From: an uncultured Pelagibacteraceae bacterium
GTDB taxonomy: Bacteria > Pseudomonadota > Alphaproteobacteria > Pelagibacterales > Pelagibacteraceae
Assembly: GCA_902612235.1 (NCBI GenBank)
Contig: CACMCJ010000003.1
Coordinates: forward strand, 1-64,000
Direction: 5' to 3'
Length of the DNA: 64,000 nt
Made by a program: the position numbers and the translations under genes. A model generated the notes under the pieces. The model was not told where the DNA came from and did no database searches. It was given only the letters and a program-made list of their open reading frames with translations. Below are positions 1-64,000 of this stretch, piece after piece; positions within the stretch are counted from its first letter, which is position 1; every line of letters starts with the position of its first letter.

Positions 1-270
1 ATTATTGCCGGGCTTAGGCATTGGCATTAACTGCATTTCACCCAATATCCGTGAAACCCTTAAAGTTGGTTGAGCTCCTTTACTCATCCAGTATTTTACT
101 CTTTCAAATTCTACCTTAATTCTATCCTTTTTATCTTTAGGTAATAATGGATTATATGAACCAAGTTTTTCTATAAACTTCCCATCTCTTGGATATCTAC
201 CATCAGCGACTACAATTTTATAAATAGGTCTTTTTCTTACTCCACCCATTGATAATCTAATTCTTAACAT
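1..270 (-). CDS. rpsP: 30S ribosomal protein S16, 3' end cut by window edge
   Basis: Reading the minus strand from the ATG at 268-270 gives a protein beginning [20 protein letters not shown], the hallmark N-terminus of small-subunit protein S16, followed by SRDG-like, YNP and RILGEMQ segments typical of the family. S16 helps assemble the 16S rRNA 5' domain. Ninety codons are visible with no stop before base 1, so the C-terminus lies outside. It follows ffh with only ten bases between them, the common ffh-rpsP order of proteobacteria, and is probably cotranscribed with it. Confidence 0.96.
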
Positions 271-280
271 ATTATTCCTT

Positions 281-1633
281 TCATTTTAGTTGATTGAGCA
301 TTTCATCTGGAATCATTCCAGATGGAATTTTTTTTCCTTTTGACATTTTTTTCATCATGTCAGACATCATTTTAAATTGTTTAAGTAATTTATTAATTTT
401 AGAAACATCTACACCAGCTCCTTTAGAAATTCTTTTTCTTCTAGATCCACTTATAATTTTTGGATTTTCTTTTTCTTTTTTTGTCATTGATAATATAATA
501 GCTTCGTTTTCTTCAAGCATTTTTTCGTCAATATTAGCTTGATCCATTTTAGCTTTCATTTTATTAACACCAGGTAGCATGGACATTACACCCTCCATTC
601 CTCCCATTTTTTTCATTTGTCTAATTTGAGATAGATACGCGTCCATAGTAAAAATACCTTTTTTAAGTTCTTCCTCAGTTTCCTTGATTTTTTCATCGCT
701 TAAGTCTTGTTGAGCTTTCTCCACTAAAGTAACTACATCGCCCATTCCTAATATTCTGTTTGCTAATCTATCTGGATGAAATAATTCAAGATCAGTAATT
801 TTTTCACCAAGACCAATATATTTAATTGGCTTGCCGGTTATATGTTTCATGCTCAGTGCTGCTCCTCCTCTTGCATCGCCATCAACTCTTGTAAGAATTA
901 TTCCGGAAAGATTGACTGCAGTATCAAACTCTTTAGCTAAATTAACAGCTATTTGTCCTGTCAATGAGTCTGCAACTAAAATTGTTTCAACAGGATTTGC
1001 AATATTTTTAATCTGTTTTATTTCAGACATCATAGGTAAATCTATTTGTGTCCTGCCAGCTGTATCAAATATTACAACATCCGAACCATTAAGGTTGGCA
1101 GCATTTAACGCTCTTTTAGAAATATCAATTGGCTGCTGATTTTCGACTATTGGCAAACATTGAATTCCATTTGCCTCAGCAAGTAATTTTAGCTGTTCTT
1201 GAGCTGCAGGTCTGTAAACATCTAAGCTTACTAACATTACCTTTTTTTTAAAATTATTTTCAATATTTTTTGCTAATTTCGCTGCAGTAGTTGTTTTTCC
1301 GGAGCCTTGCAAACCCACAAGAAGTAATGAAACAGGTGGAACAGCTTTAAAATTTAAACCCTCATTTTTTGAACCTAAAATGTTTACTAGTTCGTCATAA
1401 ACAATCTTTACTATCATTTGACCAGGAGATGTTGATTTAATTATTTCTTGACCAATAGCTTTAGGTTTCACATTTGCAATAAATTCTTTGGTGACAGAAA
1501 GAGCTACATCTGCCTCTAATAAAGCTAGCCGTATTTCTTTTAGCCCTGATTCAACTTGCTCCTCAGTAAGTGAAGGAGCACTTTTAAGCTTAGAAAAAAT
1601 ACTTTCTAATTTAATCGTTAAATTTTCAAACAT
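281..1633 (-). CDS. ffh: Signal recognition particle protein Ffh
   Basis: Ffh is the GTPase that binds SRP RNA and the signal peptides of nascent membrane proteins. With the start at 1633 ([10 protein letters not shown]) the protein has 450 residues: an N domain at about 1-95, a G domain with P-loop GLQGSGKT (107-114), DTAGR (190-194) and TRVD (248-251), and a methionine-rich M domain from about 300 with an RRKRISKG stretch for RNA binding. A longer in-frame start at 1660 would add nine residues and run into the hairpin-rich spacer, so I prefer 1633. It is followed by rpsP. Its receptor gene ftsY lies just across the divergent spacer, beyond dapF. Confidence 0.97.
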
Positions 1634-1657
1634 TTTTATAACACCCAACACCGATTG

Positions 1658-1734
1658 CACTAGTGGGCGAACCTTCGCTGACTAGTGTCGACGCTCTTAT
1701 TATAAGAGCACCGCAAAAACATGCGTATTTGCGG
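1658..1734. other. Three consecutive hairpins in the ffh / dapF divergent spacer
   Basis: Three perfect inverted repeats sit side by side: 1658-1664 with 1681-1687 (CACTAGT / ACTAGTG), enclosing GCGA / TCGC at 1667-1670 and 1675-1678; 1693-1699 with 1703-1709 (GCTCTTA / TAAGAGC); and 1711-1717 with 1728-1734 (CCGCAAA / TTTGCGG). They are richer in G+C than the surrounding sequence. In the minus direction they would form the 5' leader of ffh; in the plus direction they would lie upstream of dapF. I do not recognise the SRP RNA core, a tmRNA piece or a known riboswitch in it. Function is unknown; a structured leader or small RNA is the likeliest reading. Confidence 0.6.
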
Positions 1735-1796
1735 AAAGTTCGTGAAAACTACAATTTGGGGTTTTAAAAGTCAATGAATAATTATACTAATTAAAT

Positions 1797-2615
1797 ATGA
1801 CAACTATAGGCGCTTTTAGAATGGATGGTTTAGGTAATGATTTTATCATAATCGATAGAAGAAACAACTCCATTAATTTAAATAAAGAAAAAATTATTGA
1901 ATTAGGTAAAAGAACTAACATTGGTTTTGATCAAATAATCTTCATTGAAAAGGAAAAAGAAAATTCTTTTCCAATAACGATTTTTAATTCTGACGGAGGT
2001 GAAATAAGCGCATGTGGAAATGGTTCTAGATGTGTGGCTTATCTTTTAAGTAAAAATTTAAATACTAAAGAGATCAGATTAAAAACAAATAATCGTTTAC
2101 TTAATGCAAAAATAGTTGGAAATTTTCAGGTCAAGCTTGAAATGGGTAAACCTTTGTTTAACTTTGAAAGTATCCCACTATCTAGAAAAATAGATACTTC
2201 CAACATCTCCTTAGATGTTGATGAAAATAAATTTACGGACGGATTTTGTGTTAATATAGGAAACCCACACATAATTTTTTTTGTCAAGAATTGTTTTGAA
2301 CATGATCTTAAAATTATAGGACCTAAAATTGAGAATAATAATCTATTTCCAGAAAAAACAAATGTTACATTCGCTCAAATTTTAGATAAAAAAAACGTAA
2401 TTGTTAATGTTTGGGAAAGAGGTGCTGGTCTAACGAAAGCATGTGGAACAGCTGCTTGTGCTACTGTTATTGCCGGATTTAAAAAGAAATTAATTAACAA
2501 TAAAGTTGACGTAAAATTTAATGAAGGCCTTTTAAATATTGAGATAAATAGTAATGATAATGTATTCATGACTGGTCCAGTTTCAAAAATTAAAAATATA
2601 AATATAGAAATTTAA
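1797..2615 (+). CDS. dapF: Diaminopimelate epimerase
   Basis: DapF interconverts LL- and meso-diaminopimelate for lysine and peptidoglycan synthesis in the cytoplasm. The 272-residue protein has the family start (GAFRMDGLGNDF) and both catalytic cysteines: C73 in SACGNGSRC and C216 in KACGTAAC, on the two pseudo-symmetric halves. Length is normal. The stop is one base before the ftsY start, so the pair is probably one transcript. In many alphaproteobacteria a tRNA methylthiotransferase gene sits between these two; it is absent here. Confidence 0.97.
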   Translation: MTTIGAFRMDGLGNDFIIIDRRNNSINLNKEKIIELGKRTNIGFDQIIFIEKEKENSFPITIFNSDGGEISACGNGSRCVAYLLSKNLNTKEIRLKTNNRLLNAKIVGNFQVKLEMGKPLFNFESIPLSRKIDTSNISLDVDENKFTDGFCVNIGNPHIIFFVKNCFEHDLKIIGPKIENNNLFPEKTNVTFAQILDKKNVIVNVWERGAGLTKACGTAACATVIAGFKKKLINNKVDVKFNEGLLNIEINSNDNVFMTGPVSKIKNINIEI

Positions 2616-2616
2616 A

Positions 2617-3537
2617 ATGGGATTGTTTGATAAATTTAAAATAGGACTTGGAAAAAGTTCAACGGGTTTGAGCGATGGATTTAAAAACATTTTTTCAAAA
2701 AAGAAAATAGATGAAAATGTATTAACTGAATTTGAAGAATTGATAATTTCTTCAGATGCAGGAATTGAGGTTGCTAAAGAACTTAGAAAAGATTTTGAAA
2801 ATTTTAAAATTGATAAGAAACTAGATAATCATAAAGAAATATTAAAATTGTTAGCTGATAAAATGGCCATTGAACTTTTAAAATATGAAAAAGATCTTAG
2901 TTTAATGGGAAACGCAAAGTCATCTGTAATAGTTGTCTCAGGAGTGAATGGTGTTGGAAAAACGACAACAATAGGAAAGTTGGGAAAATATTTTAAAGAT
3001 AACAATAGATCGGTAGTTTTTGGGGCTGCAGATACTTTTAGGGCTGCAGCTATAGACCAGTTACAAGTATGGGCAACAAAAGTAAGAGCGGATATAATTA
3101 AATCAGAAATTAACAGTGATCCTGCCTCGGTTGCTTTTAAGACAGCTGAATTTGCCAAAAAAAATCAAATTGATATTGCGTTAATAGATACTGCTGGAAG
3201 ATTGCAAAATAAAAAAAATCTCATGGAAGAGTATAAAAAGATTATCAATGTTTTAAAAAAAATAGACGAAAAATTTCCTAACGAAGTGATTCTAGTTTTA
3301 GATGCAACAACAGGGCAAAATGCCCTTAATCAAGTTGAAGAATTTAGCAAAATCCATAATATCACTGGTTTAATTGTCACTAAACTTGATAGTACGGCAA
3401 AAGGAGGAATTATTTTAGCTATTTGTAAAAAATATAATTTGCCTATCGTTGCGGTTGGTATGGGTGAAAAAGACTCTGATCTTCACCCTTTTAAAGCAGA
3501 ATTTTTTGCAAAAGCTCTTTTAGGGTTTAACTCTTAA
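2617..3537 (+). CDS. ftsY: Signal recognition particle receptor FtsY
   Basis: FtsY is the membrane-associated GTPase that docks the Ffh-ribosome complex to the translocon. The 306-residue protein has a short N domain, P-loop GVNGVGKT (109-116), DTAGR (191-195) and TKLD (255-258), and ends with the family GMGEKDSDLHPF motif. The long acidic A domain of the E. coli protein is missing, as in other short FtsY proteins. Its stop codon overlaps the stop of the convergent hydrolase gene by four bases. Confidence 0.97.
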   Translation: MGLFDKFKIGLGKSSTGLSDGFKNIFSKKKIDENVLTEFEELIISSDAGIEVAKELRKDFENFKIDKKLDNHKEILKLLADKMAIELLKYEKDLSLMGNAKSSVIVVSGVNGVGKTTTIGKLGKYFKDNNRSVVFGAADTFRAAAIDQLQVWATKVRADIIKSEINSDPASVAFKTAEFAKKNQIDIALIDTAGRLQNKKNLMEEYKKIINVLKKIDEKFPNEVILVLDATTGQNALNQVEEFSKIHNITGLIVTKLDSTAKGGIILAICKKYNLPIVAVGMGEKDSDLHPFKAEFFAKALLGFNS

Positions 3538-4334
3538 TATTTTTCTATAAAATTTTTCACTTCATTTAATAAATCAGAATTAAATTCCATCATATGATCA
3601 TCGTTAGATGTAAAATATGAATGTTTGGGATGATTAGCTTTTTCAAATAACTTTTTCCCCATTGAGAAAGGAATAACATCGTCTTTTTCACCATGCATTA
3701 TCAAAATTGGAGAATTTATCATCTTAATTTTGCTAATTGAGTCATATCTGTCCTTTAATAGAAATTTTACAGGTAAATACGGATAGTAAATTTTTGCAGA
3801 GTTTTCGATTGAAGTAAAAGGAGATTCTAAAATTATACTATTAAAATGATTTTTTTTGGCCATTTCAACTGCAACACCTGTTCCGAGTGACTCCCCATAT
3901 AAAATAATCTGATTATTTTTCACATTTTTTTTATTTAACCACTTAATAGATGCTTCTGCATCTTTATAAAGATTTCTTTCAGAAGGTGATCCTTTATTTC
4001 CACTAAACCCTCTCCAAGAAATTAATAAAATATTAATATCTAATTTATTAAGCTCATTAAGTTTATATATTCTGTTTGATAAATCACCAGCATTTCCATG
4101 AAATATCAAAAGAGTTTTAAATTTATTAAAGTCTTTTTTTATTAACCAGGATTTTAATCTGATTTCGTTCTCGACCTTAATATTTACCTCTTCATAATTA
4201 AATTGAGCTTCATCATTTTGATAATTATTTTCTGAGGGATGATAAAGTAAATTTCTTTGGTAAAAATAAATAAAAATCATTACTAATAAATAAGCAATTA
4301 TAATTGATGATAATGCTAAGTATAAATATTTCAT
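3534..4334 (-). CDS. Membrane-anchored alpha/beta hydrolase (Bem46/ABHD13-like)
   Basis: The 266-residue protein begins with one hydrophobic segment (about residues 4-25), then YQRNLLYHPSE and a hydrolase domain. The nucleophile elbow GESLG carries S149, the likely acid is D218 in GEKDDVIP, and the histidine is H247 in DDHMM. HGNAG (79-83) forms the oxyanion region. This pattern fits the Bem46/ABHD13-type serine hydrolases, whose physiological substrates are poorly known. The start overlaps the EamA gene stop by four bases (ATGA), which suggests translational coupling. I cannot infer a substrate. Confidence 0.85.
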   Translation of the reverse strand: MKYLYLALSSIIIAYLLVMIFIYFYQRNLLYHPSENNYQNDEAQFNYEEVNIKVENEIRLKSWLIKKDFNKFKTLLIFHGNAGDLSNRIYKLNELNKLDINILLISWRGFSGNKGSPSERNLYKDAEASIKWLNKKNVKNNQIILYGESLGTGVAVEMAKKNHFNSIILESPFTSIENSAKIYYPYLPVKFLLKDRYDSISKIKMINSPILIMHGEKDDVIPFSMGKKLFEKANHPKHSYFTSNDDHMMEFNSDLLNEVKNFIEKY

Positions 4335-5236
4335 TTAAATATCTTTCTGGCTAAATAAACTCCAACAAAAACTAATGCTGCACCATAATAATGGAAGTGC
4401 AAAAGCGGTTCATCAAATAAAATTATCCCATAAATTGCAGAATAAATTGAAAATATATATAGTGTAAATCCAGCAAAAGAAGCCCCAACATATTTTTGAA
4501 CCTTGGTGTATAACGTGAAAGCAATTATGCCTGGTGATATAGCAGCAAATAAAACCCAAAATAAAAAATTATTATTAAATGTTGTATTAAAAAAGTATAA
4601 CTCTTCAATTAAGTAAAAAGGAAATAAAGACACGGCTCCAAAAAAGGCTATTAAAGTAAATCGAGCCATGAGACTAAAACTAGACTTCCAGTTAATAAGA
4701 AAAATGGAATAAATAGCCCAACCTACGGCTGCTCCTAGCATCCATAAATCGCCTGATGTAAATTTAAAATTCAATAAATAATTAAGTTCACCTTTACAAA
4801 TTATAGTTATTACACCCAAGAGACACAACACTAAACCAATTATTCTAGATAGATTAATTTTATCTTTAAAAAATAAAACTGACAATATGATAATAAATAT
4901 TGGTGAAGAGGTATAAATTATTCCCATATTCGCCATTGTAGTTGACATCCCAGCTATAAATGGAAATGCTCCACAAATCCCGCAACCCATCAGTCCTAAA
5001 AGAAAAAGGTCAAATGATTCTTCTCTAAAATGTTTTCTTTTTTTTGAAATCTCATTAAAGAAAAAAGGCATCAAAATAATAAACACTGTTAACCATCTCC
5101 AAAATGCTAGTGAAACTGGGGGAACATATTCAACCCCACCTCTAGCAACAATAATATTCGAAGCCATAAAAATGGGCTGAATAAATAAAAGTAAAAAAGG
5201 AAAGAAATTATTTCTTTTTGTCACCAAAGGCTTCAT
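4331..5236 (-). CDS. EamA/RhaT-type (DMT superfamily) transporter
   Basis: The 301-residue protein is almost entirely hydrophobic, with about ten membrane segments in two EamA-like halves; the first half starts near IFMASNIIVARGG and the second near GDLWMLGAAVGWAIYS. Members of this family usually export metabolites or amino acids, but sequence does not give the substrate. Its first 29 bases overlap the end of a small membrane-protein ORF, and its stop overlaps the downstream hydrolase start. It is the third of four genes packed behind the amidase without gaps. Confidence 0.88.
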   Translation of the reverse strand: MKPLVTKRNNFFPFLLLFIQPIFMASNIIVARGGVEYVPPVSLAFWRWLTVFIILMPFFFNEISKKRKHFREESFDLFLLGLMGCGICGAFPFIAGMSTTMANMGIIYTSSPIFIIILSVLFFKDKINLSRIIGLVLCLLGVITIICKGELNYLLNFKFTSGDLWMLGAAVGWAIYSIFLINWKSSFSLMARFTLIAFFGAVSLFPFYLIEELYFFNTTFNNNFLFWVLFAAISPGIIAFTLYTKVQKYVGASFAGFTLYIFSIYSAIYGIILFDEPLLHFHYYGAALVFVGVYLARKIFK

Positions 5237-5387
5237 ATAACATCATTAGTATTACTAAGCCCATCAATATGTAAACTGGTAAAACGTCTAGGAAACCAAT
5301 CATCATTGATCTTGTTAAGGTAGTTGCTAAACCAATTAAAAAAGCAATACATAACGCACATCCTAGTATTGAAGTAAGTTTATTCAT
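5208..5387 (-). CDS. Small membrane protein, 59 residues, unknown function
   Basis: An ORF of 60 codons lies in the gap between the amidase and the EamA gene. It starts with MNKLTSILGCALCIAFLIGL, has a second hydrophobic stretch (about residues 34-50, LDVLPVYILMGLVILMML) and ends in a basic GDKKK tail, so it looks like a protein with two membrane helices. Its ATG overlaps the last codons of the amidase by eight bases and its end overlaps EamA by 29 bases, so it fills the gap exactly. I do not recognise the family. Support is the intact reading frame, membrane-like composition and operon position. Confidence 0.65.
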   Translation of the reverse strand: MNKLTSILGCALCIAFLIGLATTLTRSMMIGFLDVLPVYILMGLVILMMLYEAFGDKKK

Positions 5388-6711
5388 CTTTACAATTTTT
5401 CTCCAACCAATTAGCGGTGCCTAAAAATCTTAAGTCATCAAGTTTATTTCCAACTAATTGAACTCCTAATGGTAAGCCATTTTCCCCGGTTAGTAAAGGA
5501 AGTGAAATGGTCGGTAATCCAAGATAAGTCCAGGTTTTTTGGAAGTCTGCACTACCAGTAGATTTTAAACCTTTATCAGCTACCCCGCTAGAGGAGGGTG
5601 TAATTATACCGTGATAATCCTCAAAAACTTCCTTGTAGGACTCGTAACTTTGTTTCATAAAATCGATAGCATCGGTATATTCTTTTGCTGAATATTTCAT
5701 TCCTCTTTCAATAGCTTCTCTCATTTCTTTTGAAAGTTTAGTTTTATCTTTTTTATAATAAATTTGAAAATTGTTAGCTAAATCTGTTTCATGTATAATT
5801 TGGTGAAATTTAGGTATTTCGTTAAAATATGATGGAGTATCAAAGACCTCAATATTTTTTTTAAAACTTTTTATTAAAAATTCAAATGCTCTCTGAGACT
5901 CTTTTCCCAGATCTTTCCAATTATTTGTTTTATAAAATATAAATTTTGGCTCAAAAATTGGTCCCTCCTCACAAGCTTTCATCATATCATCAGCAGCAAA
6001 ATGGACTGTTGCAGGATCATATAAATCTTTTTTTATTAAAGCTTTGGATAATAACGCTACATCTTTAACTGTTTTACCAAATACACCCATTGTATCTAGT
6101 TTTTCTGAAGTTTTTAAAACTCCACTTCTCGAGATTAATCCATAAGACGGTTTGTATCCAACTACTCCGCAATAAGAAGCTGGCCTTATAATTGATCCAC
6201 CAGTTTGAGAACCGATAGCTAAATGTGCCATGTGTGCAGCAACAACTGCGGCCGACCCGCTAGATGATCCCCCAGGTGTTCTTGAATAATCATGTGGATT
6301 TTTTGTTTTACTAGGATGAATATATGCTAGCTCACAAGTAACCGTTTTTCCCATGATAATTGCACCGGCATTTTTTAATAAATTTACTATTTCTGAGTCT
6401 TGAGAGTTAGACATTTTTTTTCTAAAAACTGTCCCACACTCAGTTGGCATATCATAAGTTCCAATTATATCTTTTATAGCAACAGGCAGGCCATGTAACG
6501 CTCCTAACGGTTTTCCAGATTTTCTATACTCGTCAGCTTCCCCTGCTTTTTCTAAAAGTATTTTTTTATCTAAGAAGGCCCAGGCCTGAACATCTTTCTC
6601 AAATTTTTCAATTCTTTTAATATAGGCTTTACACAAATCTAGAGATGAAATATCGCCAGATTTTAATTTTGAAACCAATTCATTGGCGCTTAAAGAAGCT
6701 GTATCTATCAT
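5380..6711 (-). CDS. Amidase signature family hydrolase
   Basis: This 443-residue protein carries the Ser-cisSer-Lys triad of the amidase signature family: K80 in VAIKD, S149 in the GGSSSGSA loop (147-154) and nucleophile S173 in SQTGGSIIRP. The 24-residue spacing of the two serines matches well-studied members. The family hydrolyses C-N bonds in amides, carbamates and tRNA-bound glutamine. No GatB partner is adjacent and the context is a TRAP transporter operon, so I read it as a catabolic amidase rather than GatA. It starts nine bases after the dctM stop. Substrate unknown. Confidence 0.88.
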   Translation of the reverse strand: MIDTASLSANELVSKLKSGDISSLDLCKAYIKRIEKFEKDVQAWAFLDKKILLEKAGEADEYRKSGKPLGALHGLPVAIKDIIGTYDMPTECGTVFRKKMSNSQDSEIVNLLKNAGAIIMGKTVTCELAYIHPSKTKNPHDYSRTPGGSSSGSAAVVAAHMAHLAIGSQTGGSIIRPASYCGVVGYKPSYGLISRSGVLKTSEKLDTMGVFGKTVKDVALLSKALIKKDLYDPATVHFAADDMMKACEEGPIFEPKFIFYKTNNWKDLGKESQRAFEFLIKSFKKNIEVFDTPSYFNEIPKFHQIIHETDLANNFQIYYKKDKTKLSKEMREAIERGMKYSAKEYTDAIDFMKQSYESYKEVFEDYHGIITPSSSGVADKGLKSTGSADFQKTWTYLGLPTISLPLLTGENGLPLGVQLVGNKLDDLRFLGTANWLEKNCKDE

Positions 6712-6720
6712 TTTAGTTTA

Positions 6721-8082
6721 TTAATTTGCAAATAATGCATCAGGTAGCCACAATGCGATGCCTGGAAATAAATACATTAATACCATTGCAAATATTACAA
6801 TTCCAAGAAATGGCATTATACCTCTAAAAATGTCTAATAGTTCAACATTCTTTGTTTGAACACCTTTTAAATAATATGCTGACATTGCCATTGGTGGTGT
6901 TAAAAAAGACGTTTGTAAATTTAGAGCAATCAACATTGCAAAGAAGTAAGGGTTTACTCCAAAAAATTCAACTAATGGTAAAAATATAGGTACAAAGATT
7001 ATCAATATTTCCGTCCACTCCAACGGCCAGCCAAGTAAAAAAATTATAATTTGAGTGATAACTAAAAATTGCCAAGGTGCTAGGTCCATGGATTTAAAGA
7101 AATGTTCAAACACCTCGTGACCACCTAAATAAGAAAATACTGATGAAAAAGTCCATGATCCTATAAATAACCACATTATCATTGCAGTTGTCTTTGCTGT
7201 AAGAAAAACTGACTCTTTAAAATTTTTCCATTTTAAAGTTTTGTAAAAATAAGAAAGGACAATAGCCCCAAAAGCACCTACTCCTGCCGCCTCAGCGGGT
7301 GTAGCTAAACCTCCTAAAATTGTGCCTAGTACCAAAATGATAAGTGAAAAAAGTGGAAGAAATGAAACCAATACTTCTCTCATTATCTCAGATCTCGGAG
7401 GAATCTCCTCTTCAGGCGGTCTTGGTGCTATAGAGGGATTAAAATAAGCTCTAGTTATAGCATAACCTATATAGAGCCCAGCTAAAACTAAACCAGGGAA
7501 TATCGCGGCAGCAAAAAGTCTTAAAGGAGAAAGTTGTGCTATCACTGAATAAACAATTAACATAATGCTCGGTGGAATTAATATTCCTAAACACCCTCCT
7601 GAACAAATTACTCCAGAGGCAAATTTCTTATCGTATCCTGCTTTAACCATAGCTGGCCAAGCTAATAATCCCATTAGCGTAACAACTGCTCCAATAATTC
7701 CTGTTGCAGTCGAAAAAAGTGCACATGTAATTAATGCTGCCACTGCCATTGATGCAGGCAATTTGTGAGAGGCTAATCTGATTGCAAAAAATAATCTAGA
7801 AACAATACCAGCTCTTTCTACAAGATATCCCATGAATAAAAATAAGGGGACAGCTGTCAATACCGTGTTATCCATAACAGTGTATGTATTTTGAACAAAC
7901 AACTGAAAAATTCTATTATCTAATAAATGTTCCATTCGAGTTGGATCAAAATATGCGTAATAACCAAAACCAACTCCCATTGCCATTAAAGTGAAAGCTA
8001 TAGGAAAACCAAGAAGCACTGCAAATAAAAATATTGCCATCATTAGAATCGCTACTTCTGGATTTGTTAAACTAAATAACAT
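6721..8082 (-). CDS. dctM: TRAP transporter large permease subunit (DctM)
   Basis: This 453-residue, highly hydrophobic protein matches the DctM family (about 12 membrane segments): N-terminal FLFAVLLGFPIAFTLMAMGVG, then LFLFMGYLVERAGI, GGCLGILIPPSIMLIVYSVI and a C-terminal half with GVNPYFFAMLIALNLQTSFL-type sequence. It forms the sodium-driven channel of a TRAP uptake system in the inner membrane. The start overlaps the small subunit by 11 bases and the amidase follows after nine, so the three are cotranscribed. Confidence 0.95.
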   Translation of the reverse strand: MLFSLTNPEVAILMMAIFLFAVLLGFPIAFTLMAMGVGFGYYAYFDPTRMEHLLDNRIFQLFVQNTYTVMDNTVLTAVPLFLFMGYLVERAGIVSRLFFAIRLASHKLPASMAVAALITCALFSTATGIIGAVVTLMGLLAWPAMVKAGYDKKFASGVICSGGCLGILIPPSIMLIVYSVIAQLSPLRLFAAAIFPGLVLAGLYIGYAITRAYFNPSIAPRPPEEEIPPRSEIMREVLVSFLPLFSLIILVLGTILGGLATPAEAAGVGAFGAIVLSYFYKTLKWKNFKESVFLTAKTTAMIMWLFIGSWTFSSVFSYLGGHEVFEHFFKSMDLAPWQFLVITQIIIFLLGWPLEWTEILIIFVPIFLPLVEFFGVNPYFFAMLIALNLQTSFLTPPMAMSAYYLKGVQTKNVELLDIFRGIMPFLGIVIFAMVLMYLFPGIALWLPDALFAN

Positions 8083-8656
8083 CTTTTTGATCCTCGTCTT
8101 GTGAAGTTCTCATTAACATTTTTTCTGTTTCTTCAGCAACAACCATTCTAGCTGGCCAATGTCCCGTTTGAATACAAATTATTGATCTAAATACCTCGCT
8201 TATACCTTGAATAATTAAAAGCACTCCAGCTGAAGGTATTAAAGCTTTTGCCATATAAATTTGGATCTGTGCTGGACTGTTCCAACTTGTTTCTTTAATT
8301 TTCCAAGCTAGTGAAGCGTACTCATAACCATAAAATGCTAATGCTAGTACACCAGGAAAGAAAAATATAAAGTATAATATTAAATCTATGTACCCTTGTG
8401 TTCTAGGTTTAAAAAGTCTGTAAATAACATCACCTCTCACATGTGCCTCTGTTGAAAGCGTATAAGCTCCTGCCATCATAAATATTGCTCCATACATTTG
8501 TAAACTGAAATCAAAGTTCCAAAGAGTTGGAGCATTAAATGCGTAAGCCATTACTACTTCATAGCAAGTTCCACCCATTAAAATTACGATACACCATGAA
8601 AATGCTTTTCCAACTGATGTACTCAAATGGTCAGCAAAGCTAATAAATCCTCTCAT
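8072..8656 (-). CDS. dctQ: TRAP transporter small permease subunit (DctQ)
   Basis: This 194-residue protein with four predicted membrane segments lies between the binding-protein gene and dctM, the standard place for DctQ. AEAHVRGDVI-like sequence (TEAHVRGDVIYRLF here) is a recognised feature of the family. The long hydrophilic C-terminal tail (DEDQKDVI end) is cytoplasmic by prediction. It is separated from dctP by an 84-base gap that holds a strong hairpin, and overlaps dctM. Confidence 0.93.
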   Translation of the reverse strand: MRGFISFADHLSTSVGKAFSWCIVILMGGTCYEVVMAYAFNAPTLWNFDFSLQMYGAIFMMAGAYTLSTEAHVRGDVIYRLFKPRTQGYIDLILYFIFFFPGVLALAFYGYEYASLAWKIKETSWNSPAQIQIYMAKALIPSAGVLLIIQGISEVFRSIICIQTGHWPARMVVAEETEKMLMRTSQDEDQKDVI

Positions 8657-8692
8657 AAAAACAAACTATTCTAAAATAAAAATTTTTTCCAT

Positions 8693-8721
8693 AAAAAAAG
8701 GGGGCTATAAAAGCCCCCTTT
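8693..8721 (-). terminator. Intercistronic hairpin with U-tract between dctP and dctQ
   Basis: Bases 8697-8706 and 8712-8721 form a perfect ten-base stem (AAAGGGGGCT with AGCCCCCTTT) with a five-base loop. Read on the minus strand it is followed by a run of T to 8693, the layout of a Rho-independent terminator. Lying between dctP and dctQ, it would let most transcripts end after the binding-protein gene, or protect the dctP mRNA 3' end, giving more binding protein than permease. Attenuation versus mRNA stabilisation cannot be separated by sequence. Confidence 0.85.
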
Positions 8722-8740
8722 GATAATTCTTAAAAATTAA

Positions 8741-9892
8741 TTAAATTTTTACTTTTGCCAATGAACCGAACTCATTTTCATAGGCCAATCTGTAGTTTGG
8801 CTGGTTCATTAGTAAGTATTTCATTACTCTCTTAGCGTATTTTTTCTGAGAATCTACAATTTTCTTAAAGAATGGATCCTTCTTGTTGAAGTCTCCGATT
8901 ACTTTATCCCAACCTTTTAATTGTTGAGCTAAGATTTCATCAGATGTTTGATACACGTTTACTTTATGTTGATTCATTAATTTTGATAAATCAGCAGAGT
9001 ACCTTACTAACGCTTTGAAGTAGTTGTCCGTATTCGCAGCATAAGCAGCATTTTTAAGTATCGCTTGGTGTGCAGGCGATAAACTATTATATGTCTTCTT
9101 ATTTATTGGAATTTCAAACATCTCTTGTGATTGGTGGAAGCTTCCTAAGTGATAGTGCTTAGAAACATCTTGCATACCAAACTGAGAGTCCGAAGTTGGG
9201 TTGTTAAACTCAGCAGCTTCAATTAACCCTGTTTTCATAGCGGGTTGAATTTCACCACCTGGTAATTGTCTCACAACCATTCCCATTGCTGTTAACACGT
9301 TAGTAGCTAAACCAACTGTTCTATACTTCATTCCTTTTACATCAGACACTTTAGTTACGTTCTTTTTGAACCAACCGAATGGCTGAGCAGGCATTGGCAT
9401 ATGGAAGAAACCAATATAGTCGAAACCAACTTTTGCAAGTGTTTCCTCATAAAGTTTTCTACCTCCACCATACTCCATCCATCCCATAACTTCTTGAGAT
9501 GACATTCCATATGACGGACCTGTTCCAAATAATGAAGCGGCAGCATTTTTACCATACCAATATGCAGTTACCCAGTGACCCATATCTAAAACTCCTGAGC
9601 TTACTGCTTGACCAATTTCTCCAGTTTTAACAACTGAACCAACTGGCTGAAGATCAATTTTTAACTGACCTCCTGACATGTCGCTAACCATTTTTGCATA
9701 GTCGCCGGCCATTTCAAAGAATATATTTGCTCCTGAAGGCCAAGCTGCTTGCATCTTTAAAGTTTTCGGCGCTCCAAATGCAATATTTGGCATTGCAACT
9801 GTTGCCGCCGCTGCTGCACCCGTAACTGCAGCTGCTTTAAAGAACTTACGTCTTGAAGGAGTCTTAACTCCTTTGATCGTTTTTTTTGACAT
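8741..9892 (-). CDS. dctP: TRAP transporter periplasmic binding protein, keto/hydroxy-acid type
   Basis: This 383-residue protein starts with a twin-arginine-like leader (SRRKFFKAAAVTGAAAA, cleavage likely after NIAFGA near residue 41), so it is exported to the periplasm. The mature part is DctP-like, with LKMQAAWPSG, YRTVGLATNVL and a ligand-region segment EFNNPTSD..GMQDVSKHYH resembling binding proteins for 2-keto acids and lactate. Enzymes for 2-hydroxyacids encoded upstream agree with that. The ribosome-binding site is AAGGGGG, four bases before ATG. Codons look richer in G+C than in neighbours, as expected for an abundant protein. Confidence 0.93.
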   Translation of the reverse strand: MSKKTIKGVKTPSRRKFFKAAAVTGAAAAATVAMPNIAFGAPKTLKMQAAWPSGANIFFEMAGDYAKMVSDMSGGQLKIDLQPVGSVVKTGEIGQAVSSGVLDMGHWVTAYWYGKNAAASLFGTGPSYGMSSQEVMGWMEYGGGRKLYEETLAKVGFDYIGFFHMPMPAQPFGWFKKNVTKVSDVKGMKYRTVGLATNVLTAMGMVVRQLPGGEIQPAMKTGLIEAAEFNNPTSDSQFGMQDVSKHYHLGSFHQSQEMFEIPINKKTYNSLSPAHQAILKNAAYAANTDNYFKALVRYSADLSKLMNQHKVNVYQTSDEILAQQLKGWDKVIGDFNKKDPFFKKIVDSQKKYAKRVMKYLLMNQPNYRLAYENEFGSLAKVKI

Positions 9893-9896
9893 ATGT

Positions 9897-9903
9897 CCCC
9901 CTT
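9897..9903 (-). promoter_or_regulatory. Strong ribosome-binding site of dctP
   Basis: AAGGGGG on the minus strand, four bases before the ATG at 9890-9892. The same seven bases at the same distance precede acs (31648) and the symporter small-subunit gene (34562). It can pair with the 16S 3' end with one G-U pair. Confidence 0.7.
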
Positions 9904-10009
9904 AATTATTAATAATTACAAATATTTAAACATATAAATTTTTAAGAGTCTCACCAAAATTTAAATAATTTGACGCTTGCAACCTTTGCTAGAATATAAG
10001 AATTAATGT

Positions 10010-10963
10010 TTAATTTACTTTGTTTTTGCAGCTGCCAGTTTTAAAAAATTCATCGATATTATCTATGGCTAAATTCCCCATAGCAGTTCGAGTCTGTTTT
10101 GAAGCACTACCTAAGTGAGGAAGAATAAAAGCACTCTTATGTTTTAAATAACCGGGATTTAAATTTGGTTCACCCTGATAAACGTCTAATCCAACAGCAT
10201 AAACTTTCCTAGAATTAAGAGCTTTAATTAAAGCTTCATCATCAACGATATCACCTCTTGCAACATTAGTTACTACTGCTCCGGTTGGTAGGTATTCTAA
10301 AGTTTGTTTATTAATCAAATTTGTAGTTTCCTTTGTTGCAGGACAACAAACTGACAATACATCTGAAACACTCATCAAGCTTTTTAAATCCTTATGGTAA
10401 GTAGCTCCATTTTCTTTGTCATTACTAAGTTTAGATCGATTATGATAATGTATTATCATCCCTAAAGATTTTGCAATTTTTGCTATTTTTTGACCTATTC
10501 TACCCATACCTAAAATTCCTAGCCTTGTTCCTGTCAATTGTTTGCCTATCAAATAATCGGCAGACCATTTCCAATTAGACTCTTTAGCGGCTTCGATACC
10601 TTCAGGTGCCCTTCTGCAAGCACCTAATATTAATAAAATTCCAATTTCAGCTGTAGCATCAGTCAAAACGTCGGGGGTATTGGTTACAATTATATTTCTT
10701 TTTTTTGCAGCTTCTAAATCAATATTTCCAAATCCTACTGCAAAGTTTGATAATATTTTAATACTTTCTGGTAATTTATTTATAGTTGCAGCATCTAATT
10801 TGTCCGTAAGAGCAGATAAAATCCCATCACATCCTTCACTAAGCTTGATCAATTTTTCTTGTGAGTGTAATTCGTCATTAGAATTAAATTTTGCATCAAA
10901 AATCTTTCCAGCTTTGTCTTCGCAGGATCTTAGTAGTCTTCTAGTGATAAGAATTTTTTTCAT
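10010..10963 (-). CDS. D-2-hydroxyacid dehydrogenase (glyoxylate/hydroxypyruvate reductase type)
   Basis: NAD(P)H-dependent reductase or dehydrogenase of 2-keto and D-2-hydroxy acids, cytoplasmic. The 317-residue protein has the nucleotide-binding GMGRIG (152-157), catalytic R236 in VARGD, E265 in GEPN and H283 in LPHLGSAS. The VGFGNIDL segment (76-83) is of the glyoxylate reductase (GyaR/GhrB) sort. It follows the flavoprotein gene by eight bases, and a 117-base gap separates it from dctP. Which acid it uses is not shown by sequence. Confidence 0.9.
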   Translation of the reverse strand: MKKILITRRLLRSCEDKAGKIFDAKFNSNDELHSQEKLIKLSEGCDGILSALTDKLDAATINKLPESIKILSNFAVGFGNIDLEAAKKRNIIVTNTPDVLTDATAEIGILLILGACRRAPEGIEAAKESNWKWSADYLIGKQLTGTRLGILGMGRIGQKIAKIAKSLGMIIHYHNRSKLSNDKENGATYHKDLKSLMSVSDVLSVCCPATKETTNLINKQTLEYLPTGAVVTNVARGDIVDDEALIKALNSRKVYAVGLDVYQGEPNLNPGYLKHKSAFILPHLGSASKQTRTAMGNLAIDNIDEFFKTGSCKNKVN

Positions 10964-10971
10964 TTGGATTA

Positions 10972-12345
10972 TTAGTTTAAATCAAAAATCTTGCCAGGAT
11001 TCATTATATTGTTGGGATCTAGAGTTCTTTTAATAGATTTCATTACTGGAATATTATCTCCATGTTCTTTTATAAGATATTCTTTTTTATGAAGTCCAAT
11101 TCCATGTTCGCCGGTGATAGTCCCTTTTAATTCTAATGTTTTCTTAATTAGTAAATCGCTGAACTCTCTAATCTTTTTATAAGTTTCTTTTTTTTGAGGA
11201 TCGTACGGCAAAATTACATGAAAATTCCCATCTCCTAAATGTCCGACCATTGGAGCTCTTAGTCCAAATTTTTTTGTTTCCTCTTCTGCAAAATTTACAC
11301 ACTCAGTTATTTTTGAAATTGGAAGACACACATCTGTTGAATAAACTCTTCCATTTTTAATCAGAGCTTTCACTGAATAATAAACATCCCACCGAGCTTG
11401 CCATAATTTGTTTCTTTCTGCTAAATCTTTAGCCCATTTGAAAGAGCTTCCATTATTGTCATTAGATATTTCTTCGACAACTTTTATATTTTCCTTATTA
11501 GATGACTCTGATCCATGAAATTCAAAAAACAACGTTGGTAAAACTTTAAGATCCTTTAATTTCGAATAGTTAATGCTTATATCCATTTGATCTTTATTTA
11601 ACATTTCAATTCTAGCAATTGGCACACCATATTGAATAATTTGTTGTGCAGTTTTAACTGCGTCTTCTAATGATTGGAAATGGCAAACTGCACTCATAAT
11701 GCTCTCTGGTATTGGAGATAATCTTAATTGTATTTCAGTTATTATTCCAAGTGTGCCCTCTGAGCCAATAAATAGATTTGTTAAATTATATCCTGCAGAA
11801 GTTTTTTTTGTTCTGCTTCCTGTATTAATTATATCACCGCTTGGAAGAACAACTGTTAAACCTGTAATTACTGTTTTCATGGTTCCATATTTTACAGCCA
11901 TCGTTCCAGATGCTGAGGTAGAGGCCATACCTCCTATTGCAGCGTTAGCGCCAGGATCAATTGGAAAAAAAACTCCATCCTCTCTTAAAAAATCATTTAA
12001 TTGTTCTTTAGTCACACATGCTTGAACTCTACAATCAAAATCTTCAACGTTTACACTTAAAATTTTATTCATCTTTTCTAAAGAAATGGTAATACCTTGA
12101 TCGTTTCCTACAACATTGCCCTCTAAAGAGGTTCCTGTTCCAAATGGCACCACTGGTACTTTATGATGATTGCAAAGTTTTAAAATTTTTGAAACTTCTT
12201 CGTTTGTTTCTGGAAAAACAACTGCTTGAGATAAAACAGGATCAAAGGTGTCCTCGCCTCTAGCATAATTAGACCTTGTCGAAACAGATGTAGAAAATCT
12301 GCCATTAAAAATTTTTTTTAGCTCTGATTGAACTTGTTCATTCAT
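10972..12345 (-). CDS. FAD-linked oxidase, GlcD / D-lactate dehydrogenase type
   Basis: This 457-residue flavoprotein has the PCMH-type FAD-binding domain in the N-terminal half (VPFGTGTSLEGN, DPGANAAIGGMASTSASG, IGSEGTLGIITE) and the C-terminal oxidase domain ending with MVGHLGDGNFH and GTITGEHGIG. Such enzymes oxidise D-lactate, glycolate or D-2-hydroxyglutarate and pass electrons to the respiratory chain. No GlcE or GlcF partner is adjacent, so a single-subunit D-lactate/D-2-hydroxyacid dehydrogenase is likelier than glycolate oxidase. It is grouped with other 2-hydroxyacid enzymes. Confidence 0.9.
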   Translation of the reverse strand: MNEQVQSELKKIFNGRFSTSVSTRSNYARGEDTFDPVLSQAVVFPETNEEVSKILKLCNHHKVPVVPFGTGTSLEGNVVGNDQGITISLEKMNKILSVNVEDFDCRVQACVTKEQLNDFLREDGVFFPIDPGANAAIGGMASTSASGTMAVKYGTMKTVITGLTVVLPSGDIINTGSRTKKTSAGYNLTNLFIGSEGTLGIITEIQLRLSPIPESIMSAVCHFQSLEDAVKTAQQIIQYGVPIARIEMLNKDQMDISINYSKLKDLKVLPTLFFEFHGSESSNKENIKVVEEISNDNNGSSFKWAKDLAERNKLWQARWDVYYSVKALIKNGRVYSTDVCLPISKITECVNFAEEETKKFGLRAPMVGHLGDGNFHVILPYDPQKKETYKKIREFSDLLIKKTLELKGTITGEHGIGLHKKEYLIKEHGDNIPVMKSIKRTLDPNNIMNPGKIFDLN

Positions 12346-12383
12346 AAATAGAGATATTAATTGAAATTTGAGGAAAATACAGC

Positions 12384-13550
12384 CTATTTAGCTAGCATTT
12401 TTTTTATGTTTTCAAGAGCTTGTGAAATATTAGCTTGTGATGCAGCAAAACTAAATCTTACATAATCTTTTGCAGTCTTCCCGAATGCAGTTCCAGGCAC
12501 TATGGCAACACCAGCTTCATGCATGCATTTTTTTGCAAACTCCGCACCATTCATCCCTGTACCGATAACCTTTGGAAAAGCATAAAAAGCTCCGCCAGGC
12601 AAACTACATTCTACACCTGGAAGATTGTTTAAACCTTCATGAATAAGTTTTCTTCTAATTGTGAACTTATTCATCATATGATCTATCGATTCATCTGAGC
12701 CATCTAAAGCAGCAATGCCCGCAAATTGTGCAGCTGCATTTACACAAGAAACACTATTAATTAATAATTTATTTACATGTTCCACTAATTTTTCTGGCCA
12801 GAAACTCCAACCGAGTCTCCATCCAGTCATAGAGTATGCTTTACTCCATCCCTCAAGAACAATTAACCTTTCTCTAAGTTCAGGGTAATTAAAAAATGTT
12901 GGCATCTCTTTTCCGTCAAATATTTGTCTACTATAAATCTCATCACTTAAAATAGTAACATGAGGATGTTTTTTGAGTCCTTCTGCCAAAACATCGATAT
13001 CAGATTTATCAACAAAGCTTCCTGTGGGATTATTTGGATTGATTAAAACTAGTAGTCTAGTTTTATCAGTTATTAATGATAAAATTTTTTCTGGATTAAA
13101 TTTCAAATCTTTATCCTCAGTTAAATCGTAAGGAACAGGTTTTGCTCCTGTAAAATTTATCATAGACTCGTAAATTGGAAATGCTGGTGTTGGGTGAATT
13201 ATTTCGACGCCCGGTTCGCCAAAACATTGAATTGCATAACTCATCGTAGGCTTTCCACCTGGCATTATTATAATTCTTTCTGGATCAACATCCTGATTGT
13301 ATAATTTTTTAATCTTTCTTGTAACTGCCTGTCTACATTCAAGAATTCCATTTGATAAAACATAACCGTGATGGCCATCATCTAAAGCTTTCTTTGCAGC
13401 ATCAACAATATGTTTTGGAGTTTTAAAATCTGGCTGACCTAATCCAAGATGTATCATCGGCTTTCCTGCTGCTTCTAATTTCTTTGCTTCAGCAAGCACG
13501 CTAAAAGCAGTTTCAGTTCCTAATCTATCTAAACTTTTTGCTAATTTCAT
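12384..13550 (-). CDS. Class I/II (fold-type I) PLP aminotransferase
   Basis: This 388-residue enzyme transfers amino groups between amino acids and 2-keto acids. Visible residues are LGLGQPDF (35-42), NPNNPTGS (171-178), D203 in LSDEIYS, the PLP lysine K237 in SKAYSMTGWR and R245 for the substrate carboxylate. It resembles the aspartate/alanine aminotransferase group. Its place inside the hydroxyacid oxidation genes suggests it aminates the keto acid (for example glyoxylate or pyruvate) made by them; that is inference. Confidence 0.92.
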   Translation of the reverse strand: MKLAKSLDRLGTETAFSVLAEAKKLEAAGKPMIHLGLGQPDFKTPKHIVDAAKKALDDGHHGYVLSNGILECRQAVTRKIKKLYNQDVDPERIIIMPGGKPTMSYAIQCFGEPGVEIIHPTPAFPIYESMINFTGAKPVPYDLTEDKDLKFNPEKILSLITDKTRLLVLINPNNPTGSFVDKSDIDVLAEGLKKHPHVTILSDEIYSRQIFDGKEMPTFFNYPELRERLIVLEGWSKAYSMTGWRLGWSFWPEKLVEHVNKLLINSVSCVNAAAQFAGIAALDGSDESIDHMMNKFTIRRKLIHEGLNNLPGVECSLPGGAFYAFPKVIGTGMNGAEFAKKCMHEAGVAIVPGTAFGKTAKDYVRFSFAASQANISQALENIKKMLAK

Positions 13551-13567
13551 ATCTAATATTAGAATCC

Positions 13568-14719
13568 TTAGTCTCTAAATGCAAGATTGTCTTTAGACAA
13601 ATCTCCTATGTTTTTTTTACCCAGAAGTATCATGTCTCTTCTTAATTCCTCTTTCATTCTTTGAAGTATCATTTCTACCCCTTTTTGTCCTCCTGCGCTT
13701 AATGCAAAAAGAAAACCTTTACCAAAACTGCAGGCTGTCGCACCTAATGATAGGGCTTTTAAAACATGTGTTCCTCTTCTTATTCCTCCATCGACAATAA
13801 TTTCTATCTTCCCTCCCACTGCATCAACTATAGTTTTTAATTGATCAAATGGTGATCTTGATCCATCCAATTGCCTGCCTCCGTGATTTGATAGCATAAT
13901 TGCACTTGCACCAATATCAATTGCTCTTTTAGCATCCTCTACTGACATTACACCCTTAAGAGCGAAAGGACCTTTCCATCTTTTTACACAATATTCCGCA
14001 TCTTTCCAGCTCATAGCTGGATCATATTGTTCATTAATGTATTCCATTACACCTTTAGCAATTGAAGAACCTTTTTTTGTAAAATGAGAGACATTTGCTA
14101 ACTCGAATTTTTCATGAGTTAAATAATTAAAAGTCCATTTAGGATGTGTGATAAAGCTCATTAGACTTTTTAAAGTAAGTTTAGGTGGAGTGGTAAATCC
14201 CCATCGATGGTCTCTTTCTCTGTTACCTGCAACAACAGTATCTACAGTCAAACACAGTGATTTAAAACCAGAACTTTTACATCTATCAATTAAATTGTCG
14301 GTTAAGGCTTGATCTTTATGAATATATAATTGAAACATCTTTGGTCCGCTTGAAACATTTGCAATTTGTTCAATAGACGAAGTGGCCATTGTAGACATGC
14401 TATAGAAAGTACCGTATTTTTCGGCTGCTCTCGCTGATGCCTTATCACCATCATGATGATAAAGTCGTTGCATCGCCGTTGGAGATAAAAAAAGAGGCAT
14501 ATCTATTTTTGTGCCTAATACTGTTGTAGATAAATCAGGCTCACCAACGCTTGCTAAAATGTTTGGAACTAAGTCGTATTTTGAGAATGACTCAGTATTT
14601 CTTTTCAATGTAACTTCGTCATCAGAACCGCCATCTATGTAATGAAATATCGGAGCAGGTAAATTTTTTTTCGCTAGTTTTCTAAAATCTTGAAAATTGT
14701 AACAATTTTTAAGATTCAT
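13568..14719 (-). CDS. FMN-dependent 2-hydroxyacid oxidase/dehydrogenase, copy 1
   Basis: Member of the L-lactate dehydrogenase / glycolate oxidase (LldD/GOX) family, 383 residues, a TIM barrel with FMN. Active-site positions are present: Y27 in HYIDGG, Y132 after MFQ, H279 and R282 in SNHGGRQLDG. It oxidises an L-2-hydroxy acid to the keto acid. Its ATG shares one base with the stop of the upstream paralogue, which has the same length and motif positions, so the two arose by tandem duplication. Substrate differences cannot be read from sequence. Confidence 0.92.
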   Translation of the reverse strand: MNLKNCYNFQDFRKLAKKNLPAPIFHYIDGGSDDEVTLKRNTESFSKYDLVPNILASVGEPDLSTTVLGTKIDMPLFLSPTAMQRLYHHDGDKASARAAEKYGTFYSMSTMATSSIEQIANVSSGPKMFQLYIHKDQALTDNLIDRCKSSGFKSLCLTVDTVVAGNRERDHRWGFTTPPKLTLKSLMSFITHPKWTFNYLTHEKFELANVSHFTKKGSSIAKGVMEYINEQYDPAMSWKDAEYCVKRWKGPFALKGVMSVEDAKRAIDIGASAIMLSNHGGRQLDGSRSPFDQLKTIVDAVGGKIEIIVDGGIRRGTHVLKALSLGATACSFGKGFLFALSAGGQKGVEMILQRMKEELRRDMILLGKKNIGDLSKDNLAFRD

Positions 14720-15870
14720 TACCTTCTGAATCTTAAATTTTTTCTACTTAGTTCGCTTATCTTTGTACAACCCATTAGTTTCATATCTCTCTCTAACTCA
14801 GCTTTGTACTGACCTAGAGCTCTTTCTACACCAGCTTGACCTGCGGCAGCTAAAGCGTACAAATAGAGTCTTCCCCCTGAACATGCTTTAGCGCCTAAGG
14901 ATAAAGCTTTAAGCATATGAGTTCCTCTATGAATTCCACCTTCACATATCACATCTAATTTATCTCCAACAGCATCAACGATTTCTGCAAGTTGATCGAA
15001 TGGAGATCTTGATCCATCAAGCTGTCTTCCACCATGATTTGATACCATTATTCCTGTACATCCAATATCGACTGCTCTTTTAGCATCCTCAACACTCATA
15101 ACTCCTTTTAATGCAAAATGACCTCCCCATTGTGAACAAAGTTTTTCTGCATCTTTCCAATTCATGGATTGATCCAACATAGTAGAAAAATAATTCCCAA
15201 TTGATGTGTTAGTGCTTGTACCTGCCTCAAGATATTCTTGAATATGAGGTAATTCAAATTTACCTTTTGTTAAATAATTTATTCCCCACATTGGTTTTGT
15301 AGCAAAACTAAATAAGCTCGATAACGTAAGTTTAGGGGGCGAAGTGAAACCAGTTCTTAAATCTCTTTCTCGATTTCCTCCTGTTATAGTGTCAACTGTT
15401 AAAGCCATTACATCAAATTTTGCTGCTTTAGCTCGCTCTAAACAAGATGTATTTAAACCTCTATCTTTATGAAAATAAAACTGAAACATTTTAGGCGTAT
15501 CGATCATTGAGGAAATTTCCTCTACACTTACTGTTGCAAGAGCTGAAACGCCAAACATAGTGTTAAATTTCTTTGCAGCTTTACCTACTGCTCTCTCGCC
15601 ATCGTAATGAAAGAGTCGCTGTAATGCAGTTGGTGAAAGATAAAAAGGTAAATCAAGTTTTTTTCCAAATATCGTAGTTGATAAATCGATGTTCTCAACT
15701 CCTCTTAAAACATTTGGGACTAAGTCAACATCGTCAAAAGCGTTCGTATTTCTTTTGTAAGTTATTTCGTCATCTGCAGCTCCATCGATATAATGAAAAA
15801 TAGGACTTGGCAATTTCTTCTTTGCCAATTTTCTAAAATCATAAAAATTATGACAATCTTTTAAATTCAT
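14719..15870 (-). CDS. FMN-dependent 2-hydroxyacid oxidase/dehydrogenase, copy 2
   Basis: Paralogue of the next gene: 383 residues when started at 15870 (MNLKDCHNFYDFRKLAKKKL), aligning to copy 1 with no shift in key positions (Y27, Y132, H279, R282). An upstream in-frame start at 15939 would add 23 residues overlapping the PagL-like gene, so it is rejected. The sequence around residues 205-235, between the barrel strands near the active-site lid, differs most between copies (ELPHIQEYLEAGTST here versus ELANVSHFTKKGSSI), which may give different substrate ranges. Confidence 0.92.
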   Translation of the reverse strand: MNLKDCHNFYDFRKLAKKKLPSPIFHYIDGAADDEITYKRNTNAFDDVDLVPNVLRGVENIDLSTTIFGKKLDLPFYLSPTALQRLFHYDGERAVGKAAKKFNTMFGVSALATVSVEEISSMIDTPKMFQFYFHKDRGLNTSCLERAKAAKFDVMALTVDTITGGNRERDLRTGFTSPPKLTLSSLFSFATKPMWGINYLTKGKFELPHIQEYLEAGTSTNTSIGNYFSTMLDQSMNWKDAEKLCSQWGGHFALKGVMSVEDAKRAVDIGCTGIMVSNHGGRQLDGSRSPFDQLAEIVDAVGDKLDVICEGGIHRGTHMLKALSLGAKACSGGRLYLYALAAAGQAGVERALGQYKAELERDMKLMGCTKISELSRKNLRFRR

Positions 15871-15874
15871 ATTT

Positions 15875-16642
15875 TTAGAAATTTTTTGTAAACGTAATTT
15901 GTTGATTATCTGTTCCTGGGTTTGTATCACCCCAATCATTATTTGAAATATGACTGTAACTGTATCCTAATTTGGAATTTTCAAAAATATCAAAGCCAAT
16001 CTTAATTTCACTTTTAAATTCTAAAACGCTTCCCAAATCTTTACCATCACCCTTTTCGTAATATCCAGGAGTAAAACTCGGTAAAATTTTTACCGGACCA
16101 ATATCATATTGAGCCTCAATACCTGAATACAAATAAAAAGAACTGTCACCAGTCACAAATGCACCCGATACTGGTTTTACCCTTCCAAATAAAGTGTCTC
16201 TAAATAAATTTGAATTTTTATGTTCTATACCTAACAAAGATGTTTGATCGTCACCTTCTTTGTCGATTACATCAAAAGTACCTGTGTAAAGAGAAACATC
16301 CGTATCAGTTATATTTAAATAAGACGGATCTTTTTTTTGCCTTTTTTTTACAGATCTTATACATTCTTTTTTCTTGCCACTACCACCTGGTAGATCTCTT
16401 CTAATTACTTTTTCTAATAAACTTTTATCGTCTATATGTTCACATTCAATATAAACTTCTTGTGTACTTTTTTCTTTTTCTTTTTTTAACTCTTTAATTT
16501 TATTTTTTTTTGCTTTTGACGCTGCTCCACCAGGTAAATCTCTGTTCAGTATTTTTTCTAACAAGCTTCTATTTTCTGCAGAAACTAAATTCTGTGCTCC
16601 AAGTAATATAAATAGAATTGCTAGTGGAATAATTTTTTTCAT
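15875..16642 (-). CDS. PagL-like acyloxyacyl hydrolase with two N-terminal RDLPGG modules
   Basis: A 255-residue secreted protein with a signal peptide (MKKIIPLAILFILLGAQNLV, cut near A22). The C-terminal 140 residues look like an outer-membrane beta barrel of the lipid A 3-O-deacylase (PagL) family: SYSHISNNDWGDTNPGTDN holds the family H-x-S-N pair H231/S233, NPG at 241-243, and D245 where PagL has its catalytic Glu. The N-terminal 110 residues are not PagL: they hold a 14-residue motif twice (26-39 and 74-87, 11 of 14 identical), each followed by a lysine-rich patch. It lies five bases before copy 2 of the oxidases. Enzymatic activity is inferred. Confidence 0.7.
   Translation of the reverse strand: MKKIIPLAILFILLGAQNLVSAENRSLLEKILNRDLPGGAASKAKKNKIKELKKEKEKSTQEVYIECEHIDDKSLLEKVIRRDLPGGSGKKKECIRSVKKRQKKDPSYLNITDTDVSLYTGTFDVIDKEGDDQTSLLGIEHKNSNLFRDTLFGRVKPVSGAFVTGDSSFYLYSGIEAQYDIGPVKILPSFTPGYYEKGDGKDLGSVLEFKSEIKIGFDIFENSKLGYSYSHISNNDWGDTNPGTDNQQITFTKNF
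16382..16567 (-). repeat. Duplicated SLLEK..RDLPGG motif in the PagL-like gene
   Basis: Residues 26-39 (bases 16526-16567) read SLLEKILNRDLPGG and residues 74-87 (bases 16382-16423) read SLLEKVIRRDLPGG. Each is followed by a lysine/glutamate-rich spacer. This is an internal duplication within the periplasmic N-terminal part. Confidence 0.85.
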
Positions 16643-16689
16643 AATTTAAAATACAACCTTAACATGAAAATGTACATAATGATTTATCT

Positions 16690-17058
16690 TTAGTTTTGAT
16701 TATTTTGCCTCACTAAGAAAAATATAAGAATTCCGCCGCCTAAAAAAACCAAATATGGAATAATCCATAATAATAAATTATTTTTTGTAAAAGGTGGATC
16801 ATAAACCATCCATTCGCCATATTTTTCTATCAAAAAATCATATATTTCTTTTTCGGACTTGCCATCATTAATCTGGTCTCTTACTACTAACTTGATAGTC
16901 TGCGCGTATTCGGAGTTAGACTCGGCTATAGACTGTCCCTGACAAACCAAGCATCTCAAATTTTTGAAAATTTTATTTGCATCTACGAGGTGCGTTTCTG
17001 CTTTTATAAAATTAAAAATCAATAAATTAAATAAAATAAATATTAGAAATTTCTTCAT
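16690..17058 (-). CDS. ccmH: Cytochrome c maturation protein CcmH
   Basis: A 122-residue protein with a signal sequence (1-20), the heme-ligation motif LRCLVC (C36, C39) and a C-terminal membrane helix (about 97-116). CcmH reduces the apocytochrome c haem-binding cysteines together with CcmG. It is the short CcmH/CycL form; no CcmI-type TPR extension or gene follows. ATGA overlap with ccmG. Confidence 0.95.
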   Translation of the reverse strand: MKKFLIFILFNLLIFNFIKAETHLVDANKIFKNLRCLVCQGQSIAESNSEYAQTIKLVVRDQINDGKSEKEIYDFLIEKYGEWMVYDPPFTKNNLLLWIIPYLVFLGGGILIFFLVRQNNQN

Positions 17059-17576
17059 TTGTTTAAGATCATTTTAATATATTTAAAGTCTTCAGCAGAA
17101 ATTGGGCCAATAAATTTTTTAATAATGACTAGTTCGCTGTTAACTAGAATACTTTCTGGTATTCCATAGATTCCAAAATTAATTGAGTTTTTCCCAAATT
17201 CATCTTTAGTTAATAGATCATACGGATTTCCTAATTCATTAAGAAATTTTGTTGCATTCTCATTTTTATCTTTAAAATTTACACCTAATATTTTTAATTT
17301 TTTTTCACCGTTTAATTCAAGTAAAAAAGGATGCTCGATACGACACGGTGCACACCATGATGCCCAAAAATTAATTAAAATAAAATCACTATTTTTTATA
17401 TCTTTTTCAGTAATTAGTTTATCTTCGTAAAAATGATTTAAATTAATATTTTCCAATCTATTTCCAACTAAGTCTTTCGTGTCATAGATTGAACTTTTTT
17501 TTAAAGCAATAAAAAATACCCCTAAAAAAAATATTATAAAAAAAATAATTAATAATTTAAAAATTCTTTTTTCCAT
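17055..17576 (-). CDS. ccmG: Thiol:disulfide interchange protein CcmG (DsbE)
   Basis: A membrane-anchored periplasmic thioredoxin of 173 residues. One N-terminal helix (about 7-25) is followed by a thioredoxin fold with active site WCAPC (74-78) and the cis-proline region GIYGIPES. It keeps apocytochrome cysteines reduced for haem attachment. It overlaps ccmF by 20 bases and ccmH by four. Confidence 0.95.
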   Translation of the reverse strand: MEKRIFKLLIIFFIIFFLGVFFIALKKSSIYDTKDLVGNRLENINLNHFYEDKLITEKDIKNSDFILINFWASWCAPCRIEHPFLLELNGEKKLKILGVNFKDKNENATKFLNELGNPYDLLTKDEFGKNSINFGIYGIPESILVNSELVIIKKFIGPISAEDFKYIKMILNK

Positions 17577-19446
17577 TATTTATTAACCTTAAAAATCCTC
17601 CAAAAGAAATAAACATAGCAGAAATCCAGATCCATAACATAAAGGGTTTTTTTTGAAACTTAATATTATAGTAATCAGATCTATCGATATTGCTCATGGT
17701 AATATAATAATCTTTGAATAATCCTGATCTAATAGATGCTTCATAAGTTAAAGTGCTCGGGTTATCGTAAATTCTAATTTCAGGATAAAGAAATTTAATT
17801 GAATTATTTCTTGAGTCATCAATTTTAAATTCTCCTATTACAGCTTTATAATTTTTCAATTCATCTAAACGTAAATTTTTAAATTCTAGCGTATAATTTT
17901 CAAATTTTTTTCTTTCTCCCAATTTCAAATTAAAATCCTTTTCTAAAGAAAAATTATGATTTAGACCAATAAATAGAATTAAAAAACCAAACGATAAATG
18001 TGATATTATTCTTGGAAAATCATTTTTATTATTGTTAATTAATTTATGTAGATCTCTTGAAGAGGAAATTATTAAGAAAATTGCGGATATAATTATTAAA
18101 TTTGATAAAAAACTATAACTTTTAAAAAAATAGAAAATACAAAAGTTTATTAAAATGGATATAATCCCAATTTTAAGGAGAAAGTTAAAATTTTTAAGAT
18201 CGTTTTTTATCCATTTAATATTTGGTCCAACAGCCATAAGTAAAAGAAATAAAACCACAATAGGAATTATAACTGTATTATAAAAAGGCGGTCCAATAGA
18301 TATTTTATGGTTAGTTATTACTTCTGTAAAAATAGGATAAACAGTTCCTAGCAGCACTGTAATTAGATAAAAAATCATAAACCAATTATTTATCAAAATG
18401 AAAGTTTCTTTACTGTTAGTATTTATATTTTGATTAACGAATTTATACTTTTTAAATAAAATAAATAATGAACTAAATATCATTAAAGATAAAAAAATAA
18501 GTATATAAATTCCTCTTGTTGGATCATTTGCAAAAGTATGAACTGAGTTCAAAATCCCAGATCTAACTAAAAAAGTTCCAGTCACACTTAGAGTAAAAGT
18601 TAAAAGACAAAGAATAATTGTCCAAAAGTAAAGTAAATTTCTTTTTTCAAGAACAATAACCGAGTGCATTAAAGCCGCCATCGCAAACCAAGGGAGCAAA
18701 GAAGCATTTTCAACAGGATCCCAAAACCAAAATCCTCCCCATCCCAACTCATAATAAGCCCAAATAGAGCCAACTAATATTCCTAGAGTTTGAAAAGACC
18801 AAGATATAACTATCCATTTTTTGATTGATAGGGCAAATGACTTACCTGAATAACTTGTTACTAAAGAGGACATTGCTGCTGAAAAATATATCGAGGAGCC
18901 AACAAAGCCTAAATAAAGTAATGGAGGATGAATTGCTAGAGCTGGATCTTGTAAGATAGGATTTAATCCTAAGCCCTCTGTTGGTATAGGAATAATTTTA
19001 CTAAAAGGATTTGAATTAAAAAAAATAAAAAATAAAAAACCAAGTATTAAAATGTTTTGAATTATTAAAGTAATAAGCCTATAATTTTTTGGATGTTTCT
19101 TATTATATAAGAGGAACAAAAAGGAAAAAATTGTAAGAATAATTACCCATAGCAACAAACTTCCCTCATGATTACCCCATGTTCCAGATATCTTATACAA
19201 TATAGGCTTAAGGCTATGTGAGTTGTGATAAACGGTGCTTACAGAGAAATCTGAAATTACAAAGGCAATTATTAAAGATAAAAAACACATTATAACTAAA
19301 GTGCTTTGAAAAACACATAATTGATATATTCGGCGCTGAATAAAATTTTTTTTAATTGTTAAGTCTTTGAACGAATTATAGATTATAGAAAATCCTATAA
19401 CTATATTTGTTATTAGAAGAATATTTCCAAGATTACTTAGCATCAT
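17557..19446 (-). CDS. ccmF: Haem lyase subunit CcmF
   Basis: A polytopic inner-membrane protein of 629 residues, the core of the cytochrome c haem lyase. Family motifs are GTWGNHEGS (88-96), AIHPPLLYLG (171-180) and the tryptophan-rich WWD domain WGGFWFWDPVENASLLPW (236-253). The C-terminal part carries the periplasmic domain before the last helix. Two adjacent ATG codons could start it (19446 or 19443). It overlaps ccmE by 14 bases. Confidence 0.96.
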   Translation of the reverse strand: MMLSNLGNILLITNIVIGFSIIYNSFKDLTIKKNFIQRRIYQLCVFQSTLVIMCFLSLIIAFVISDFSVSTVYHNSHSLKPILYKISGTWGNHEGSLLLWVIILTIFSFLFLLYNKKHPKNYRLITLIIQNILILGFLFFIFFNSNPFSKIIPIPTEGLGLNPILQDPALAIHPPLLYLGFVGSSIYFSAAMSSLVTSYSGKSFALSIKKWIVISWSFQTLGILVGSIWAYYELGWGGFWFWDPVENASLLPWFAMAALMHSVIVLEKRNLLYFWTIILCLLTFTLSVTGTFLVRSGILNSVHTFANDPTRGIYILIFLSLMIFSSLFILFKKYKFVNQNINTNSKETFILINNWFMIFYLITVLLGTVYPIFTEVITNHKISIGPPFYNTVIIPIVVLFLLLMAVGPNIKWIKNDLKNFNFLLKIGIISILINFCIFYFFKSYSFLSNLIIISAIFLIISSSRDLHKLINNNKNDFPRIISHLSFGFLILFIGLNHNFSLEKDFNLKLGERKKFENYTLEFKNLRLDELKNYKAVIGEFKIDDSRNNSIKFLYPEIRIYDNPSTLTYEASIRSGLFKDYYITMSNIDRSDYYNIKFQKKPFMLWIWISAMFISFGGFLRLINNGKKNF

Positions 19447-19861
19447 TATTCATTAGTTCTTTTAATTCTGGTGGCATATATTTTTCGTCATGTTTTGCTA
19501 AAATTCTATCAGCAATAAAAAATTTTTTATCTTGGAGTCTTCCCTCCGCAACCACCCCTTTGCCCTCAGAAAATAAATTTGGTACAGTTCCAGTATAGCT
19601 AACTAAAAGCTCGTTATTAAAATCTGTAATAATAAATTTAATTTCGTTATCATTAATATTTAGTGAATTTTTTTTTACCATTCCTCCAACCCTAATCTTT
19701 TTTAATGAATTGACATCTTGTTCTAATTGTACATCTGTGGGTGATTTAAAATAAAGAATATTGCTTGTAAGAGATTTCAAAATAAAAAATAATGAAATAA
19801 TTAATAAAAATAATAATATACTTAGGAGGGAGACTCTCTTTTTGACTTTTTTGGTGAGCAT
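19433..19861 (-). CDS. ccmE: Cytochrome c maturation protein CcmE (haem chaperone)
   Basis: This 142-residue, single-helix membrane protein covalently carries haem in the periplasm. The haem-binding HxxxY motif is present as H124 and Y128 in LAKHDEKYMP. One N-terminal helix (about 12-28) precedes an OB-fold domain. It lies between ccmD and ccmF. Confidence 0.96.
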   Translation of the reverse strand: MLTKKVKKRVSLLSILLFLLIISLFFILKSLTSNILYFKSPTDVQLEQDVNSLKKIRVGGMVKKNSLNINDNEIKFIITDFNNELLVSYTGTVPNLFSEGKGVVAEGRLQDKKFFIADRILAKHDEKYMPPELKELMNNDAK

Positions 19862-19870
19862 TAAGATGCT

Positions 19871-20104
19871 TTAAATTGAATTTTTGTATGAGGCAAAAAC
19901 TTGTGAAGCAACCTTTGACTTTTCTAAAATCAATCTTCTTTTAGAGCCAGAAAGTTTCACTAATTCTTTTGCGAAATCTTTTTCGTATTTTTTTAAAGTC
20001 TTATAAGTTTTATAATAAACAACCGCGCATGCTAAAAAGGTGAAAGCAAATGATAGCCATACGTAAGCCCCATAACCATTCATAAATAAAATATTATTTA
20101 TCAT
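19871..20104 (-). CDS. ccmD: Haem exporter accessory protein CcmD
   Basis: A 77-residue protein with one N-terminal membrane helix (GAYVWLSFAFTFLACAVVYY) and a basic, coiled C-terminal tail. The start and position between ccmC and ccmE match CcmD, which promotes release of holo-CcmE. The tail is longer than in E. coli CcmD. ATGA overlap with ccmC. Confidence 0.88.
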   Translation of the reverse strand: MINNILFMNGYGAYVWLSFAFTFLACAVVYYKTYKTLKKYEKDFAKELVKLSGSKRRLILEKSKVASQVFASYKNSI

Positions 20105-20811
20105 ATTCTTTTAATGTTTTTTTTCTTTATTTTAATGATTTCTGTCTTATATTTCATCAGAAAAATTAGCGCACAGTATAGTAATAACACCAATAACATC
20201 AAGATCAGTGGCAATAACATAGATGGGTGTATAGAGCTTGATCCTTTTAACAAATTTATGCTCGATGGTTGATGAAGTGTGTTCCACCAATCTACAGAAT
20301 ATTTGATAATTGGGACGTTAATGAGTCCTATTATCGCTAATATGTTAAAAATTTTATTTGCTTTAAAATCTTCTAAAATGAACTTATGTGTTAGTATAAG
20401 AAGAATATAAAAAATTGATAAAACCACCATTGAACTTATTCTCGCATCCCAAGCCCACCAAGTACCCCAAGTTGGTTGTCCCCACAAAGACCCAGTGACT
20501 ATTGCAATACAAGTAAATAAAAGCCCTATAGGGGCGAGACTTTTTGAAATCATATTTAAATTTTTTATTTTAAGAGTAAAATTTAGAATTGAAAGTAAAG
20601 CAATCGCTGTAAAAGAACCTAGTCCTATCCATGCAGAAGGGACATGGATATACATTATTCTCACACTATCGCCTTGCAAATAATCGGGGGGAGATAATAT
20701 TAAAGCAAATGTTAAGGCTACAATTAATAGCAGGAAGAAAATTGAATTTATAAAATTTATAAGTTTTTCTATTAAATTAAAAACTTTACTTGGACTTATT
20801 AAATAAAACAT
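20101..20811 (-). CDS. ccmC: Haem transporter CcmC
   Basis: A 236-residue, six-helix membrane protein that delivers haem to CcmE. The WWD signature is at 110-124 (WGQPTWGTWWAWDAR) and the external haem-ligand histidines are in MYIHVPSAW and NTLHQPSS. In many bacteria ccmA and ccmB come before ccmC. Here the next gene upstream is hspQ, so the ABC part of the exporter must be elsewhere if present. Confidence 0.95.
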   Translation of the reverse strand: MFYLISPSKVFNLIEKLINFINSIFFLLLIVALTFALILSPPDYLQGDSVRIMYIHVPSAWIGLGSFTAIALLSILNFTLKIKNLNMISKSLAPIGLLFTCIAIVTGSLWGQPTWGTWWAWDARISSMVVLSIFYILLILTHKFILEDFKANKIFNILAIIGLINVPIIKYSVDWWNTLHQPSSINLLKGSSSIHPSMLLPLILMLLVLLLYCALIFLMKYKTEIIKIKKKNIKRI

Positions 20812-20858
20812 ATCCCTTGACTACTATAATATCAATTTTATGTGAAGAGCTAATAAGA

Positions 20859-20954
20859 GCCTAATTGAGAATTGAGAGGGAGTTCAAGAAGTATGAGTAA
20901 ATTCCCAATTAGGCAACAACAATTTAGTATAAGAAAAATCTATGTCATAGATTT
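20859..20954. other. Two hairpins in the hspQ / ccmC spacer
   Basis: GCCTAATTG at 20859-20867 pairs with CAATTAGGC at 20906-20914. After one mismatch the stem continues as GAATT (20869 on) with AATTC (to 20904), giving an interrupted stem of about 14 pairs around a large loop. A second hairpin is AAATCTAT (20936-20943) with ATAGATTT (20947-20954). The spacer is 181 bases, long for this genome. This could be a small RNA, an hspQ 3' structure or a ccmC leader. No known family recognised. Confidence 0.5.
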
Positions 20955-20992
20955 GAATGAATAATGTTAAATTTTAGGCAGTAATAGCTAAC

Positions 20993-21316
20993 TTAATTTG
21001 AGGGCTTAAAATAACTCGACCCTTTTTTTCCGGAAAAAATTTCCTCTATCAAAGGATGTTTTACTGGTTTTTTAGATTTGTCTAATAAAAGATTTTGTTC
21101 AGAAACATATGCTTCATAAGTAACATCATTGCTTTCAGCAAGAAGATGATAAAAAGGTTGATCCTTTCTTGGTCTTACATCTTTAGGGATAGACTGATAC
21201 CACTCCTCTGAATTATTAAATTCAAAGTCAACATCATAAATAACGCCTCTAAAATCAAAATGTCTATGCTTAACTACTTCTCCTATTGAAAATTTCGCAT
21301 AATTTCTTGATGCCAT
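20993..21316 (-). CDS. hspQ: Heat shock protein HspQ
   Basis: A 107-residue protein of the YccV/HspQ family: AKFSIGEVVKHRHFDFRGVI, then WYQSIPKDVRPRKDQPFYHL and an AYVSEQNL segment. In E. coli the protein binds hemimethylated DNA and acts as a specificity factor for Lon. Length is normal. It is a single gene set off by a structured 181-base spacer from the ccm operon and divergent from the yciB gene. Confidence 0.92.
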   Translation of the reverse strand: MASRNYAKFSIGEVVKHRHFDFRGVIYDVDFEFNNSEEWYQSIPKDVRPRKDQPFYHLLAESNDVTYEAYVSEQNLLLDKSKKPVKHPLIEEIFSGKKGSSYFKPSN

Positions 21317-21392
21317 AACCTATAGTTAGTATTTTTTAAATTAAAATCAATATCTAATTTATAATAAATTTATTATGTGTTAGAAATACTAT

Positions 21393-21938
21393 GTGAATAA
21401 GTCATTATTAAAATTTATTGCTGATTTTGGTCCCTTATTAATTTTTTTTGTAATTTACTATAAAAGCGGAAATAATCTAAGTGTTGCAATTCCGCCACTT
21501 ATAGTTGCTACGATCGTTGCAGTTGCGGTTATTTATTTTATAGAAAAAAAAATTCCTTACATACCTCTTATCGGAGGAGTTATCATTTCTCTATTTGGAG
21601 GACTCACTTTATATTTTAACAATCCAGTATTTATCTATATGAAACCAACGATTATTAATATAATTTTTGCTCTGGCATTAATTATAGGCAGAATTTTCTT
21701 CAATCAAAACTTTCTTAAGTTCTTTTTAAAAACTGCATTTCAATTAGATGAACCCGGATGGATAAAATTAAATAATAGGTGGGCCTTTTTTTTTATATTT
21801 CTAGCAATACTGAATGAATTAGTCTGGAGAACTCAACCGGAAACAACATGGGTAAATTTTAAAGTTTGGGGAATATTACCTTTAACCTTTATCTTCACTG
21901 CTGCACAATTGCCACTAATAAATAAACATAAAATATGA
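21393..21938 (+). CDS. yciB: YciB/IspZ family inner-membrane (septation) protein
   Basis: A 181-residue membrane protein with five or six helices, matching the intracellular septation protein A family (LLKFIADFGPLLIFFVIYY at the start and NELVWRTQPETTWVNFKVWG near the end). The start codon is GTG at 21393; the overlapping ATG at 21391 is out of frame. The family affects cell-envelope synthesis and division. The stop overlaps the DUF2794-like gene by four bases. Confidence 0.92.
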   Translation: MNKSLLKFIADFGPLLIFFVIYYKSGNNLSVAIPPLIVATIVAVAVIYFIEKKIPYIPLIGGVIISLFGGLTLYFNNPVFIYMKPTIINIIFALALIIGRIFFNQNFLKFFLKTAFQLDEPGWIKLNNRWAFFFIFLAILNELVWRTQPETTWVNFKVWGILPLTFIFTAAQLPLINKHKI

Positions 21939-22279
21939 AAAATATTAGATTAGTAGTAAATAATGAATTTAAAAAAGATAAACAAAAATTTTTTATTAAA
22001 AATGAGCTTCGGTGTATATTAAATTTGTATGCTAAAATGGTTTCAAATGGTAATTGGAAAGATTACTCTTTTACTTCAGGATCGAAAGAAATATCTTTTG
22101 ATGTTTACCAAAGGACTTCTGAAAAACCTGTTTTAAGGATAACTAAAAATCTTAAACCAAATTATTATAATGAAAAATTTTTGATTAAGGACAAGCATGG
22201 AAATATTTTAAAAAAATCAGAAAATTTAGATAAATTAATTACGAAAACTAGCTGGAATAATTTAAGATTAATAAGATAA
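21935..22279 (+). CDS. DUF2794-type conserved alphaproteobacterial protein
   Basis: A 114-residue soluble protein. The segment ELRCILNLYAKMVSNGNWKDY, followed by DVYQRTSEKPVLRITK, resembles the DUF2794 family, which is nearly limited to Alphaproteobacteria and has no known role. It is translationally coupled to the yciB gene. It ends one base before the convergent Bax-inhibitor gene. Confidence 0.8.
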   Translation: MKNIRLVVNNEFKKDKQKFFIKNELRCILNLYAKMVSNGNWKDYSFTSGSKEISFDVYQRTSEKPVLRITKNLKPNYYNEKFLIKDKHGNILKKSENLDKLITKTSWNNLRLIR

Positions 22280-23029
22280 TTATCTTCTTTGACCAAAAAG
22301 CCTTAACAACATTATAAATAAATTTATGAAGTCTAAATATAAAGTTAAGGCACCCATGACAGCTTTTTTACCCATAACTTCGCCGCTGTCACTTACTAAA
22401 TACATATTTTTAATTTTTTGAGTGTCATAAGCTGTAAGACCTACAAAAATTAACACTCCTAAAATTGAAATTACAAAATACATCATTGAAGATTTCATAA
22501 ATATATTTACCAAAGAGGCTATAATGATTCCAATAAGACCCATCATTAGGAAAGATCCTAATTTAGTTAAATCTCTTTTTGTTGTATAACCGTAAATACT
22601 CATAGCTCCGAATGTTCCAGCTGTTATAAAAAAGACTCTTGTAATACTTGCGCCAGTGTAAATTAAAAATATTGACGATAAAGACGCGCCCATTAAAGCC
22701 GCAAAAATCCAAAAAGTAGACTGGGCTTTTGCTGCAGACATTTTAGCGATTCCAAAACTCATGTAAAAAACTACTGCTAAGGGTGCTAACATAATTACCC
22801 ATTTTAATCCCGAAGCATAAATAGAGTTTCCGAAGCTTGTAAGACCTACTATTTGGCCTCCTTCAGTTACAACAGCCATTTTAAAAAATGCTAAGGCAAC
22901 GAAGCCGGTTAATGCAACACCGGATGCCATATAGTTGTATACCTTAAGCATATATGATCTTAGTCCTTGATCAATTATAGCTTCTGAAGCAGATGATCTT
23001 GTAGACGCGGTTTGTTTATTAAATTCCAT
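22280..23029 (-). CDS. Bax inhibitor-1 family membrane protein
   Basis: A 249-residue protein with seven predicted helices, of the BI-1/YbhL/YccA group: LRSYMLKVYNYMASGVALTG at the N-terminal side and LTAYDTQKIKNMYL plus GALTLYLDFINLFIMLLRL at the end, including the acidic residues of the last two helices. Bacterial members are calcium-leak channels or interact with FtsH. It is divergent from the aldo/keto reductase gene. Confidence 0.92.
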   Translation of the reverse strand: MEFNKQTASTRSSASEAIIDQGLRSYMLKVYNYMASGVALTGFVALAFFKMAVVTEGGQIVGLTSFGNSIYASGLKWVIMLAPLAVVFYMSFGIAKMSAAKAQSTFWIFAALMGASLSSIFLIYTGASITRVFFITAGTFGAMSIYGYTTKRDLTKLGSFLMMGLIGIIIASLVNIFMKSSMMYFVISILGVLIFVGLTAYDTQKIKNMYLVSDSGEVMGKKAVMGALTLYLDFINLFIMLLRLFGQRR

Positions 23030-23105
23030 AATCTCAATATATGAATTTTTATTAACTTTTCAATAGTCAATAATTGCTTTAAAAAAACTATAAAATTAAG
23101 GATTT

Positions 23106-24143
23106 ATGAAGTTTAAAAAATTGGGTAACACAGACCTAAATGTAAGTTTAATTTGCCTTGGAACTATGACTTGGGGCACTCAAAATTCTGAAAAAGATGC
23201 TTTTGAACAAATGGATTTCTCAGTTGATGAAGGAGTAAATTTTTTTGATACTGCTGAACTTTATTCAGTTCCTCCAAACTCAGAATCTTATGGAAAAACA
23301 GAAAAAATAATCGGTAATTGGTTTGAGAAAAGAAAGAACAGAAACAAAATAATTCTTGCATCTAAAGTTGCAGGTCCAGGGTGTGATTGGATAAGAGGAG
23401 GAGAAAATAACTTTAATGAAAAGAATATTGGTAAAGCAATTGATGGAAGTTTAAGGAGATTAAAAACAGATTATATAGATTTATATCAATTACACTGGCC
23501 TGAAAGATCTACTAATTGTTTTGGAAGGAGAGATTACGTTTTCAGAGAAGATGAGAGAGAATGGAATGAATTCGAAACAATTCTTCAAGCTTTAGAAAAA
23601 TTTATAAAAGCAGGAAAAATTAGATATATTGGAATGTCGAATGAAACTCCTTATGGTTTATCAAAATATCTTGAACTTGCAAAAAATAAGCGTCTTCCAC
23701 GAATGATGTCAGTCCAAAATCCCTATAGTTTAGTTAATAGAACTTATGAAATTGGAATGTCAGAAATTTCAATAAGGGAAAAATGTGGTTTATTAGTTTA
23801 TTATCCACTAGCAGCTGGCGCACTATCAGGAAAATACAGAAATGGAAAAATGCCTAAAAATGCGAGAATGACTTTATTTAAAGGTTGGGAAAGAATGATC
23901 AATCCACTTGCTATGAAGGCCTATGATGAATATTACGATTTGGCTAAAGAAAATAACATTACTATGGTTCAGTTAGCTCAAGCTTTTGTAAACTCGAGAC
24001 CATTTGTTACTAGTAACATTATTGGTGCTACAACAATGGATCAGCTACGTGAGAATATAGGTAGTATTAACATAGAACTCTCTGAAGAAGTGCTGAATAA
24101 GATCAATGTTATTCACGATAAAAATCCTAATCCTTCACCATAA
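23106..24143 (+). CDS. Aldo/keto reductase, Tas-like
   Basis: A 345-residue NADPH-dependent reductase with the catalytic tetrad D48, Y53 (FFDTAELYSVPP), K87 (ASKVAGP) and H130 (LYQLHWPER). The LGTMTWGTQNSEKDAFEQMD region and the long loop after ELYSVPP match the Tas subgroup of aldo/keto reductases. The substrate is unknown. An AAGGA ribosome-binding site precedes the ATG. Confidence 0.92.
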   Translation: MKFKKLGNTDLNVSLICLGTMTWGTQNSEKDAFEQMDFSVDEGVNFFDTAELYSVPPNSESYGKTEKIIGNWFEKRKNRNKIILASKVAGPGCDWIRGGENNFNEKNIGKAIDGSLRRLKTDYIDLYQLHWPERSTNCFGRRDYVFREDEREWNEFETILQALEKFIKAGKIRYIGMSNETPYGLSKYLELAKNKRLPRMMSVQNPYSLVNRTYEIGMSEISIREKCGLLVYYPLAAGALSGKYRNGKMPKNARMTLFKGWERMINPLAMKAYDEYYDLAKENNITMVQLAQAFVNSRPFVTSNIIGATTMDQLRENIGSINIELSEEVLNKINVIHDKNPNPSP

Positions 24144-24187
24144 TTCAAAGCATTGAATTAGATAATTTTTAGTATTAAAAAGGGCAC

Positions 24188-24685
24188 ATGTTTAAAAAAA
24201 TTTTTATTTTATTTTTATTTTTGGCGTTTTCTTTTAATTGTTTTGCTAATACTCCAAGGTCAACGGGAAAATACAAAAATTGGGAGAGTTTTACAGCTGA
24301 AACAGACAAAGGTAGAATTTGTTTTGCTCAAACTATCCCCACAAAAAGAGCTCCTTCATCTATTCAAAGAGGGAAGTCAAAATTATTCGTTACTTTTAGG
24401 CCATCGGAAAGCGTAAAAGACGAAGTAAGTTTAACTAGTGGTCATGAATATAAAACATCTTCTGTTACAGCAAAATCTGGGAAAAAAAGATACTCTTTTT
24501 TTTCACAAAAAGATTTTGCGTGGCTGCTAGATGATCAAGAAGAAAAAAACTTCATTAAATTAATGAAAAGAGCTACTAATCTCATAATCAAAGCAAGAAC
24601 GATGAATGGTGCTGAAACAACTGATCACTATTCTATGATGGGATTTACAAAAGCTTATAATACCGCTAAGAAAACTTGCAGTTAA
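24188..24685 (+). CDS. Secreted IalB-like (invasion associated locus B) protein
   Basis: A 165-residue protein with a signal peptide (cut after FANT near residue 21). The mature part has KNWESFTAETDKGRICFAQT, FVTFRPSESVKDEVS and a C-terminal MNGAETTDHYSMMGFTKAY..C, a pattern of the IalB family found throughout Alphaproteobacteria. The two cysteines (in RICF and at the C-terminal end) may form a disulfide. Its TAA is directly followed by the argG ATG, so the two are coupled though functionally unrelated. Confidence 0.75.
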   Translation: MFKKIFILFLFLAFSFNCFANTPRSTGKYKNWESFTAETDKGRICFAQTIPTKRAPSSIQRGKSKLFVTFRPSESVKDEVSLTSGHEYKTSSVTAKSGKKRYSFFSQKDFAWLLDDQEEKNFIKLMKRATNLIIKARTMNGAETTDHYSMMGFTKAYNTAKKTCS

Positions 24686-25870
24686 ATGAGAAAAATTGTT
24701 TTAGCCTACTCTGGCGGGCTTGATACTTCTATAATTTTAAAATGGCTTCAGGAAAATTACCAAGCTGAAGTAATAGCTTATACATCTGATATTGGTCAAA
24801 AAATTAATAAAAATAAAATTATAAAGAACGCTAAAAGACTTGGTGTTAAAAAAATTATAATCCAAAACTTAAAAAATGAGTTTGTAAAAAATTATGTTTT
24901 TCCAATGATCAGAGCACATGCTGTTTATGAAGGTGTTTATTTACTTGGAACCTCAATTGCTAGACCATTGATTGCAAAAAAACAAATTGAAATTGCAAAA
25001 AAGTTTAAAGCATTTGCTGTATCCCATGGAGCTACAGGAAAAGGAAATGATCAAGTAAGATTTGAATTAGGATATGCTTTTTTTGGTGGAAAAAAAATTA
25101 AAGTAATTGCTCCTTGGAGAGAGTGGAAATTACAATCTAGAACTGACCTAATTAATTATGCTAAAAAAAATAATATTCCTATTCCTAAAGATAAAAAAGG
25201 AGCACCGCCTTTTTCAGTTGATGATAATATATTTCACACTTCAACAGAGGGTAAGGTATTAGAAAATCCTAAAAATTCTGCACCTGAATTTATCTTCCAA
25301 AGAACAACTTCTCCAGAAAAAGCGCCAAATAAAAAGACAAAAATTAAAATAACATTTAAGAATAGCGATCCGATTGCAATTAATAACAAAAAATTAAGTC
25401 CAGAAAAACTATTAGAAAAGCTTAATTTAATTGCCGGCAGAAATGGGGTTGGTAGAGTTGATTTAGTTGAAAACAGGTTTATTGGAATTAAGTCTAGAGG
25501 TGTTTATGAAACACCTGGAGGTACAATTTTGTATGTAGCTCACAGAGCTATTGAGTCGGTTACTTTGGATAAAGAGACTATTCATGCCAAAGAAAGAATA
25601 ATGCCCCAATATGCAGAACTAGTTTATAATGGATATTGGTTTTCAAAAAAAAGAATTAATCTTCAAAAAATCGTAGATAAGAAAAAAAAACAGGTTTCTG
25701 GTGATGTGCTTTTGAGTGTTTACAAAGGAAATGTCACAATATTATCCAGAAGAACAAACAATAAGGCTTATTCTATGAAGAAAGTTTCTTTTGAAGAAAA
25801 TAAATCATTTAATAAGACTAAAGTTGAAAAATTCATAAAATTTCACTCTAAACAGTTATATAAATCATAA
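24686..25870 (+). CDS. argG: Argininosuccinate synthase
   Basis: A 394-residue enzyme of arginine synthesis joining citrulline and aspartate with ATP. The pyrophosphatase-type P-loop YSGGLDTS is at residues 8-15; SHGATGKGNDQVRFELGY and APWREW mark the synthase domain. Length is typical. Many lysines reflect the A-rich codon use. It follows the IalB-like gene without a gap. Confidence 0.97.
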   Translation: MRKIVLAYSGGLDTSIILKWLQENYQAEVIAYTSDIGQKINKNKIIKNAKRLGVKKIIIQNLKNEFVKNYVFPMIRAHAVYEGVYLLGTSIARPLIAKKQIEIAKKFKAFAVSHGATGKGNDQVRFELGYAFFGGKKIKVIAPWREWKLQSRTDLINYAKKNNIPIPKDKKGAPPFSVDDNIFHTSTEGKVLENPKNSAPEFIFQRTTSPEKAPNKKTKIKITFKNSDPIAINNKKLSPEKLLEKLNLIAGRNGVGRVDLVENRFIGIKSRGVYETPGGTILYVAHRAIESVTLDKETIHAKERIMPQYAELVYNGYWFSKKRINLQKIVDKKKKQVSGDVLLSVYKGNVTILSRRTNNKAYSMKKVSFEENKSFNKTKVEKFIKFHSKQLYKS

Positions 25871-25891
25871 AAGTCTGATAATATTTTTATT

Positions 25892-26278
25892 ATGAATTCA
25901 ACGATTCGAAATATTCAGTTAGTAGCCGTTCTTTTTGTACTGCTCTCAACAGTAATCGCCTTTTTTTTAGAAGTAAGAGATATGTACATTAATAGGGACA
26001 TAGAATTAGCTGATCTTCTACTAATGTTCATTTATATAGAAGTAATTGGTTTGGTAAGGTCTTATTGGGAAACAAGGTCTATTAGAATTTCTTATCCATT
26101 GGTTATAGCCATAACTGCACTCGCTCGGTTTATAATCTTACAAGACAAAGAAGGAGATCCAGCTAATTTGATATATATATCAACCGCTATATTAATCGTT
26201 GCTATAGCTACAGTAATTATCAGGCTTAGAAATAGTAAATATTTAAAATTAGATAAGTCTAAGTCAAATGAGCTTTAA
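25892..26278 (+). CDS. PsiE-like membrane protein (phosphate-starvation-inducible family)
   Basis: A 128-residue protein with four hydrophobic segments. It resembles PsiE: FLEVRDMY, LLLMFIYIEVIGLVRSYWE, SYPLVIAITALARFIIL and a final helix. PsiE is linked to phosphate limitation in E. coli, but its biochemical role is unknown. The 3' end overlaps the convergent folD by 20 bases. Confidence 0.8.
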   Translation: MNSTIRNIQLVAVLFVLLSTVIAFFLEVRDMYINRDIELADLLLMFIYIEVIGLVRSYWETRSIRISYPLVIAITALARFIILQDKEGDPANLIYISTAILIVAIATVIIRLRNSKYLKLDKSKSNEL

Positions 26279-27101
26279 AACACTCGAGAGTATTTTTTAA
26301 CAAACAGGCAATTGTCATTGGCCCTACTCCTCCAGGTACGGGTGTTATGGCTTTGACTTTATCTTTTACTCCATCGAAGTGAACATCCCCTACTATCTTA
26401 TTATCTAATTTATTTATCCCTACATCGATTATAATTGAGTTTTCTTTAACCCAATCTTTCTTGACTAGTTGCGGGACTCCTGCTGCCGCCACTAATATAT
26501 CGGCCTTAACACATTCATCTCTCAAATCATTTGTCTTCGAATGGGCGACAGTTACAGTGCAATTTTCTCTAAGTAATAATTGAGCCATGGGTTTTCCATT
26601 TAAATTAGACCTTCCAATTATTACCGCATGTTTTCCTTCTAAATTTTTTTCAGCTTTTTTTATTAATTTCAAGCAGCCTAAAGGCGTGCAAGGAATTATA
26701 GATTTAGAACCGGAAGCCAGATTTCCCACATTTATTGGATGAAATCCATCAACATCTTTGGTTGGATCAATTAGGTTAATAATTTTTTCTTTATTTATCT
26801 GTTTTGGGAGGGGTAATTGAACTAAAATACCTGAAACATCAGTATCACGGTTAAGTTCTTCAATTTTTTTTAACACTTCTTCTTCTGAAACAGATTCAGG
26901 ATATCTAATTACTTTTGAATTAATTCCTACTTCTTCGGACATCTTGACTTTATTCTTTACATAAATTTCACTTGGTACAAATTTGCCAACCAAAATAACT
27001 GTCAAATTTGGTATTTTACTTAATTTGCTTTTTAATACGCTAATTTCTTTTTTTATTTGGTCTCTTAAAACTTTTGCTTCTCTTTTTCCATCAATAATCA
27101 T
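26259..27101 (-). CDS. folD: Bifunctional methylene-THF dehydrogenase / cyclohydrolase FolD
   Basis: A 280-residue enzyme of one-carbon metabolism interconverting methylene-, methenyl- and formyl-tetrahydrofolate. Visible are Y47 and K51 (YVKNK), GILVQLPLP, the DVDGFHPIN loop, GRSNLNGKP and the C-terminal PVPGGVGPMTIACLL signature. It is last in a minus-strand run hemC-hemD-mscS-yggT-folD. Confidence 0.97.
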   Translation of the reverse strand: MIIDGKREAKVLRDQIKKEISVLKSKLSKIPNLTVILVGKFVPSEIYVKNKVKMSEEVGINSKVIRYPESVSEEEVLKKIEELNRDTDVSGILVQLPLPKQINKEKIINLIDPTKDVDGFHPINVGNLASGSKSIIPCTPLGCLKLIKKAEKNLEGKHAVIIGRSNLNGKPMAQLLLRENCTVTVAHSKTNDLRDECVKADILVAAAGVPQLVKKDWVKENSIIIDVGINKLDNKIVGDVHFDGVKDKVKAITPVPGGVGPMTIACLLKNTLECFKAHLT

Positions 27102-27103
27102 AA

Positions 27104-27394
27104 TTAAAATAATCCTGGAGCAAACATTTCAAAAACAAGATTTCTTAAAAACATTAATCCTAAAATTAATATAATTGGCGATATGTCTATCGAGCCTAAA
27201 TTAGGGAGAAATCTCCTTATATAGTCTAATGGAGGGTTCGTTAATCTATAAGATACATCTAGAACAGAATATACAAACCTATTAGACGTATTTAAAATGT
27301 TAAAAGCTACCAACCAACTGATAATAACATGAATTATTAATACCCATATATAAAGTGTAACGATATTATCAAACAAAATTAATGCGGACTTCAT
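27104..27394 (-). CDS. YggT family membrane protein
   Basis: A 96-residue protein with two main hydrophobic regions and the family segment SYRLTNPPLDYIRRFLPNLGSIDISP. YggT proteins are linked with osmotic stress, cell-division placement or cofactor assembly, but the molecular role is unclear. It overlaps the mechanosensitive channel gene by one base and folD starts two bases after it. Confidence 0.9.
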   Translation of the reverse strand: MKSALILFDNIVTLYIWVLIIHVIISWLVAFNILNTSNRFVYSVLDVSYRLTNPPLDYIRRFLPNLGSIDISPIILILGLMFLRNLVFEMFAPGLF

Positions 27395-28485
27395 CAGTTT
27401 TTCTCCACATAAATTGATGTGCTTGGGAAAGCAAATGATGCTCCATTACTCTCAACAATTTTTTTTACTTCAACAGCTAATCTTTCTTTTACTTTGAGCC
27501 ATTCACTCCATTCGTTGGTTTTAGTAAAACATCTTACATAGAGATCTATTGAACTATCAGAGAACTTATCAATCCTAACTGCGTGCTCAGTGTCTTCTCC
27601 AATTTTAAAATCTTTATTGTTCTCAATATATTTCTCAATTTGATCTCTTATATTTTTCAACTGATCTATCGTTGAGTTATACTGGAGTGTAATTATCCAA
27701 CTTATTCTCCAATTAGTGGTCTCACTTATATTTACTACTGCATTTTCGGCAAACGAAGAATTGGGAATTGTTGCAATTGATTTATCAAATTTTCTAATTA
27801 CTGTTGATCTGAACCCAATTCTTTCTACAATGCCCTCTGTAATGCCTTCAACATAAATCCAATCACCAATTTTAAATCTTTTTTCTACCAAAACTAAAAC
27901 ACCTGAAATCAAATTTTTAAATAAGTCTTGAGCACCTAAAGCAACTGCAACACCAAATAAACCTAATCCAGCAATTATGGGTGCGATTTTTATGCCCCAA
28001 ATATCTAATGTTGCTGCAAAACCAAAAAAAATAATTAAAATTTTATTAGCTTTTACAACCCAGTTTAATAAATCTTTTGATAAAAGTTCCTCCACCCTTC
28101 TTATTAGATAGGTAAGTGGTTCAACAATTTGATGTATTAACCAAAATATTAAAATTGTTATTAATGATCGATTAATGTTGTCTACAAAAAGCAACATTTT
28201 ACCGTCAAATTCCATGTACGAACTTGCAACAAATATTCCTAGAACTATGGGAACAAATTTTATTGGACCAGTAGAAGCCTTTACTAGAGCGTCGTCAAAC
28301 TTGTTTGATGTTTTTGCAACGTAATTTTGTAATCTTCTCAAAATGAAATTTGAAATTAAACCCCTTAATAATAGAAATAATAAAAAAATGACAATACCAA
28401 CTCCAATTTGTGTAAAGTTTATTCCAGCTATTCCTTGCTGCCAAATTTCAACAAATAGATTTTTAAAGTTTTCCAATACATTCAT
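27394..28485 (-). CDS. MscS-type mechanosensitive channel
   Basis: A 363-residue membrane protein. Several N-terminal helices lead to the pore helix GLGLFGVAVALGAQDLFKNLISG, followed by the beta domain (FKIGDWIYVEGITEGIVERIGFRST) and the mixed C-terminal domain. It releases solutes under hypo-osmotic shock. ATGA overlap with hemD and a one-base overlap with the YggT gene. Confidence 0.93.
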   Translation of the reverse strand: MNVLENFKNLFVEIWQQGIAGINFTQIGVGIVIFLLFLLLRGLISNFILRRLQNYVAKTSNKFDDALVKASTGPIKFVPIVLGIFVASSYMEFDGKMLLFVDNINRSLITILIFWLIHQIVEPLTYLIRRVEELLSKDLLNWVVKANKILIIFFGFAATLDIWGIKIAPIIAGLGLFGVAVALGAQDLFKNLISGVLVLVEKRFKIGDWIYVEGITEGIVERIGFRSTVIRKFDKSIATIPNSSFAENAVVNISETTNWRISWIITLQYNSTIDQLKNIRDQIEKYIENNKDFKIGEDTEHAVRIDKFSDSSIDLYVRCFTKTNEWSEWLKVKERLAVEVKKIVESNGASFAFPSTSIYVEKN

Positions 28486-29186
28486 ATTATTCTCTCAAGT
28501 TCTATAATTTCATCTCCAGGATTGAAAATTTTGTTTTTTTTCCATCCAGCTTTATCAAAATAATCTACAATTTTTTTACTTATACACATAACAATTGATT
28601 GTGTCATCATTGGAGCTAAAGAATAATTAGCGACTATACTGTTAAAACTCTCTGCACTTCTTAAAGAATAAACAAATATAACATTGGGTGGATATTTTTT
28701 AATTAAATCAATATTTGCATCATTTAAAGAAGTAATTTTCTCAGAAAAATAATTTATAAATTTTTTTACTCTAAATCCCTCTCTTCCAAGTTCTTTATCA
28801 AGTTCAAGAGTTATCTGGTCCCCACAAATGTAAGCCAATTTATCATTTTTCTTAAGCTCATTAGAATTTAAAATTAGGTTTTTAAGCGCATTAACATTTC
28901 CACTCGCAGATATTGTTTTTGTAAATCCACTTAATCTAGCAATTTTTTCAGTAACGGAACCAACACAAAAACACTTTATGTTTTCCTTTTCTCCTTTAAC
29001 ACTTAAATTTTTAACAGCATTTGAACTTGTAAAAACTAATGCATTAAAGTTTTCTATATCTATTTTTTCTAAATTAGCGCTTTTAATTTTCAAAGTCGGT
29101 ATATGTATAATTTTATGACCTAAATTGAAAAGTTCTTGCATTAAATTTTCAGTATCATTCAGTGGTCTTGTTAAAATTATATTCAT
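28482..29186 (-). CDS. hemD: Uroporphyrinogen-III synthase
   Basis: A 234-residue protein with the weakly conserved HemD layout: N-terminal ILTRPLNDTENL, FTSSNAVKNL (around 50-60), CVGSVTEK and the second half with VFVYSLRSAESF. It closes hydroxymethylbilane to uroporphyrinogen III. Assignment leans on the ATGA overlap with hemC, since HemD sequences diverge strongly. Confidence 0.9.
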   Translation of the reverse strand: MNIILTRPLNDTENLMQELFNLGHKIIHIPTLKIKSANLEKIDIENFNALVFTSSNAVKNLSVKGEKENIKCFCVGSVTEKIARLSGFTKTISASGNVNALKNLILNSNELKKNDKLAYICGDQITLELDKELGREGFRVKKFINYFSEKITSLNDANIDLIKKYPPNVIFVYSLRSAESFNSIVANYSLAPMMTQSIVMCISKKIVDYFDKAGWKKNKIFNPGDEIIELERII

Positions 29187-30097
29187 CTTTTTTTTTTATA
29201 ATTACCCTCAGACTGTTTTAATAAATCTTGTCCAGCAGAAATTCCTAGTTGTTCAGGAAATTTTTTATCTCCTGTTTTTTTAATTGAAAACGACTTAAGT
29301 CCATCATCTGAAAATAGCTGTGATATAATTGTAATATTATCTTTGTCTATTTTTGCATAAGCGCCCACAGCTGTATGACAATCTCCTCCAATAGTTTGTA
29401 ATAAACTTCTTTCTGTTAACGCGCAAATTTTTGTATCTTTATCATTGATTTTTTCTAAAATTTTTATGTTTTCAAGATCATTTTTTCTACATTGCACAGC
29501 TATTACTCCTTGTCCAGCTGATGGAATAATTTTTTTTTCTGAAAATATTTCTTTAATTTTGTCTTCAAGATTAAGTTTTTGGATACCAGCTAAAGCAAGT
29601 ATTACACCATCATATTCACCATTTTTAACTTTGGAGATTCTACTATCGATATTTCCTCTTATGTTTTTAAATCTTACATTTTTAAAATATGTTCTAAATT
29701 GAAGCTCCCTTCTTTTTGAACTTGACCCAATAGTAAGCCTCTCATGATCGAGCGATTTATCTTTTTGAAGAACTATTACATCTCTTGGATCATTTCTTTT
29801 AATGTAAGCACCTATCATTAAGTCATTTTCTTCAAAAGAATCCATATCCTTTAATGAATGAACAGCAATATCAATTTTTTTTTCAGATAATTGCTTTTCA
29901 ATTTCTTTACAAAAAATATTTTTACCGCCAATATCTGAAATTTTTTTATCGTGAAACATATCTCCTGATGTTTTGATAGTTTTAATTTCTATTTCTATTT
30001 TTTGATCTGATGCTAAAAAAAATAACTTTTTTACTTTTTCAGCGTAGGAAAGTGAAAGTTTGCTGCCACGTGCACCAATTATAATTTTTTTATTCAT
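29183..30097 (-). CDS. hemC: Porphobilinogen deaminase (hydroxymethylbilane synthase)
   Basis: A 304-residue enzyme that joins four porphobilinogens. Family features are GARGSKLSL (8-16), HSLKDM (80-85, with D84), SSSKRREL, and the cofactor cysteine C240 in IGGDCHTAVGAY. It is divergent from tsaD with a 38-base gap. The haem genes of the window are split: hemC/D here, hemE/H/J near the putative origin. Confidence 0.97.
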   Translation of the reverse strand: MNKKIIIGARGSKLSLSYAEKVKKLFFLASDQKIEIEIKTIKTSGDMFHDKKISDIGGKNIFCKEIEKQLSEKKIDIAVHSLKDMDSFEENDLMIGAYIKRNDPRDVIVLQKDKSLDHERLTIGSSSKRRELQFRTYFKNVRFKNIRGNIDSRISKVKNGEYDGVILALAGIQKLNLEDKIKEIFSEKKIIPSAGQGVIAVQCRKNDLENIKILEKINDKDTKICALTERSLLQTIGGDCHTAVGAYAKIDKDNITIISQLFSDDGLKSFSIKKTGDKKFPEQLGISAGQDLLKQSEGNYKKKR

Positions 30098-30135
30098 TTA
30101 AGTATTTTAAAGTTTATTTTATAATATCTAATCTT

Positions 30136-31212
30136 ATGGAAAAAAAACTAATTTTTTTAGGTATAGAAACTAGCTGTGACGAAACAGCGGCCTCAATAGT
30201 TCAAGAAAATTTAGATGGCAGTGCGAAAGTCTTGTCTTCTATTGTCTCGAGTCAGATTAAAGAACATGAAAAATTTGGAGGAGTTGTGCCAGAGCTAGCT
30301 GCAAGATCTCACATAGAAAATATTGAATTTGTTATAGAAAAAGCAATTAAAGATAGCAATATTTCCTTAAGTGAAATAGATGGTGTAGCGGCAACAGCTG
30401 GACCGGGATTAATAGTTTGTTTAACAGTTGGACTAAATATAGGTAAAGCAATAGCAGGTTTTTCTAATAAACCATTTATAGCAGTAAATCATCTTGAAGG
30501 ACATGCGCTTAGCCCTGGTCTTGAGAAAAAGATTCAATTTCCGTATTTGCTCTTGTTAATTTCTGGTGGGCACAGTCAATTTTTAATTGTCCATGATATA
30601 AATAACTATGAACAGTTAGGCACAACTATAGATGATGCATTAGGTGAAGCCTTTGACAAAACAGCTAAAATGCTTGATTTAGGCTTTCCTGGAGGGCCAG
30701 CTGTAGAAAAGTTTTCTAAAGAAGGTGACAAAAAATTTTTCAAACTACCAGAACCAATTATAAATAAAGCCGGATGTAATTTATCTTTCGCCGGACTTAA
30801 AACAGCTGTGTTGAGAGAATCAAAAAAAATTAAAGATAATAAAAAATTAAAGTATAATCTTGCTGCTTCGTTCCAATACACAGTTAATAAAATTCTTTTT
30901 AAAAAAACAAAAATTGCTATTCAAGAGTTCAGAAAAAGAATCAATAAAGAAAGACCTCAATTAATAGTAGCAGGAGGTGTAGCAGCAAATCAGTCTGTAA
31001 GGGAAAATTTTTACAAGCTATCAAAAGAAATTAATTGCATAATAACGTTTCCTGATGTGAAATATTGTGGTGATAATGCTGCAATGATTGCTTGGGCAGG
31101 AATACAAAGATTTAAAAAAAAATTAATTGATGAGATTAATATCTCCGCAAAATCAAGGTGGCCATTAGATCCAGATGCACCTTATATGAAAGGTCCAGGG
31201 TTAAAATTATAA
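30136..31212 (+). CDS. tsaD: tRNA threonylcarbamoyladenosine synthase subunit TsaD
   Basis: A 358-residue ASKHA-fold protein that adds the threonylcarbamoyl group to A37 of ANN-decoding tRNAs. It has GIETSCDETAASIV at the start, metal-binding H119 and H123 (VNHLEGHAL), and VAGGVAANQSVR plus CGDNAAMIAWAG in the second half. Its TAA overlaps the EVE-domain ATG by one base (TAATG). Confidence 0.97.
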   Translation: MEKKLIFLGIETSCDETAASIVQENLDGSAKVLSSIVSSQIKEHEKFGGVVPELAARSHIENIEFVIEKAIKDSNISLSEIDGVAATAGPGLIVCLTVGLNIGKAIAGFSNKPFIAVNHLEGHALSPGLEKKIQFPYLLLLISGGHSQFLIVHDINNYEQLGTTIDDALGEAFDKTAKMLDLGFPGGPAVEKFSKEGDKKFFKLPEPIINKAGCNLSFAGLKTAVLRESKKIKDNKKLKYNLAASFQYTVNKILFKKTKIAIQEFRKRINKERPQLIVAGGVAANQSVRENFYKLSKEINCIITFPDVKYCGDNAAMIAWAGIQRFKKKLIDEINISAKSRWPLDPDAPYMKGPGLKL

Positions 31213-31625
31213 TGAATTATTGGTTACTAAAATCAGAGCCAGATGTTTGGTCTTTATCACAACAAAAAAAATCCGGTTTGAAAGGAGTTGCTTGGGATGG
31301 TGTCAGAAATTTTCAGGCTAGAAACAATTTAAAAAAAATGGATGTGGGAGATCTATGTTTTTTCTATCATTCAAATATCGGAAAAGAGATTGTAGGGGTC
31401 GTAAAAGTCATTAAAAAAGCGTTTTTAGATAAAACCGATAAAAAGCAGAGATTTTTTGCTGTTCAGGTTAGGTTTGTAGAAGAATTTAAAACGCCTATTA
31501 AATTAGAAAAAATTAAAAAAATTAAGGCTATTTCTCATCTGCCGTTAATTAAACAAAGCAGGCTTTCAGTAATGCCTATAGACTATAAAAGCTGGAAAAT
31601 TTTATATAAGATGGGTAATATCTAA
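31212..31625 (+). CDS. EVE domain protein
   Basis: A 137-residue protein beginning MNYWLLKSEPDVWSL, with GVRNFQARNNLKKM and DLCFFYHSNIGKEIVGVV: the EVE fold, a PUA-like domain that binds modified bases in DNA or RNA. Small stand-alone EVE proteins are common in Proteobacteria and usually sit near core genes, as here. A longer in-frame start at 31158 lies inside tsaD and is rejected because TAATG coupling fits the shorter form. Confidence 0.92.
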   Translation: MNYWLLKSEPDVWSLSQQKKSGLKGVAWDGVRNFQARNNLKKMDVGDLCFFYHSNIGKEIVGVVKVIKKAFLDKTDKKQRFFAVQVRFVEEFKTPIKLEKIKKIKAISHLPLIKQSRLSVMPIDYKSWKILYKMGNI

Positions 31626-31636
31626 ATAGATTTATT

Positions 31637-31643
31637 AAGGGGG
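31637..31643 (+). promoter_or_regulatory. Ribosome-binding site fixing the GTG start of acs
   Basis: AAGGGGG, then four bases (AGCA), then GTG at 31648. The geometry is identical to that before dctP and the symporter small subunit. It supports initiation at 31648, so the basic N-terminal extension is translated. No comparable site lies before the next candidate start, GTG at 31864. Confidence 0.75.
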
Positions 31644-31647
31644 AGCA

Positions 31648-33783
31648 GTGGCAAAAAAAAAGAAAAAAATAAGAAAGAAAAATTCTCGAAAAAAAAATAA
31701 AAAAAGATTTAAAAAATCTAGAAAAAAAAGATCTAATCGAATTAGAAAAAAAAGGTCTAGAAGAACTAAAAAATTTAATAAAAAAAGAAAAAAAACAAAA
31801 AAAAAGCAAAATTTTAAATCTCCGATACAATCTAAAGATAGTGATGGAAATAGTGTATTTAAAGTGTCTGATAGTTGGTCAAATCACGCATATGTAAATG
31901 ACTCAAAATACAAAAAGAAATATAAGTTATCTATAAAAGAAAATGAAAAGTTCTGGGCAAAAGAAGGAAAGAGAATTTCTTGGATTAAAAAATACACAAA
32001 AATTAAGGATGTAAAATATAGTAAGGATGAAGTAAAAATAAAGTGGTATTATGACGGTACACTTAATGCCTCGGCTAATTGTATAGATAGGCATTTAAAA
32101 AAAAATCCAAAAAAAACAGCAATCATTTGGGTCGGTGATGATCCTGCAGACTCTAAAAAAATCTCTTATAAAGAATTACACCAAAATGTATGCAAAGCTG
32201 CAAATGGCTTAAAGAGTATAGGAGTACAAAAAGGTGATAGAGTTACAATTTATCTTACAATGATTCCAGAACTTGCTTATGTAATGTTAGCTTGTGCAAG
32301 AATTGGTGCGATACATTCGATTATTTTTGGTGGATTTTCACCAGACTCTATTGCTACAAGAATTAATGATTGTGAATCTGATTATCTTATAACTGCTGAT
32401 GAAGGTATAAGAGGAGGAAAAATAATTCCTTTAAAGAAAATTGCAGATGAAGCACTTTCTCAATGCCCTGACGTTAAAAAGTGTGTAGTTGTACAAAGAA
32501 CCGGTAATCAAGTTGATTGGAACAATGAAAGAGATATCTCATACAAAGAAATGATTTCTTCTGTATCAAATAAATGTGAACCGGAGGAGATGAACGCTGA
32601 AGATCCTTTGTTCATACTTTATACATCTGGTTCTACTGGGAAACCCAAGGGGGTTTTACATACAACTGGGGGATACATGGTTTATGCCTCAATGACACAC
32701 CAATATATTTTTGATTATAAATCTAATGATATTTATTGGTGCACTGCTGATATTGGTTGGGTAACAGGTCATAGCTATATAATTTATGGTCCACTTTCTA
32801 ATGGAGCTACAACAATAATGTTTGAAGGTGTACCAAATTATCCAGATAGCTCTCGTTGGTGGCAAATTGTAGATAAATATAAAGTAAATATCTTTTATAC
32901 CGCCCCTACAGCAATAAGGGCCTTGATGAGAGAAGGTGAGAAGCCTGTTAAAAAAACAAGCAGAAAATCATTAAAATTGCTGGGTACGGTTGGAGAGCCA
33001 ATTAATCCAGAAGCTTGGATGTGGTATTACAAAACAGTTGGTGACTCTAGATGTCCAATTGTAGATACTTGGTGGCAAACAGAGACCGGAGGTATTTTAA
33101 TAGCTCCTCAACCTGGAGCAATAGACTTAAAACCAGGTTCTGCTACTAAACCATTTTACGGCATTAAACCTTTATTAGTTGATAAAGATGGAAAGATTAT
33201 AAAAGGTGAAGGTAAGGGAAGATTATGTATGGCAAGTTCTTGGCCTGGCCAAATGAGAACAGTTTACGGAGATCATCAAAGATTTATTGATACTTATTTT
33301 TCTCAATTTGATGGTAAATACTTTACTGGTGACGGGTGCAGAAGAGATAAAGACGGGTACTACTGGATAACAGGTCGTGTTGACGATGTTATTATAGTAT
33401 CAGGTCACAATCTTGGAACAGCTGAAATCGAAAGCGCTTTTGTGGCACATCCCAAGGTTGCTGAAGCAGCTGTAGTTGGTTTTCCTCATAGCATTAAGGG
33501 TAACGGATTATATTGTTATGTAACATTAAATGTGGGTGAGCAACCAACTGGTGATTTGGAGAGAGATCTTAAACTTTGGGTTAGAAAACAAATTGGTCCA
33601 ATTGCAACGCCTGATGTAGTTCAATTTGCACCGGGTCTGCCAAAAACAAGATCAGGAAAAATTATGAGAAGAATTCTGAGAAAGATCGCTGCAAATGAGC
33701 CGGACAATTTAGGCGATGTTACTACTTTAGCAGATCCAAGCGTAGTAGAGTCATTGATACAAAATAGGCAAAACAAAAATTAA
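31648..33783 (+). CDS. acs: Acetyl-CoA synthetase with a lysine/arginine-rich N-terminal extension
   Basis: An ANL-superfamily enzyme making acetyl-CoA from acetate, ATP and CoA. From residue about 70 it aligns with ordinary Acs: [19 protein letters not shown], the AMP-binding [11 protein letters not shown] loop, [10 protein letters not shown] and K671 in TRSGKIMRR, the lysine normally controlled by acetylation. Residues 2-53 are different: 37 of 52 are Lys or Arg, with none acidic, a tail not found on standard Acs. The total is 711 residues; starting at GTG 31864 would give 639, the usual size, but the good ribosome-binding site is at the longer start. The symporter operon lies downstream, past one opposing gene. 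Confidence 0.93.
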
Positions 33784-34409
33784 TTAAAATTAAGATTTTT
33801 AGTAAACTTCTTAAAATCATTTTCAACTAGGTTCCATTTTAATTTTATTGAATTCAAAACAATTTCTTTGTCCAAAACTTTAAGTTCATCAGCTATCGGA
33901 GCCCAATTATAGAGTGCTAAACCACTATCTTCAAATGGTTTCTCAAAATGATATTTGTTCCAATTTATAATTTTAAATTTTTTTTCAAATTCTTCTAAAA
34001 TATCTTGACCGATTTGTTTGCTTAAACCATTTTTAAATTCACTATTAATAATTTTTTCAAAAATTTTTTTTGCATCATTTTGTTTTAAGTTTTTTTGATC
34101 AATTAAATAGGAAAAAGTGTAAAAAGTTAAATCTAAAATAGCTGAAACATATATATTCCATTTTGCTATATTTGTGGACTCAGCAAATTTTTCATCTTGA
34201 ATCATTGATACATATCTTGTGCCGATTCTTGTTTTTAAATATCCATACAAAGTTGTTTGTGTGACATGGGCTGCTCTTTCTTGAATAAATCTCTCTAAAT
34301 CATCTATTGAATTAATTGTAGAAAACTTACTTGTAATTTTTCTCATAGGAAAAAAATACTCACCCATGATTTTTATCGTATTTAAGATATTTTTAAGATT
34401 CAATTTCAC
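33780..34409 (-). CDS. Conserved-looking protein of unknown function
   Basis: A 209-residue soluble protein that I do not recognise. The best-structured part is residues 38-105 ([30 protein letters not shown], then [20 protein letters not shown]), likely helical and the kind of sequence that is conserved in a family. It is convergent with acs (four-base overlap) and divergent from the symporter operon. Codon use looks like its neighbours. The first methionines (residues 1, 15 and 22) leave the start uncertain. Confidence 0.7.
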
Positions 34410-34527
34410 GTTGTATTACAAAAAACCTGTGTTTATGGTACTTTGAAGCATTTTATCATTATTTAAAAGGACCTTTTTTCTCTTTTAATTAACCTTCATA
34501 TGAGTATGATCTTTCCCATTAATTAAT

Positions 34528-34545
34528 ACTTTTTACGTAAAAAGT
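34528..34545. promoter_or_regulatory. 18-bp perfect palindrome before the symporter operon
   Basis: ACTTTTTACGTAAAAAGT reads the same on both strands. It ends 16 bases before the ATG of the small subunit and seven bases before the ribosome-binding site GGGGG. It could be an operator for a dimeric regulator or an mRNA hairpin affecting ribosome access. No other copy was noticed in the window. Confidence 0.55.
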
Positions 34546-34550
34546 TAAAA

Positions 34551-34557
34551 AAGGGGG
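34551..34557 (+). promoter_or_regulatory. Ribosome-binding site of the symporter small subunit
   Basis: AAGGGGG followed by four bases (AAAT) and ATG at 34562, the same geometry as dctP and acs. Confidence 0.7.
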
Positions 34558-34561
34558 AAAT

Positions 34562-34819
34562 ATGTCAAACAAAGACGCATATTGGGCGAAAACCAAAAAC
34601 CACATGATAGTTACATTGGTTCTTTGGGCTTTCTTCTCATTAGTCATATTCATGTTCGGTACTGAACTGAACACGATGTCTTTTCTTGGCTATCCATTAG
34701 CATATTACATGACGGCGCAAGGTTCACTTCTTGCCTTTGTAGTAATGTTATTCTGGACTGCTAACAAACAGGAAAAGATTGACGAAGAACATGGGTTCTC
34801 AGAAAGAGAGGAGGACTAA
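34562..34819 (+). CDS. Sodium/solute symporter small subunit (DUF4212)
   Basis: An 85-residue protein with two membrane helices (about 14-32 and 44-65): WAKTKNHMIVTLVLWAFFS, then LGYPLAYYMTAQGSLLAFVV. This is the DUF4212 type that always precedes a large sodium:solute symporter and is thought to be its small subunit. Its stop overlaps the large-subunit start by one base. Confidence 0.93.
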   Translation: MSNKDAYWAKTKNHMIVTLVLWAFFSLVIFMFGTELNTMSFLGYPLAYYMTAQGSLLAFVVMLFWTANKQEKIDEEHGFSEREED

Positions 34820-36678
34820 TGGACTTTAAAGGTGGATTTATAAAAAATCTTCCAAAGATATATGGTCTCTACACTGGAGGTTTTGCAGTATTCATTTTAA
34901 TAATGGCTATTGCAGAACAAGCAGGTGTATCTGCAAAAAACATCGGGGTGATGTTTGTTGCTTTTACCGTTTTGATTTATGCCTTAATTGGTTATTTATC
35001 AAGAACAATCCAAGTAGATGCTTATTATGTTGCTGGAAGACAAGTGCCAACCGTATTTAACGGAATGGCAACTGCAGCTGACTGGATGTCAGGTGCATCA
35101 TTCGTAGCCTTAGCGGGTGGAGTATACTTTGGTGGCTATACTTATATGGCTTTCTTAGTAGGTTGGACAGGCGGATACGTGCTTGTAGCAACTTTAATGG
35201 CTCCGTACCTAAGAAAATTTGGATGTTACACAGTTCCTGATTTTATTGGAACACGATATGGCGGTAACCTAGTAAGAGCTTGCGCAGTATTCGTGTTATT
35301 CATAGCATCATTTACTTACGTAACAGCACAAATTAACGCTACGGGAACAATTGCTTCTAGAGCTCTTGGAATTCCGTTCGAAGCAGGAGTATGGGTTGGA
35401 TTAATAAGTATCTTAATCTGTTCAATGCTTGGGGGAATGAGAGCCGTAACTTGGACTCAGGTTGCTCAGTACATTGTATTAATCATTGCTTACCTAATTC
35501 CAGTATTCTGGATAAGTAATAAAGTAGGTGGAGGAGTTTTCCCTCACTTAATGTTAGGTGATGAAGTTGCAAGACTTGGTGAACTTGAACAACAGTTTGG
35601 ACTAGTTAAAAACAGCGCCGCAGATATGAAAGCAGCTGGAGTACCGGGGGGATTAAAATATATCTCTGGAACTCACTCTGGAGTACCTGAAGGTGGAATG
35701 GCTGTCTGGAAATACTTATCATTAGCGATTTGTATGATGGTAGGAACTGCATCGTTACCTCATATCTTAATGAGATACTTTACAACTCCTTCTGTTAGAG
35801 CAGCAAGAAAATCAGTAGCATGGTCGCTATTCTTTATTTTCTTACTTTACTCTTCAGCGCCTATGTTAGCGACATTGTCTAAGTTGGCATTAATGGATCC
35901 AAATCTACCAACTGGAATTATTGGAAAATCTATTTCTGATGTTCAGTCGATAGAATGGGTGCAAAGATGGTCTGAAGTTAAACAAGTATTTATCGCAGAC
36001 TTTAATGGTGACGGTATACTTCAGTTGAACGAATGGTTCATGAGAGGTGACGTTGTAGTATTAGCTACTCCAGAAGTAGCGGGACTACCGTTCGTAATCT
36101 CAGGCCTTGTGTTTGCTGGTGGTATGGCTGCTGCCATGTCAACTGCTGACGGTCTTGTGTTAGCGATATCAAATGCTTTATCTCATGATATTTACTACAA
36201 AATCATAGACCCTAAAGCTGATACTGCTAAAAGACTTTTAGTTGCGCGTGTGCTTCTAGTAATAATTGGAGCCGCAGGTGCTTATATAGCCTCTTTCAGG
36301 TTAACAAGTATCTTAGGTTCAGTTGCATGGGCATTTGACTTTGCTATGTCAGGCCTTTTCTTCCCACTTGTACTTGGAGTATGGTGGAAGAGAGCTACTA
36401 GACAAGGTGCAATCGCTGGTATAATGGCAGGAATTATTTCAGGAACAGTTTACTTAACGTGGGTGTTCCCTAAATTCTCAGTGCCAATATGGGGCGGAGT
36501 AAATACTCCTTTCTTGGGTATTGATCACTTAAGATTTGGATTAATTGGTGCACCAATTTGTTTAGTTGTTATGGTTGTTGTTAGTTTAATGACAAAAGAA
36601 CCAGATGCAGCTACTCAAAAAATGGTAGATGATACTAGAATACCTACAGGTAAAGCTATCTTAGGTAAGCAACACTAG
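34819..36678 (+). CDS. Sodium:solute symporter large subunit, acetate-type (ActP-like)
   Basis: A 619-residue SSS-family transporter with about 13 helices: YYVAGRQVPTVFNGMATAAD, WMSGASFVALAGGVYFGGYT, GMRAVTWTQVAQYIVLI and HILMRYF match the acetate/solute permease branch with a DUF4212 partner. acs lies upstream, so acetate or a related short acid is the likely substrate. Residues 394-405 (DFNGDGILQLNE) make an EF-hand-like calcium loop between helices. Codons are richer in G+C than in neighbouring genes, suggesting high expression. The operon ends at a terminator. Confidence 0.92.
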   Translation: MDFKGGFIKNLPKIYGLYTGGFAVFILIMAIAEQAGVSAKNIGVMFVAFTVLIYALIGYLSRTIQVDAYYVAGRQVPTVFNGMATAADWMSGASFVALAGGVYFGGYTYMAFLVGWTGGYVLVATLMAPYLRKFGCYTVPDFIGTRYGGNLVRACAVFVLFIASFTYVTAQINATGTIASRALGIPFEAGVWVGLISILICSMLGGMRAVTWTQVAQYIVLIIAYLIPVFWISNKVGGGVFPHLMLGDEVARLGELEQQFGLVKNSAADMKAAGVPGGLKYISGTHSGVPEGGMAVWKYLSLAICMMVGTASLPHILMRYFTTPSVRAARKSVAWSLFFIFLLYSSAPMLATLSKLALMDPNLPTGIIGKSISDVQSIEWVQRWSEVKQVFIADFNGDGILQLNEWFMRGDVVVLATPEVAGLPFVISGLVFAGGMAAAMSTADGLVLAISNALSHDIYYKIIDPKADTAKRLLVARVLLVIIGAAGAYIASFRLTSILGSVAWAFDFAMSGLFFPLVLGVWWKRATRQGAIAGIMAGIISGTVYLTWVFPKFSVPIWGGVNTPFLGIDHLRFGLIGAPICLVVMVVVSLMTKEPDAATQKMVDDTRIPTGKAILGKQH

Positions 36679-36700
36679 TTAAGATTAAATTTAATAATTA

Positions 36701-36730
36701 AAGGGGCGATTTTTTCGCCCCTTTTTTTTT
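36701..36730 (+). terminator. Rho-independent terminator of the symporter operon
   Basis: AAGGGGCGA (36701-36709) pairs with TCGCCCCTT (36715-36723) across a five-T loop, followed by T to 36730. It begins 22 bases after the symporter stop codon. It is the clearest plus-strand terminator in the window. Confidence 0.93.
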
Positions 36731-36755
36731 ACTTAAATAATGTTATTGTTTGAAT

Positions 36756-37091
36756 ATGATACCTACATGGGCGATTGTACTAGATTATATACTTGGAATG
36801 ATTATGTGGACTCTAATTGGTAGAGCTGCAATGAATATTTTTCAAAGAGAGGACTCAAACTTTTTTTTTATGAGAGTGTTCGTAAAATACACGAATCCTA
36901 TTATAAAATTATTTAAACCTATTACACCAAGCTTTTTATTTGGGGGTTTCATCGCCCTTTATGTAGCCTGGTTTTTTTACTTGTTTAGATTTTACGCAAT
37001 GCCCTATTTACTTGGGTATGATGTTTGGGGGATGCTGGCTTTTCCTTTAGAAAGTGATTTCTCAAAACAACTCTATCAACTGTTTAATTAA
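36756..37091 (+). CDS. Small membrane protein, weakly YggT-like
   Basis: A protein of 111 residues from ATG 36756; an in-frame TTG at 36750 would add two. It has an N-terminal helix (AIVLDYILGMIMWTLIGRAA), a polar segment ending FVKYTNPIIKLFKPITPSFL and a second helix pair (LFGGFIALYVAWFFYLF). The NPIIKLFKPITP part recalls YggT proteins. I cannot assign a function. It lies between the symporter terminator and rpe. Confidence 0.75.
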   Translation: MIPTWAIVLDYILGMIMWTLIGRAAMNIFQREDSNFFFMRVFVKYTNPIIKLFKPITPSFLFGGFIALYVAWFFYLFRFYAMPYLLGYDVWGMLAFPLESDFSKQLYQLFN

Positions 37092-37137
37092 CAGTTTATT
37101 TTTTTGACAAATTTATTGATTAAAATATAAATAAGTA

Positions 37138-37800
37138 ATGAGTAATCTTATTAAAATATCACCATCTATTTTATCCGCAGATTTTAGCAAATTAGGGGAC
37201 GAGGTCATAGCTTTAGAGAAGGCAGGTGCAGATTACATACACATTGATGTTATGGATGGACATTTTGTTCCCAATTTGACTATTGGTCCAGAAGTTATAA
37301 AAAAATTAAGACCCCTGACCAAAAAAACATTTGATGTTCATCTAATGATTTCTCCAGTTGATAACTTTATAAAAGATTTTTCAAAAGCAGGCGCTGACAT
37401 AATTACTTTTCATCCCGAGGCAACTCCAGATATATCCAATACAATAGATTTAATTAAAAAAGAGGGAAAGAAAGTTGGCATCTCGTTAAAACCTAAGTCA
37501 AAACTAGAGTTAATAGAAAAATATATAGATCGGGTTGATTTGATATTAATCATGAGTGTTGAACCTGGATTTGGAGGTCAGAAATTTATGCCTGAAGTTT
37601 TAGATAAAACAAAAAAAGTAAAAGAAATTATTGATAAAAAAGAACTTAAAATAGATATTGAAATAGATGGAGGAATAAATTTTGAAAATTGCTCTAGCGC
37701 TAAAAAAGCAGGAGCTAATGTTATAGTTTCTGGCTCTACGATTTTTAGAGAAAATCAAGGTGATTTAAAAAAAAATATAGGAATTCTGAGAACAAATTAA
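37138..37800 (+). CDS. rpe: Ribulose-phosphate 3-epimerase
   Basis: A 220-residue TIM-barrel enzyme of the pentose phosphate pathway. Motifs: SPSILSADFSKLGDE, HIDVMDGHFVPNLTIGP, FDVHLMI, MSVEPGFGGQKFMP and IDGGIN, with the metal-binding His and Asp residues present. It is followed after three bases by the heparinase-like gene. Confidence 0.97.
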   Translation: MSNLIKISPSILSADFSKLGDEVIALEKAGADYIHIDVMDGHFVPNLTIGPEVIKKLRPLTKKTFDVHLMISPVDNFIKDFSKAGADIITFHPEATPDISNTIDLIKKEGKKVGISLKPKSKLELIEKYIDRVDLILIMSVEPGFGGQKFMPEVLDKTKKVKEIIDKKELKIDIEIDGGINFENCSSAKKAGANVIVSGSTIFRENQGDLKKNIGILRTN

Positions 37801-37803
37801 TAG

Positions 37804-39453
37804 ATGTTTAATATAAGAAGTATCTATTTCTACTTTTTAGCTATTCAAATAAGTTTAATTAAATTAATTAAAAAAATCTATTTTACTACAAACTTTTATA
37901 ATAAATCGTTAAAATCTAAAACTCCTCAACAGTTTTATTTTCACCCTAATCCTTTTTTGCTGACTTCTATAACTAATTATACGAAGCACTCATTTAAAGT
38001 AAGCAGTATTGACCCGACCACTTTTTGGCAGATAAAAAAAAATTCTTTTGAAGAGAGAGAAATACATAGTTTTTTATGGTTAAATCTTATTGATAGAAAA
38101 CATGACGGAAAATCTTTGCAAAAAATAATTGATTTATGGATTATTAAAAATGGAAATTATAAAAGAAATATTTGGGAAACCTCAGTATTAAGTAAAAGAA
38201 TTATAAGTTGGATCTTAAATGTTGATATAATTTTAAATAACGGCTCATTTTATTTTAAGAGAAGTTTTTTGAACAGCATAACTTCTCAAACTAATCATTT
38301 AAAAAAAAATATAACTTTTGAAAAAAATTATATTAAGAGGTTAGAGATACTTACTGCTCTTATTTTATCAGGGTTAGTTTTTAAAGAGTATATTAGTAAT
38401 TTTGATATTAGCATTAAAGAACTCGAAAAATTAATTAAGGAACATTTTGATAAAGACGGTTTTCCTTTAACAAGAAATCCAAGTGATTTAATCTTTTTCT
38501 GTAAATATCTGATTCTTTGTAAAGAGTGCATCAAAGATGCTCAAAAGTATGTACCAGATTTCTTAGAGTCTATAATTGAAAAAAATCTTAATTGCATTAA
38601 AAACATTACAACTCCTAATAATCAAATACCATTATTTAACGGTGGAAAAGAAGATAATCTAGAAAAATTCAAAAAATTTCTTAATGAGCTTAATTATAAA
38701 TTTAAGAATAAGAAAAATTTAATAGGGGGTATTCATTTATTTTCTACAAAAAATAATGCGATTTTTTTTGATGTTGGTGAGCCCCCTGGTAAAGGGTTTT
38801 CTACAAGTTATCAATCAGGTCCGCTTTCTTTTGAGTTTTATTTAGACGGTAAAAAAATAATTACTAACTGCGGTTTTGGTTCAAATATTTCGTCTAAAGC
38901 AGAATTATTAAGCCGTTTGACTTCGGCTCAATCAACTTTAACATTAAATGATACCTCTATTACTAAGTTTGAGAGAAATAAATTAATAAATAAAATATTT
39001 GGTAATTCAATCAAAAATAATTTTAAGATTAATAATCTAAATTTTGAAGATAACAAGAATTATGTAAGATTTATCGCTTCACATACTGGTTATGAAAAAA
39101 TATTTGGATGTCTGCATACCCGGGAAATTACTATTGACAAAAAAACAGGGCAATTAAAAGGTTTAGATGAAATTAAAAAAAAAGTTGAAGATGGAAAACC
39201 CATTAATTATAGTTTTAGATTTCATTTATACCCGGGTTTAACTGCTGTAAAAACAATGGGTGGTGACAGTGTTTTAATCCAAATTTCAAAAAATAAATCA
39301 CTTATTTTTAGAGTTATTGAAGAGAACATAGTATTAGAGAAGAGTATATTTTTAGGCAGGAATAGAATATTAGATAATACTTGTATTACAATTTCAGGTA
39401 ATTTAGTTAATAAAAATAAATCTTTTAATTGGGAAATTATAAAAAAAACGTAA
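37804..39453 (+). CDS. Heparinase II/III-like protein
   Basis: A 549-residue protein with an N-terminal helical region and a C-terminal beta-rich half (FFDVGEPPGKGFSTSYQSGPLSFEFYL, then ITNCGFGSN), as in the heparinase II/III family that many Alphaproteobacteria carry between rpe and purH. Those proteins are presumed polysaccharide lyases, but in this position the substrate has not been shown. No clear signal peptide. Codon use is strongly A+T-biased. Confidence 0.85.
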   Translation: MFNIRSIYFYFLAIQISLIKLIKKIYFTTNFYNKSLKSKTPQQFYFHPNPFLLTSITNYTKHSFKVSSIDPTTFWQIKKNSFEEREIHSFLWLNLIDRKHDGKSLQKIIDLWIIKNGNYKRNIWETSVLSKRIISWILNVDIILNNGSFYFKRSFLNSITSQTNHLKKNITFEKNYIKRLEILTALILSGLVFKEYISNFDISIKELEKLIKEHFDKDGFPLTRNPSDLIFFCKYLILCKECIKDAQKYVPDFLESIIEKNLNCIKNITTPNNQIPLFNGGKEDNLEKFKKFLNELNYKFKNKKNLIGGIHLFSTKNNAIFFDVGEPPGKGFSTSYQSGPLSFEFYLDGKKIITNCGFGSNISSKAELLSRLTSAQSTLTLNDTSITKFERNKLINKIFGNSIKNNFKINNLNFEDNKNYVRFIASHTGYEKIFGCLHTREITIDKKTGQLKGLDEIKKKVEDGKPINYSFRFHLYPGLTAVKTMGGDSVLIQISKNKSLIFRVIEENIVLEKSIFLGRNRILDNTCITISGNLVNKNKSFNWEIIKKT

Positions 39454-39455
39454 TT

Positions 39456-41006
39456 ATGTCACAAAAAATTAGGAACGCACTTATATCTGTATCAGATAAA
39501 AGAAACTTAAAAAATCTTTTATATGTTCTTAAAAAACTTAAAGTAAATATTATAAGCTCTGGTGGAACATATAAGTATATAACATCAATGGGTTTTAAGT
39601 GTAAAGAAGTCTCAAAATTTACAGATTTTGAGCCAATGCTTGATGGTAGAGTAAAAACCTTACATCCGAAGATTCATTCTGGAATTTTGTTCAATAGAAA
39701 AAATAAAAAACATAAAATGGAAATGGTTAAAGAAGATTTTCAGCCAATCGATTTGGTAATAGTTAATTTTTATCCTTTCAAAGAAACTCTCAAAAAAACA
39801 GATAACATAAGTAAAATTATAGAAAATATTGATATAGGAGGTCCTACCATGGTGAGGGGGGCCGCAAAAAATTCTGATGACGTAGTAGTCTTAACCGATA
39901 CAGAAGATTACATTGTACTTATTAATGAATTAAAGAAAAATAACGGTAGGACAAGTTTAAATTTCAGACGCAAAATGGCCGGTAAAGCTTTTGGTTTAAC
40001 AGCTTATTATGACTCTTTAATATCAAATTGGTATAATGAAAAACTTGGTATCAAGTTTCCTGAAAAAATTACATTTTTTGGAAAAAAAATTAATCAACTA
40101 AGATATGGAGAAAACCCACACCAAAAAAGTTCTTTATATTTAAATAATCTTAGAGATAATGAATTAGACCTACAACAACTTAATGGAAAAGATTTAAGCT
40201 ACAACAATTACAATGATATATTCGCTGGATTAGATATTCTTTTTTCAAATAAAAAATTTCCTTGTACAGTTATAATTAAACATGCAAATCCTTGTGGCGT
40301 TTCTACAAATAAATCCTCTTTTCAATCATTTATTAATGCCCAAGCAAGCGACCCAATTAGTGCTTTTGGTGGTGTGGTTGCTTGTAATTTTACAATAAAC
40401 AAAAAAATTGCTTTAGAAATTAATAAAACTTTTTTTGAAGTTATATTGGCAAAAGGTTTTGAGAAAAAAGCATTAAGCATGTTAAAAAAAAAGAAAAATA
40501 TGCGAATTATTGATATTTCAAAAGTTTCATTGAAACCAAAAATATTAGCTAAATTTTTTGAGAAATCCATTCTTGTACAAGAAAAAGATCAGATAATCTT
40601 TGATAAGAAGAAGTTGAAATTTGTTACGAAAAATAAACCATCAAGAAAAGAGCTTAAAGATATTGAATTTGCATTTAATGTGTGTAAATACGTCAAATCT
40701 AACGCGATTGTCATTGTGAAAGACAGCTCCACAATTGGTATTGGTGCTGGCCAGCAAAATAGATTAGATAGTTGTAAAATAGCGGCGCAAAAAGCAAAAC
40801 AATTTCAACCGAAAAAGCTTTACAACTCAATAGCCGCTTCTGATGCTTTCTTTCCTTTTGCGGATGGTATGAACAATTTAATTAGAGCCGGCATAAAAAC
40901 AATTGTGCAGCCTGGTGGGTCAATTAGGGATAAAGAGGTTATAGAAGCAGCAAATAAAGCTGGAATAAAAATGATTTTAACTGGTATAAGGCATTTTAAT
41001 CACTAA
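39456..41006 (+). CDS. purH: Bifunctional AICAR transformylase / IMP cyclohydrolase
   Basis: Last two steps of purine synthesis. With ATG 39456 the protein has 516 residues: an IMP cyclohydrolase domain (1 to about 195; LISVSDKRNL, NFYPF, DIGGPTMVRGAAKN) and a transformylase domain with LRYGENPHQ (215-223) and catalytic KHANPCG (275-281). An upstream start at 39429 overlaps the previous gene and is not needed. It ends one base before the convergent carbinolamine dehydratase gene. Confidence 0.97.
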   Translation: MSQKIRNALISVSDKRNLKNLLYVLKKLKVNIISSGGTYKYITSMGFKCKEVSKFTDFEPMLDGRVKTLHPKIHSGILFNRKNKKHKMEMVKEDFQPIDLVIVNFYPFKETLKKTDNISKIIENIDIGGPTMVRGAAKNSDDVVVLTDTEDYIVLINELKKNNGRTSLNFRRKMAGKAFGLTAYYDSLISNWYNEKLGIKFPEKITFFGKKINQLRYGENPHQKSSLYLNNLRDNELDLQQLNGKDLSYNNYNDIFAGLDILFSNKKFPCTVIIKHANPCGVSTNKSSFQSFINAQASDPISAFGGVVACNFTINKKIALEINKTFFEVILAKGFEKKALSMLKKKKNMRIIDISKVSLKPKILAKFFEKSILVQEKDQIIFDKKKLKFVTKNKPSRKELKDIEFAFNVCKYVKSNAIVIVKDSSTIGIGAGQQNRLDSCKIAAQKAKQFQPKKLYNSIAASDAFFPFADGMNNLIRAGIKTIVQPGGSIRDKEVIEAANKAGIKMILTGIRHFNH

Positions 41007-41342
41007 CTAAATTTTATCAATTTTAGCAGCTAATACAAAATCACTTTCTGCTAAACCTTTTATAGCGTGGGTAGATATTTTAATATTCACATAACCCCAA
41101 CCAAAACTGATATCAGGGTGGTGCCCTTCAGTTTCTGCAATTTTGCCAACACTCAAAACAAATTTTTCACTTTCAACATAATTTTTAAATTTAAAATGCT
41201 TTTCTATAAAGTAATTAACATTTTCATCTTTCAAAACTTCCCAACCATCCACCTTTTTTAAATATTTATGTATTTCATCAATATTAAAAGCAGGTATATT
41301 TCCTTCGCAAGGGACACATTTTTTCTTTGATAAGTCTTCCAT
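41007..41342 (-). CDS. Pterin-4-alpha-carbinolamine dehydratase
   Basis: A 111-residue protein of the PCD/DCoH family with the active-site EGHHPDISFGWGYVNI segment and the C-terminal THAIKGLAESDFVLAAKID. It dehydrates the pterin carbinolamine formed by aromatic amino acid hydroxylases, or acts in molybdopterin/folate-linked steps. A CxxC pair near residues 9-12 (KKCVPCEG) is common in bacterial members. No phenylalanine hydroxylase gene is nearby. Confidence 0.93.
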   Translation of the reverse strand: MEDLSKKKCVPCEGNIPAFNIDEIHKYLKKVDGWEVLKDENVNYFIEKHFKFKNYVESEKFVLSVGKIAETEGHHPDISFGWGYVNIKISTHAIKGLAESDFVLAAKIDKI

Positions 41343-41369
41343 CTTATTTTATTGCCTATATTTATTTAC

Positions 41370-41444
41370 TGGAGCGGGCAAAGGGACTTGAACCCTCGAC
41401 CTTCTCGTTGGCAACGAGACGCTCTACCACTGAGCTATGCCCGC
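41370..41444 (-). tRNA. tRNA-Gly (GCC)
   Basis: The minus strand folds as a cloverleaf: acceptor GCGGGCA (41438-41444) with TGCCCGC (41374-41380), D arm GCTC..GAGC, anticodon arm TCTCG-TTGCCAA-CGAGA with anticodon GCC, and T arm GAGGG-TTCAAGT-CCCTT. The discriminator is T and CCA (41370-41372) is encoded. Seventy-five bases including CCA. Confidence 0.96.
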
Positions 41445-41541
41445 ATAAATAATAACTATATTATAATAATTCAAACCTGGTCAACCATTATAAAATGCCG
41501 CTACCGATATTTGAAAAATTCAATTATAATCAGCCTATAAA

Positions 41542-42159
41542 ATGAAATCTTTTCCTGGTCAAATACCTATATTTCCACTTAGTGGAGTGATCTATTTTCC
41601 ACAAACAAATTTACCTTTAAACATCTTTGAGCAAAGATACCTTGATATGATAAATGATACTATCCGCAAAGATAAATTAATGGGCATGGTTCAATCTAAA
41701 AGCAATGGAGATGAAATATATGATGTAGGATGTTTAGGCAAAATAAGTGATTTTCAGAAGAGCAATGATGGCAGAATTTTTATTAATCTTACAGGTATCA
41801 CTAGATTTAAAGTAATTAAAGAGATTAAGAATTTTAAACTTTACAGAGAGTTTAAGGTTGATTATGAAAAATTTAGTCTAGACTTAAAGCCATCTCCAGA
41901 GGAAATCGACACCGAGACATTAATGAAAAAATCTAAATTATTTTTTAAAAAAAACGGCCTTTTAATCAATTGGCTAAAGTTTAACAAATTAGATCTTCTT
42001 CAAAAAATAAATACTCTAGCGATGATAGCTCCTGTTACTAATGAAGAAAAACAAAAATTATTAGAAACTATTTCACTAGAGGAAAAAGTAAAAACTTTAG
42101 AAGATATTATGAACTTTTATCTACACGAAGTATACTTTAACAATCAAACTATACAGTAA
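41542..42159 (+). CDS. Lon N-terminal (substrate-binding) domain protein
   Basis: A 205-residue stand-alone LON domain: FPGQIPIFPLSGVIYFPQTN, NLPLNIFEQRYLDMI and a helical C-terminal half (MNFYLHE end). It has no ATPase or protease part, so it is not Lon itself. Such proteins are common in Alphaproteobacteria; a role in substrate recognition or protein quality control is guessed, not shown. Confidence 0.93.
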   Translation: MKSFPGQIPIFPLSGVIYFPQTNLPLNIFEQRYLDMINDTIRKDKLMGMVQSKSNGDEIYDVGCLGKISDFQKSNDGRIFINLTGITRFKVIKEIKNFKLYREFKVDYEKFSLDLKPSPEEIDTETLMKKSKLFFKKNGLLINWLKFNKLDLLQKINTLAMIAPVTNEEKQKLLETISLEEKVKTLEDIMNFYLHEVYFNNQTIQ

Positions 42160-42171
42160 ATCTTTAATCTT

Positions 42172-43446
42172 TTAGTTGGCAGACTTATTCATAGAGTCAA
42201 AAAAATCTGCATTATTTTTTGTATTCTTTAGTTTTGATATTAAAAACTCTATGCCATCCATAGTTCCCATAGGACTTATAATTCTTCTTAAAACATTCAT
42301 TTTTGATAGATCATCTTTTTCAAAAAGTAATTCCTCTCTTCTTGTTCCAGACCTAGTGATATCTAATGCAGGGTAAATTCGTTTATCTGCTACTTTTCTA
42401 TCTAGAATTAATTCTGAATTACCAGTTCCTTTAAACTCTTCAAATATAACTTCATCCATTCTGCTTCCTGTATCTATTAATGCAGTTGAAATAATTGTGA
42501 GCGATCCACCTTCTTCAACATTTCTAGCTGCCCCAAAAAATCTTTTAGGTCTTTGAAGCGCATTTGCATCTACTCCACCAGTAAGAACTTTTCCCGAACT
42601 TGGGATAACCGCATTATAAGCTCTTCCTAGTCTAGTGATTGAGTCTAATAATATAACTACATCTTTTTTATGTTCCACTAATCTCTTAGCTTTCTCTATG
42701 ACCATTTCTGCTACAGCCACGTGTCTTGAAGCTGGTTCATCAAAAGTTGAAGCAACAACTTCTCCTTTTACTGATCGCTGCATATCTGTTACTTCTTCAG
42801 GTCTTTCATCAATCAATAAAACCATTAAATAGCACTCAGGATGATTTGCTGTAATAGATTGTGCTATATTTTGGAGTATTATAGTTTTTCCTGCTCTAGG
42901 AGGAGAAACAATTAAAGATCTCTGGCCTTTTCCGATAGGGCTCACAAGATCAATTAGCCTTGCTGTGTTGTCAGGTTTTTTTTCAGTTTTGTTTAATTCT
43001 ACTTCTAATTTTATTCTTTCATTTGGGTAAAGCGGAGTTAAGTTGTCAAAAGCAATTTTATTTTTTACTTTATCAGGATTATCAAAATTGATTTTATTTA
43101 CTTTGAGTAAAGCAAAATACCTTTCGGCATCTTTGGGCCCTCTTATTTCACCTTCTACAGAGTCTCCAGTTCTTAAACCAAACTTTCTGATCTGACTTGG
43201 ACTCACATATATATCATCTGGACCAGGTAAATAATTAGACTCTATCGCCCTTAAAAAACCGAAGCCATCTTGCAAAACTTCTAAAACACCAGTTGCAGTA
43301 ATTTGTTCATTTTTTTCAGCTAGCTTTTTTAATATTGCAAATAAAATTTCTTGCTTTCTTAAAGTACTAGGGTTTTCAATACCTAATTTTTCAGCTTCAT
43401 TAATAAGCTCTGCAGGGTTTTTTTGCTTTAGTTCTTGTAAATTCAT
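42172..43446 (-). CDS. rho: Transcription termination factor Rho
   Basis: A 424-residue RNA-dependent hexameric ATPase. The N-terminal Rho-N helices (1-47) lead to an RNA-binding OB domain with DGFGFL (60-65) and a P-loop at 181-188 (SPPRAGKT). [14 protein letters not shown] and [13 protein letters not shown] follow. Length is normal. It is the last gene of the minus-strand arm that runs from the candidate origin. Confidence 0.97.
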
Positions 43447-43508
43447 GAGATTATTGACTTTAGGTAAGTATTATTAATATAAGTGTTTTTAAATAAATTT
43501 CAAGCTTA

Positions 43509-43940
43509 TTATAGTGGTTTAAAAATAACGACAAAAACTATTACAATTAACAATATAGTTGGAATTTCATTAATAATTCTAAAGTATTTTGAGGTTTTTT
43601 GATTGTTATTTTGAGCAAATAATTTCAGGTTGTTTCCAAGAAAAAAATGATAATAAGTTAATACTAGAATAGCTATAGACTTTATCTGCATCCATAATTC
43701 TGAAAAAATTGCAAAACCCAGCAAATGGATAAGCAACAAACCAAATAACCAGGATAAGATCATTGCTGGCATCATTATATAATTATACAATTTTCTCTCC
43801 ATTGTTTTAAAGGTTTCTAGCAGTTCCTCATTTTTAGCTTCAGAATGATATACAAATATTCTAGGCAGGTATAGCAGACCGGCCATCCATGATATCACCG
43901 CAACAAGATGAAGAGATTTGTATAATAAATATAGATTCAT
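43509..43940 (-). CDS. hemJ: Protoporphyrinogen oxidase HemJ
   Basis: A 143-residue membrane protein with four helices, of the UPF0093/HemJ family: LYKSLHLVAVISWMAGLLYLPRI with the conserved H11, then TMERKLYNYIMMPAMILSW with R and haem-ligand contexts. HemJ oxidises protoporphyrinogen IX before ferrochelatase. hemH lies four bases away on the same strand, which supports the role. Confidence 0.94.
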   Translation of the reverse strand: MNLYLLYKSLHLVAVISWMAGLLYLPRIFVYHSEAKNEELLETFKTMERKLYNYIMMPAMILSWLFGLLLIHLLGFAIFSELWMQIKSIAILVLTYYHFFLGNNLKLFAQNNNQKTSKYFRIINEIPTILLIVIVFVVIFKPL

Positions 43941-43944
43941 TTGC

Positions 43945-44946
43945 TTACTTTACTAAGTACCTTTCTACTAAATTTTTAAATAAATTAATGTGATCGTTAT
44001 TATCGTTAAGGCACGGGATTAAATCAAAATTTTTACCTCCATTTTTTATAAAACTTTCTCTAGCTTGAATGTTTATTTCCTCAAGAGTTTCAACACAGTC
44101 CGATGCAAAACCAGGACATAAAACTAAAATGTTCTTTATGCCTTTTTGGGGAAGTTCATCTATAGTTTTATCTGTGTATGGTTTTAACCATTCTTGTGGC
44201 CCAAACCTTGATTGAAATGTAGTCAAAATTTCATAATCTGTGTATTTTTCTTTAATTAATCTACTAGTTTTTTGACAGTAACATTGATATGGGTCTCCTT
44301 TCTTAAAATAAGACTCTGGTATTCCATGGTAAGAAGCAATAATTTTTTCTGGTTTCCAACTTATTGATTGAACTTTATTTCTAATGCTATTTATTAAAGC
44401 ATTAATGTAAAGCTCTTCGCTCTCGTAGTGAGGGATTATTTGAAGACTCGGTTGCCATCTCATACCCATTAAAGATCTGTAAACCTCATCACAAACAGAA
44501 GCAGTTGTAGCTGCTGCATACTGAGGGTATAAAGGTAAAACTATAATATTTTCGCAGCCCAATTCTTTTAACGAAGATAGTTTACTTTTTATACTTGGGT
44601 TTCCGTATCTCATAGCAAAATCTACAACAATATTTTCGTCTCCTATTAGTTTACGTAAATTATCTGATTGCGATCTTGTAAAATACAATAAAGGAGACTC
44701 GTTTGTTTTTTTGAACCATATTTTTTTATAAGCATGAGCAGTTCTGGATGGTCTAAAGGTAAGGATAAATAAGTTTAGAATTATTTGCCAAATGATTGGA
44801 TTTAATTCGATAACTCTTCTATCAGATAAAAACTCTTTTAAATATTTTCTAATATCCCACCAATTAGTTGAGTCTGGTGTTCCCAGATTTATTAAAAGGA
44901 CTCCTGTTTTACCATAGTTAACTTTAGGATGCTCATTTGTAGTCAT
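43945..44946 (-). CDS. hemH: Ferrochelatase
   Basis: A 333-residue enzyme that inserts ferrous iron into protoporphyrin IX. Family features are VLLINLGTPDS at the start, RYGNPSIKSKL, LPLYPQYAAATT, SYHGIPESYFKKGDPY and CPGFASDCVETLEEI, with the active-site His and Glu present. ATGA overlap with hemE. Confidence 0.97.
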   Translation of the reverse strand: MTTNEHPKVNYGKTGVLLINLGTPDSTNWWDIRKYLKEFLSDRRVIELNPIIWQIILNLFILTFRPSRTAHAYKKIWFKKTNESPLLYFTRSQSDNLRKLIGDENIVVDFAMRYGNPSIKSKLSSLKELGCENIIVLPLYPQYAAATTASVCDEVYRSLMGMRWQPSLQIIPHYESEELYINALINSIRNKVQSISWKPEKIIASYHGIPESYFKKGDPYQCYCQKTSRLIKEKYTDYEILTTFQSRFGPQEWLKPYTDKTIDELPQKGIKNILVLCPGFASDCVETLEEINIQARESFIKNGGKNFDLIPCLNDNNDHINLFKNLVERYLVK

Positions 44947-45944
44947 TGGCTGCTCCTTACAAATTTCACTAATTTATCTACCATATCAGGATCTGTCTCT
45001 GGAACAATACCATGTCCTAAATTAAAAATGTAAGGAACATCTTTAAAAACATTTAAATATTTTTTTGCCTCATTAAATATATTATTTTCGTTTTCTAATA
45101 ATATTTTTGGATCCATTCCCCCTTGTAAAACTACACCTCTTAAATTTGTACGAGCCCAATTTAAATCGATTTCACTATCTAAATTTAAGCCATCTGGTTT
45201 TACTATTTTATTGAATTCAAGATATGCTGATTTAATACCTTTAGGAAAACATATAACAGGTATTTTGTTATTTTTACAAAATTTAACTAATTTCTTATTT
45301 GGTAAAAAACAAAATTTTTTTAAATTCGTTTTTTTTAAAAGACCTGCCCAAGAGTCAAATATTTGTATGACATCAGCCCCTGCATTTATTTGATTTTTAA
45401 TATGCAAACATAAAAAATAATTTAGTTTTTCAAATATTAAATCTATTTCTTTTTCACTATATTCTTTAATAAAAGTATTTAAATTTTCCTTTTTGTTGCT
45501 CATATAATAAAATAATGTCCATGGAGCTCCAATAAAAGAAATAAGAGATTTTTTATCATCCAGCTTTTTCCTTGTTTTATTTATTGCTTTATAGACTGGC
45601 TCTAATTTTTTAGTAAAGCTTGATGAGTCATTTTGGAGAAACTTATTTAAATTAAATTTACTTAAAACAGGTCCATAATTTTTTGTAAAATTAACATCTT
45701 GTCCTAATGCATATGGTACAATTAAAATATCTGAAAATATAATAGCGGAGTCCAAATCAAATCGCTTGATCGGTTGTAAAGTGATTTCTGTTACCAAATC
45801 ACTATCTAGACAAAGATTTATAAAATTTTGGTTTTTTAATCTGATTTTTTTAAATTCAGGGAGATATCTTCCTGCTTGTCTCATAAACCATATAGATTTA
45901 CAAGATCTATCTTTTTTTATTAAAATTTTTTTTATACTATTCAT
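44943..45944 (-). CDS. hemE: Uroporphyrinogen decarboxylase
   Basis: A 333-residue enzyme that decarboxylates uroporphyrinogen III to coproporphyrinogen III. WFMRQAGRYLPEFKKIR (20-36) holds the substrate-binding arginines; SAIIFSDILIVPYALG and FNLGHGIVPETDP complete the family pattern. It is the first minus-strand gene left of the 268-base A+T-rich gap. In Caulobacter and Rickettsia hemE also borders the origin. Confidence 0.97.
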   Translation of the reverse strand: MNSIKKILIKKDRSCKSIWFMRQAGRYLPEFKKIRLKNQNFINLCLDSDLVTEITLQPIKRFDLDSAIIFSDILIVPYALGQDVNFTKNYGPVLSKFNLNKFLQNDSSSFTKKLEPVYKAINKTRKKLDDKKSLISFIGAPWTLFYYMSNKKENLNTFIKEYSEKEIDLIFEKLNYFLCLHIKNQINAGADVIQIFDSWAGLLKKTNLKKFCFLPNKKLVKFCKNNKIPVICFPKGIKSAYLEFNKIVKPDGLNLDSEIDLNWARTNLRGVVLQGGMDPKILLENENNIFNEAKKYLNVFKDVPYIFNLGHGIVPETDPDMVDKLVKFVRSSQ

Positions 45945-46212
45945 ATAATATAACTTTATAATATTAGGTTATGTAGTAGGTCGTGTTAGTTATCAATATA
46001 ACTATTTATACATATCTTATACAACCAGATCTTAACAATTAGCTTAATATTCGTTGAATTTTATTGATTTTAGCTGCTTTATAAACACACACAGAATAAG
46101 AATATCAACATGCAATAAAATGTTAAAATAATGTTAGTTATTGTTAACCTTTTTTTTGTAAATAGATTATTTATGTAAAAGTGTACTTTATTAATAAATT
46201 ATTAACAAAGAT
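45945..46212. other. Candidate replication origin between hemE and ppsR
   Basis: This is the largest gap in the window: 268 bases, extremely A+T-rich, with no ORF. The genes on both sides transcribe away from it. DnaA-box-like sequences are degenerate: TTATAAACA at 46079-46087 (one mismatch to TTATNCACA), TTATCAATA at 45990-45998 and ATATCAACA at 46102-46110 (two each). The nonamer GTTAGTTAT occurs twice (45985-45993, 46133-46141), and TTAA-N7-TTAA, the CtrA spacing, is at 46191-46205. The hemE / RP001-type (ppsR) border matches the origin arrangement known from Caulobacter and Rickettsia. dnaA is not in the window. Confidence 0.55.
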
Positions 46213-47034
46213 ATGAACGAAAAATACAATGTATATCTTGTGTCTGACTCTACGGGTGAAACCTTGGATAGAATTTTTTTATCATTAAAATCTCAATTCA
46301 CAAACTTTGATTATGAAAAAAAGGAGTTTGCTTTTGTGAGAACAGAACAGCAAATTGATAATATTATTAGAGAAACAAAAAAATCTAACAACTCTATAAT
46401 TCTTTACACAATAGTTGAAATTAAACTTGCTAAGTATATAGCTAATCAGAGTGAGAAAAACAAAGTTCCCTGTTTCGGTATTTTGGGTAATTTAATTTTA
46501 AATTTTTCAAAGCTTTTAAATCAAAAAGCGATACACAAACCAAGCGCACAGCATGTTTTAGATGATGAATATTATAGACGGATAGAAGCTATTCAGTTTA
46601 CAATGGCTCATGATGACGGAAAAAAACTTGATGATATAAACTCCGCCGATATTGTTTTATTGGGCGTGAGCAGAACCAGCAAAACTCCAACGTCAATATA
46701 CTTAGCTAATAGAGGATATAAAACTATAAATATTCCTCTAGTTTTGGATCAAAAAATACCTGAAACTTTATATACAGACGAAAATAAAGTTTGCGTTATT
46801 GGTTTAGTTGCAGATCCAGAAAGACTGGCTGATATAAGAAGAAATCGTGTGGCAATAATGAAAGAAAACAACATTAAAGAATACACTGATCTTAATTTTA
46901 TTAAAGATGAAGTTAATAAATCAAAAAAATTATTTAACAGATATAAGTGGCCAATCATTGATGTTAGCAGAAAATCGGTTGAAGAAACAGCAGCATCGAT
47001 ACTTAAAATTTATGAAATAAAGAAAAATCAATGA
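46213..47034 (+). CDS. ppsR: Pyruvate,phosphate dikinase regulatory protein (PpsR/DUF299)
   Basis: A 273-residue bifunctional ADP-dependent kinase/pyrophosphorylase that regulates pyruvate phosphate dikinase or PEP synthase. It begins YLVSDSTGETLDR and has GVSRTSKTPTS (151-161, P-loop-like) followed by IYLANRGYKTINIPLV. It is the homologue of the gene next to oriC in Rickettsia. It overlaps maf by four bases (ATGA). Confidence 0.94.
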   Translation: MNEKYNVYLVSDSTGETLDRIFLSLKSQFTNFDYEKKEFAFVRTEQQIDNIIRETKKSNNSIILYTIVEIKLAKYIANQSEKNKVPCFGILGNLILNFSKLLNQKAIHKPSAQHVLDDEYYRRIEAIQFTMAHDDGKKLDDINSADIVLLGVSRTSKTPTSIYLANRGYKTINIPLVLDQKIPETLYTDENKVCVIGLVADPERLADIRRNRVAIMKENNIKEYTDLNFIKDEVNKSKKLFNRYKWPIIDVSRKSVEETAASILKIYEIKKNQ

Positions 47035-47615
47035 AAATAATTTTAGCTTCAAAGAGTGGTGTAAGAAAATCAATTCTAGATAAATATAATATTAAAGCTG
47101 ATGTTATATCCTCAAATGTAGATGAAGATGAAATCAAATCATCACTTTTAATAGAAAATGCGTCTCCTTTAACGATATCTAAAAATTTGGCGGAGATAAA
47201 ATCTATTAAAATTAGTAATAAATATCCCGATAGATTAGTTTTAGGAGCTGATAGTGTCGTTTCTTTAAATGATGAGCTTATTAACAAACCAAAATCTAGA
47301 AAGGAGGCTTTAACAATTTTAAAAAAACTTAATAATTCTATACATTTTTTAATAAGCTCTGTTTGTATTTCTAAAAATGGAGCGATGATATGGAATCATT
47401 CAGATCAATCGGAGTTAAAAATGAAAAATCTTACTGACGATGAACTATTAAGTTACTTGGAGAAAATTGAGACAGAGACTCTGCTAAATTATGGCGTTTA
47501 CCAAATAGAAGCTGAAGGATTAAAACTTTTTGAATATATTAAAGGAGACAAAGACTCTATAATGGGTTTGCCTATAAAACAGATTATGAATTACATTAAA
47601 CAATTTAGAATATGA
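47031..47615 (+). CDS. maf: Maf-like nucleotide pyrophosphatase
   Basis: A 194-residue Maf/Ham1-fold protein: ILASKSGVRKSILDK at the start, LGADSVVSLNDELINKPKSRKEA, and GVYQIEAEGLKLFEYIKGD with the catalytic acidic residues. It hydrolyses non-canonical nucleoside triphosphates. ATGA overlaps on both sides fix it in the ppsR-maf-aroE-coaE-dnaQ chain. Confidence 0.95.
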   Translation: MKIILASKSGVRKSILDKYNIKADVISSNVDEDEIKSSLLIENASPLTISKNLAEIKSIKISNKYPDRLVLGADSVVSLNDELINKPKSRKEALTILKKLNNSIHFLISSVCISKNGAMIWNHSDQSELKMKNLTDDELLSYLEKIETETLLNYGVYQIEAEGLKLFEYIKGDKDSIMGLPIKQIMNYIKQFRI

Positions 47616-48433
47616 AAAAATTATTTGCCATTATTGGTAATCCTGTAGCACATTCATTGTCTCCAGTTCTTCATAATTACTGGTTTAGGAAATATAAGAT
47701 TGATGCAAATTATAAATTAATAAATTTAGATGAAGTAAATCTAAAAAAAACAGTCGACGATCTAAGAAAAAAAAAATTAAACGGTATGAATGTAACCTTA
47801 CCATATAAGCAAAAGATTATTCCTTTTGTAGATAAACTTATAAACGATGCCAAATTAACAAATTCAGTGAACACAATTTATTTAGATGAAAACGGAAATG
47901 TGGTTGGTGAAAATACAGATGTTTTTGGTTTACAAGCAGCTTATTTAAAAGAAATTTCAGATGCAAAAAATAAAAGTTCTCTAATTATTGGTGCCGGGGG
48001 AGTTTCTCCTTCAATTATATTTGCTTTACAGAAAACAAAGGTAAAAAATATTTCAATTGTAAATAGAACGTACGAGAAATCACTTTTTTTAAAAAAAAAA
48101 TTTAATTTTTTGAACATCTTAAAATGGACCTCGCTACCGGAAGAGTTAAAAAATTTTGATATAATAATAAACGCCACAAGTCTTGGGTTAAAAAATGGAG
48201 ATAATTTTGATTTTGATTTTACAGGTCTTAAAGAACAATCAATTTTTATTGATACAATTTATAATCCGATTGAAACAAAAACTATTAGTTTCTTAAAAGA
48301 AAAAAATATTAAGACCTTTAATGGTTTAAATATGTTTATTTACCAAGGACAAAAGTCCTTTTATTTATGGAATAAAATTAATCCTGAAATAGATTTGGGA
48401 TTAATTGACTTATTAAAATCAGAATTAAAATGA
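47612..48433 (+). CDS. aroE: Shikimate dehydrogenase
   Basis: A 273-residue NADPH enzyme reducing dehydroshikimate in aromatic amino acid synthesis. Motifs: IGNPVAHSLSPVLHN, GMNVTLPYKQ with the catalytic lysine, NTVYLD-like sequence, GENTDVFG, and GAGGVSPS for nucleotide binding. Length is normal. Confidence 0.96.
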   Translation: MKKLFAIIGNPVAHSLSPVLHNYWFRKYKIDANYKLINLDEVNLKKTVDDLRKKKLNGMNVTLPYKQKIIPFVDKLINDAKLTNSVNTIYLDENGNVVGENTDVFGLQAAYLKEISDAKNKSSLIIGAGGVSPSIIFALQKTKVKNISIVNRTYEKSLFLKKKFNFLNILKWTSLPEELKNFDIIINATSLGLKNGDNFDFDFTGLKEQSIFIDTIYNPIETKTISFLKEKNIKTFNGLNMFIYQGQKSFYLWNKINPEIDLGLIDLLKSELK

Positions 48434-48996
48434 TAAAAATAGGCATCACAGGCTCTCTTGCTTCTGGAAAGACTACAGCTAGCAAATTAATCGCTAAAGG
48501 TAGAGGACCTATCTTTAGTGCAGACAGTGAAGTAAAAAAATTATATAAAGATAAAAAATTTCAATCTTTAATATCAAAAAAATTTAATATTAAAAAAAAT
48601 TTAAATTTCAAAAAAGAATTAAAAAAAAAAATTCTTTCCAAAAGTATTTATATTAAAAGACTAGAAAAATTAATTCATCCTATAGTAAGAAAAAAAATGT
48701 TTAGGTTCTTTAACAAAAATAAACATAGAAAATTTTTGTTTTGTGAAATTCCCCTGTTAATAGAAAGTAGGCTAATGAAATATTTTGATAAGATAATATT
48801 CATAAAATCAAGTAAAAAAATCAGATTAAAAAGATATATTCTTAGCGGTGGAGATAAAAAATTATTTTTTCTTTTGGATAAGAAACAATTTAAAGACACA
48901 AAAAAGATGGCTATGTGTGATTATGTAGTTGTGAATAATACATCTTTAATCATTTTAAAAAAAAAACTATCTAATATAACTATATCTCATGAATGA
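48430..48996 (+). CDS. coaE: Dephospho-CoA kinase
   Basis: A 188-residue kinase for the last step of CoA synthesis. P-loop GSLASGKT (8-15), then SADSEVKKLY, IHPIVR and CEIPLLIESRL. It is very lysine-rich with long A runs (for example 48590-48640) and a little shorter than most family members. It overlaps dnaQ by eight bases. Confidence 0.95.
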   Translation: MIKIGITGSLASGKTTASKLIAKGRGPIFSADSEVKKLYKDKKFQSLISKKFNIKKNLNFKKELKKKILSKSIYIKRLEKLIHPIVRKKMFRFFNKNKHRKFLFCEIPLLIESRLMKYFDKIIFIKSSKKIRLKRYILSGGDKKLFFLLDKKQFKDTKKMAMCDYVVVNNTSLIILKKKLSNITISHE

Positions 48997-49651
48997 AATA
49001 TTTCTTGATACAGAAACAACAGGCCTCTCTTTCAAGGACGGACATAAAATAGTTGAGATAGCTTGTATTGAAACAAAAGATCTGGTCCCTACAGATAGAG
49101 TTTTTCATAGACTTATTAACCCTTTAAGAGATGTTCCTGAGGAAGCTTTTAAAGTTCATGGATTTAGCAGTGAGGTTTTAAAAAAAGAGGATACTTTTGA
49201 CAAGATTGCCGATCAATTTTTAGATTTTATAGAGGGAAAAATGTTGATTATACACAATGCAAATTTTGATTTATCTTTTTTAAATGGAGAACTCAAAAGG
49301 ATCAATAAACCTTTAATTGAAAAAAATTTAGTTATTGATTCATTAGAAGTTGCTAGAAACAAATTTATTGGAACATCTAACTCTTTGGATGCATTGTGCA
49401 AGAGATTTAATATAGACATTTCAAAAAGAGTTAAACATAATGCGTTGCTGGATTGTGAGCTTTTAAGAGAAGTTTATATTAATCTTTTGGATGTAAAAGA
49501 GCCAAAGTTTAACCTTACAAATTCAAGTCAAGATAACGTAAAATTTAATCAAAATAAAATATACAATAAAAATGTTTTAAAAATAACAAAAATAGAATTA
49601 GATGCTCATAAATCTTTTTTGAAGTCAGAAATTAAAAAAAACTTTTATTGA
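48989..49651 (+). CDS. dnaQ: DNA polymerase III epsilon subunit (proofreading exonuclease)
   Basis: A 220-residue DEDDh exonuclease: D7 and E9 in FLDTETTG, IIHNANFDLSFL, and H-N-A-LL-D in VKHNALLDCELL. The C-terminal tail (after 180) would contact the polymerase. It closes the plus-strand chain from the origin and overlaps the convergent secB end by seven bases. Confidence 0.95.
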   Translation: MNEIFLDTETTGLSFKDGHKIVEIACIETKDLVPTDRVFHRLINPLRDVPEEAFKVHGFSSEVLKKEDTFDKIADQFLDFIEGKMLIIHNANFDLSFLNGELKRINKPLIEKNLVIDSLEVARNKFIGTSNSLDALCKRFNIDISKRVKHNALLDCELLREVYINLLDVKEPKFNLTNSSQDNVKFNQNKIYNKNVLKITKIELDAHKSFLKSEIKKNFY

Positions 49652-50064
49652 TTTTTTTTTGTTTCAAACAATTTTTGAAAATCAATGTTTTTATTGATTT
49701 TAATATCCTTAAAACCTGAACTTTCAAAAATAGATATAAAAGTTTTTCTTATTTCAGGATAAATTTCTTCCGGAACTTTAATTAAAATTATTTTTTCAAT
49801 AGCTTCTTTCTCTGCTATTTTTTCTGAAAGTTCAATTATAGTTGCGTAAACTATTTTGGTATGAATTTTTTCTAAAATATCTTCCGTCGAAATAAGATTT
49901 AAAGTTGTTTCAACCTCAATAACTTTTTCTTTAATTTGATTACTTTTTATATCAATATTAATTTTATAATTTGCAATATCTTTAGACAAAAGATAAAAAG
50001 TTTTAGGATTTGGTATTTTAAATCTCAAATCTTTAATATACTTTCCTATGATTTTATAATTCAT
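49645..50064 (-). CDS. secB: Protein-export chaperone SecB
   Basis: A protein of 139 residues from ATG 50064 (MNYKIIGKYIKDLRFKIPNP); an upstream ATG at 50085 would add seven and overlap fxsA more. NPKTFYLLSKDIANYKINID and VIEVETTLNLISTED follow the SecB fold. The family aromatic/hydrophobic grooves are retained but the C-terminal half is diverged and ends with a short KK tail. SecB keeps preproteins unfolded for SecA. Confidence 0.88.
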   Translation of the reverse strand: MNYKIIGKYIKDLRFKIPNPKTFYLLSKDIANYKINIDIKSNQIKEKVIEVETTLNLISTEDILEKIHTKIVYATIIELSEKIAEKEAIEKIILIKVPEEIYPEIRKTFISIFESSGFKDIKINKNIDFQKLFETKKNQ

Positions 50065-50476
50065 TTTCTTTATTTTTGTCTTCAATTATTTCTCCATCTA
50101 AAACTTCATTTTTTTCTTTATTTGGGTTACTTTTTTTTTTAAAGAAGTTGTTAAATAAAAACTTTCTTGTTAGTGGAATTAATAATAGAAATCCAAATAC
50201 ATCGGTAACAAATCCTGGAATAATTAATAATATTGCTGCTACAGCTATTGATGCTCCAGACGCAATTTCGTAAATCGGAAGTTGATTTCGATAAATATTA
50301 ATTATCCCAGATTTAAGAGTCTTAACCCCTTCAATTTTTGCAAAGTAAATGCCCACAATTGCTGTTAAAAATATCAATGAAATTGTGTTTAAAGCCCCTA
50401 TTTTACCACCAACCTTGATCAATAGAAAAACTTCTAGTGCGGGAATGCCAATAATTGCTAGTAATACTGGGTTCAT
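50054..50476 (-). CDS. fxsA: FxsA family membrane protein
   Basis: A 140-residue protein with the FxsA start LLAIIGIPALEVFLLIKVGGKIG, then LISLIFLTAIVGIYFAK-like helices and ILLIIPGFVTDVFGFLLLIP. The C-terminal tail is charged. FxsA was named for suppressing phage F exclusion when overproduced in E. coli; its normal role is unknown. It precedes secB on the same strand, as often in Alphaproteobacteria. Confidence 0.93.
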   Translation of the reverse strand: MNPVLLAIIGIPALEVFLLIKVGGKIGALNTISLIFLTAIVGIYFAKIEGVKTLKSGIINIYRNQLPIYEIASGASIAVAAILLIIPGFVTDVFGFLLLIPLTRKFLFNNFFKKKSNPNKEKNEVLDGEIIEDKNKENEL

Positions 50477-50520
50477 TTGTCTGATACAAAATTATATTAT
50501 TAATGTATATTTATCAAACA

Positions 50521-51123
50521 ATGAGTAATAATTTTGGATACATAGACATTATTTTGTTAGGAATGATTGCTGGTTTTATAATCCTGAGATTAAGAAGCAT
50601 ATTAGGAAGGAAAACTGGGCATGAACCTAAAATATATCCAACTTTTTCTGAAAAAAATTTTGAAATACCAAATAATGAGCCGAAAGATTTAAATAAAAAT
50701 CATGAAAAACTGGAGGGTAGTGATAAAAAAGAGTTTTTGAAGGGTGCTGAAGTTGCGTATGAGACAATTCTTACGTCATTTGCAATTGGTGACACCAAGA
50801 AATTAAAAAGTCTGTTAACTTCTGATATGGCAGATAATTTTCAGCAAGCTATTAACGAACGAAATAAACAAAATATAAAATCAGAGTTTACTTTTATTGG
50901 GGTAAAGCAGTCTAGTTTAGAAAAATATGAGAAAATTCGAAACGAACTGTTTGCTTCAGTTAAATTTGTTTCAGAAGTTATTTCTGTAAAGAAAGATAAA
51001 GATGGAAAGATTATAGAGGGTAATCCAGATAAAATTAAAGAAGTGATAGACTATTGGAAATTTTCAAAAAATATCCTAAAAAAGGGTCCTAATTGGTATT
51101 TGTCCGAAATAGTTAGCAAGTGA
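50521..51123 (+). CDS. Tim44-like domain protein
   Basis: A protein of 200 residues from ATG 50521 (MSNNFGYIDIILLGMIAGFI); an in-frame start at 50503 would add six. One N-terminal membrane helix, a charged linker, and from about residue 75 the Tim44 domain (FLKGAEVAYETILTSFAIGD, LLTSDMADNFQQAIN). Bacterial Tim44-like (TimA) proteins are membrane-linked and of uncertain function. The stop overlaps the Smr gene by four bases. Confidence 0.9.
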   Translation: MSNNFGYIDIILLGMIAGFIILRLRSILGRKTGHEPKIYPTFSEKNFEIPNNEPKDLNKNHEKLEGSDKKEFLKGAEVAYETILTSFAIGDTKKLKSLLTSDMADNFQQAINERNKQNIKSEFTFIGVKQSSLEKYEKIRNELFASVKFVSEVISVKKDKDGKIIEGNPDKIKEVIDYWKFSKNILKKGPNWYLSEIVSK

Positions 51124-51539
51124 CTAAAAAAAAAGGCTTATCCAAAGAAGATATAACTACTTGGAACAACTACATTAAAAATCCGAACGATATTTCTGAT
51201 AAAGAAAAAAATTCTGAAAAAACAAATTTTAATAAATCAAGATTTATTTATGATCTCCATGGTTATACTTTAGCTGAAGCTAACCTCAGAGTTGAAGAAC
51301 TTATTTTTAATTGTATGGAAAAAAATTATAAAGAAATTCTATTAATTACTGGAAAAGGTATTCATTCAAATACTGAAAAAAATGTATTCGTATCGAAAGA
51401 TTTAAGCAAATTAAAACATTCTGTTCCAAACTATATAAATACACATAATGAACTCTCTAAGTGCGTTATTTCTATAAACGATGCAAAAAAAGAGGACGGC
51501 GGTGAGGGTGCTATAATTATTAAATTAAGAAAATTATAA
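51120..51539 (+). CDS. Smr domain protein
   Basis: A 139-residue protein starting at GTG 51120, inside the previous stop region. After a charged N-terminal linker the Smr nuclease-like domain has [29 protein letters not shown] and [13 protein letters not shown]. Stand-alone Smr proteins are common near hslUV in Alphaproteobacteria. It overlaps the convergent hslU by six bases. Confidence 0.9.
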
Positions 51540-52910
51540 AATAAATTTTGATAAATCTGTATCTTTCACTAGATTTCCCAGGTTATCATTCACAAACTTT
51601 TTATCTACAACAACTGTTTCACCAGCCTTATCAGTTGCATTAAAACTGATATCATCTAAAACTTTTTCTATAATCGTATGTAATCTTCTCGCACCAATAT
51701 TTTCAACTGAGGAATTCACCTCTGCTGATATTTTCGCCAGCATATCTATCCCGTCGTCAGTGAATTCTAGATTTACATTTTCAGTTTTTAATAATTCTTT
51801 ATATTGTTTAATCAAACTGTTATCAGGTTCCTTTAAAATCCTTTTAAAGTCATCCTCATTTAATGCACTCAATTCAACTCTTATTGGAAGTCTACCTTGT
51901 AGTTCTGGTAAGAGGTCTGAAGGTTTAGCTAGTTGAAAAGCTCCTGAGGCAATAAATAAAATATGATCTGTTTTAATAGGACCATGTTTGGTGCTTACAG
52001 TTGTACCCTCAATTAATGGTAACAAATCTCTTTGCACTCCTTCACGAGATACATCTCCACCAACTCTATCACTTCTTGCAGATACTTTATCTATCTCGTC
52101 TAGAAACACGATTCCGTTTTCTTCAGTTGCCCTCTTAGCTTCTTTAATAATCTTGTCTTCTTCGATCATCTTATCAGATTCTTGAGCCACCAAGATGTCA
52201 TGAGACTCTTTCACGGTCATCTTTTTCTTTTTCCCTTTTTTATTACCCATCGATTTTCCAAGTATATCTCCCAGATTTACCATGCCCACATTTCCTCCAG
52301 GCATTCCAGGTATTTCAAAACTTTGCATACCAGAGTTTTTATCTTGTACCTCAATTTCGATTTCATTGTCATCGAGATCTCCGCTTCTTAGTCTTTTTCT
52401 AAAACTTTCTTTAGTTGCCACACTAGCTTTACTACCCACCAAAGCATCCAATACCTTGTCTTCCGCTTTAAGTTCAGCTTTAGCTTTTACCTCTTTTCTT
52501 TTTTTTTCTCTTTCCATGGCTATAGCTATTTCAATTAAATCTCTTACAATTTGTTCCACATCACGTCCGACATAACCTACCTCTGTAAACCTTGTTGCCT
52601 CTACTTTAATGAACGGAGCTTCAGCCAACCTAGATAATCTTCTTGAAATTTCTGTTTTTCCTACACCTGTAGGTCCAATCATTAAGATATTTTTTGGTAA
52701 AACTTCGTCTCTCATTTCCTCAGAAAGCGCTTGTCTTCTCCACCTGTTTCTAAGTGCAACTGCTACAGCTTTTTTTGCTTCTTTTTGGCCGATCACATAT
52801 CTATCTAATTCTGAAACTATTTCTCTAGGCGATAAAGCACTAACTTTTGAATTTTCTTTAGCTTTATTTTTTACAACATTTAAGTTTGTAACTTTGTTTG
52901 ATTTTGCCAT
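51534..52910 (-). CDS. hslU: ATP-dependent protease ATPase subunit HslU
   Basis: A 458-residue AAA+ unfoldase from ATG 52910 ([10 protein letters not shown]); an ATG at 52988 inside hslV is too far upstream. [16 protein letters not shown], Walker A GPTGVGKT (79-86), the I domain (about 110-240), Walker B with FLDEIDK, and C-terminal [20 protein letters not shown]. The end DTDLSKFIL plugs into HslV. It begins one base after the hslV stop. Confidence 0.96.
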
Positions 52911-52911
52911 T

Positions 52912-53451
52912 TTAAATTTTCTCCACAGTGACGTTATTGTTGGTAAAAACACAAATATCAGAAGCAACTTTAATAGATTTTCTAGCAATCTCTTCAGCTT
53001 TTAAGTTTGTTTCAATCAAAACCTTTGCAGCAGCTAAAGCATAATTTCCGCCTGAACCTATTCCAATTATACCGTCTTCAGGCTCCAGCACGTCTCCGGT
53101 ACCAGAGATTATAAAGCTGTGAGATTTATCTGCGACTGCCATCAAAGCTTCTAATCTTCTCAAAAATTTGTCACTTCTCCAATCTTTGGCTAACTCAACC
53201 GCCGCTCTTTGTAAATTACCAGCATGTTTTTCAAGTTTAGCCTCCAGTCTTTCGAACAATGTCAAGGCGTCAGCGGTCGACCCTGCAAATCCTGCTATCA
53301 CGCCTCTAGAGTCAATTTTTCTTACTTTTTTAGCTTTGCTTTTTAAAACAGTATTCCCTAGACTTACCTGACCATCTCCCGCAACAACAGTTTCCCCGTT
53401 TTTTCTAAGTAATACTATCGTTGTACCATGCCATTTTTCAGCTGTATTCAT
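52912..53451 (-). CDS. hslV: ATP-dependent protease peptidase subunit HslV
   Basis: A 179-residue threonine peptidase. The mature enzyme should begin at T10 in HGTTIVLLR after removal of nine residues. [30 protein letters not shown] and [12 protein letters not shown] follow the family. It forms the proteolytic core for HslU. It is divergent from hisB across a 95-base gap. Confidence 0.97.
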
Positions 53452-53546
53452 GATGTTATATGTGGAGATTAATTTTGGATCTTCAATAGTGATTTATTGA
53501 TAAAATTAGCATTTGAATATATATCAAAGATAAATCGGCTTAGTTT

Positions 53547-54137
53547 ATGAAAAGAAAAGCGAAAATTACTAGAAAAACAAAAGAAACAAGTATTTCTGTC
53601 GCGGTTAATTTGGACGGTAAAGGAAAGTACAAGATTAAAACTGGAATAGGTTTTTTAGATCATATGCTAGAACAACTGTCTAAGCATTCTCTTATCGACC
53701 TAGAAGTTAATGCTAAAGGCGACACTCACATTGACTTACACCACACTACTGAGGATACAGGAATAGCAATCGGCGAGGCTATTAAAAAAGCTGCTGGAAA
53801 TCGAAAAGGGATCACAAGATATGCTTCAACAATGATCCCAATGGACGAAACTCTTAGTAGAGTCTCAATTGATGTTTCGAATAGACCTTACTTAATTTGG
53901 AAAGTTAATTTGCCTGTCGAGAAACTTGGTGAAATGGACTCAGAACTATTTAAAGAATGGTTTCAAGCATTTTCGCAATCTGCTGGAATTACTTTACATA
54001 TTGAAAATATTTATGGTGAAAACAGCCATCACAAGATTGAGTCTTGTTACAAGGGTTTAGCTAGATCACTTAAAGATGCTTTGGCTATTGATAAAAGAAT
54101 AAAAAACTCAGTACCTTCGACAAAAGGCTCTATTTAA
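53547..54137 (+). CDS. hisB: Imidazoleglycerol-phosphate dehydratase
   Basis: A 196-residue manganese enzyme of histidine synthesis with the paired metal motifs: [24 protein letters not shown], and [18 protein letters not shown]. It is the single-domain form, without a HolPase part. First gene of hisB-H-A-F-E. Confidence 0.97.
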
Positions 54138-54142
54138 ATTTG

Positions 54143-54769
54143 ATGAACGTCACAATTGTTGACTACCAATCGGGCAATATAAGCTCAGTTATTAACTCTT
54201 TTACAGAGGTTACTAAAGGTAAAGTACATCTAGAGGTAACTTCAGACATTAGAAAAATTAAATCTAGTGATAAGATCATTTTACCTGGTCAAGGCTCATT
54301 CAAAAGTTGCGTAAATTCCTTGAACAATATAAATGGATTAGTTGATACACTTAAAGAATTTGCAATTACAAATAAGAAGCCCCTATTAGGAATTTGTGTT
54401 GGCTTACAAATGTTTGCAGATGTTGGTTTTGAAGAGGCAGAAACAAAAGGACTAGGTTGGATCTCAGGGAAAGTCTCTAAAATTGACAATCAAAACGGTA
54501 AATTTAAACTTCCACATATTGGTTGGAATGAAATTGAAATTCAAAAAGAAAGTAGAATATATAAAGATATAAAAAATAAATCTCATATGTATTTCGTACA
54601 CAGTTACGAGTTTATTCCAAATGATAAATCAGTTATTTCAGCAACAACAGATTATTCATCAAAAATTGTCTGTTCTGTTGAGAGAGATAATTTGTTTGGA
54701 ACTCAATTTCACCCTGAGAAAAGTGATAAAGTTGGACTAAAAATAATTGAGAATTTTATAAAACTATAA
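54143..54769 (+). CDS. hisH: Imidazole glycerol phosphate synthase, glutaminase subunit HisH
   Basis: A protein of 208 residues from ATG 54143; an in-frame TTG three bases upstream is also possible. A class I amidotransferase: VDYQSGNISSV, GQGSFKSCV, nucleophile cysteine in LGICVGLQMFA, and the C-terminal FGTQFHPEKSD with the His-Glu pair. It supplies ammonia to HisF. It overlaps hisA by one base (TAATG). Confidence 0.96.
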   Translation: MNVTIVDYQSGNISSVINSFTEVTKGKVHLEVTSDIRKIKSSDKIILPGQGSFKSCVNSLNNINGLVDTLKEFAITNKKPLLGICVGLQMFADVGFEEAETKGLGWISGKVSKIDNQNGKFKLPHIGWNEIEIQKESRIYKDIKNKSHMYFVHSYEFIPNDKSVISATTDYSSKIVCSVERDNLFGTQFHPEKSDKVGLKIIENFIKL

Positions 54770-55491
54770 TGAAAATATTCCCAGCTATAGATATTAAAGA
54801 CAAAAGATGTGTGAGATTGATCAAAGGAGACTTTGCAAACAAAACCGTATATGAAATCTCACCAATTGATCAAGCTGGTAAATATAAAGATCACGGCTTT
54901 AAAAATTTACATATTGTTGATTTGGATGGTGCATTAACTGGTAAGACGGTCAATTTAGATATTATCAAAGAAATAGTAAGTAAATACGATTTAAAGATTG
55001 AAATAGGTGGTGGTGTTAGATCTCTCAATAGCATTAAGCAATATATTGAAGCAGGTGTTGAGAAGGTAATTTTAGGCAGTGGTGCAATTAAAAATAAAGA
55101 ATTTCTAAAAGAGGCTTGTGAAAAGTTTAAAAGTCAAATTGCTTTAGGATTAGATGCAAAAGATGGAAATCTTTCTGTGTCAGGCTGGAAAGAGAATTTG
55201 AATGTTAAAACAATAGACTTTCTCAAAGAAGTAAACGACTATGGAGTAAGCCGAATAATTTACACAGATATAAATAGAGATGGAATGAAGACAAGCCCTA
55301 ATTATGACGAAACTGTAAAAATCGCAGAACTATCTAATTGTCCTGTTTTGATTTCAGGAGGTGTTTCTTCAATTAACGATATTAAGAAAGCTAAAGAATT
55401 AAAGAATAAAAAAATTGAAGGTATCATTGTTGGTAAAGCAATTTATGATGGCGATATTAAGCTTGAAGATTTGGCAAAAGAAATAGATTAA
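54769..55491 (+). CDS. hisA: ProFAR isomerase
   Basis: A 240-residue TIM barrel. FPAIDIKDKRCVRLIKGDF, IGGGVRSL and ALGLDAKDGNLSVSGW are the family phosphate and catalytic sites. Its stop is one base before the small basic ORF, then hisF. Confidence 0.96.
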   Translation: MKIFPAIDIKDKRCVRLIKGDFANKTVYEISPIDQAGKYKDHGFKNLHIVDLDGALTGKTVNLDIIKEIVSKYDLKIEIGGGVRSLNSIKQYIEAGVEKVILGSGAIKNKEFLKEACEKFKSQIALGLDAKDGNLSVSGWKENLNVKTIDFLKEVNDYGVSRIIYTDINRDGMKTSPNYDETVKIAELSNCPVLISGGVSSINDIKKAKELKNKKIEGIIVGKAIYDGDIKLEDLAKEID

Positions 55492-55492
55492 A

Positions 55493-55627
55493 ATGGTTGC
55501 AAAATTATCAACGATTAGACGTAAAATAAGAAATGGGGAAAAACTTGGTTTTTCAGAAAGAGCTAGAGCAGTAAATAAAGGATTATTACCTAGCAAAGCA
55601 AAAAAGAAAAAAAATGTTAAAAAATAG
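55493..55627 (+). CDS. Small basic protein, 44 residues, between hisA and hisF
   Basis: An ORF starting one base after the hisA stop (TAAaATG) and overlapping the first 14 bases of hisF. It reads [20 protein letters not shown] at the start, then [12 protein letters not shown] and a lysine-rich end. It is predicted helical, strongly basic, and not a ribosomal protein I recognise. Exact packing between two genes supports translation, but its size and A-rich content allow a chance ORF. Confidence 0.5.
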
Positions 55628-56381
55628 AATTATACCTTGCTTAGATGTTAAAAATGGAAGAGTTGTCAAAGGAATTAACTTTGTTGAATTAAAAGATGCT
55701 GGTGATCCAGTAGAACAAGCAAAGATTTATAGTGAAGGTGGTGCAGATGAAATCTGTTTTTTGGATATAACTGCATCAAATGAAAATAGGGATACAATTA
55801 TTGATATAGTAAGAAAAACAGCTAAAGAGTGTTTTGTTCCGTTAACGGTAGGTGGAGGCGTAAGAACGATTCAAAATATTACTGATTTATTATTGGCTGG
55901 AGCAGATAAAGTTTCTATTAATACTGCTGCAGTAAAAAATATTGATTTTGTTAAAGAGGCTTCAAAAAAATTTGGAAATCAATGTATTGTAGTAGCTATA
56001 GATGCTAAAAAAGTGTCAGAAAATAAATGGGAAGTATTCACTCATGGAGGAAGGAATAAAACTGGCATTGACGCTGTAGAATTTGCAAAAAAGGTCGAGG
56101 TTAATGGAGCTGGAGAAATCCTCTTAACTTCAATGGATAAAGATGGGACTAAGTCTGGTTACGATATAGATCTGCTAAAAACAATTACAAAAAGCACCAA
56201 TATTCCTGTAATTGCATCCGGTGGAGTTGGAACCTTAGATCATTTATACGATGGTATCGTTAAAGGTGGAGCAAGTGCTGTTTTAGCTGCTTCCATATTT
56301 CATTATGGTGAATTTAAAATTAAAGATGTTAAAGAATATTTGAATTCTAAAAATGTATCTGTAAGGTTATATGATGTTTGA
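55614..56381 (+). CDS. hisF: Imidazole glycerol phosphate synthase, cyclase subunit HisF
   Basis: A 255-residue TIM barrel. [17 protein letters not shown] with the catalytic Asp, [30 protein letters not shown] and [11 protein letters not shown] match HisF. It overlaps both the small ORF (14 bases) and hisE (11 bases). Confidence 0.97.
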
Positions 56382-56646
56382 AAACTTAGAACAATTAATA
56401 AAAACAATCAGGGAGAGGAAAAATTCTTCTCCTGATAAATCTTACACGAATAAGCTTCTTAACAATAAGAACTTAAGTGTTTCAAAAGTAAAAGAAGAAA
56501 TTGGAGAATTAATTGAATCTGTGGAAAAAAATTCAAATAAAGTACACGAAGCTACTGATGTGATATATCATTTAATGGTTTATCTAGAGGTTAACAATAT
56601 AAAGATTGAAGACGTTATGACCGAACTTAAGAAAAGACAAAAATGA
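56371..56646 (+). CDS. hisE: Phosphoribosyl-ATP pyrophosphatase
   Basis: A 91-residue all-alpha MazG-like protein: [26 protein letters not shown] and [15 protein letters not shown] carry the EExxE and ExxD metal sites. It catalyses the second step of histidine synthesis. HisI is not in the window. ATGA overlap with the HIT gene. Confidence 0.93.
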
Positions 56647-56999
56647 GTTACGATAAAAACAATATATTTGCAAAAATACTTAGAGGAGAAATCCCTTGTA
56701 AAAAAGTTTATGAAAATGAGCATGTGCTAGCCTTTCATGACATTAATCCACAAAAAAAAGTCCATGTCCTGGTTATTCCTAAGGGCGCGTATACTGATTT
56801 AGATGATTTTAATAATAAGGCATCGGATAAAGAGATTGTAGAATTTAACAGAGCTGTTTCACATGTGGCTAATTTATTGGGTTCAAAAAATAAAGGTTAT
56901 AGAGCTCTAACAAATATTGGAAGTGATGGTGGACAAGAAGTTCCTCACTTACATTTTCATATTTTTGCAGGTGAAATAATAGGCAAGATGGTAAGTTAA
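56643..56999 (+). CDS. HIT family hydrolase (HinT-like)
   Basis: A 118-residue nucleotide hydrolase of the histidine triad family: NIFAKILRGEIPCKKVYENE at the start, KVHVLVIPK, and the triad H102-x-H104-x-H106 in VPHLHFHIFAG. HinT proteins act on nucleoside phosphoramidates. It overlaps the acetyltransferase start by one base. Confidence 0.95.
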   Translation: MSYDKNNIFAKILRGEIPCKKVYENEHVLAFHDINPQKKVHVLVIPKGAYTDLDDFNNKASDKEIVEFNRAVSHVANLLGSKNKGYRALTNIGSDGGQEVPHLHFHIFAGEIIGKMVS

Positions 57000-57505
57000 T
57001 GGTTTCTAGAATTAAAAGATATTTTTTGGAGATTAAAGATTTTTCAAACACGATTAATTTAAACCTCCCTGAATATTATAAGATTGTATTAGATGATAAA
57101 AATGATTTTCATTTAAATAAATTTTTTTATAAACAAATCGGTGAAGATCATTATTGGAGAGATAGGTTACTTTGGTCGGATAAAGAATGGATAAAATATG
57201 TTTCCAATAAAAATCTAGAAACACATGTTCTAAAAAAAGGAGATGATCTAGTTGGATATTATGAACAAGAACACCATCCAAGCACAAATGAAGTTGAATT
57301 AATCAATATGGGTGTTCTAAAAAAATTTAGAGGCTTAAAACTCGGCTCAACTCTTGTTAACCATGCTATTGCTAGTGCATCAAGAAAAAATCCGGAAAGA
57401 ATGTGGGTTCATACTTGTAGTTTAGATCATAAGCACGCTCTTCAAAATTATAAATCAAAAGGATTTGAGATTTTTAAAGAAGAAGAAATAGATTTTGTGG
57501 CTTAA
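56999..57505 (+). CDS. GNAT family N-acetyltransferase
   Basis: A 168-residue protein with the acetyl-CoA-binding motif in its second half: VELINMGVLKKFRGLKLGST, then LVNHAIASASRKNPERMWVH and NYKSKGFE. The substrate is unknown. It starts on the hisE-HIT transcript (TAATG) and overlaps the convergent lolA end by four bases. Confidence 0.9.
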   Translation: MVSRIKRYFLEIKDFSNTINLNLPEYYKIVLDDKNDFHLNKFFYKQIGEDHYWRDRLLWSDKEWIKYVSNKNLETHVLKKGDDLVGYYEQEHHPSTNEVELINMGVLKKFRGLKLGSTLVNHAIASASRKNPERMWVHTCSLDHKHALQNYKSKGFEIFKEEEIDFVA

Positions 57506-58071
57506 TTTGATTCAGGAATTTTAAAAGTCCCTTTTTCAAATTTATCGTTTTTTGAAACAATTCTTAATGAAAAGTTTACATCGTTTTTGTATTGATCGAT
57601 AATTCGCCAACCTTTCAAGTCTAATGTTTTTCTATCAAAAAAAACTGTTATTTCATTATCACTAAGGTAGGTGAGCTTTATAATGTAGTCAGTTAATTTT
57701 AGTTCTCCTGACCGAATGATTTCCATTAGTTTATCTTTATACAAAATATTTATGAATGGAGATTTTGAAATTGGATAATAATAGGTTTTATTATACCTTT
57801 TTTGTGTAATTGCTAATCTTTTATTGTTAATTACTAACTCTTTCTCCTTGTTGTCAAAATAGTTACATTTTAGTTTTCCAGGAAATTCTAAAAGACAATT
57901 ACCTTTTTCATTTTGTTCATTAACTAATTGATCAAAGGTAAATTCTAATGAATTTAAATTATTTAATTCGTTAATTATTTGGTCTTTTTCAATAGCATGA
58001 AGAATTGTTGATAATAAAAAAAAAACTGAGAATAGTAATTTTTTTTTAAAGTACTTCACGTTTGCCAACAT
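57502..58071 (-). CDS. lolA: Outer-membrane lipoprotein carrier LolA
   Basis: A 189-residue periplasmic protein with signal sequence (YFKKKLLFSVFFLLSTILHA). The mature part has LEFTFDQLVNEQNEKGNCLL, FPGKLKCNY, a beta-rich LYKDKLMEI region and a DLKGWRIIDQYKND stretch as in LolA. It carries lipoproteins from LolCDE to the outer membrane. The start lies inside the end of ftsK (26-base overlap), an arrangement common in Alphaproteobacteria. Confidence 0.87.
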   Translation of the reverse strand: MLANVKYFKKKLLFSVFFLLSTILHAIEKDQIINELNNLNSLEFTFDQLVNEQNEKGNCLLEFPGKLKCNYFDNKEKELVINNKRLAITQKRYNKTYYYPISKSPFINILYKDKLMEIIRSGELKLTDYIIKLTYLSDNEITVFFDRKTLDLKGWRIIDQYKNDVNFSLRIVSKNDKFEKGTFKIPESN

Positions 58072-60127
58072 GATTTGCTTTACTTACGATACCTTTTTCT
58101 TCCATCATATCTATAATTCTAGCAGCTCTATTGTACCCAATTTGTAATTTTCTCTGCAAGAAACTCGTAGAAGCTTTACCTTCTGATTTAATCATTTCTA
58201 CGGCTTGATTAAATAATTCGTCTTCATCACCTTCGCTTCCACTAGATAACGAGCTTTCAATTATTTCCTGAGAAGTAATCTCTTCCATGTATTCTGGTTC
58301 ACCTTGTGCTCTTAAAGAGTTTGTTACTCTTTCAATCTCTTGTTCTGAAACATATGGACCATGAATTCTCACGATTCTATTTGCTGATGACATAAATAAC
58401 ATGTCCCCTTTGCCTAGCAACTGTTCAGCTCCTTGCTCTCCTAAAATAGTTCTGCTATCTATTTTAGAGCTTACTTGAAACGATATTCTTGTTGGAAAGT
58501 TAGCCTTAATTGTACCTGTTATTACATCAACGCTTGGTCTTTGTGTAGCCATAATTATATGAATCCCCGCTGCTCTGGCCATTTGAGATAACTTTTGAAT
58601 ATAATTTTCAATTTCTTTACCTGCTACTAGCATCAGGTCTGACATTTCATCAACAACAACTACGATATAAGGCATTTTAAGTTTGTGCTTAGAATTATAC
58701 CCATCAATATTTCTGACTCCAACCTTACTCATAAGTTTATATCTGCTGTTCATCTCTTTTACTGTCCAAGATAAAGCCGAAGTTGCTTTCTTTGCATCGG
58801 TTATTACCGGTGTTAATAAATGTGGTATCCCTTCGTAAGTTGATAGCTCCAACATTTTTGGATCAATTAAAATAAATTTACAAAGATCAGGACTTAGTTT
58901 GTAAAGTAGAGAAACAATAATGGTATTAATGCAAACAGATTTGCCAGAACCAGTTGTTCCCGCAATTAACAAATGAGGCATCGAACTGAGGTCCCCTACA
59001 ATAGGCATTCCTGAAATACTCTTTCCAAGTGCTATTGGCAGTCTCACATCCTTTTTTTGAAATTTGTCGTAAGATATTATTTCTCTTAAAGTTACACTTT
59101 CTCTTTCCTCATTTGGTATTTCAATTCCAACAGTATTTTTACCTGGGATAACAGAGACTCTTGTTGAAGTGGAACTTGTATTTCTTGCTAGGTCTTCAGA
59201 TAGATTGATTATTTTTGATACTTTAACTCCAGGTGCAGGTTCAAATTCATAAAGGCTTACAACAGGACCATTATTAATTGCTTTAATTTTTCCATCAATA
59301 CCAAAGTCTAACAAAATTTTTTCCATAAACCCTGCATCAGGACGGTTTTTGTTTTTATCAGAACTAAATTTGACTAAATTTTTTTCTAAATAATTTACAT
59401 CTGGTAATTTATATTTATTTTTTGAGATGTTTTGTTCTTTTTGCGAACTTAGATCTGTTTCAAATGTAAATGCTTGTTGTGGTTTTTCCAAAGTTTTAGG
59501 TTGATCTTCAATATTCATTTTACTAAAATCAGAAACATTCTCCTCTGTAGGTTTTTTTCTAAATATTGAAAAAATAAAAGAGAATACTTTTTTGTAATTT
59601 ATATCAGCAGAAAATGAAAAAAATATTATAGTCATTAAGAGCAAACCATAAGTCGAGTAGGTATTATCAATCCATGGAGCCCAAGTATTAATAAAATTAT
59701 ATGTTATTTTTCCAACAAAGCCTGAATTACCATTGTCAATTAACCAAAAAGAATTATCGAATGTTAAATAAATAAAAACTGTGCCTACAGTCAAATAAGC
59801 AACAACTAAAAATAATTTTAAAATTACTCTTTTTAATTGTTTATTTATTATTAAATCTAATCCCCAAAACAAAAAATTAAGTAATAATAAAAAAGAGGCT
59901 AAACCAAAACTTTGTAATAAAAAATCTGCAATGCTGCTGCCATAAATCCCAAAAAAATTCTGGATCTCAAAACTTCTATCCCCATAAATAAATGAAGGAT
60001 CTTCAGGAGAATAAGTTGTAAAGGCGATTGCGAGTGCGACGCTTGATAAAACTAGGATTAAACCTAGCAATTCAAAGGTTCGCTTTTTCAAAAAATTTGT
60101 TAAACTATCTAAAAAGTTTGTATTCAT
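58046..60127 (-). CDS. ftsK: DNA translocase FtsK
   Basis: A 693-residue chromosome-segregation motor. About four membrane helices (20-180), a short linker, and the motor domain with Walker A GTTGSGKS (390-397), VVVDEMSDLM, and ATQRPSVDVITG. The C-terminal gamma domain (about 630-690; FLQRKLQIGYNRAARIIDMM) reads KOPS on DNA. The linker is short compared with E. coli FtsK. It overlaps lolA. Confidence 0.97.
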   Translation of the reverse strand: MNTNFLDSLTNFLKKRTFELLGLILVLSSVALAIAFTTYSPEDPSFIYGDRSFEIQNFFGIYGSSIADFLLQSFGLASFLLLLNFLFWGLDLIINKQLKRVILKLFLVVAYLTVGTVFIYLTFDNSFWLIDNGNSGFVGKITYNFINTWAPWIDNTYSTYGLLLMTIIFFSFSADINYKKVFSFIFSIFRKKPTEENVSDFSKMNIEDQPKTLEKPQQAFTFETDLSSQKEQNISKNKYKLPDVNYLEKNLVKFSSDKNKNRPDAGFMEKILLDFGIDGKIKAINNGPVVSLYEFEPAPGVKVSKIINLSEDLARNTSSTSTRVSVIPGKNTVGIEIPNEERESVTLREIISYDKFQKKDVRLPIALGKSISGMPIVGDLSSMPHLLIAGTTGSGKSVCINTIIVSLLYKLSPDLCKFILIDPKMLELSTYEGIPHLLTPVITDAKKATSALSWTVKEMNSRYKLMSKVGVRNIDGYNSKHKLKMPYIVVVVDEMSDLMLVAGKEIENYIQKLSQMARAAGIHIIMATQRPSVDVITGTIKANFPTRISFQVSSKIDSRTILGEQGAEQLLGKGDMLFMSSANRIVRIHGPYVSEQEIERVTNSLRAQGEPEYMEEITSQEIIESSLSSGSEGDEDELFNQAVEMIKSEGKASTSFLQRKLQIGYNRAARIIDMMEEKGIVSKANHVGKREVL

Positions 60128-60182
60128 TACGAATCGATTACGTACTTTTTACCATTTTTATGAAAGTGTTAAAAATTTTTAT

Positions 60183-61292
60183 ATGATAAAACAGAGAATA
60201 TGCATTGTTGGAGACGGTCTTTCAGGCTTAATGACAGCTGTAGTTTTAGCTAAAGAGCCTTGTATAGAGGTAAACTTAATAGCTAAAAAAGGCATAAAAA
60301 TCAAAGATAAAAGGACAACTGCTATTTCAGGTACAAACTATGAGTTCATTAATCAAAATATTGCAAGTTTGAAAGAAAAATTGTTCTGGCCATCTAAAAA
60401 AATTGAGCTTTTTTATGAAACTTCTAAAGAAAATATAAATTTTTTGAATCTAAACGAAGCGAATTCTAATCTTATGTATGTTTTTGAAAATGATAAAATT
60501 AAAAGTTTATTATTGAAAGAAATTACAAAAAATAAAATTAGATTAATCAGAAAGGATGTAAAAAACTTAGATGAATTAAAAAATTATGATTTAATTATTC
60601 TCTGTATAGGTGGACAGTCTAAAATTTACAATAACATAACGAAAATTAGATCTATCAAGAAAGATTATAAAGAAATAGCTATTACAGGATGTGTAAAACA
60701 CAAATTTAAGACACTCAACACAAGCCAATTTTTTTTAAAAGAAGGTCCGTTAGCTATACTTCCCTTTTCAAAAAATTACTTCTCTTTTGTTTGGAGCGTA
60801 AAAAAATATTTTTACGAAAATAATTCAAAAAAAATTCCAATTTTAGTTAAAAACAAAATATTAGAAATATTGAAGAATAAACAAGATATTACTATTAGTA
60901 ATATTCAGTCGTATCCTATTTTTCTTAGTTTAAGGAGACAGTATCATCAAAAAAATATATTAATTCTTGGTGAGGGTTTGCACATTATTCATCCTGTAGC
61001 TGGTCAAGGTTTTAATTTAGTCTTAAGGGATATAAAAAAACTAAAAGAAATTATTAAATATTACGTGGGTTTAGGCATTTCTATTAAAAATAGCTATGCG
61101 CTAAATGACTTTTATAATAGCAGAAAACCAGAGAATACTATCATGAGCTTAGGCATTGATGCTACTCATAGCTTTTTTAAGCAAAATAAATACTTAGATC
61201 CATTTAAAGAAATAATTGTAAAAAATATTAAGAACAACGAGACATTAAAAAAATTCAGTAAAATAATCTCTAATCGAGGTTTATCATTATAA
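60183..61292 (+). CDS. UbiH/COQ6-like FAD monooxygenase, divergent
   Basis: A 369-residue flavoprotein with N-terminal GDGLSG (10-15) and RTTAIS (44-49), a hallmark of the ubiquinone hydroxylase family, plus PVAGQGFNLVLRDI (271-284). The GD motif usually read as GDAAH is GEGLH here (263-267), and the DG motif region reads IGGQSK (142-147) without Asp-Gly. It is shorter than UbiH. It probably hydroxylates the ubiquinone ring, but the altered FAD residues leave this open. Confidence 0.82.
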   Translation: MIKQRICIVGDGLSGLMTAVVLAKEPCIEVNLIAKKGIKIKDKRTTAISGTNYEFINQNIASLKEKLFWPSKKIELFYETSKENINFLNLNEANSNLMYVFENDKIKSLLLKEITKNKIRLIRKDVKNLDELKNYDLIILCIGGQSKIYNNITKIRSIKKDYKEIAITGCVKHKFKTLNTSQFFLKEGPLAILPFSKNYFSFVWSVKKYFYENNSKKIPILVKNKILEILKNKQDITISNIQSYPIFLSLRRQYHQKNILILGEGLHIIHPVAGQGFNLVLRDIKKLKEIIKYYVGLGISIKNSYALNDFYNSRKPENTIMSLGIDATHSFFKQNKYLDPFKEIIVKNIKNNETLKKFSKIISNRGLSL

Positions 61293-61296
61293 TTCA

Positions 61297-62625
61297 ATGA
61301 ACATTTATGCTTTATCATCGGGTAGAGGACCCTCTGGAATATCTATTGTTAGAATATCTGGCAAGGACACGCTTAATATTTGTCAAAATTTGACTAAGTC
61401 AAAAGATATAAAGTCGAATGAAGTTAATTTTTGTAAGTTTTATGACCCTAAAAATGATAATATAATAGATCCAGAGGCTCTATTATTGTGGTTTCCCGGG
61501 CCAAATAGCTATACTGGAGAAGATCTAGCAGAATTACAAATCCATGGAAGTAACGCAGTAATAAATGCCTTATTAAAAGTACTTTCCGAGCAAAAAAGCT
61601 GCAGATTAGCTGAACCAGGTGAGTTCACTAAAATTGCATTTCAAAATGATAAAATTGATTTGTTAAAAGCAGAAAGTATAGGAGATCTAATCCATTCCGA
61701 GACGGAACTGCAAAGACAACAAGCAGTTAAATTAGTTCAGGGCAATGCTTCGAATTATTATAATGATCTGAGGGAAAAAATAATAAAATCTCTTGCTTTT
61801 ATAGAAGCAAAAATTGATTTCGCAGAGGAAGATCTTCCAGAAAAAGTACTAAAAGATGCACACAAATCAATTAAAGAAATTCATTCAGAAATTACAAAAA
61901 TAATTAAAGATAATAAAGTTGGAGAAAAAATTAGAGACGGTTTTAGGGTTTCAATAACAGGAGAAGTTAATGCGGGGAAATCATCATTACTAAATTTACT
62001 TTCAAAAAGAGAAGTAGCAATTGTGTCAGATGAGGCTGGTACGACAAGAGATGTTATAGAAACCTATTTAAATTTGGATGGATACCCTGTAATTCTGGCT
62101 GATACTGCCGGTATAAGAGAAGCTAAAAACGAAGTTGAAAAAAAAGGTATTTCTTTAGCTTTCGGTAAATCAAAAGAAGCAGATTTAAATATAGTAGTCA
62201 TCGATAATTCATCAAAAAAAATTAATAAAGAAATACAGAGTATGATTAATAAAGATACTATAATTCTCTTAAATAAATCAGATGTTTCAGATAAGCAAAA
62301 TCACAAATTCGATGTTGATACTGTTTTAGCTTCAGTAAAAAATAATAAAAACATCGATAAATTGATAAATTTAGTTAAAGCGAAGCTAAGCAAAAAATTC
62401 ACATCAAATAATAGTGCTTTAATTACCAGAGAAAGGCATAGAGTTAAGCTAAACGAGTGTTTAAAAGAAATTGATAAGTTTCTTAAAAAGGATCAAAACA
62501 AAGACCTCGAATTAGCAGCAGAAGACCTAAGAATGGCCACACGACATCTTGGTAGCATCGTCGGTAAGGTAGATGTGGAAGAAATACTTGGATCTATATT
62601 CAAAGACTTCTGTATCGGTAAATAA
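61297..62625 (+). CDS. mnmE: tRNA modification GTPase MnmE
   Basis: A 442-residue protein: an N-terminal tetrahydrofolate-binding domain (IYALSSGRGPSGISIVRISG), a helical domain, and an inserted G domain with G1 GEVNAGKS (222-229) and DTAGIRE (269-275). It ends in the catalytic C-I-G-K (439-442). With MnmG it modifies wobble uridine-34 of tRNAs. It is followed by mnmG after a 42-base gap with only a short weak hairpin. Confidence 0.97.
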   Translation: MNIYALSSGRGPSGISIVRISGKDTLNICQNLTKSKDIKSNEVNFCKFYDPKNDNIIDPEALLLWFPGPNSYTGEDLAELQIHGSNAVINALLKVLSEQKSCRLAEPGEFTKIAFQNDKIDLLKAESIGDLIHSETELQRQQAVKLVQGNASNYYNDLREKIIKSLAFIEAKIDFAEEDLPEKVLKDAHKSIKEIHSEITKIIKDNKVGEKIRDGFRVSITGEVNAGKSSLLNLLSKREVAIVSDEAGTTRDVIETYLNLDGYPVILADTAGIREAKNEVEKKGISLAFGKSKEADLNIVVIDNSSKKINKEIQSMINKDTIILLNKSDVSDKQNHKFDVDTVLASVKNNKNIDKLINLVKAKLSKKFTSNNSALITRERHRVKLNECLKEIDKFLKKDQNKDLELAAEDLRMATRHLGSIVGKVDVEEILGSIFKDFCIGK

Positions 62626-62667
62626 AATACTTCTTGTATTCTTAATCTAGAGGTTTACATTCACAGA

Positions 62668-64000
62668 ATGACAAAACAAAGCTATGATGTAGTAGTTATA
62701 GGTGGAGGACATGCTGGATGTGAGGCAGCAGCAGCCTCCGCTAGAATGGGCGTAAATACTGCTCTTTTTACCCATAAAATAGAGACTATTGGTGAGATGT
62801 CATGTAATCCTGCTATTGGCGGACTTGGAAAAGGTCATCTTGTCAGAGAAATAGATGCTTTAGATGGTGTAATGGGTGTTGTAGCTGATAAATCAGGTAT
62901 TCAATTTAGATTATTAAATAGAAGTCGTGGTCCAGCAGTGCAAGGACCAAGGACTCAATCAGACAGAGCTCTTTACAAAGAGCATATGCAAAAGATTTTA
63001 TTAAATTATGAAAATTTAGAGGTCGTAGCTGATCCAGTAATACAATTCTTATTTAATGACAACAAAGTTATAGGGTTTGTATGCCAGAGCGGTAAAGAAG
63101 TAAGAACTAAAGAATTAATACTAACGACAGGAACTTTTTTGAATGGTTTAATACATATAGGTGAAAAGCAAATACCAGCTGGTCGGTATGATGAAAAACC
63201 TTCTACCGGTTTGAGTGAACAATTAGCAAAATTTAAAATGCTAATTGGAAGATTAAAAACCGGAACACCTCCTAGATTAGATGGTGATACAATTAATTAT
63301 GATGATTTAGAAATGCAGCCTGCTGATGATGATCATTATTATTTTTCTTTCCTAACGAATAAGATTGACAATAAGCAGATTAAATGTGCGATGACCTATA
63401 CGAATAATGATGTACATAAAATCATAAGCGATAATATTTCAAGTAGTGCTATGTATTCAGGAAATATTAAAGGAGTAGGCCCAAGGTATTGTCCATCAAT
63501 AGAAGATAAAATTGTTAAGTTTAAGGAGAAAGAAAAACATCAAATATTTTTAGAACCAGAAGGACTAAAGGACAATACTATTTACCCAAATGGTATATCT
63601 ACTTCTCTTCCAGAAGAGATACAGCTTAAAATATTAGCAAAAATAAAGGGTTTAGAGCACGTTAAGATGAAAAGAGCTGGATATGCAATAGAGTATGATT
63701 ATGTAGATCCTAGAGAGCTAAAAGCTACCTTAGAAACAAAAAAAATTAATTCTTTATTTCTAGCTGGTCAAATTAATGGAACTACAGGTTATGAAGAAGC
63801 TGCTGCACAGGGACTAATTGCTGGTATCAATGCAGCTCTTAAAGTGAAAAACATGGGTGAATTTATACTAGATAGGTCCACTTCTTATATTGGAGTTATG
63901 ATAGATGATTTAATTACTAAGGGTGTATCAGAACCTTATAGAATGTTTACATCTAGAGCTGAGTATAGATTAACTTTAAGAGCGGACAATGCAGATCAAC
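62668..64000 (+). CDS. mnmG: tRNA uridine 5-carboxymethylaminomethyl modification enzyme MnmG, 3' end cut
   Basis: The FAD-binding partner of MnmE. The ATG at 62668 gives [20 protein letters not shown] with the GGGHAG dinucleotide site (12-17), then [42 protein letters not shown] and [15 protein letters not shown]. About 444 codons are present without a stop; the rest lies past base 64000. In related genomes rsmG, parA and parB follow. Confidence 0.97.

Follow-up and report, generated by a model that had tools for sequence, protein, structure and literature searches.

The window, a 64,000-nucleotide stretch of a contig from an uncultured Pelagibacteraceae bacterium, begins with two divergent gene pairs, ffh-rpsP and dapF-ftsY, whose identities were assigned with NCBIfam models. 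The spacer between them holds three hairpins (h1, h2 and h3), a match to an RNA family of Rfam release 15 and a proposed promoter, arranged as follows:

1..270, minus strand: rpsP (ribosomal protein S16), second gene of the operon, cut by the contig end (TIGR00002, 95.5 bits)
284..1633, minus strand: ffh, first gene of the operon (TIGR00959, 563.5 bits)
1650..1702, minus strand: match to RF01793, 'ffh' (40.1 bits; full length, 1-52)
1658..1687, minus strand: hairpin 1 (h1), 100% of cells paired in the alignment
1693..1709, minus strand: hairpin 2 (h2), GCTCTTA/TAAGAGC, with covariation
1711..1734, minus strand: hairpin 3 (h3), the first hairpin of the RNA, CCGCAAA/TTTGCGG, with covariation
1746..1751, minus strand: -10 element TAGTTT at spacer 17; TA recurs at spacer 17 in class loci
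1769..1774, minus strand: -35 element TTGACT of the proposed sigma-70-type promoter, conserved across Pelagibacterales
1797..2615, plus strand: dapF, the divergent neighbour (TIGR00652, 236 bits)
2617..3537, plus strand: ftsY, SRP receptor, second gene of the divergent side (TIGR00064, 308.9 bits)

The divergent ffh and dapF-ftsY units share one spacer (1634-1796), flanked by the genes for the SRP protein and the SRP receptor, and the two may share regulation from it. In the relative G023, the reading frames after ffh are closely spaced and were named by reading as rpsP, trmD, rplS, leuC, leuD and leuB. Many relatives' contigs begin within rpsP, as that of the window does; the C-terminal tail of rpsP in relatives is a Lys/Glu/Ala-rich repeat, and assembly probably breaks there.

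The original prediction, made from the sequence of the window, described three perfect inverted repeats at 1658-1734 in a spacer of 163 bases, and both statements proved exact. Read on the plus strand, h1 consists of CACTAGT (1658-1664) pairing with ACTAGTG (1681-1687) and an inner pairing of GCGA (1667-1670) with TCGC (1675-1678), h2 of GCTCTTA (1693-1699) and TAAGAGC (1703-1709), and h3 of CCGCAAA (1711-1717) and TTTGCGG (1728-1734); the spacer runs from the ffh ATG at 1633 to the dapF ATG at 1797. The internal loop of h1 contains a C-C mismatch beside an A-C position, and h1 ends 24 nt before the ffh ATG. The repeats had been judged not to be terminators and not to match the SRP RNA core, and both judgements held: a search for intrinsic terminators (GC-rich stem plus T tract) returned 0 sites in 1500-1900, and RF00169 is absent at the locus even at E 10, the genome's own SRP RNA lying on another contig (G000:C4:20574-20668, 55 bits). 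The folding energy of the region was below that of 200 of 200 dinucleotide shuffles on the minus strand (z -3.06) and on the plus strand (z -5.79).

A covariance-model search, the second check that had been proposed, placed RF01793 over h1. The match spans the 3' arm of h2, the linker and h1, scores 40.1 bits, above the gathering cut-off of 35 bits, and lies upstream of ffh on the ffh strand; the bulge cytosines of the family are represented by the C-C mismatch, in a stem whose pairs covary. Rfam assigns RF01793 the type sRNA. Meyer 2009 (PMC2704228) placed the motif on the minus strand of the 159-nt spacer between ffh (-) and dapF (+) in Candidatus Pelagibacter ubique HTCC1062, as one bulged hairpin that shows covariation and contains two cytosines that hardly vary; it is described there as unlike the Ffh-binding part of 4.5S RNA, and a role in ffh regulation is considered possible. 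The window has the same hairpin, on the same strand and in the same ffh(-)/dapF(+) spacer (PMC2704228). The core of the finding is therefore already known, and the element in the window is a typical representative of an established family.

RF01793 is present rather than absent in close relatives: 222 of the 247 Pelagibacterales genomes searched gave a match, and the other 25 gave none. At class level, 112 of 387 genomes had matches at E<=0.001 (86 over the cut-off), and from these genomes 74 loci outside the order were analysed; the 14 named control genomes gave no match (0) in either the order-level or the class-level search. An exact h1 core stands upstream of ffh in 77 of 80 named SAR11 loci, the remaining three comprising two that are cut by contig ends and L285, a sequence variant, and the distance from the inner h1 core to the ATG is 26-47 nt across the order. 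Nine rows of the SAR11 survey that read CCAC..GCGG are artefacts of the regular expression. The named records closest to the Ffh of the window are uncultured Pelagibacteraceae genomes, up to 94% identical. In the SAR11 variant L285, near 1440-1475 of that locus, the A-C beside the C-C mismatch of h1 has given way to other bases. Other class families have C-G, U-A or G-U at this position of the internal loop, which may therefore be a genuine pair; the automated internal-loop caller for h1 variants was off by one in more than 20 rows.

Conservation of the structure was assessed in an alignment (A2) of 52 oriented Pelagibacterales leaders (51 distinct), out of 111 order-level sequences (81 distinct). 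The three-hairpin structure had 95.6% of cells paired versus 89.3% after shuffling, 113 cells changed on both sides versus 35, and a covariation score of 0.253 versus 0.133; none of 500 shuffles reached the observed value of any of these measures, although relatedness among the sequences makes the figures optimistic. Slid versions of the structure reached a covariation score of at most 0.132. The number of pairs with two-sided change was less clear than the other measures (10 versus 7.0 shuffled; 6 of 500 shuffles), and further pair types showed no excess (20 versus 21.4 shuffled; 488 of 500 shuffles). By hairpin, two-sided change affected 2 of 11 pairs in h1 (100% of cells paired), 6 of 7 in h2 (88.1%) and two pairs in h3 (95.8%), where one pair is G-C in 39 rows and A-U in 12, with none broken. 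Unguided RNAalifold predicted all three hairpins, h3 with fewer pairs. Compensatory changes, which the original prediction had named as a check on its hairpins, are found in all three stems among the 51 distinct Pelagibacterales sequences, and on this comparative evidence h2 and h3 belong to one predicted leader with h1 in Pelagibacterales. On the ffh-sense strand, G-U occupies 31 cells versus 13 for A-C, and 10 of the 13 A-C cells fall in two columns, where a bulged A, as read from the rows, accounts for them; in h1 the counts are 5 and 0. Since a DNA palindrome would give equal G-U and A-C, the excess of G-U points to an RNA of ffh sense.

The promoter proposed upstream of h3 rests on conservation, as a generic consensus scan found no promoter. 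Other Pelagibacterales carry TTGAC[T/A] upstream of h3 with a TA-rich -10 element at a spacer of 16-17, and at class level every one of the 74 loci has TTGAC in the 105 nt preceding the motif, compared with a shuffle mean of 6.2 and a maximum of 14 in 200 shuffles; TA follows TTGAC at spacer 17 in 44 of the 74. From this position the RNA would begin a few bases ahead of h3 and ~105 nt ahead of the ffh start codon. Collectively, covariation, G-U strand bias, the conserved promoter and the Rfam match support the suggestion that the repeats lie in an ffh mRNA leader or a small RNA.

Outside the order, conservation of h2 and h3 is uneven. A model of h3 and h2 only (R2), trained on Pelagibacterales and built from alignment A5, which leaves out 10 of 30 rows, matched at the expected position in 4 of 74 class loci, with E below 1e-6 in two of these, and had no match elsewhere at E<=1. 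Folding of the h3+h2 stretch in the 74 class loci gave p<=0.05 in 16, compared with 10 for the control, with a mean z of -0.82 versus -0.32. The h3+h2 part can thus be recognised in the leaders of Pelagibacterales and of some further families, but not at every RF01793 locus. Two weak R2 matches, at 40051-40096 (plus strand, 16.4 bits) in the window and at G000:C6:32229-32304 (22.6 bits), have possibly arisen by chance.

Among the 74 class loci the gene that follows the motif is ffh in 69 and rpsP in five, all five from one family, f41 (loci L309, L310 and L324-L337), whose genomes, surveyed at class level, are 55-97% complete; those more than 90% complete measure ~1.3-1.4 Mb. Of the 18 f41 genomes, 14 carry RF01793; S16 comes first after the motif in all 14 loci, and dapF is divergent on the other side in 13 of 14, L331 starting at a contig end. 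In the f41 genome G099 the motif is followed by rpsP, rimM, trmD, rplS, leuC and leuD (named by reading). Two of the loci, L331 and L337, are Infernal matches though they fall outside the h1 regular expression.

Searches of the f41 genomes for SRP components were negative: Ffh was over the cut-off in 0 of 18 genomes (best match, one 17.2-bit fragment), FtsY in 0 of 18 (weak matches in five, up to 25.7 bits) and SRP RNA in 0 of 18. The best FtsY match, at 25.7 bits, lies in an open reading frame that reads as adenylylsulfate kinase. The control genomes were positive for Ffh in 14 of 14, FtsY in 14 of 14 and SRP RNA in 11 of 14, and the Ffh of the window matches the FtsY model at E 1e-61, so either search should detect either protein. 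Among the six f41 genomes that are at least 90% complete, the motif is kept in five, and G354 has a weak 19-bit FtsY match. The 18 genomes have apparently lost the whole SRP pathway, the absences agreeing across all 18 incomplete genomes. Retention of the motif in f41 genomes that lack detectable Ffh, FtsY and SRP RNA implies a function there independent of Ffh and SRP, and strongly suggests that the motif can act without Ffh, FtsY or SRP RNA.

Structured leaders ahead of operons that encode ribosomal proteins are well known in bacteria. The present region resembles them in being a structured leader before an operon with ribosomal-protein genes downstream (rpsP and rplS), with the difference that a ribosomal-protein ligand is putative here. 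We consider it probable that the region is a ~105-nt structured 5' leader of the ffh-rpsP-trmD-rplS mRNA, acting in cis, with a ligand that comes from the ribosomal part of the operon. Transcription would most likely start near 1739 on the minus strand, from the promoter at 1746-1774, and the nascent RNA is predicted to fold h3, then h2 and then h1, the RF01793 element. The leader would then bind a protein and in this way adjust the translation or the stability of the operon. Because the ribosomal genes are common to the ffh-bearing and the ffh-less contexts, the most likely target of control by the motif is the rpsP-(rimM)-trmD-rplS portion. Judged from gene order alone, its ligand would be a ribosomal operon product, with S16 the first candidate and L19 the second; Ffh or SRP would not be the ligand, since the motif is kept before rpsP in a family apparently without the SRP pathway. 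The name of the RF01793 'ffh' motif probably points at the wrong gene.

A more specific form of this proposal concerns an alternative pairing, between YGGU of the h3 3' arm and RUCR of the linker, which can lengthen h2. In the 51 distinct Pelagibacterales rows, the pair between columns 37 and 63 is C-G in 39, U-A in 11 and U-G in one, and is never broken; in the pair-state table, 14 rows entered as A/C/G, and L217, entered as G/T/G, are G/C/G by eye. The A-linker pattern occurs in 16 of 397 order genomes, all 16 with U in h3, and over 91 tree tips C accompanies linker G in 74, U accompanies A in 16 and U accompanies G in one, with no C and A (0), in a count that takes only the h3 3' letter and the linker, with L217 read by hand and four duplicate loci dropped. 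On the Ffh tree, the h3 pair changes three times and the linker twice, two of these changes being joint and independent, a number too small to reach significance. In the RNA of the window the alternative pairing is 3.8 kcal/mol less favourable. Of the 17 class loci (out of 74) in which the pair could be scored, 13 have C/G and four C/A, and the combination of C with A, carried by two class families, counts against the alternative pairing. In f41, a lengthened h2 without competition from h3 could be drawn in 12 of 12 loci read by eye, with compensatory variants; lowest-energy folds show it in some loci only. That the 'ffh motif' is an S16/L19-sensing leader unrelated to SRP, which in SAR11 works as a two-state switch with YGGU either closing h3 or pairing with RUCR, is a speculative extension and rather doubtful.

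Among the alternatives, a plain 5' untranslated region, whose hairpins merely protect the 5' end of the mRNA or set a constant translation rate without any ligand, would accommodate the putative status of the ligand in the favoured reading; the internal loop of h1, the flanking linker and the 3' tail nevertheless appear conserved beyond what a protective hairpin would need, and we regard this simpler account as rather unlikely. A separate trans-acting small RNA, transcribed from the same promoter but stopping short of the coding gene, would agree with the type that Rfam gives to RF01793 and with the candidate sRNA sm5 of Sinorhizobium meliloti, which was predicted as a separate unit of 108-258 nt with a terminator (PMC2573895). 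That candidate lies in a dapF< ffh> spacer, with a predicted sigma-70 promoter and an array signal on the ffh strand, both consistent with the promoter proposed here (PMC2573895). Spacer, strand and promoter type liken sm5 to the leader of the window, by description and not by sequence alignment, whereas its own predicted terminator sets it apart, and leader or sRNA status may vary between lineages (PMC2573895). In the window, just 24 nt with no terminator-like site separate h1 from the ATG, and the short distance from the inner h1 core to the ATG holds across the order, so that a trans-acting RNA is unlikely here.

Autoregulation by Ffh, which alone or with 4.5S RNA would bind h1 and repress its own synthesis, fits the position of ffh directly downstream in most class loci and nearly all named SAR11 loci; it is quite improbable in view of the absence of any match between h1 and SRP RNA and the placement of the motif before rpsP in the f41 genomes without detectable Ffh, FtsY or SRP RNA. 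That the repeats are DNA operators for the divergent dapF-ftsY and ffh promoters and not RNA structure, as the shared spacer and the even better z of the plus strand might suggest, is very improbable given the G-U excess on the ffh strand, in h1 as well as overall, the bulged A behind most A-C cells and the scoring of the motif by an RNA covariance model across the class.

As published, RF01793 is a lone bulged hairpin, whereas here it is the third hairpin of a leader with three hairpins and a promoter; unlike in the published context, some of the relatives studied here have rpsP after the motif and no detectable Ffh in the genome (PMC2704228). An 'ffH leader RNA' has been reported in Bartonella (PMC7717549), and RF01793 is listed in Mesorhizobium (PMC5596092). 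In the entry for Mesorhizobium huakuii IGR_Pb-19, on a replicon labelled Pb, the genes on either side share one strand, and ffh may be missing from this context (PMC5596092). A literature search, with most subscription journals outside its scope, found no description of the extended leader, of the rpsP context or of SRP loss in such a family. The h1 motif was catalogued already; the present analysis adds h2 and h3 as parts of the same leader, the conserved promoter and the SRP-independent context.

Until now, RF01793 has been a catalogue entry with a guessed role tied to ffh. Its occurrence before rpsP in f41 separates the family from SRP and makes the ribosomal-protein question directly testable, and experiments can start from the full leader with its promoter as a defined construct. 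If confirmed, loss of the entire SRP pathway by a small-genome family would come as a surprise to specialists.

Follow-up and report, generated by a model that had tools for sequence, protein, structure and literature searches.

The 64-kb window analysed here is the first part of a 94-kb contig from a SAR11 draft genome (965 kb, 26 contigs, 84% complete). The closest named relatives of this genome are single-cell genomes of Pelagibacteraceae, and HIMB058 falls in the same group. In this window, hemE (44943-45944, minus strand; TIGR01464, 311.8 bits, above the cut-off) and ppsR, a gene of the COG1806/DUF299 type (46213-47034, plus strand; NF003742, 308.9 bits, above the cut-off), diverge from a 268-bp intergenic region (45945-46212) that is present in one copy in the genome. 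As the original prediction had stated, the neighbouring genes read outward on both sides: hemE, hemH, hemJ and rho on the left, and ppsR, maf, aroE, coaE and dnaQ on the right, where the maf assignment rests on a score slightly below the cut-off of its model. The region is extremely A+T-rich, again as predicted: its GC content is 20.5% compared with 30.6% for the window (79.5% versus 69.4% A+T), a value as low as that of only 1.7% of 268-bp windows.

Our ORF survey, in which ORF-free stretches were defined with ORFs of at least 90 aa, also bears out the claim that no other gene-free gap in the window is as long, provided that an 85-aa ORF (34562-34819) is counted as a gene; this ORF lies in 34410-34818, the single ORF-free stretch that is longer and not at the window edge. 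This small membrane-like ORF runs into a 619-aa symporter-like gene and probably encodes its small partner subunit. The only RNA genes found in the window are a tRNA-Gly (41370-41444) and a match to the ffh sRNA (Rfam RF01793; 1650-1702, minus strand, 40.1 bits).

The gap contains a series of sites resembling the canonical DnaA box TTATNCACA, in both orientations. Nearest to hemE is a reversed site, TGTTAGTTA (r1; 45984-45992, minus strand), whose TGTTA core is nearly invariant among 81 sequences of the genus. Four conserved forward sites follow on the plus strand: TTATACATA (f2; 46006-46014), with one mismatch to TTATNCACA; TTATACAAC (f3; 46017-46025; genus consensus TTATACATA), 11 bp after it; TTATAAACA (f4; 46079-46087), also with one mismatch; and ATATCAACA (f5; 46102-46110; genus consensus TTATTAACA). 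Beyond these lie three reversed TGTTA half-boxes (r6-r8; 46121-46150, minus strand) in conserved columns, which start at 46121, 46132 and 46142 and are thus spaced by 11 and 10 bp. The triple is complete in 30 of 94 genus sequences, compared with a frequency of 0.0005 in shuffles. The last site, TTATTAACA (f9; 46199-46207, plus strand), has one mismatch to TTATNCACA and starts 14 bp before the ppsR ATG.

The ppsR-proximal site is widely shared. An exact TTATNNACA is found there in 96 of 127 loci, and the distance of the site to the ATG is 14 bp in 91 of the 127. Its positions 1-4 and 7-9 are fixed at 93-99%, position 5 is variable and 91% have A at position 6, although the 9-mer was picked as the best match in the last 32 bp before ppsR, a choice that favours fixed positions. 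The aligned forms of this site include CTATCCACA and TTATACACA, and several loci of genus g3 (L020, L029 and L183) carry the exact box TTATTCACA at the site aligned to r1. These forms tie the sites to DnaA boxes.

The nonamer GTTAGTTAT, which had been reported to occur twice in the gap, is indeed present at 45985 and 46133, within a repeat of the 10-mer TGTTAGTTAT, and the pair marks two of the reversed box-like sites; a further copy lies in the window at 18310. The original prediction had also described the boxes as degenerate, with the best at 46079. The site at 46079 does have a single mismatch (TTATAAACA), but two more one-mismatch boxes had been missed, at 46006 (TTATACATA) and 46199 (TTATTAACA). 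The description of the boxes as very weak holds in that they look weak against TTATNCACA and none is exact, but they are conserved by position and mostly have A at position 6. In the gap of this genome alone, the excess of boxes over dinucleotide shuffles is marginal (p about 0.04-0.06); it becomes convincing because the boxes are conserved across relatives. Exact TTATNCACA is absent from this gap; four exact copies occur elsewhere in the window (21392, 28580, 48930 and 49248), of which the last two fall inside coaE and dnaQ, some 3 kb away.

Between the half-boxes and the ppsR-proximal site lies the part of the gap with the weakest duplex (46153-46198), which is A+T-rich throughout and poorly conserved in sequence. 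The nearest-neighbour stability minima of the gap start at 46165 for 40-bp and at 46153 for 60-bp windows. This stretch may function as a DNA-unwinding element.

Alignment of the gap across SAR11 relatives, which the original prediction had proposed as a check, showed conservation and not the absence of it that would have counted against an origin. In all 108 loci where both genes could be seen, hemE and ppsR form a divergent pair spaced by 263-286 bp; 19 further loci, mostly from other genera (g3-g5), have a gap of 255-289 bp, which puts the conserved gap size at 255-289 bp across the combined set of 127 loci. In genus g2, hemE, hemH and hemJ no longer form part of the locus and rho lies directly beside the gap, which is retained together with its boxes. 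The best hemE match elsewhere for the g2 loci L172 and L173 is only 28-30% identical. When 81 distinct sequences of the genus were aligned, the islands of conservation coincided with r1, f2-f5, r6-r8 and f9; a global alignment of all genera cannot be relied on beyond the anchored boxes. A conservation test on blocks picked from the same alignment was discarded as circular, and a circular-shift test on motif-defined sites was therefore used instead. The three strongest sites of the window by motif had a mean information of 1.62 bits compared with 1.07 bits for shifted masks, and no circular shift reached this value. Exact TTATNCACA occurs 0.03 times per gap in the genus, compared with 0.02 expected by chance; in the other genera it averages 0.5-1.0 per gap in g3, g5 and g6 and is missing from g4 (2 loci).

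Could the gap be an origin repressed by CtrA through a TTAA-N7-TTAA site, as in Caulobacter? The predicted match is present at 46191-46205, it is perfect, and the genus averages 0.77 such matches per gap compared with 0.21 in shuffles. On the other hand, the right half of the match is the TTAA inside the ppsR-proximal box, with which it overlaps, and the site is not conserved in place, occurring no more than 40 bp from ppsR in 39% of the genus loci and 6% of the others. Furthermore, no CtrA ortholog above the cut-off was found in seven SAR11 genomes (best CtrA-model score 148 bits against a cut-off of 350 bits), and the OmpR-type regulators tested were better matches to PhoB, OmpR or other models than to CtrA. 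With the site unconserved and CtrA not found, the match is probably incidental, and we rejected CtrA control as a conserved feature; a CtrA-repressed origin here is very unlikely. The loci L267 (G000:C3:74650-74955) and L269 have a protein with an OmpR-type DNA-binding domain and a degenerate receiver half, for which no NCBIfam family match was found at 1e-20.

Could the gap instead be a bidirectional promoter for hemE and ppsR only, with the origin elsewhere, for example beside dnaA? Divergent genes need promoters, and the gap has seven sigma-70-like matches compared with 3.6 in shuffles. Some of its conservation could be due to the promoters of these two genes. The dnaA gene of this genome sits on a different contig, and in the 16 relatives measured dnaA is 61-85 kb from the gap. 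A promoter-only role, however, would not account for the uniqueness of the box cluster. In the complete relative genome G003 (1,199,990 bp), at least four TTATNNACA together with at least five near-TTATNCACA boxes fall within 280 bp at one place only, the gap. At their own counts, the gap is also the unique cluster on the 325-kb contig of G173 and on the 94-kb contig studied here, and with the relaxed consensus TTATNNACA it holds the densest boxes in all three. It is likewise the top box cluster in the sampled genomes G009 and G001, and is top or tied for top in 66 of 69 loci of at least 15 kb. The 600-bp flanks of dnaA in the genome studied here, in contrast, contain at most one box. Nor would a shared promoter explain why the gap persists in g2, where hemE has left the locus and the gap continues to rank first as a box cluster in the sampled genome.

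The GC skew of the relatives also argues against an origin beside dnaA. In G003, where the gap lies at 67.0 kb, the cumulative GC skew has its minimum at 97.9 kb and its maximum at 675.2 kb, the latter 608 kb from the gap in a genome of 1,200 kb. With strand-corrected GC3 (third codon positions), the best origin is at 60-70 kb on a 10-kb grid; gene strand has an effect of 0.11 on GC3, compared with 0.019 for replication. A free two-break bootstrap of this fit gave a 16-84% range of 5-121 kb, too wide to decide on a location, and an AT3 fit was set aside as it settles on a local island. When G009 and G001 were sampled at 20 points round the circle, 17 of 18 samples to the right of the gap were G-rich and 16 of 18 to the left were C-rich, not counting those taken at the gap or at its antipode. 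The sign of the skew between the gap and dnaA is as expected for an origin in the gap in G009 (+335) and G001 (-366), and on net also in G003 and G173. The original prediction had named a skew minimum elsewhere, such as at dnaA, as contrary evidence, and in these relatives the sign change is not at dnaA. The shift at the region is seen in G003, G009 and G001 to within tens of kilobases, with a second sign change roughly halfway round the genome. On the contig studied here, the cumulative skew minimum is at 29,965, away from the gap, because gene strand dominates locally; contig skew alone, with its minima elsewhere, was therefore rejected as a locator of the origin.

Gene order provides a test that is independent of base composition, as surviving bacterial inversions tend toward symmetry about the origin. 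In a comparison of G173 with G003, the two diagonals centred on the gap hold 278 of 299 orthologs, compared with a median of one for other rotations; from one genus to another, genes have moved to the opposite side of the gap while keeping their distance from it. The inversion axis, calculated from inverted pairs in four comparisons with G003, lies 5.8-7.3 kb from the gap, on the side of ppsR. This is inside a core of about 18 kb whose gene order is uninverted relative to G003, from rho to about +15 kb (42172-61400, the right end being approximate). Both flanks of the core have swapped sides, and the core genes of this genome and of G003 lie at the same distances from the gap to within about 0.1 kb. 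The dnaA gene, in contrast, is at +70 to +85 kb in g1, g2, g4 and g6, but on the opposite side, at -61 to -74 kb, in g3 and g5. That dnaA changes sides while the axis stays 6-7 kb from the gap is a strong argument against an origin on the dnaA side, which we rejected on this ground and on the skew signs; a promoter-only gap with the origin elsewhere is even less likely than CtrA repression. The least likely alternative is an origin in a different intergenic region of the uninverted core: the axis is indeed off the gap itself and the skew resolves only tens of kilobases, but the axis need only fall within the core, and no other intergenic region on the 94-kb contig, on the G173 contig or in G003 comes near the box content of the gap for its length.

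The conservation of the gap, the clustering of boxes, the GC skew in three relatives and the nearby inversion axis thus support the original prediction that this is oriC. We conclude that 45945-46212 is very probably the chromosomal replication origin, with DnaA-box-like sites, a reversed array and a candidate melting stretch rich in A+T. If it is active in this genome, as we infer, DnaA would bind the forward boxes TTATACATA, TTATAAACA, ATATCAACA and TTATTAACA, particular sites among them presumably acting as the strong ones, together with the reversed TGTTA array. The bound DnaA would build an oligomer and melt the A+T-rich stretch next to ppsR (46153-46198), where the helicase would be loaded and from which two forks would depart in opposite directions.

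Judged from sequence, the origin of this genus appears to have an unusual box consensus, TTATNAACA, that is A-rich and weak-looking yet strongly conserved, with no exact TTATNCACA. In alignment with the E. coli chain 1J1V, domain IV of DnaA matches closely and has an intact RDHTTV recognition motif, so ordinary DnaA recognition is expected. The sites of the genus may either bind DnaA weakly or be preferred by SAR11 DnaA. In E. coli oriC, low-affinity DnaA arrays consist of off-consensus boxes in runs about one helical turn apart, as in the SAR11 gap, but E. coli oriC also has exact high-affinity boxes, whereas none is exact in this genus. It is possible, although we would lean slightly against it, that the origin of the genus has lost all canonical boxes and initiates by cooperative binding to weak, lineage-specific TTATNAACA sites and the one-turn TGTTA array alone, with an unchanged DnaA motif and without CtrA. 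The draft genome has three genes of the HU/IHF family.

The locus belongs to the known alphaproteobacterial class of hemE-COG1806 origins; what sets it apart is the unusual box consensus TTATNAACA in the genus. The original prediction had pointed to such origins in Caulobacter and Rickettsia, and the literature agrees: Cori of Caulobacter crescentus lies between hemE and CC0001/COG1806, and the origins of Rickettsia prowazekii and Wolbachia lie at hemE/COG1806 and hemE/COG1253, respectively (PMC1914354). The SAR11 gap shares with Cori the same two boundary genes, A+T-richness and a DnaA-box cluster, and with R. prowazekii and Wolbachia the setting of an A+T-rich origin bordered by hemE in a reduced alphaproteobacterial genome (PMC1914354). 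In Wolbachia, COG1253 forms the other boundary, whereas SAR11 retains COG1806 and, in g2, loses hemE instead. Of the features of the class, the boundary genes, the A+T content, the box cluster and, in relatives, the skew shift are all found here; the CtrA-binding site is represented by one match, unconserved in place. Such sites are present in Caulobacter but absent from some Wolbachia and Ehrlichia origins and are not strictly defining (PMC1914354). Unlike Cori, the origin of the SAR11 genus has no exact TTATNCACA, no conserved CtrA-type site, no CtrA that was found and almost no GANTC.

SAR11 bacteria count among the most abundant marine cells, and metagenome-based estimates of growth require the start point of replication to be known. 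The published SAR11 estimates consulted here were anchored on a coverage-derived terminus, with gaps for the clade II reference HIMB058 (PMC9589681). A sequence-level oriC common to all genera examined would provide a fixed anchor for such estimates. It would also be a natural example of an origin whose DnaA boxes are non-canonical, in a streamlined genome apparently without CtrA. We found no paper naming both Pelagibacter and DnaA boxes in a search that excluded most subscription papers and origin databases (DoriC), so an earlier computer prediction is possible. The CcrM site GANTC is rare in the 127 gaps (0.20/kb, compared with 1.6-2.05/kb in the intergenic regions of G173 contig 1 and G003) and is also low in the intergenic regions of the contig studied here (0.30/kb); CcrM has been reported in SAR11 (PMC3973325).
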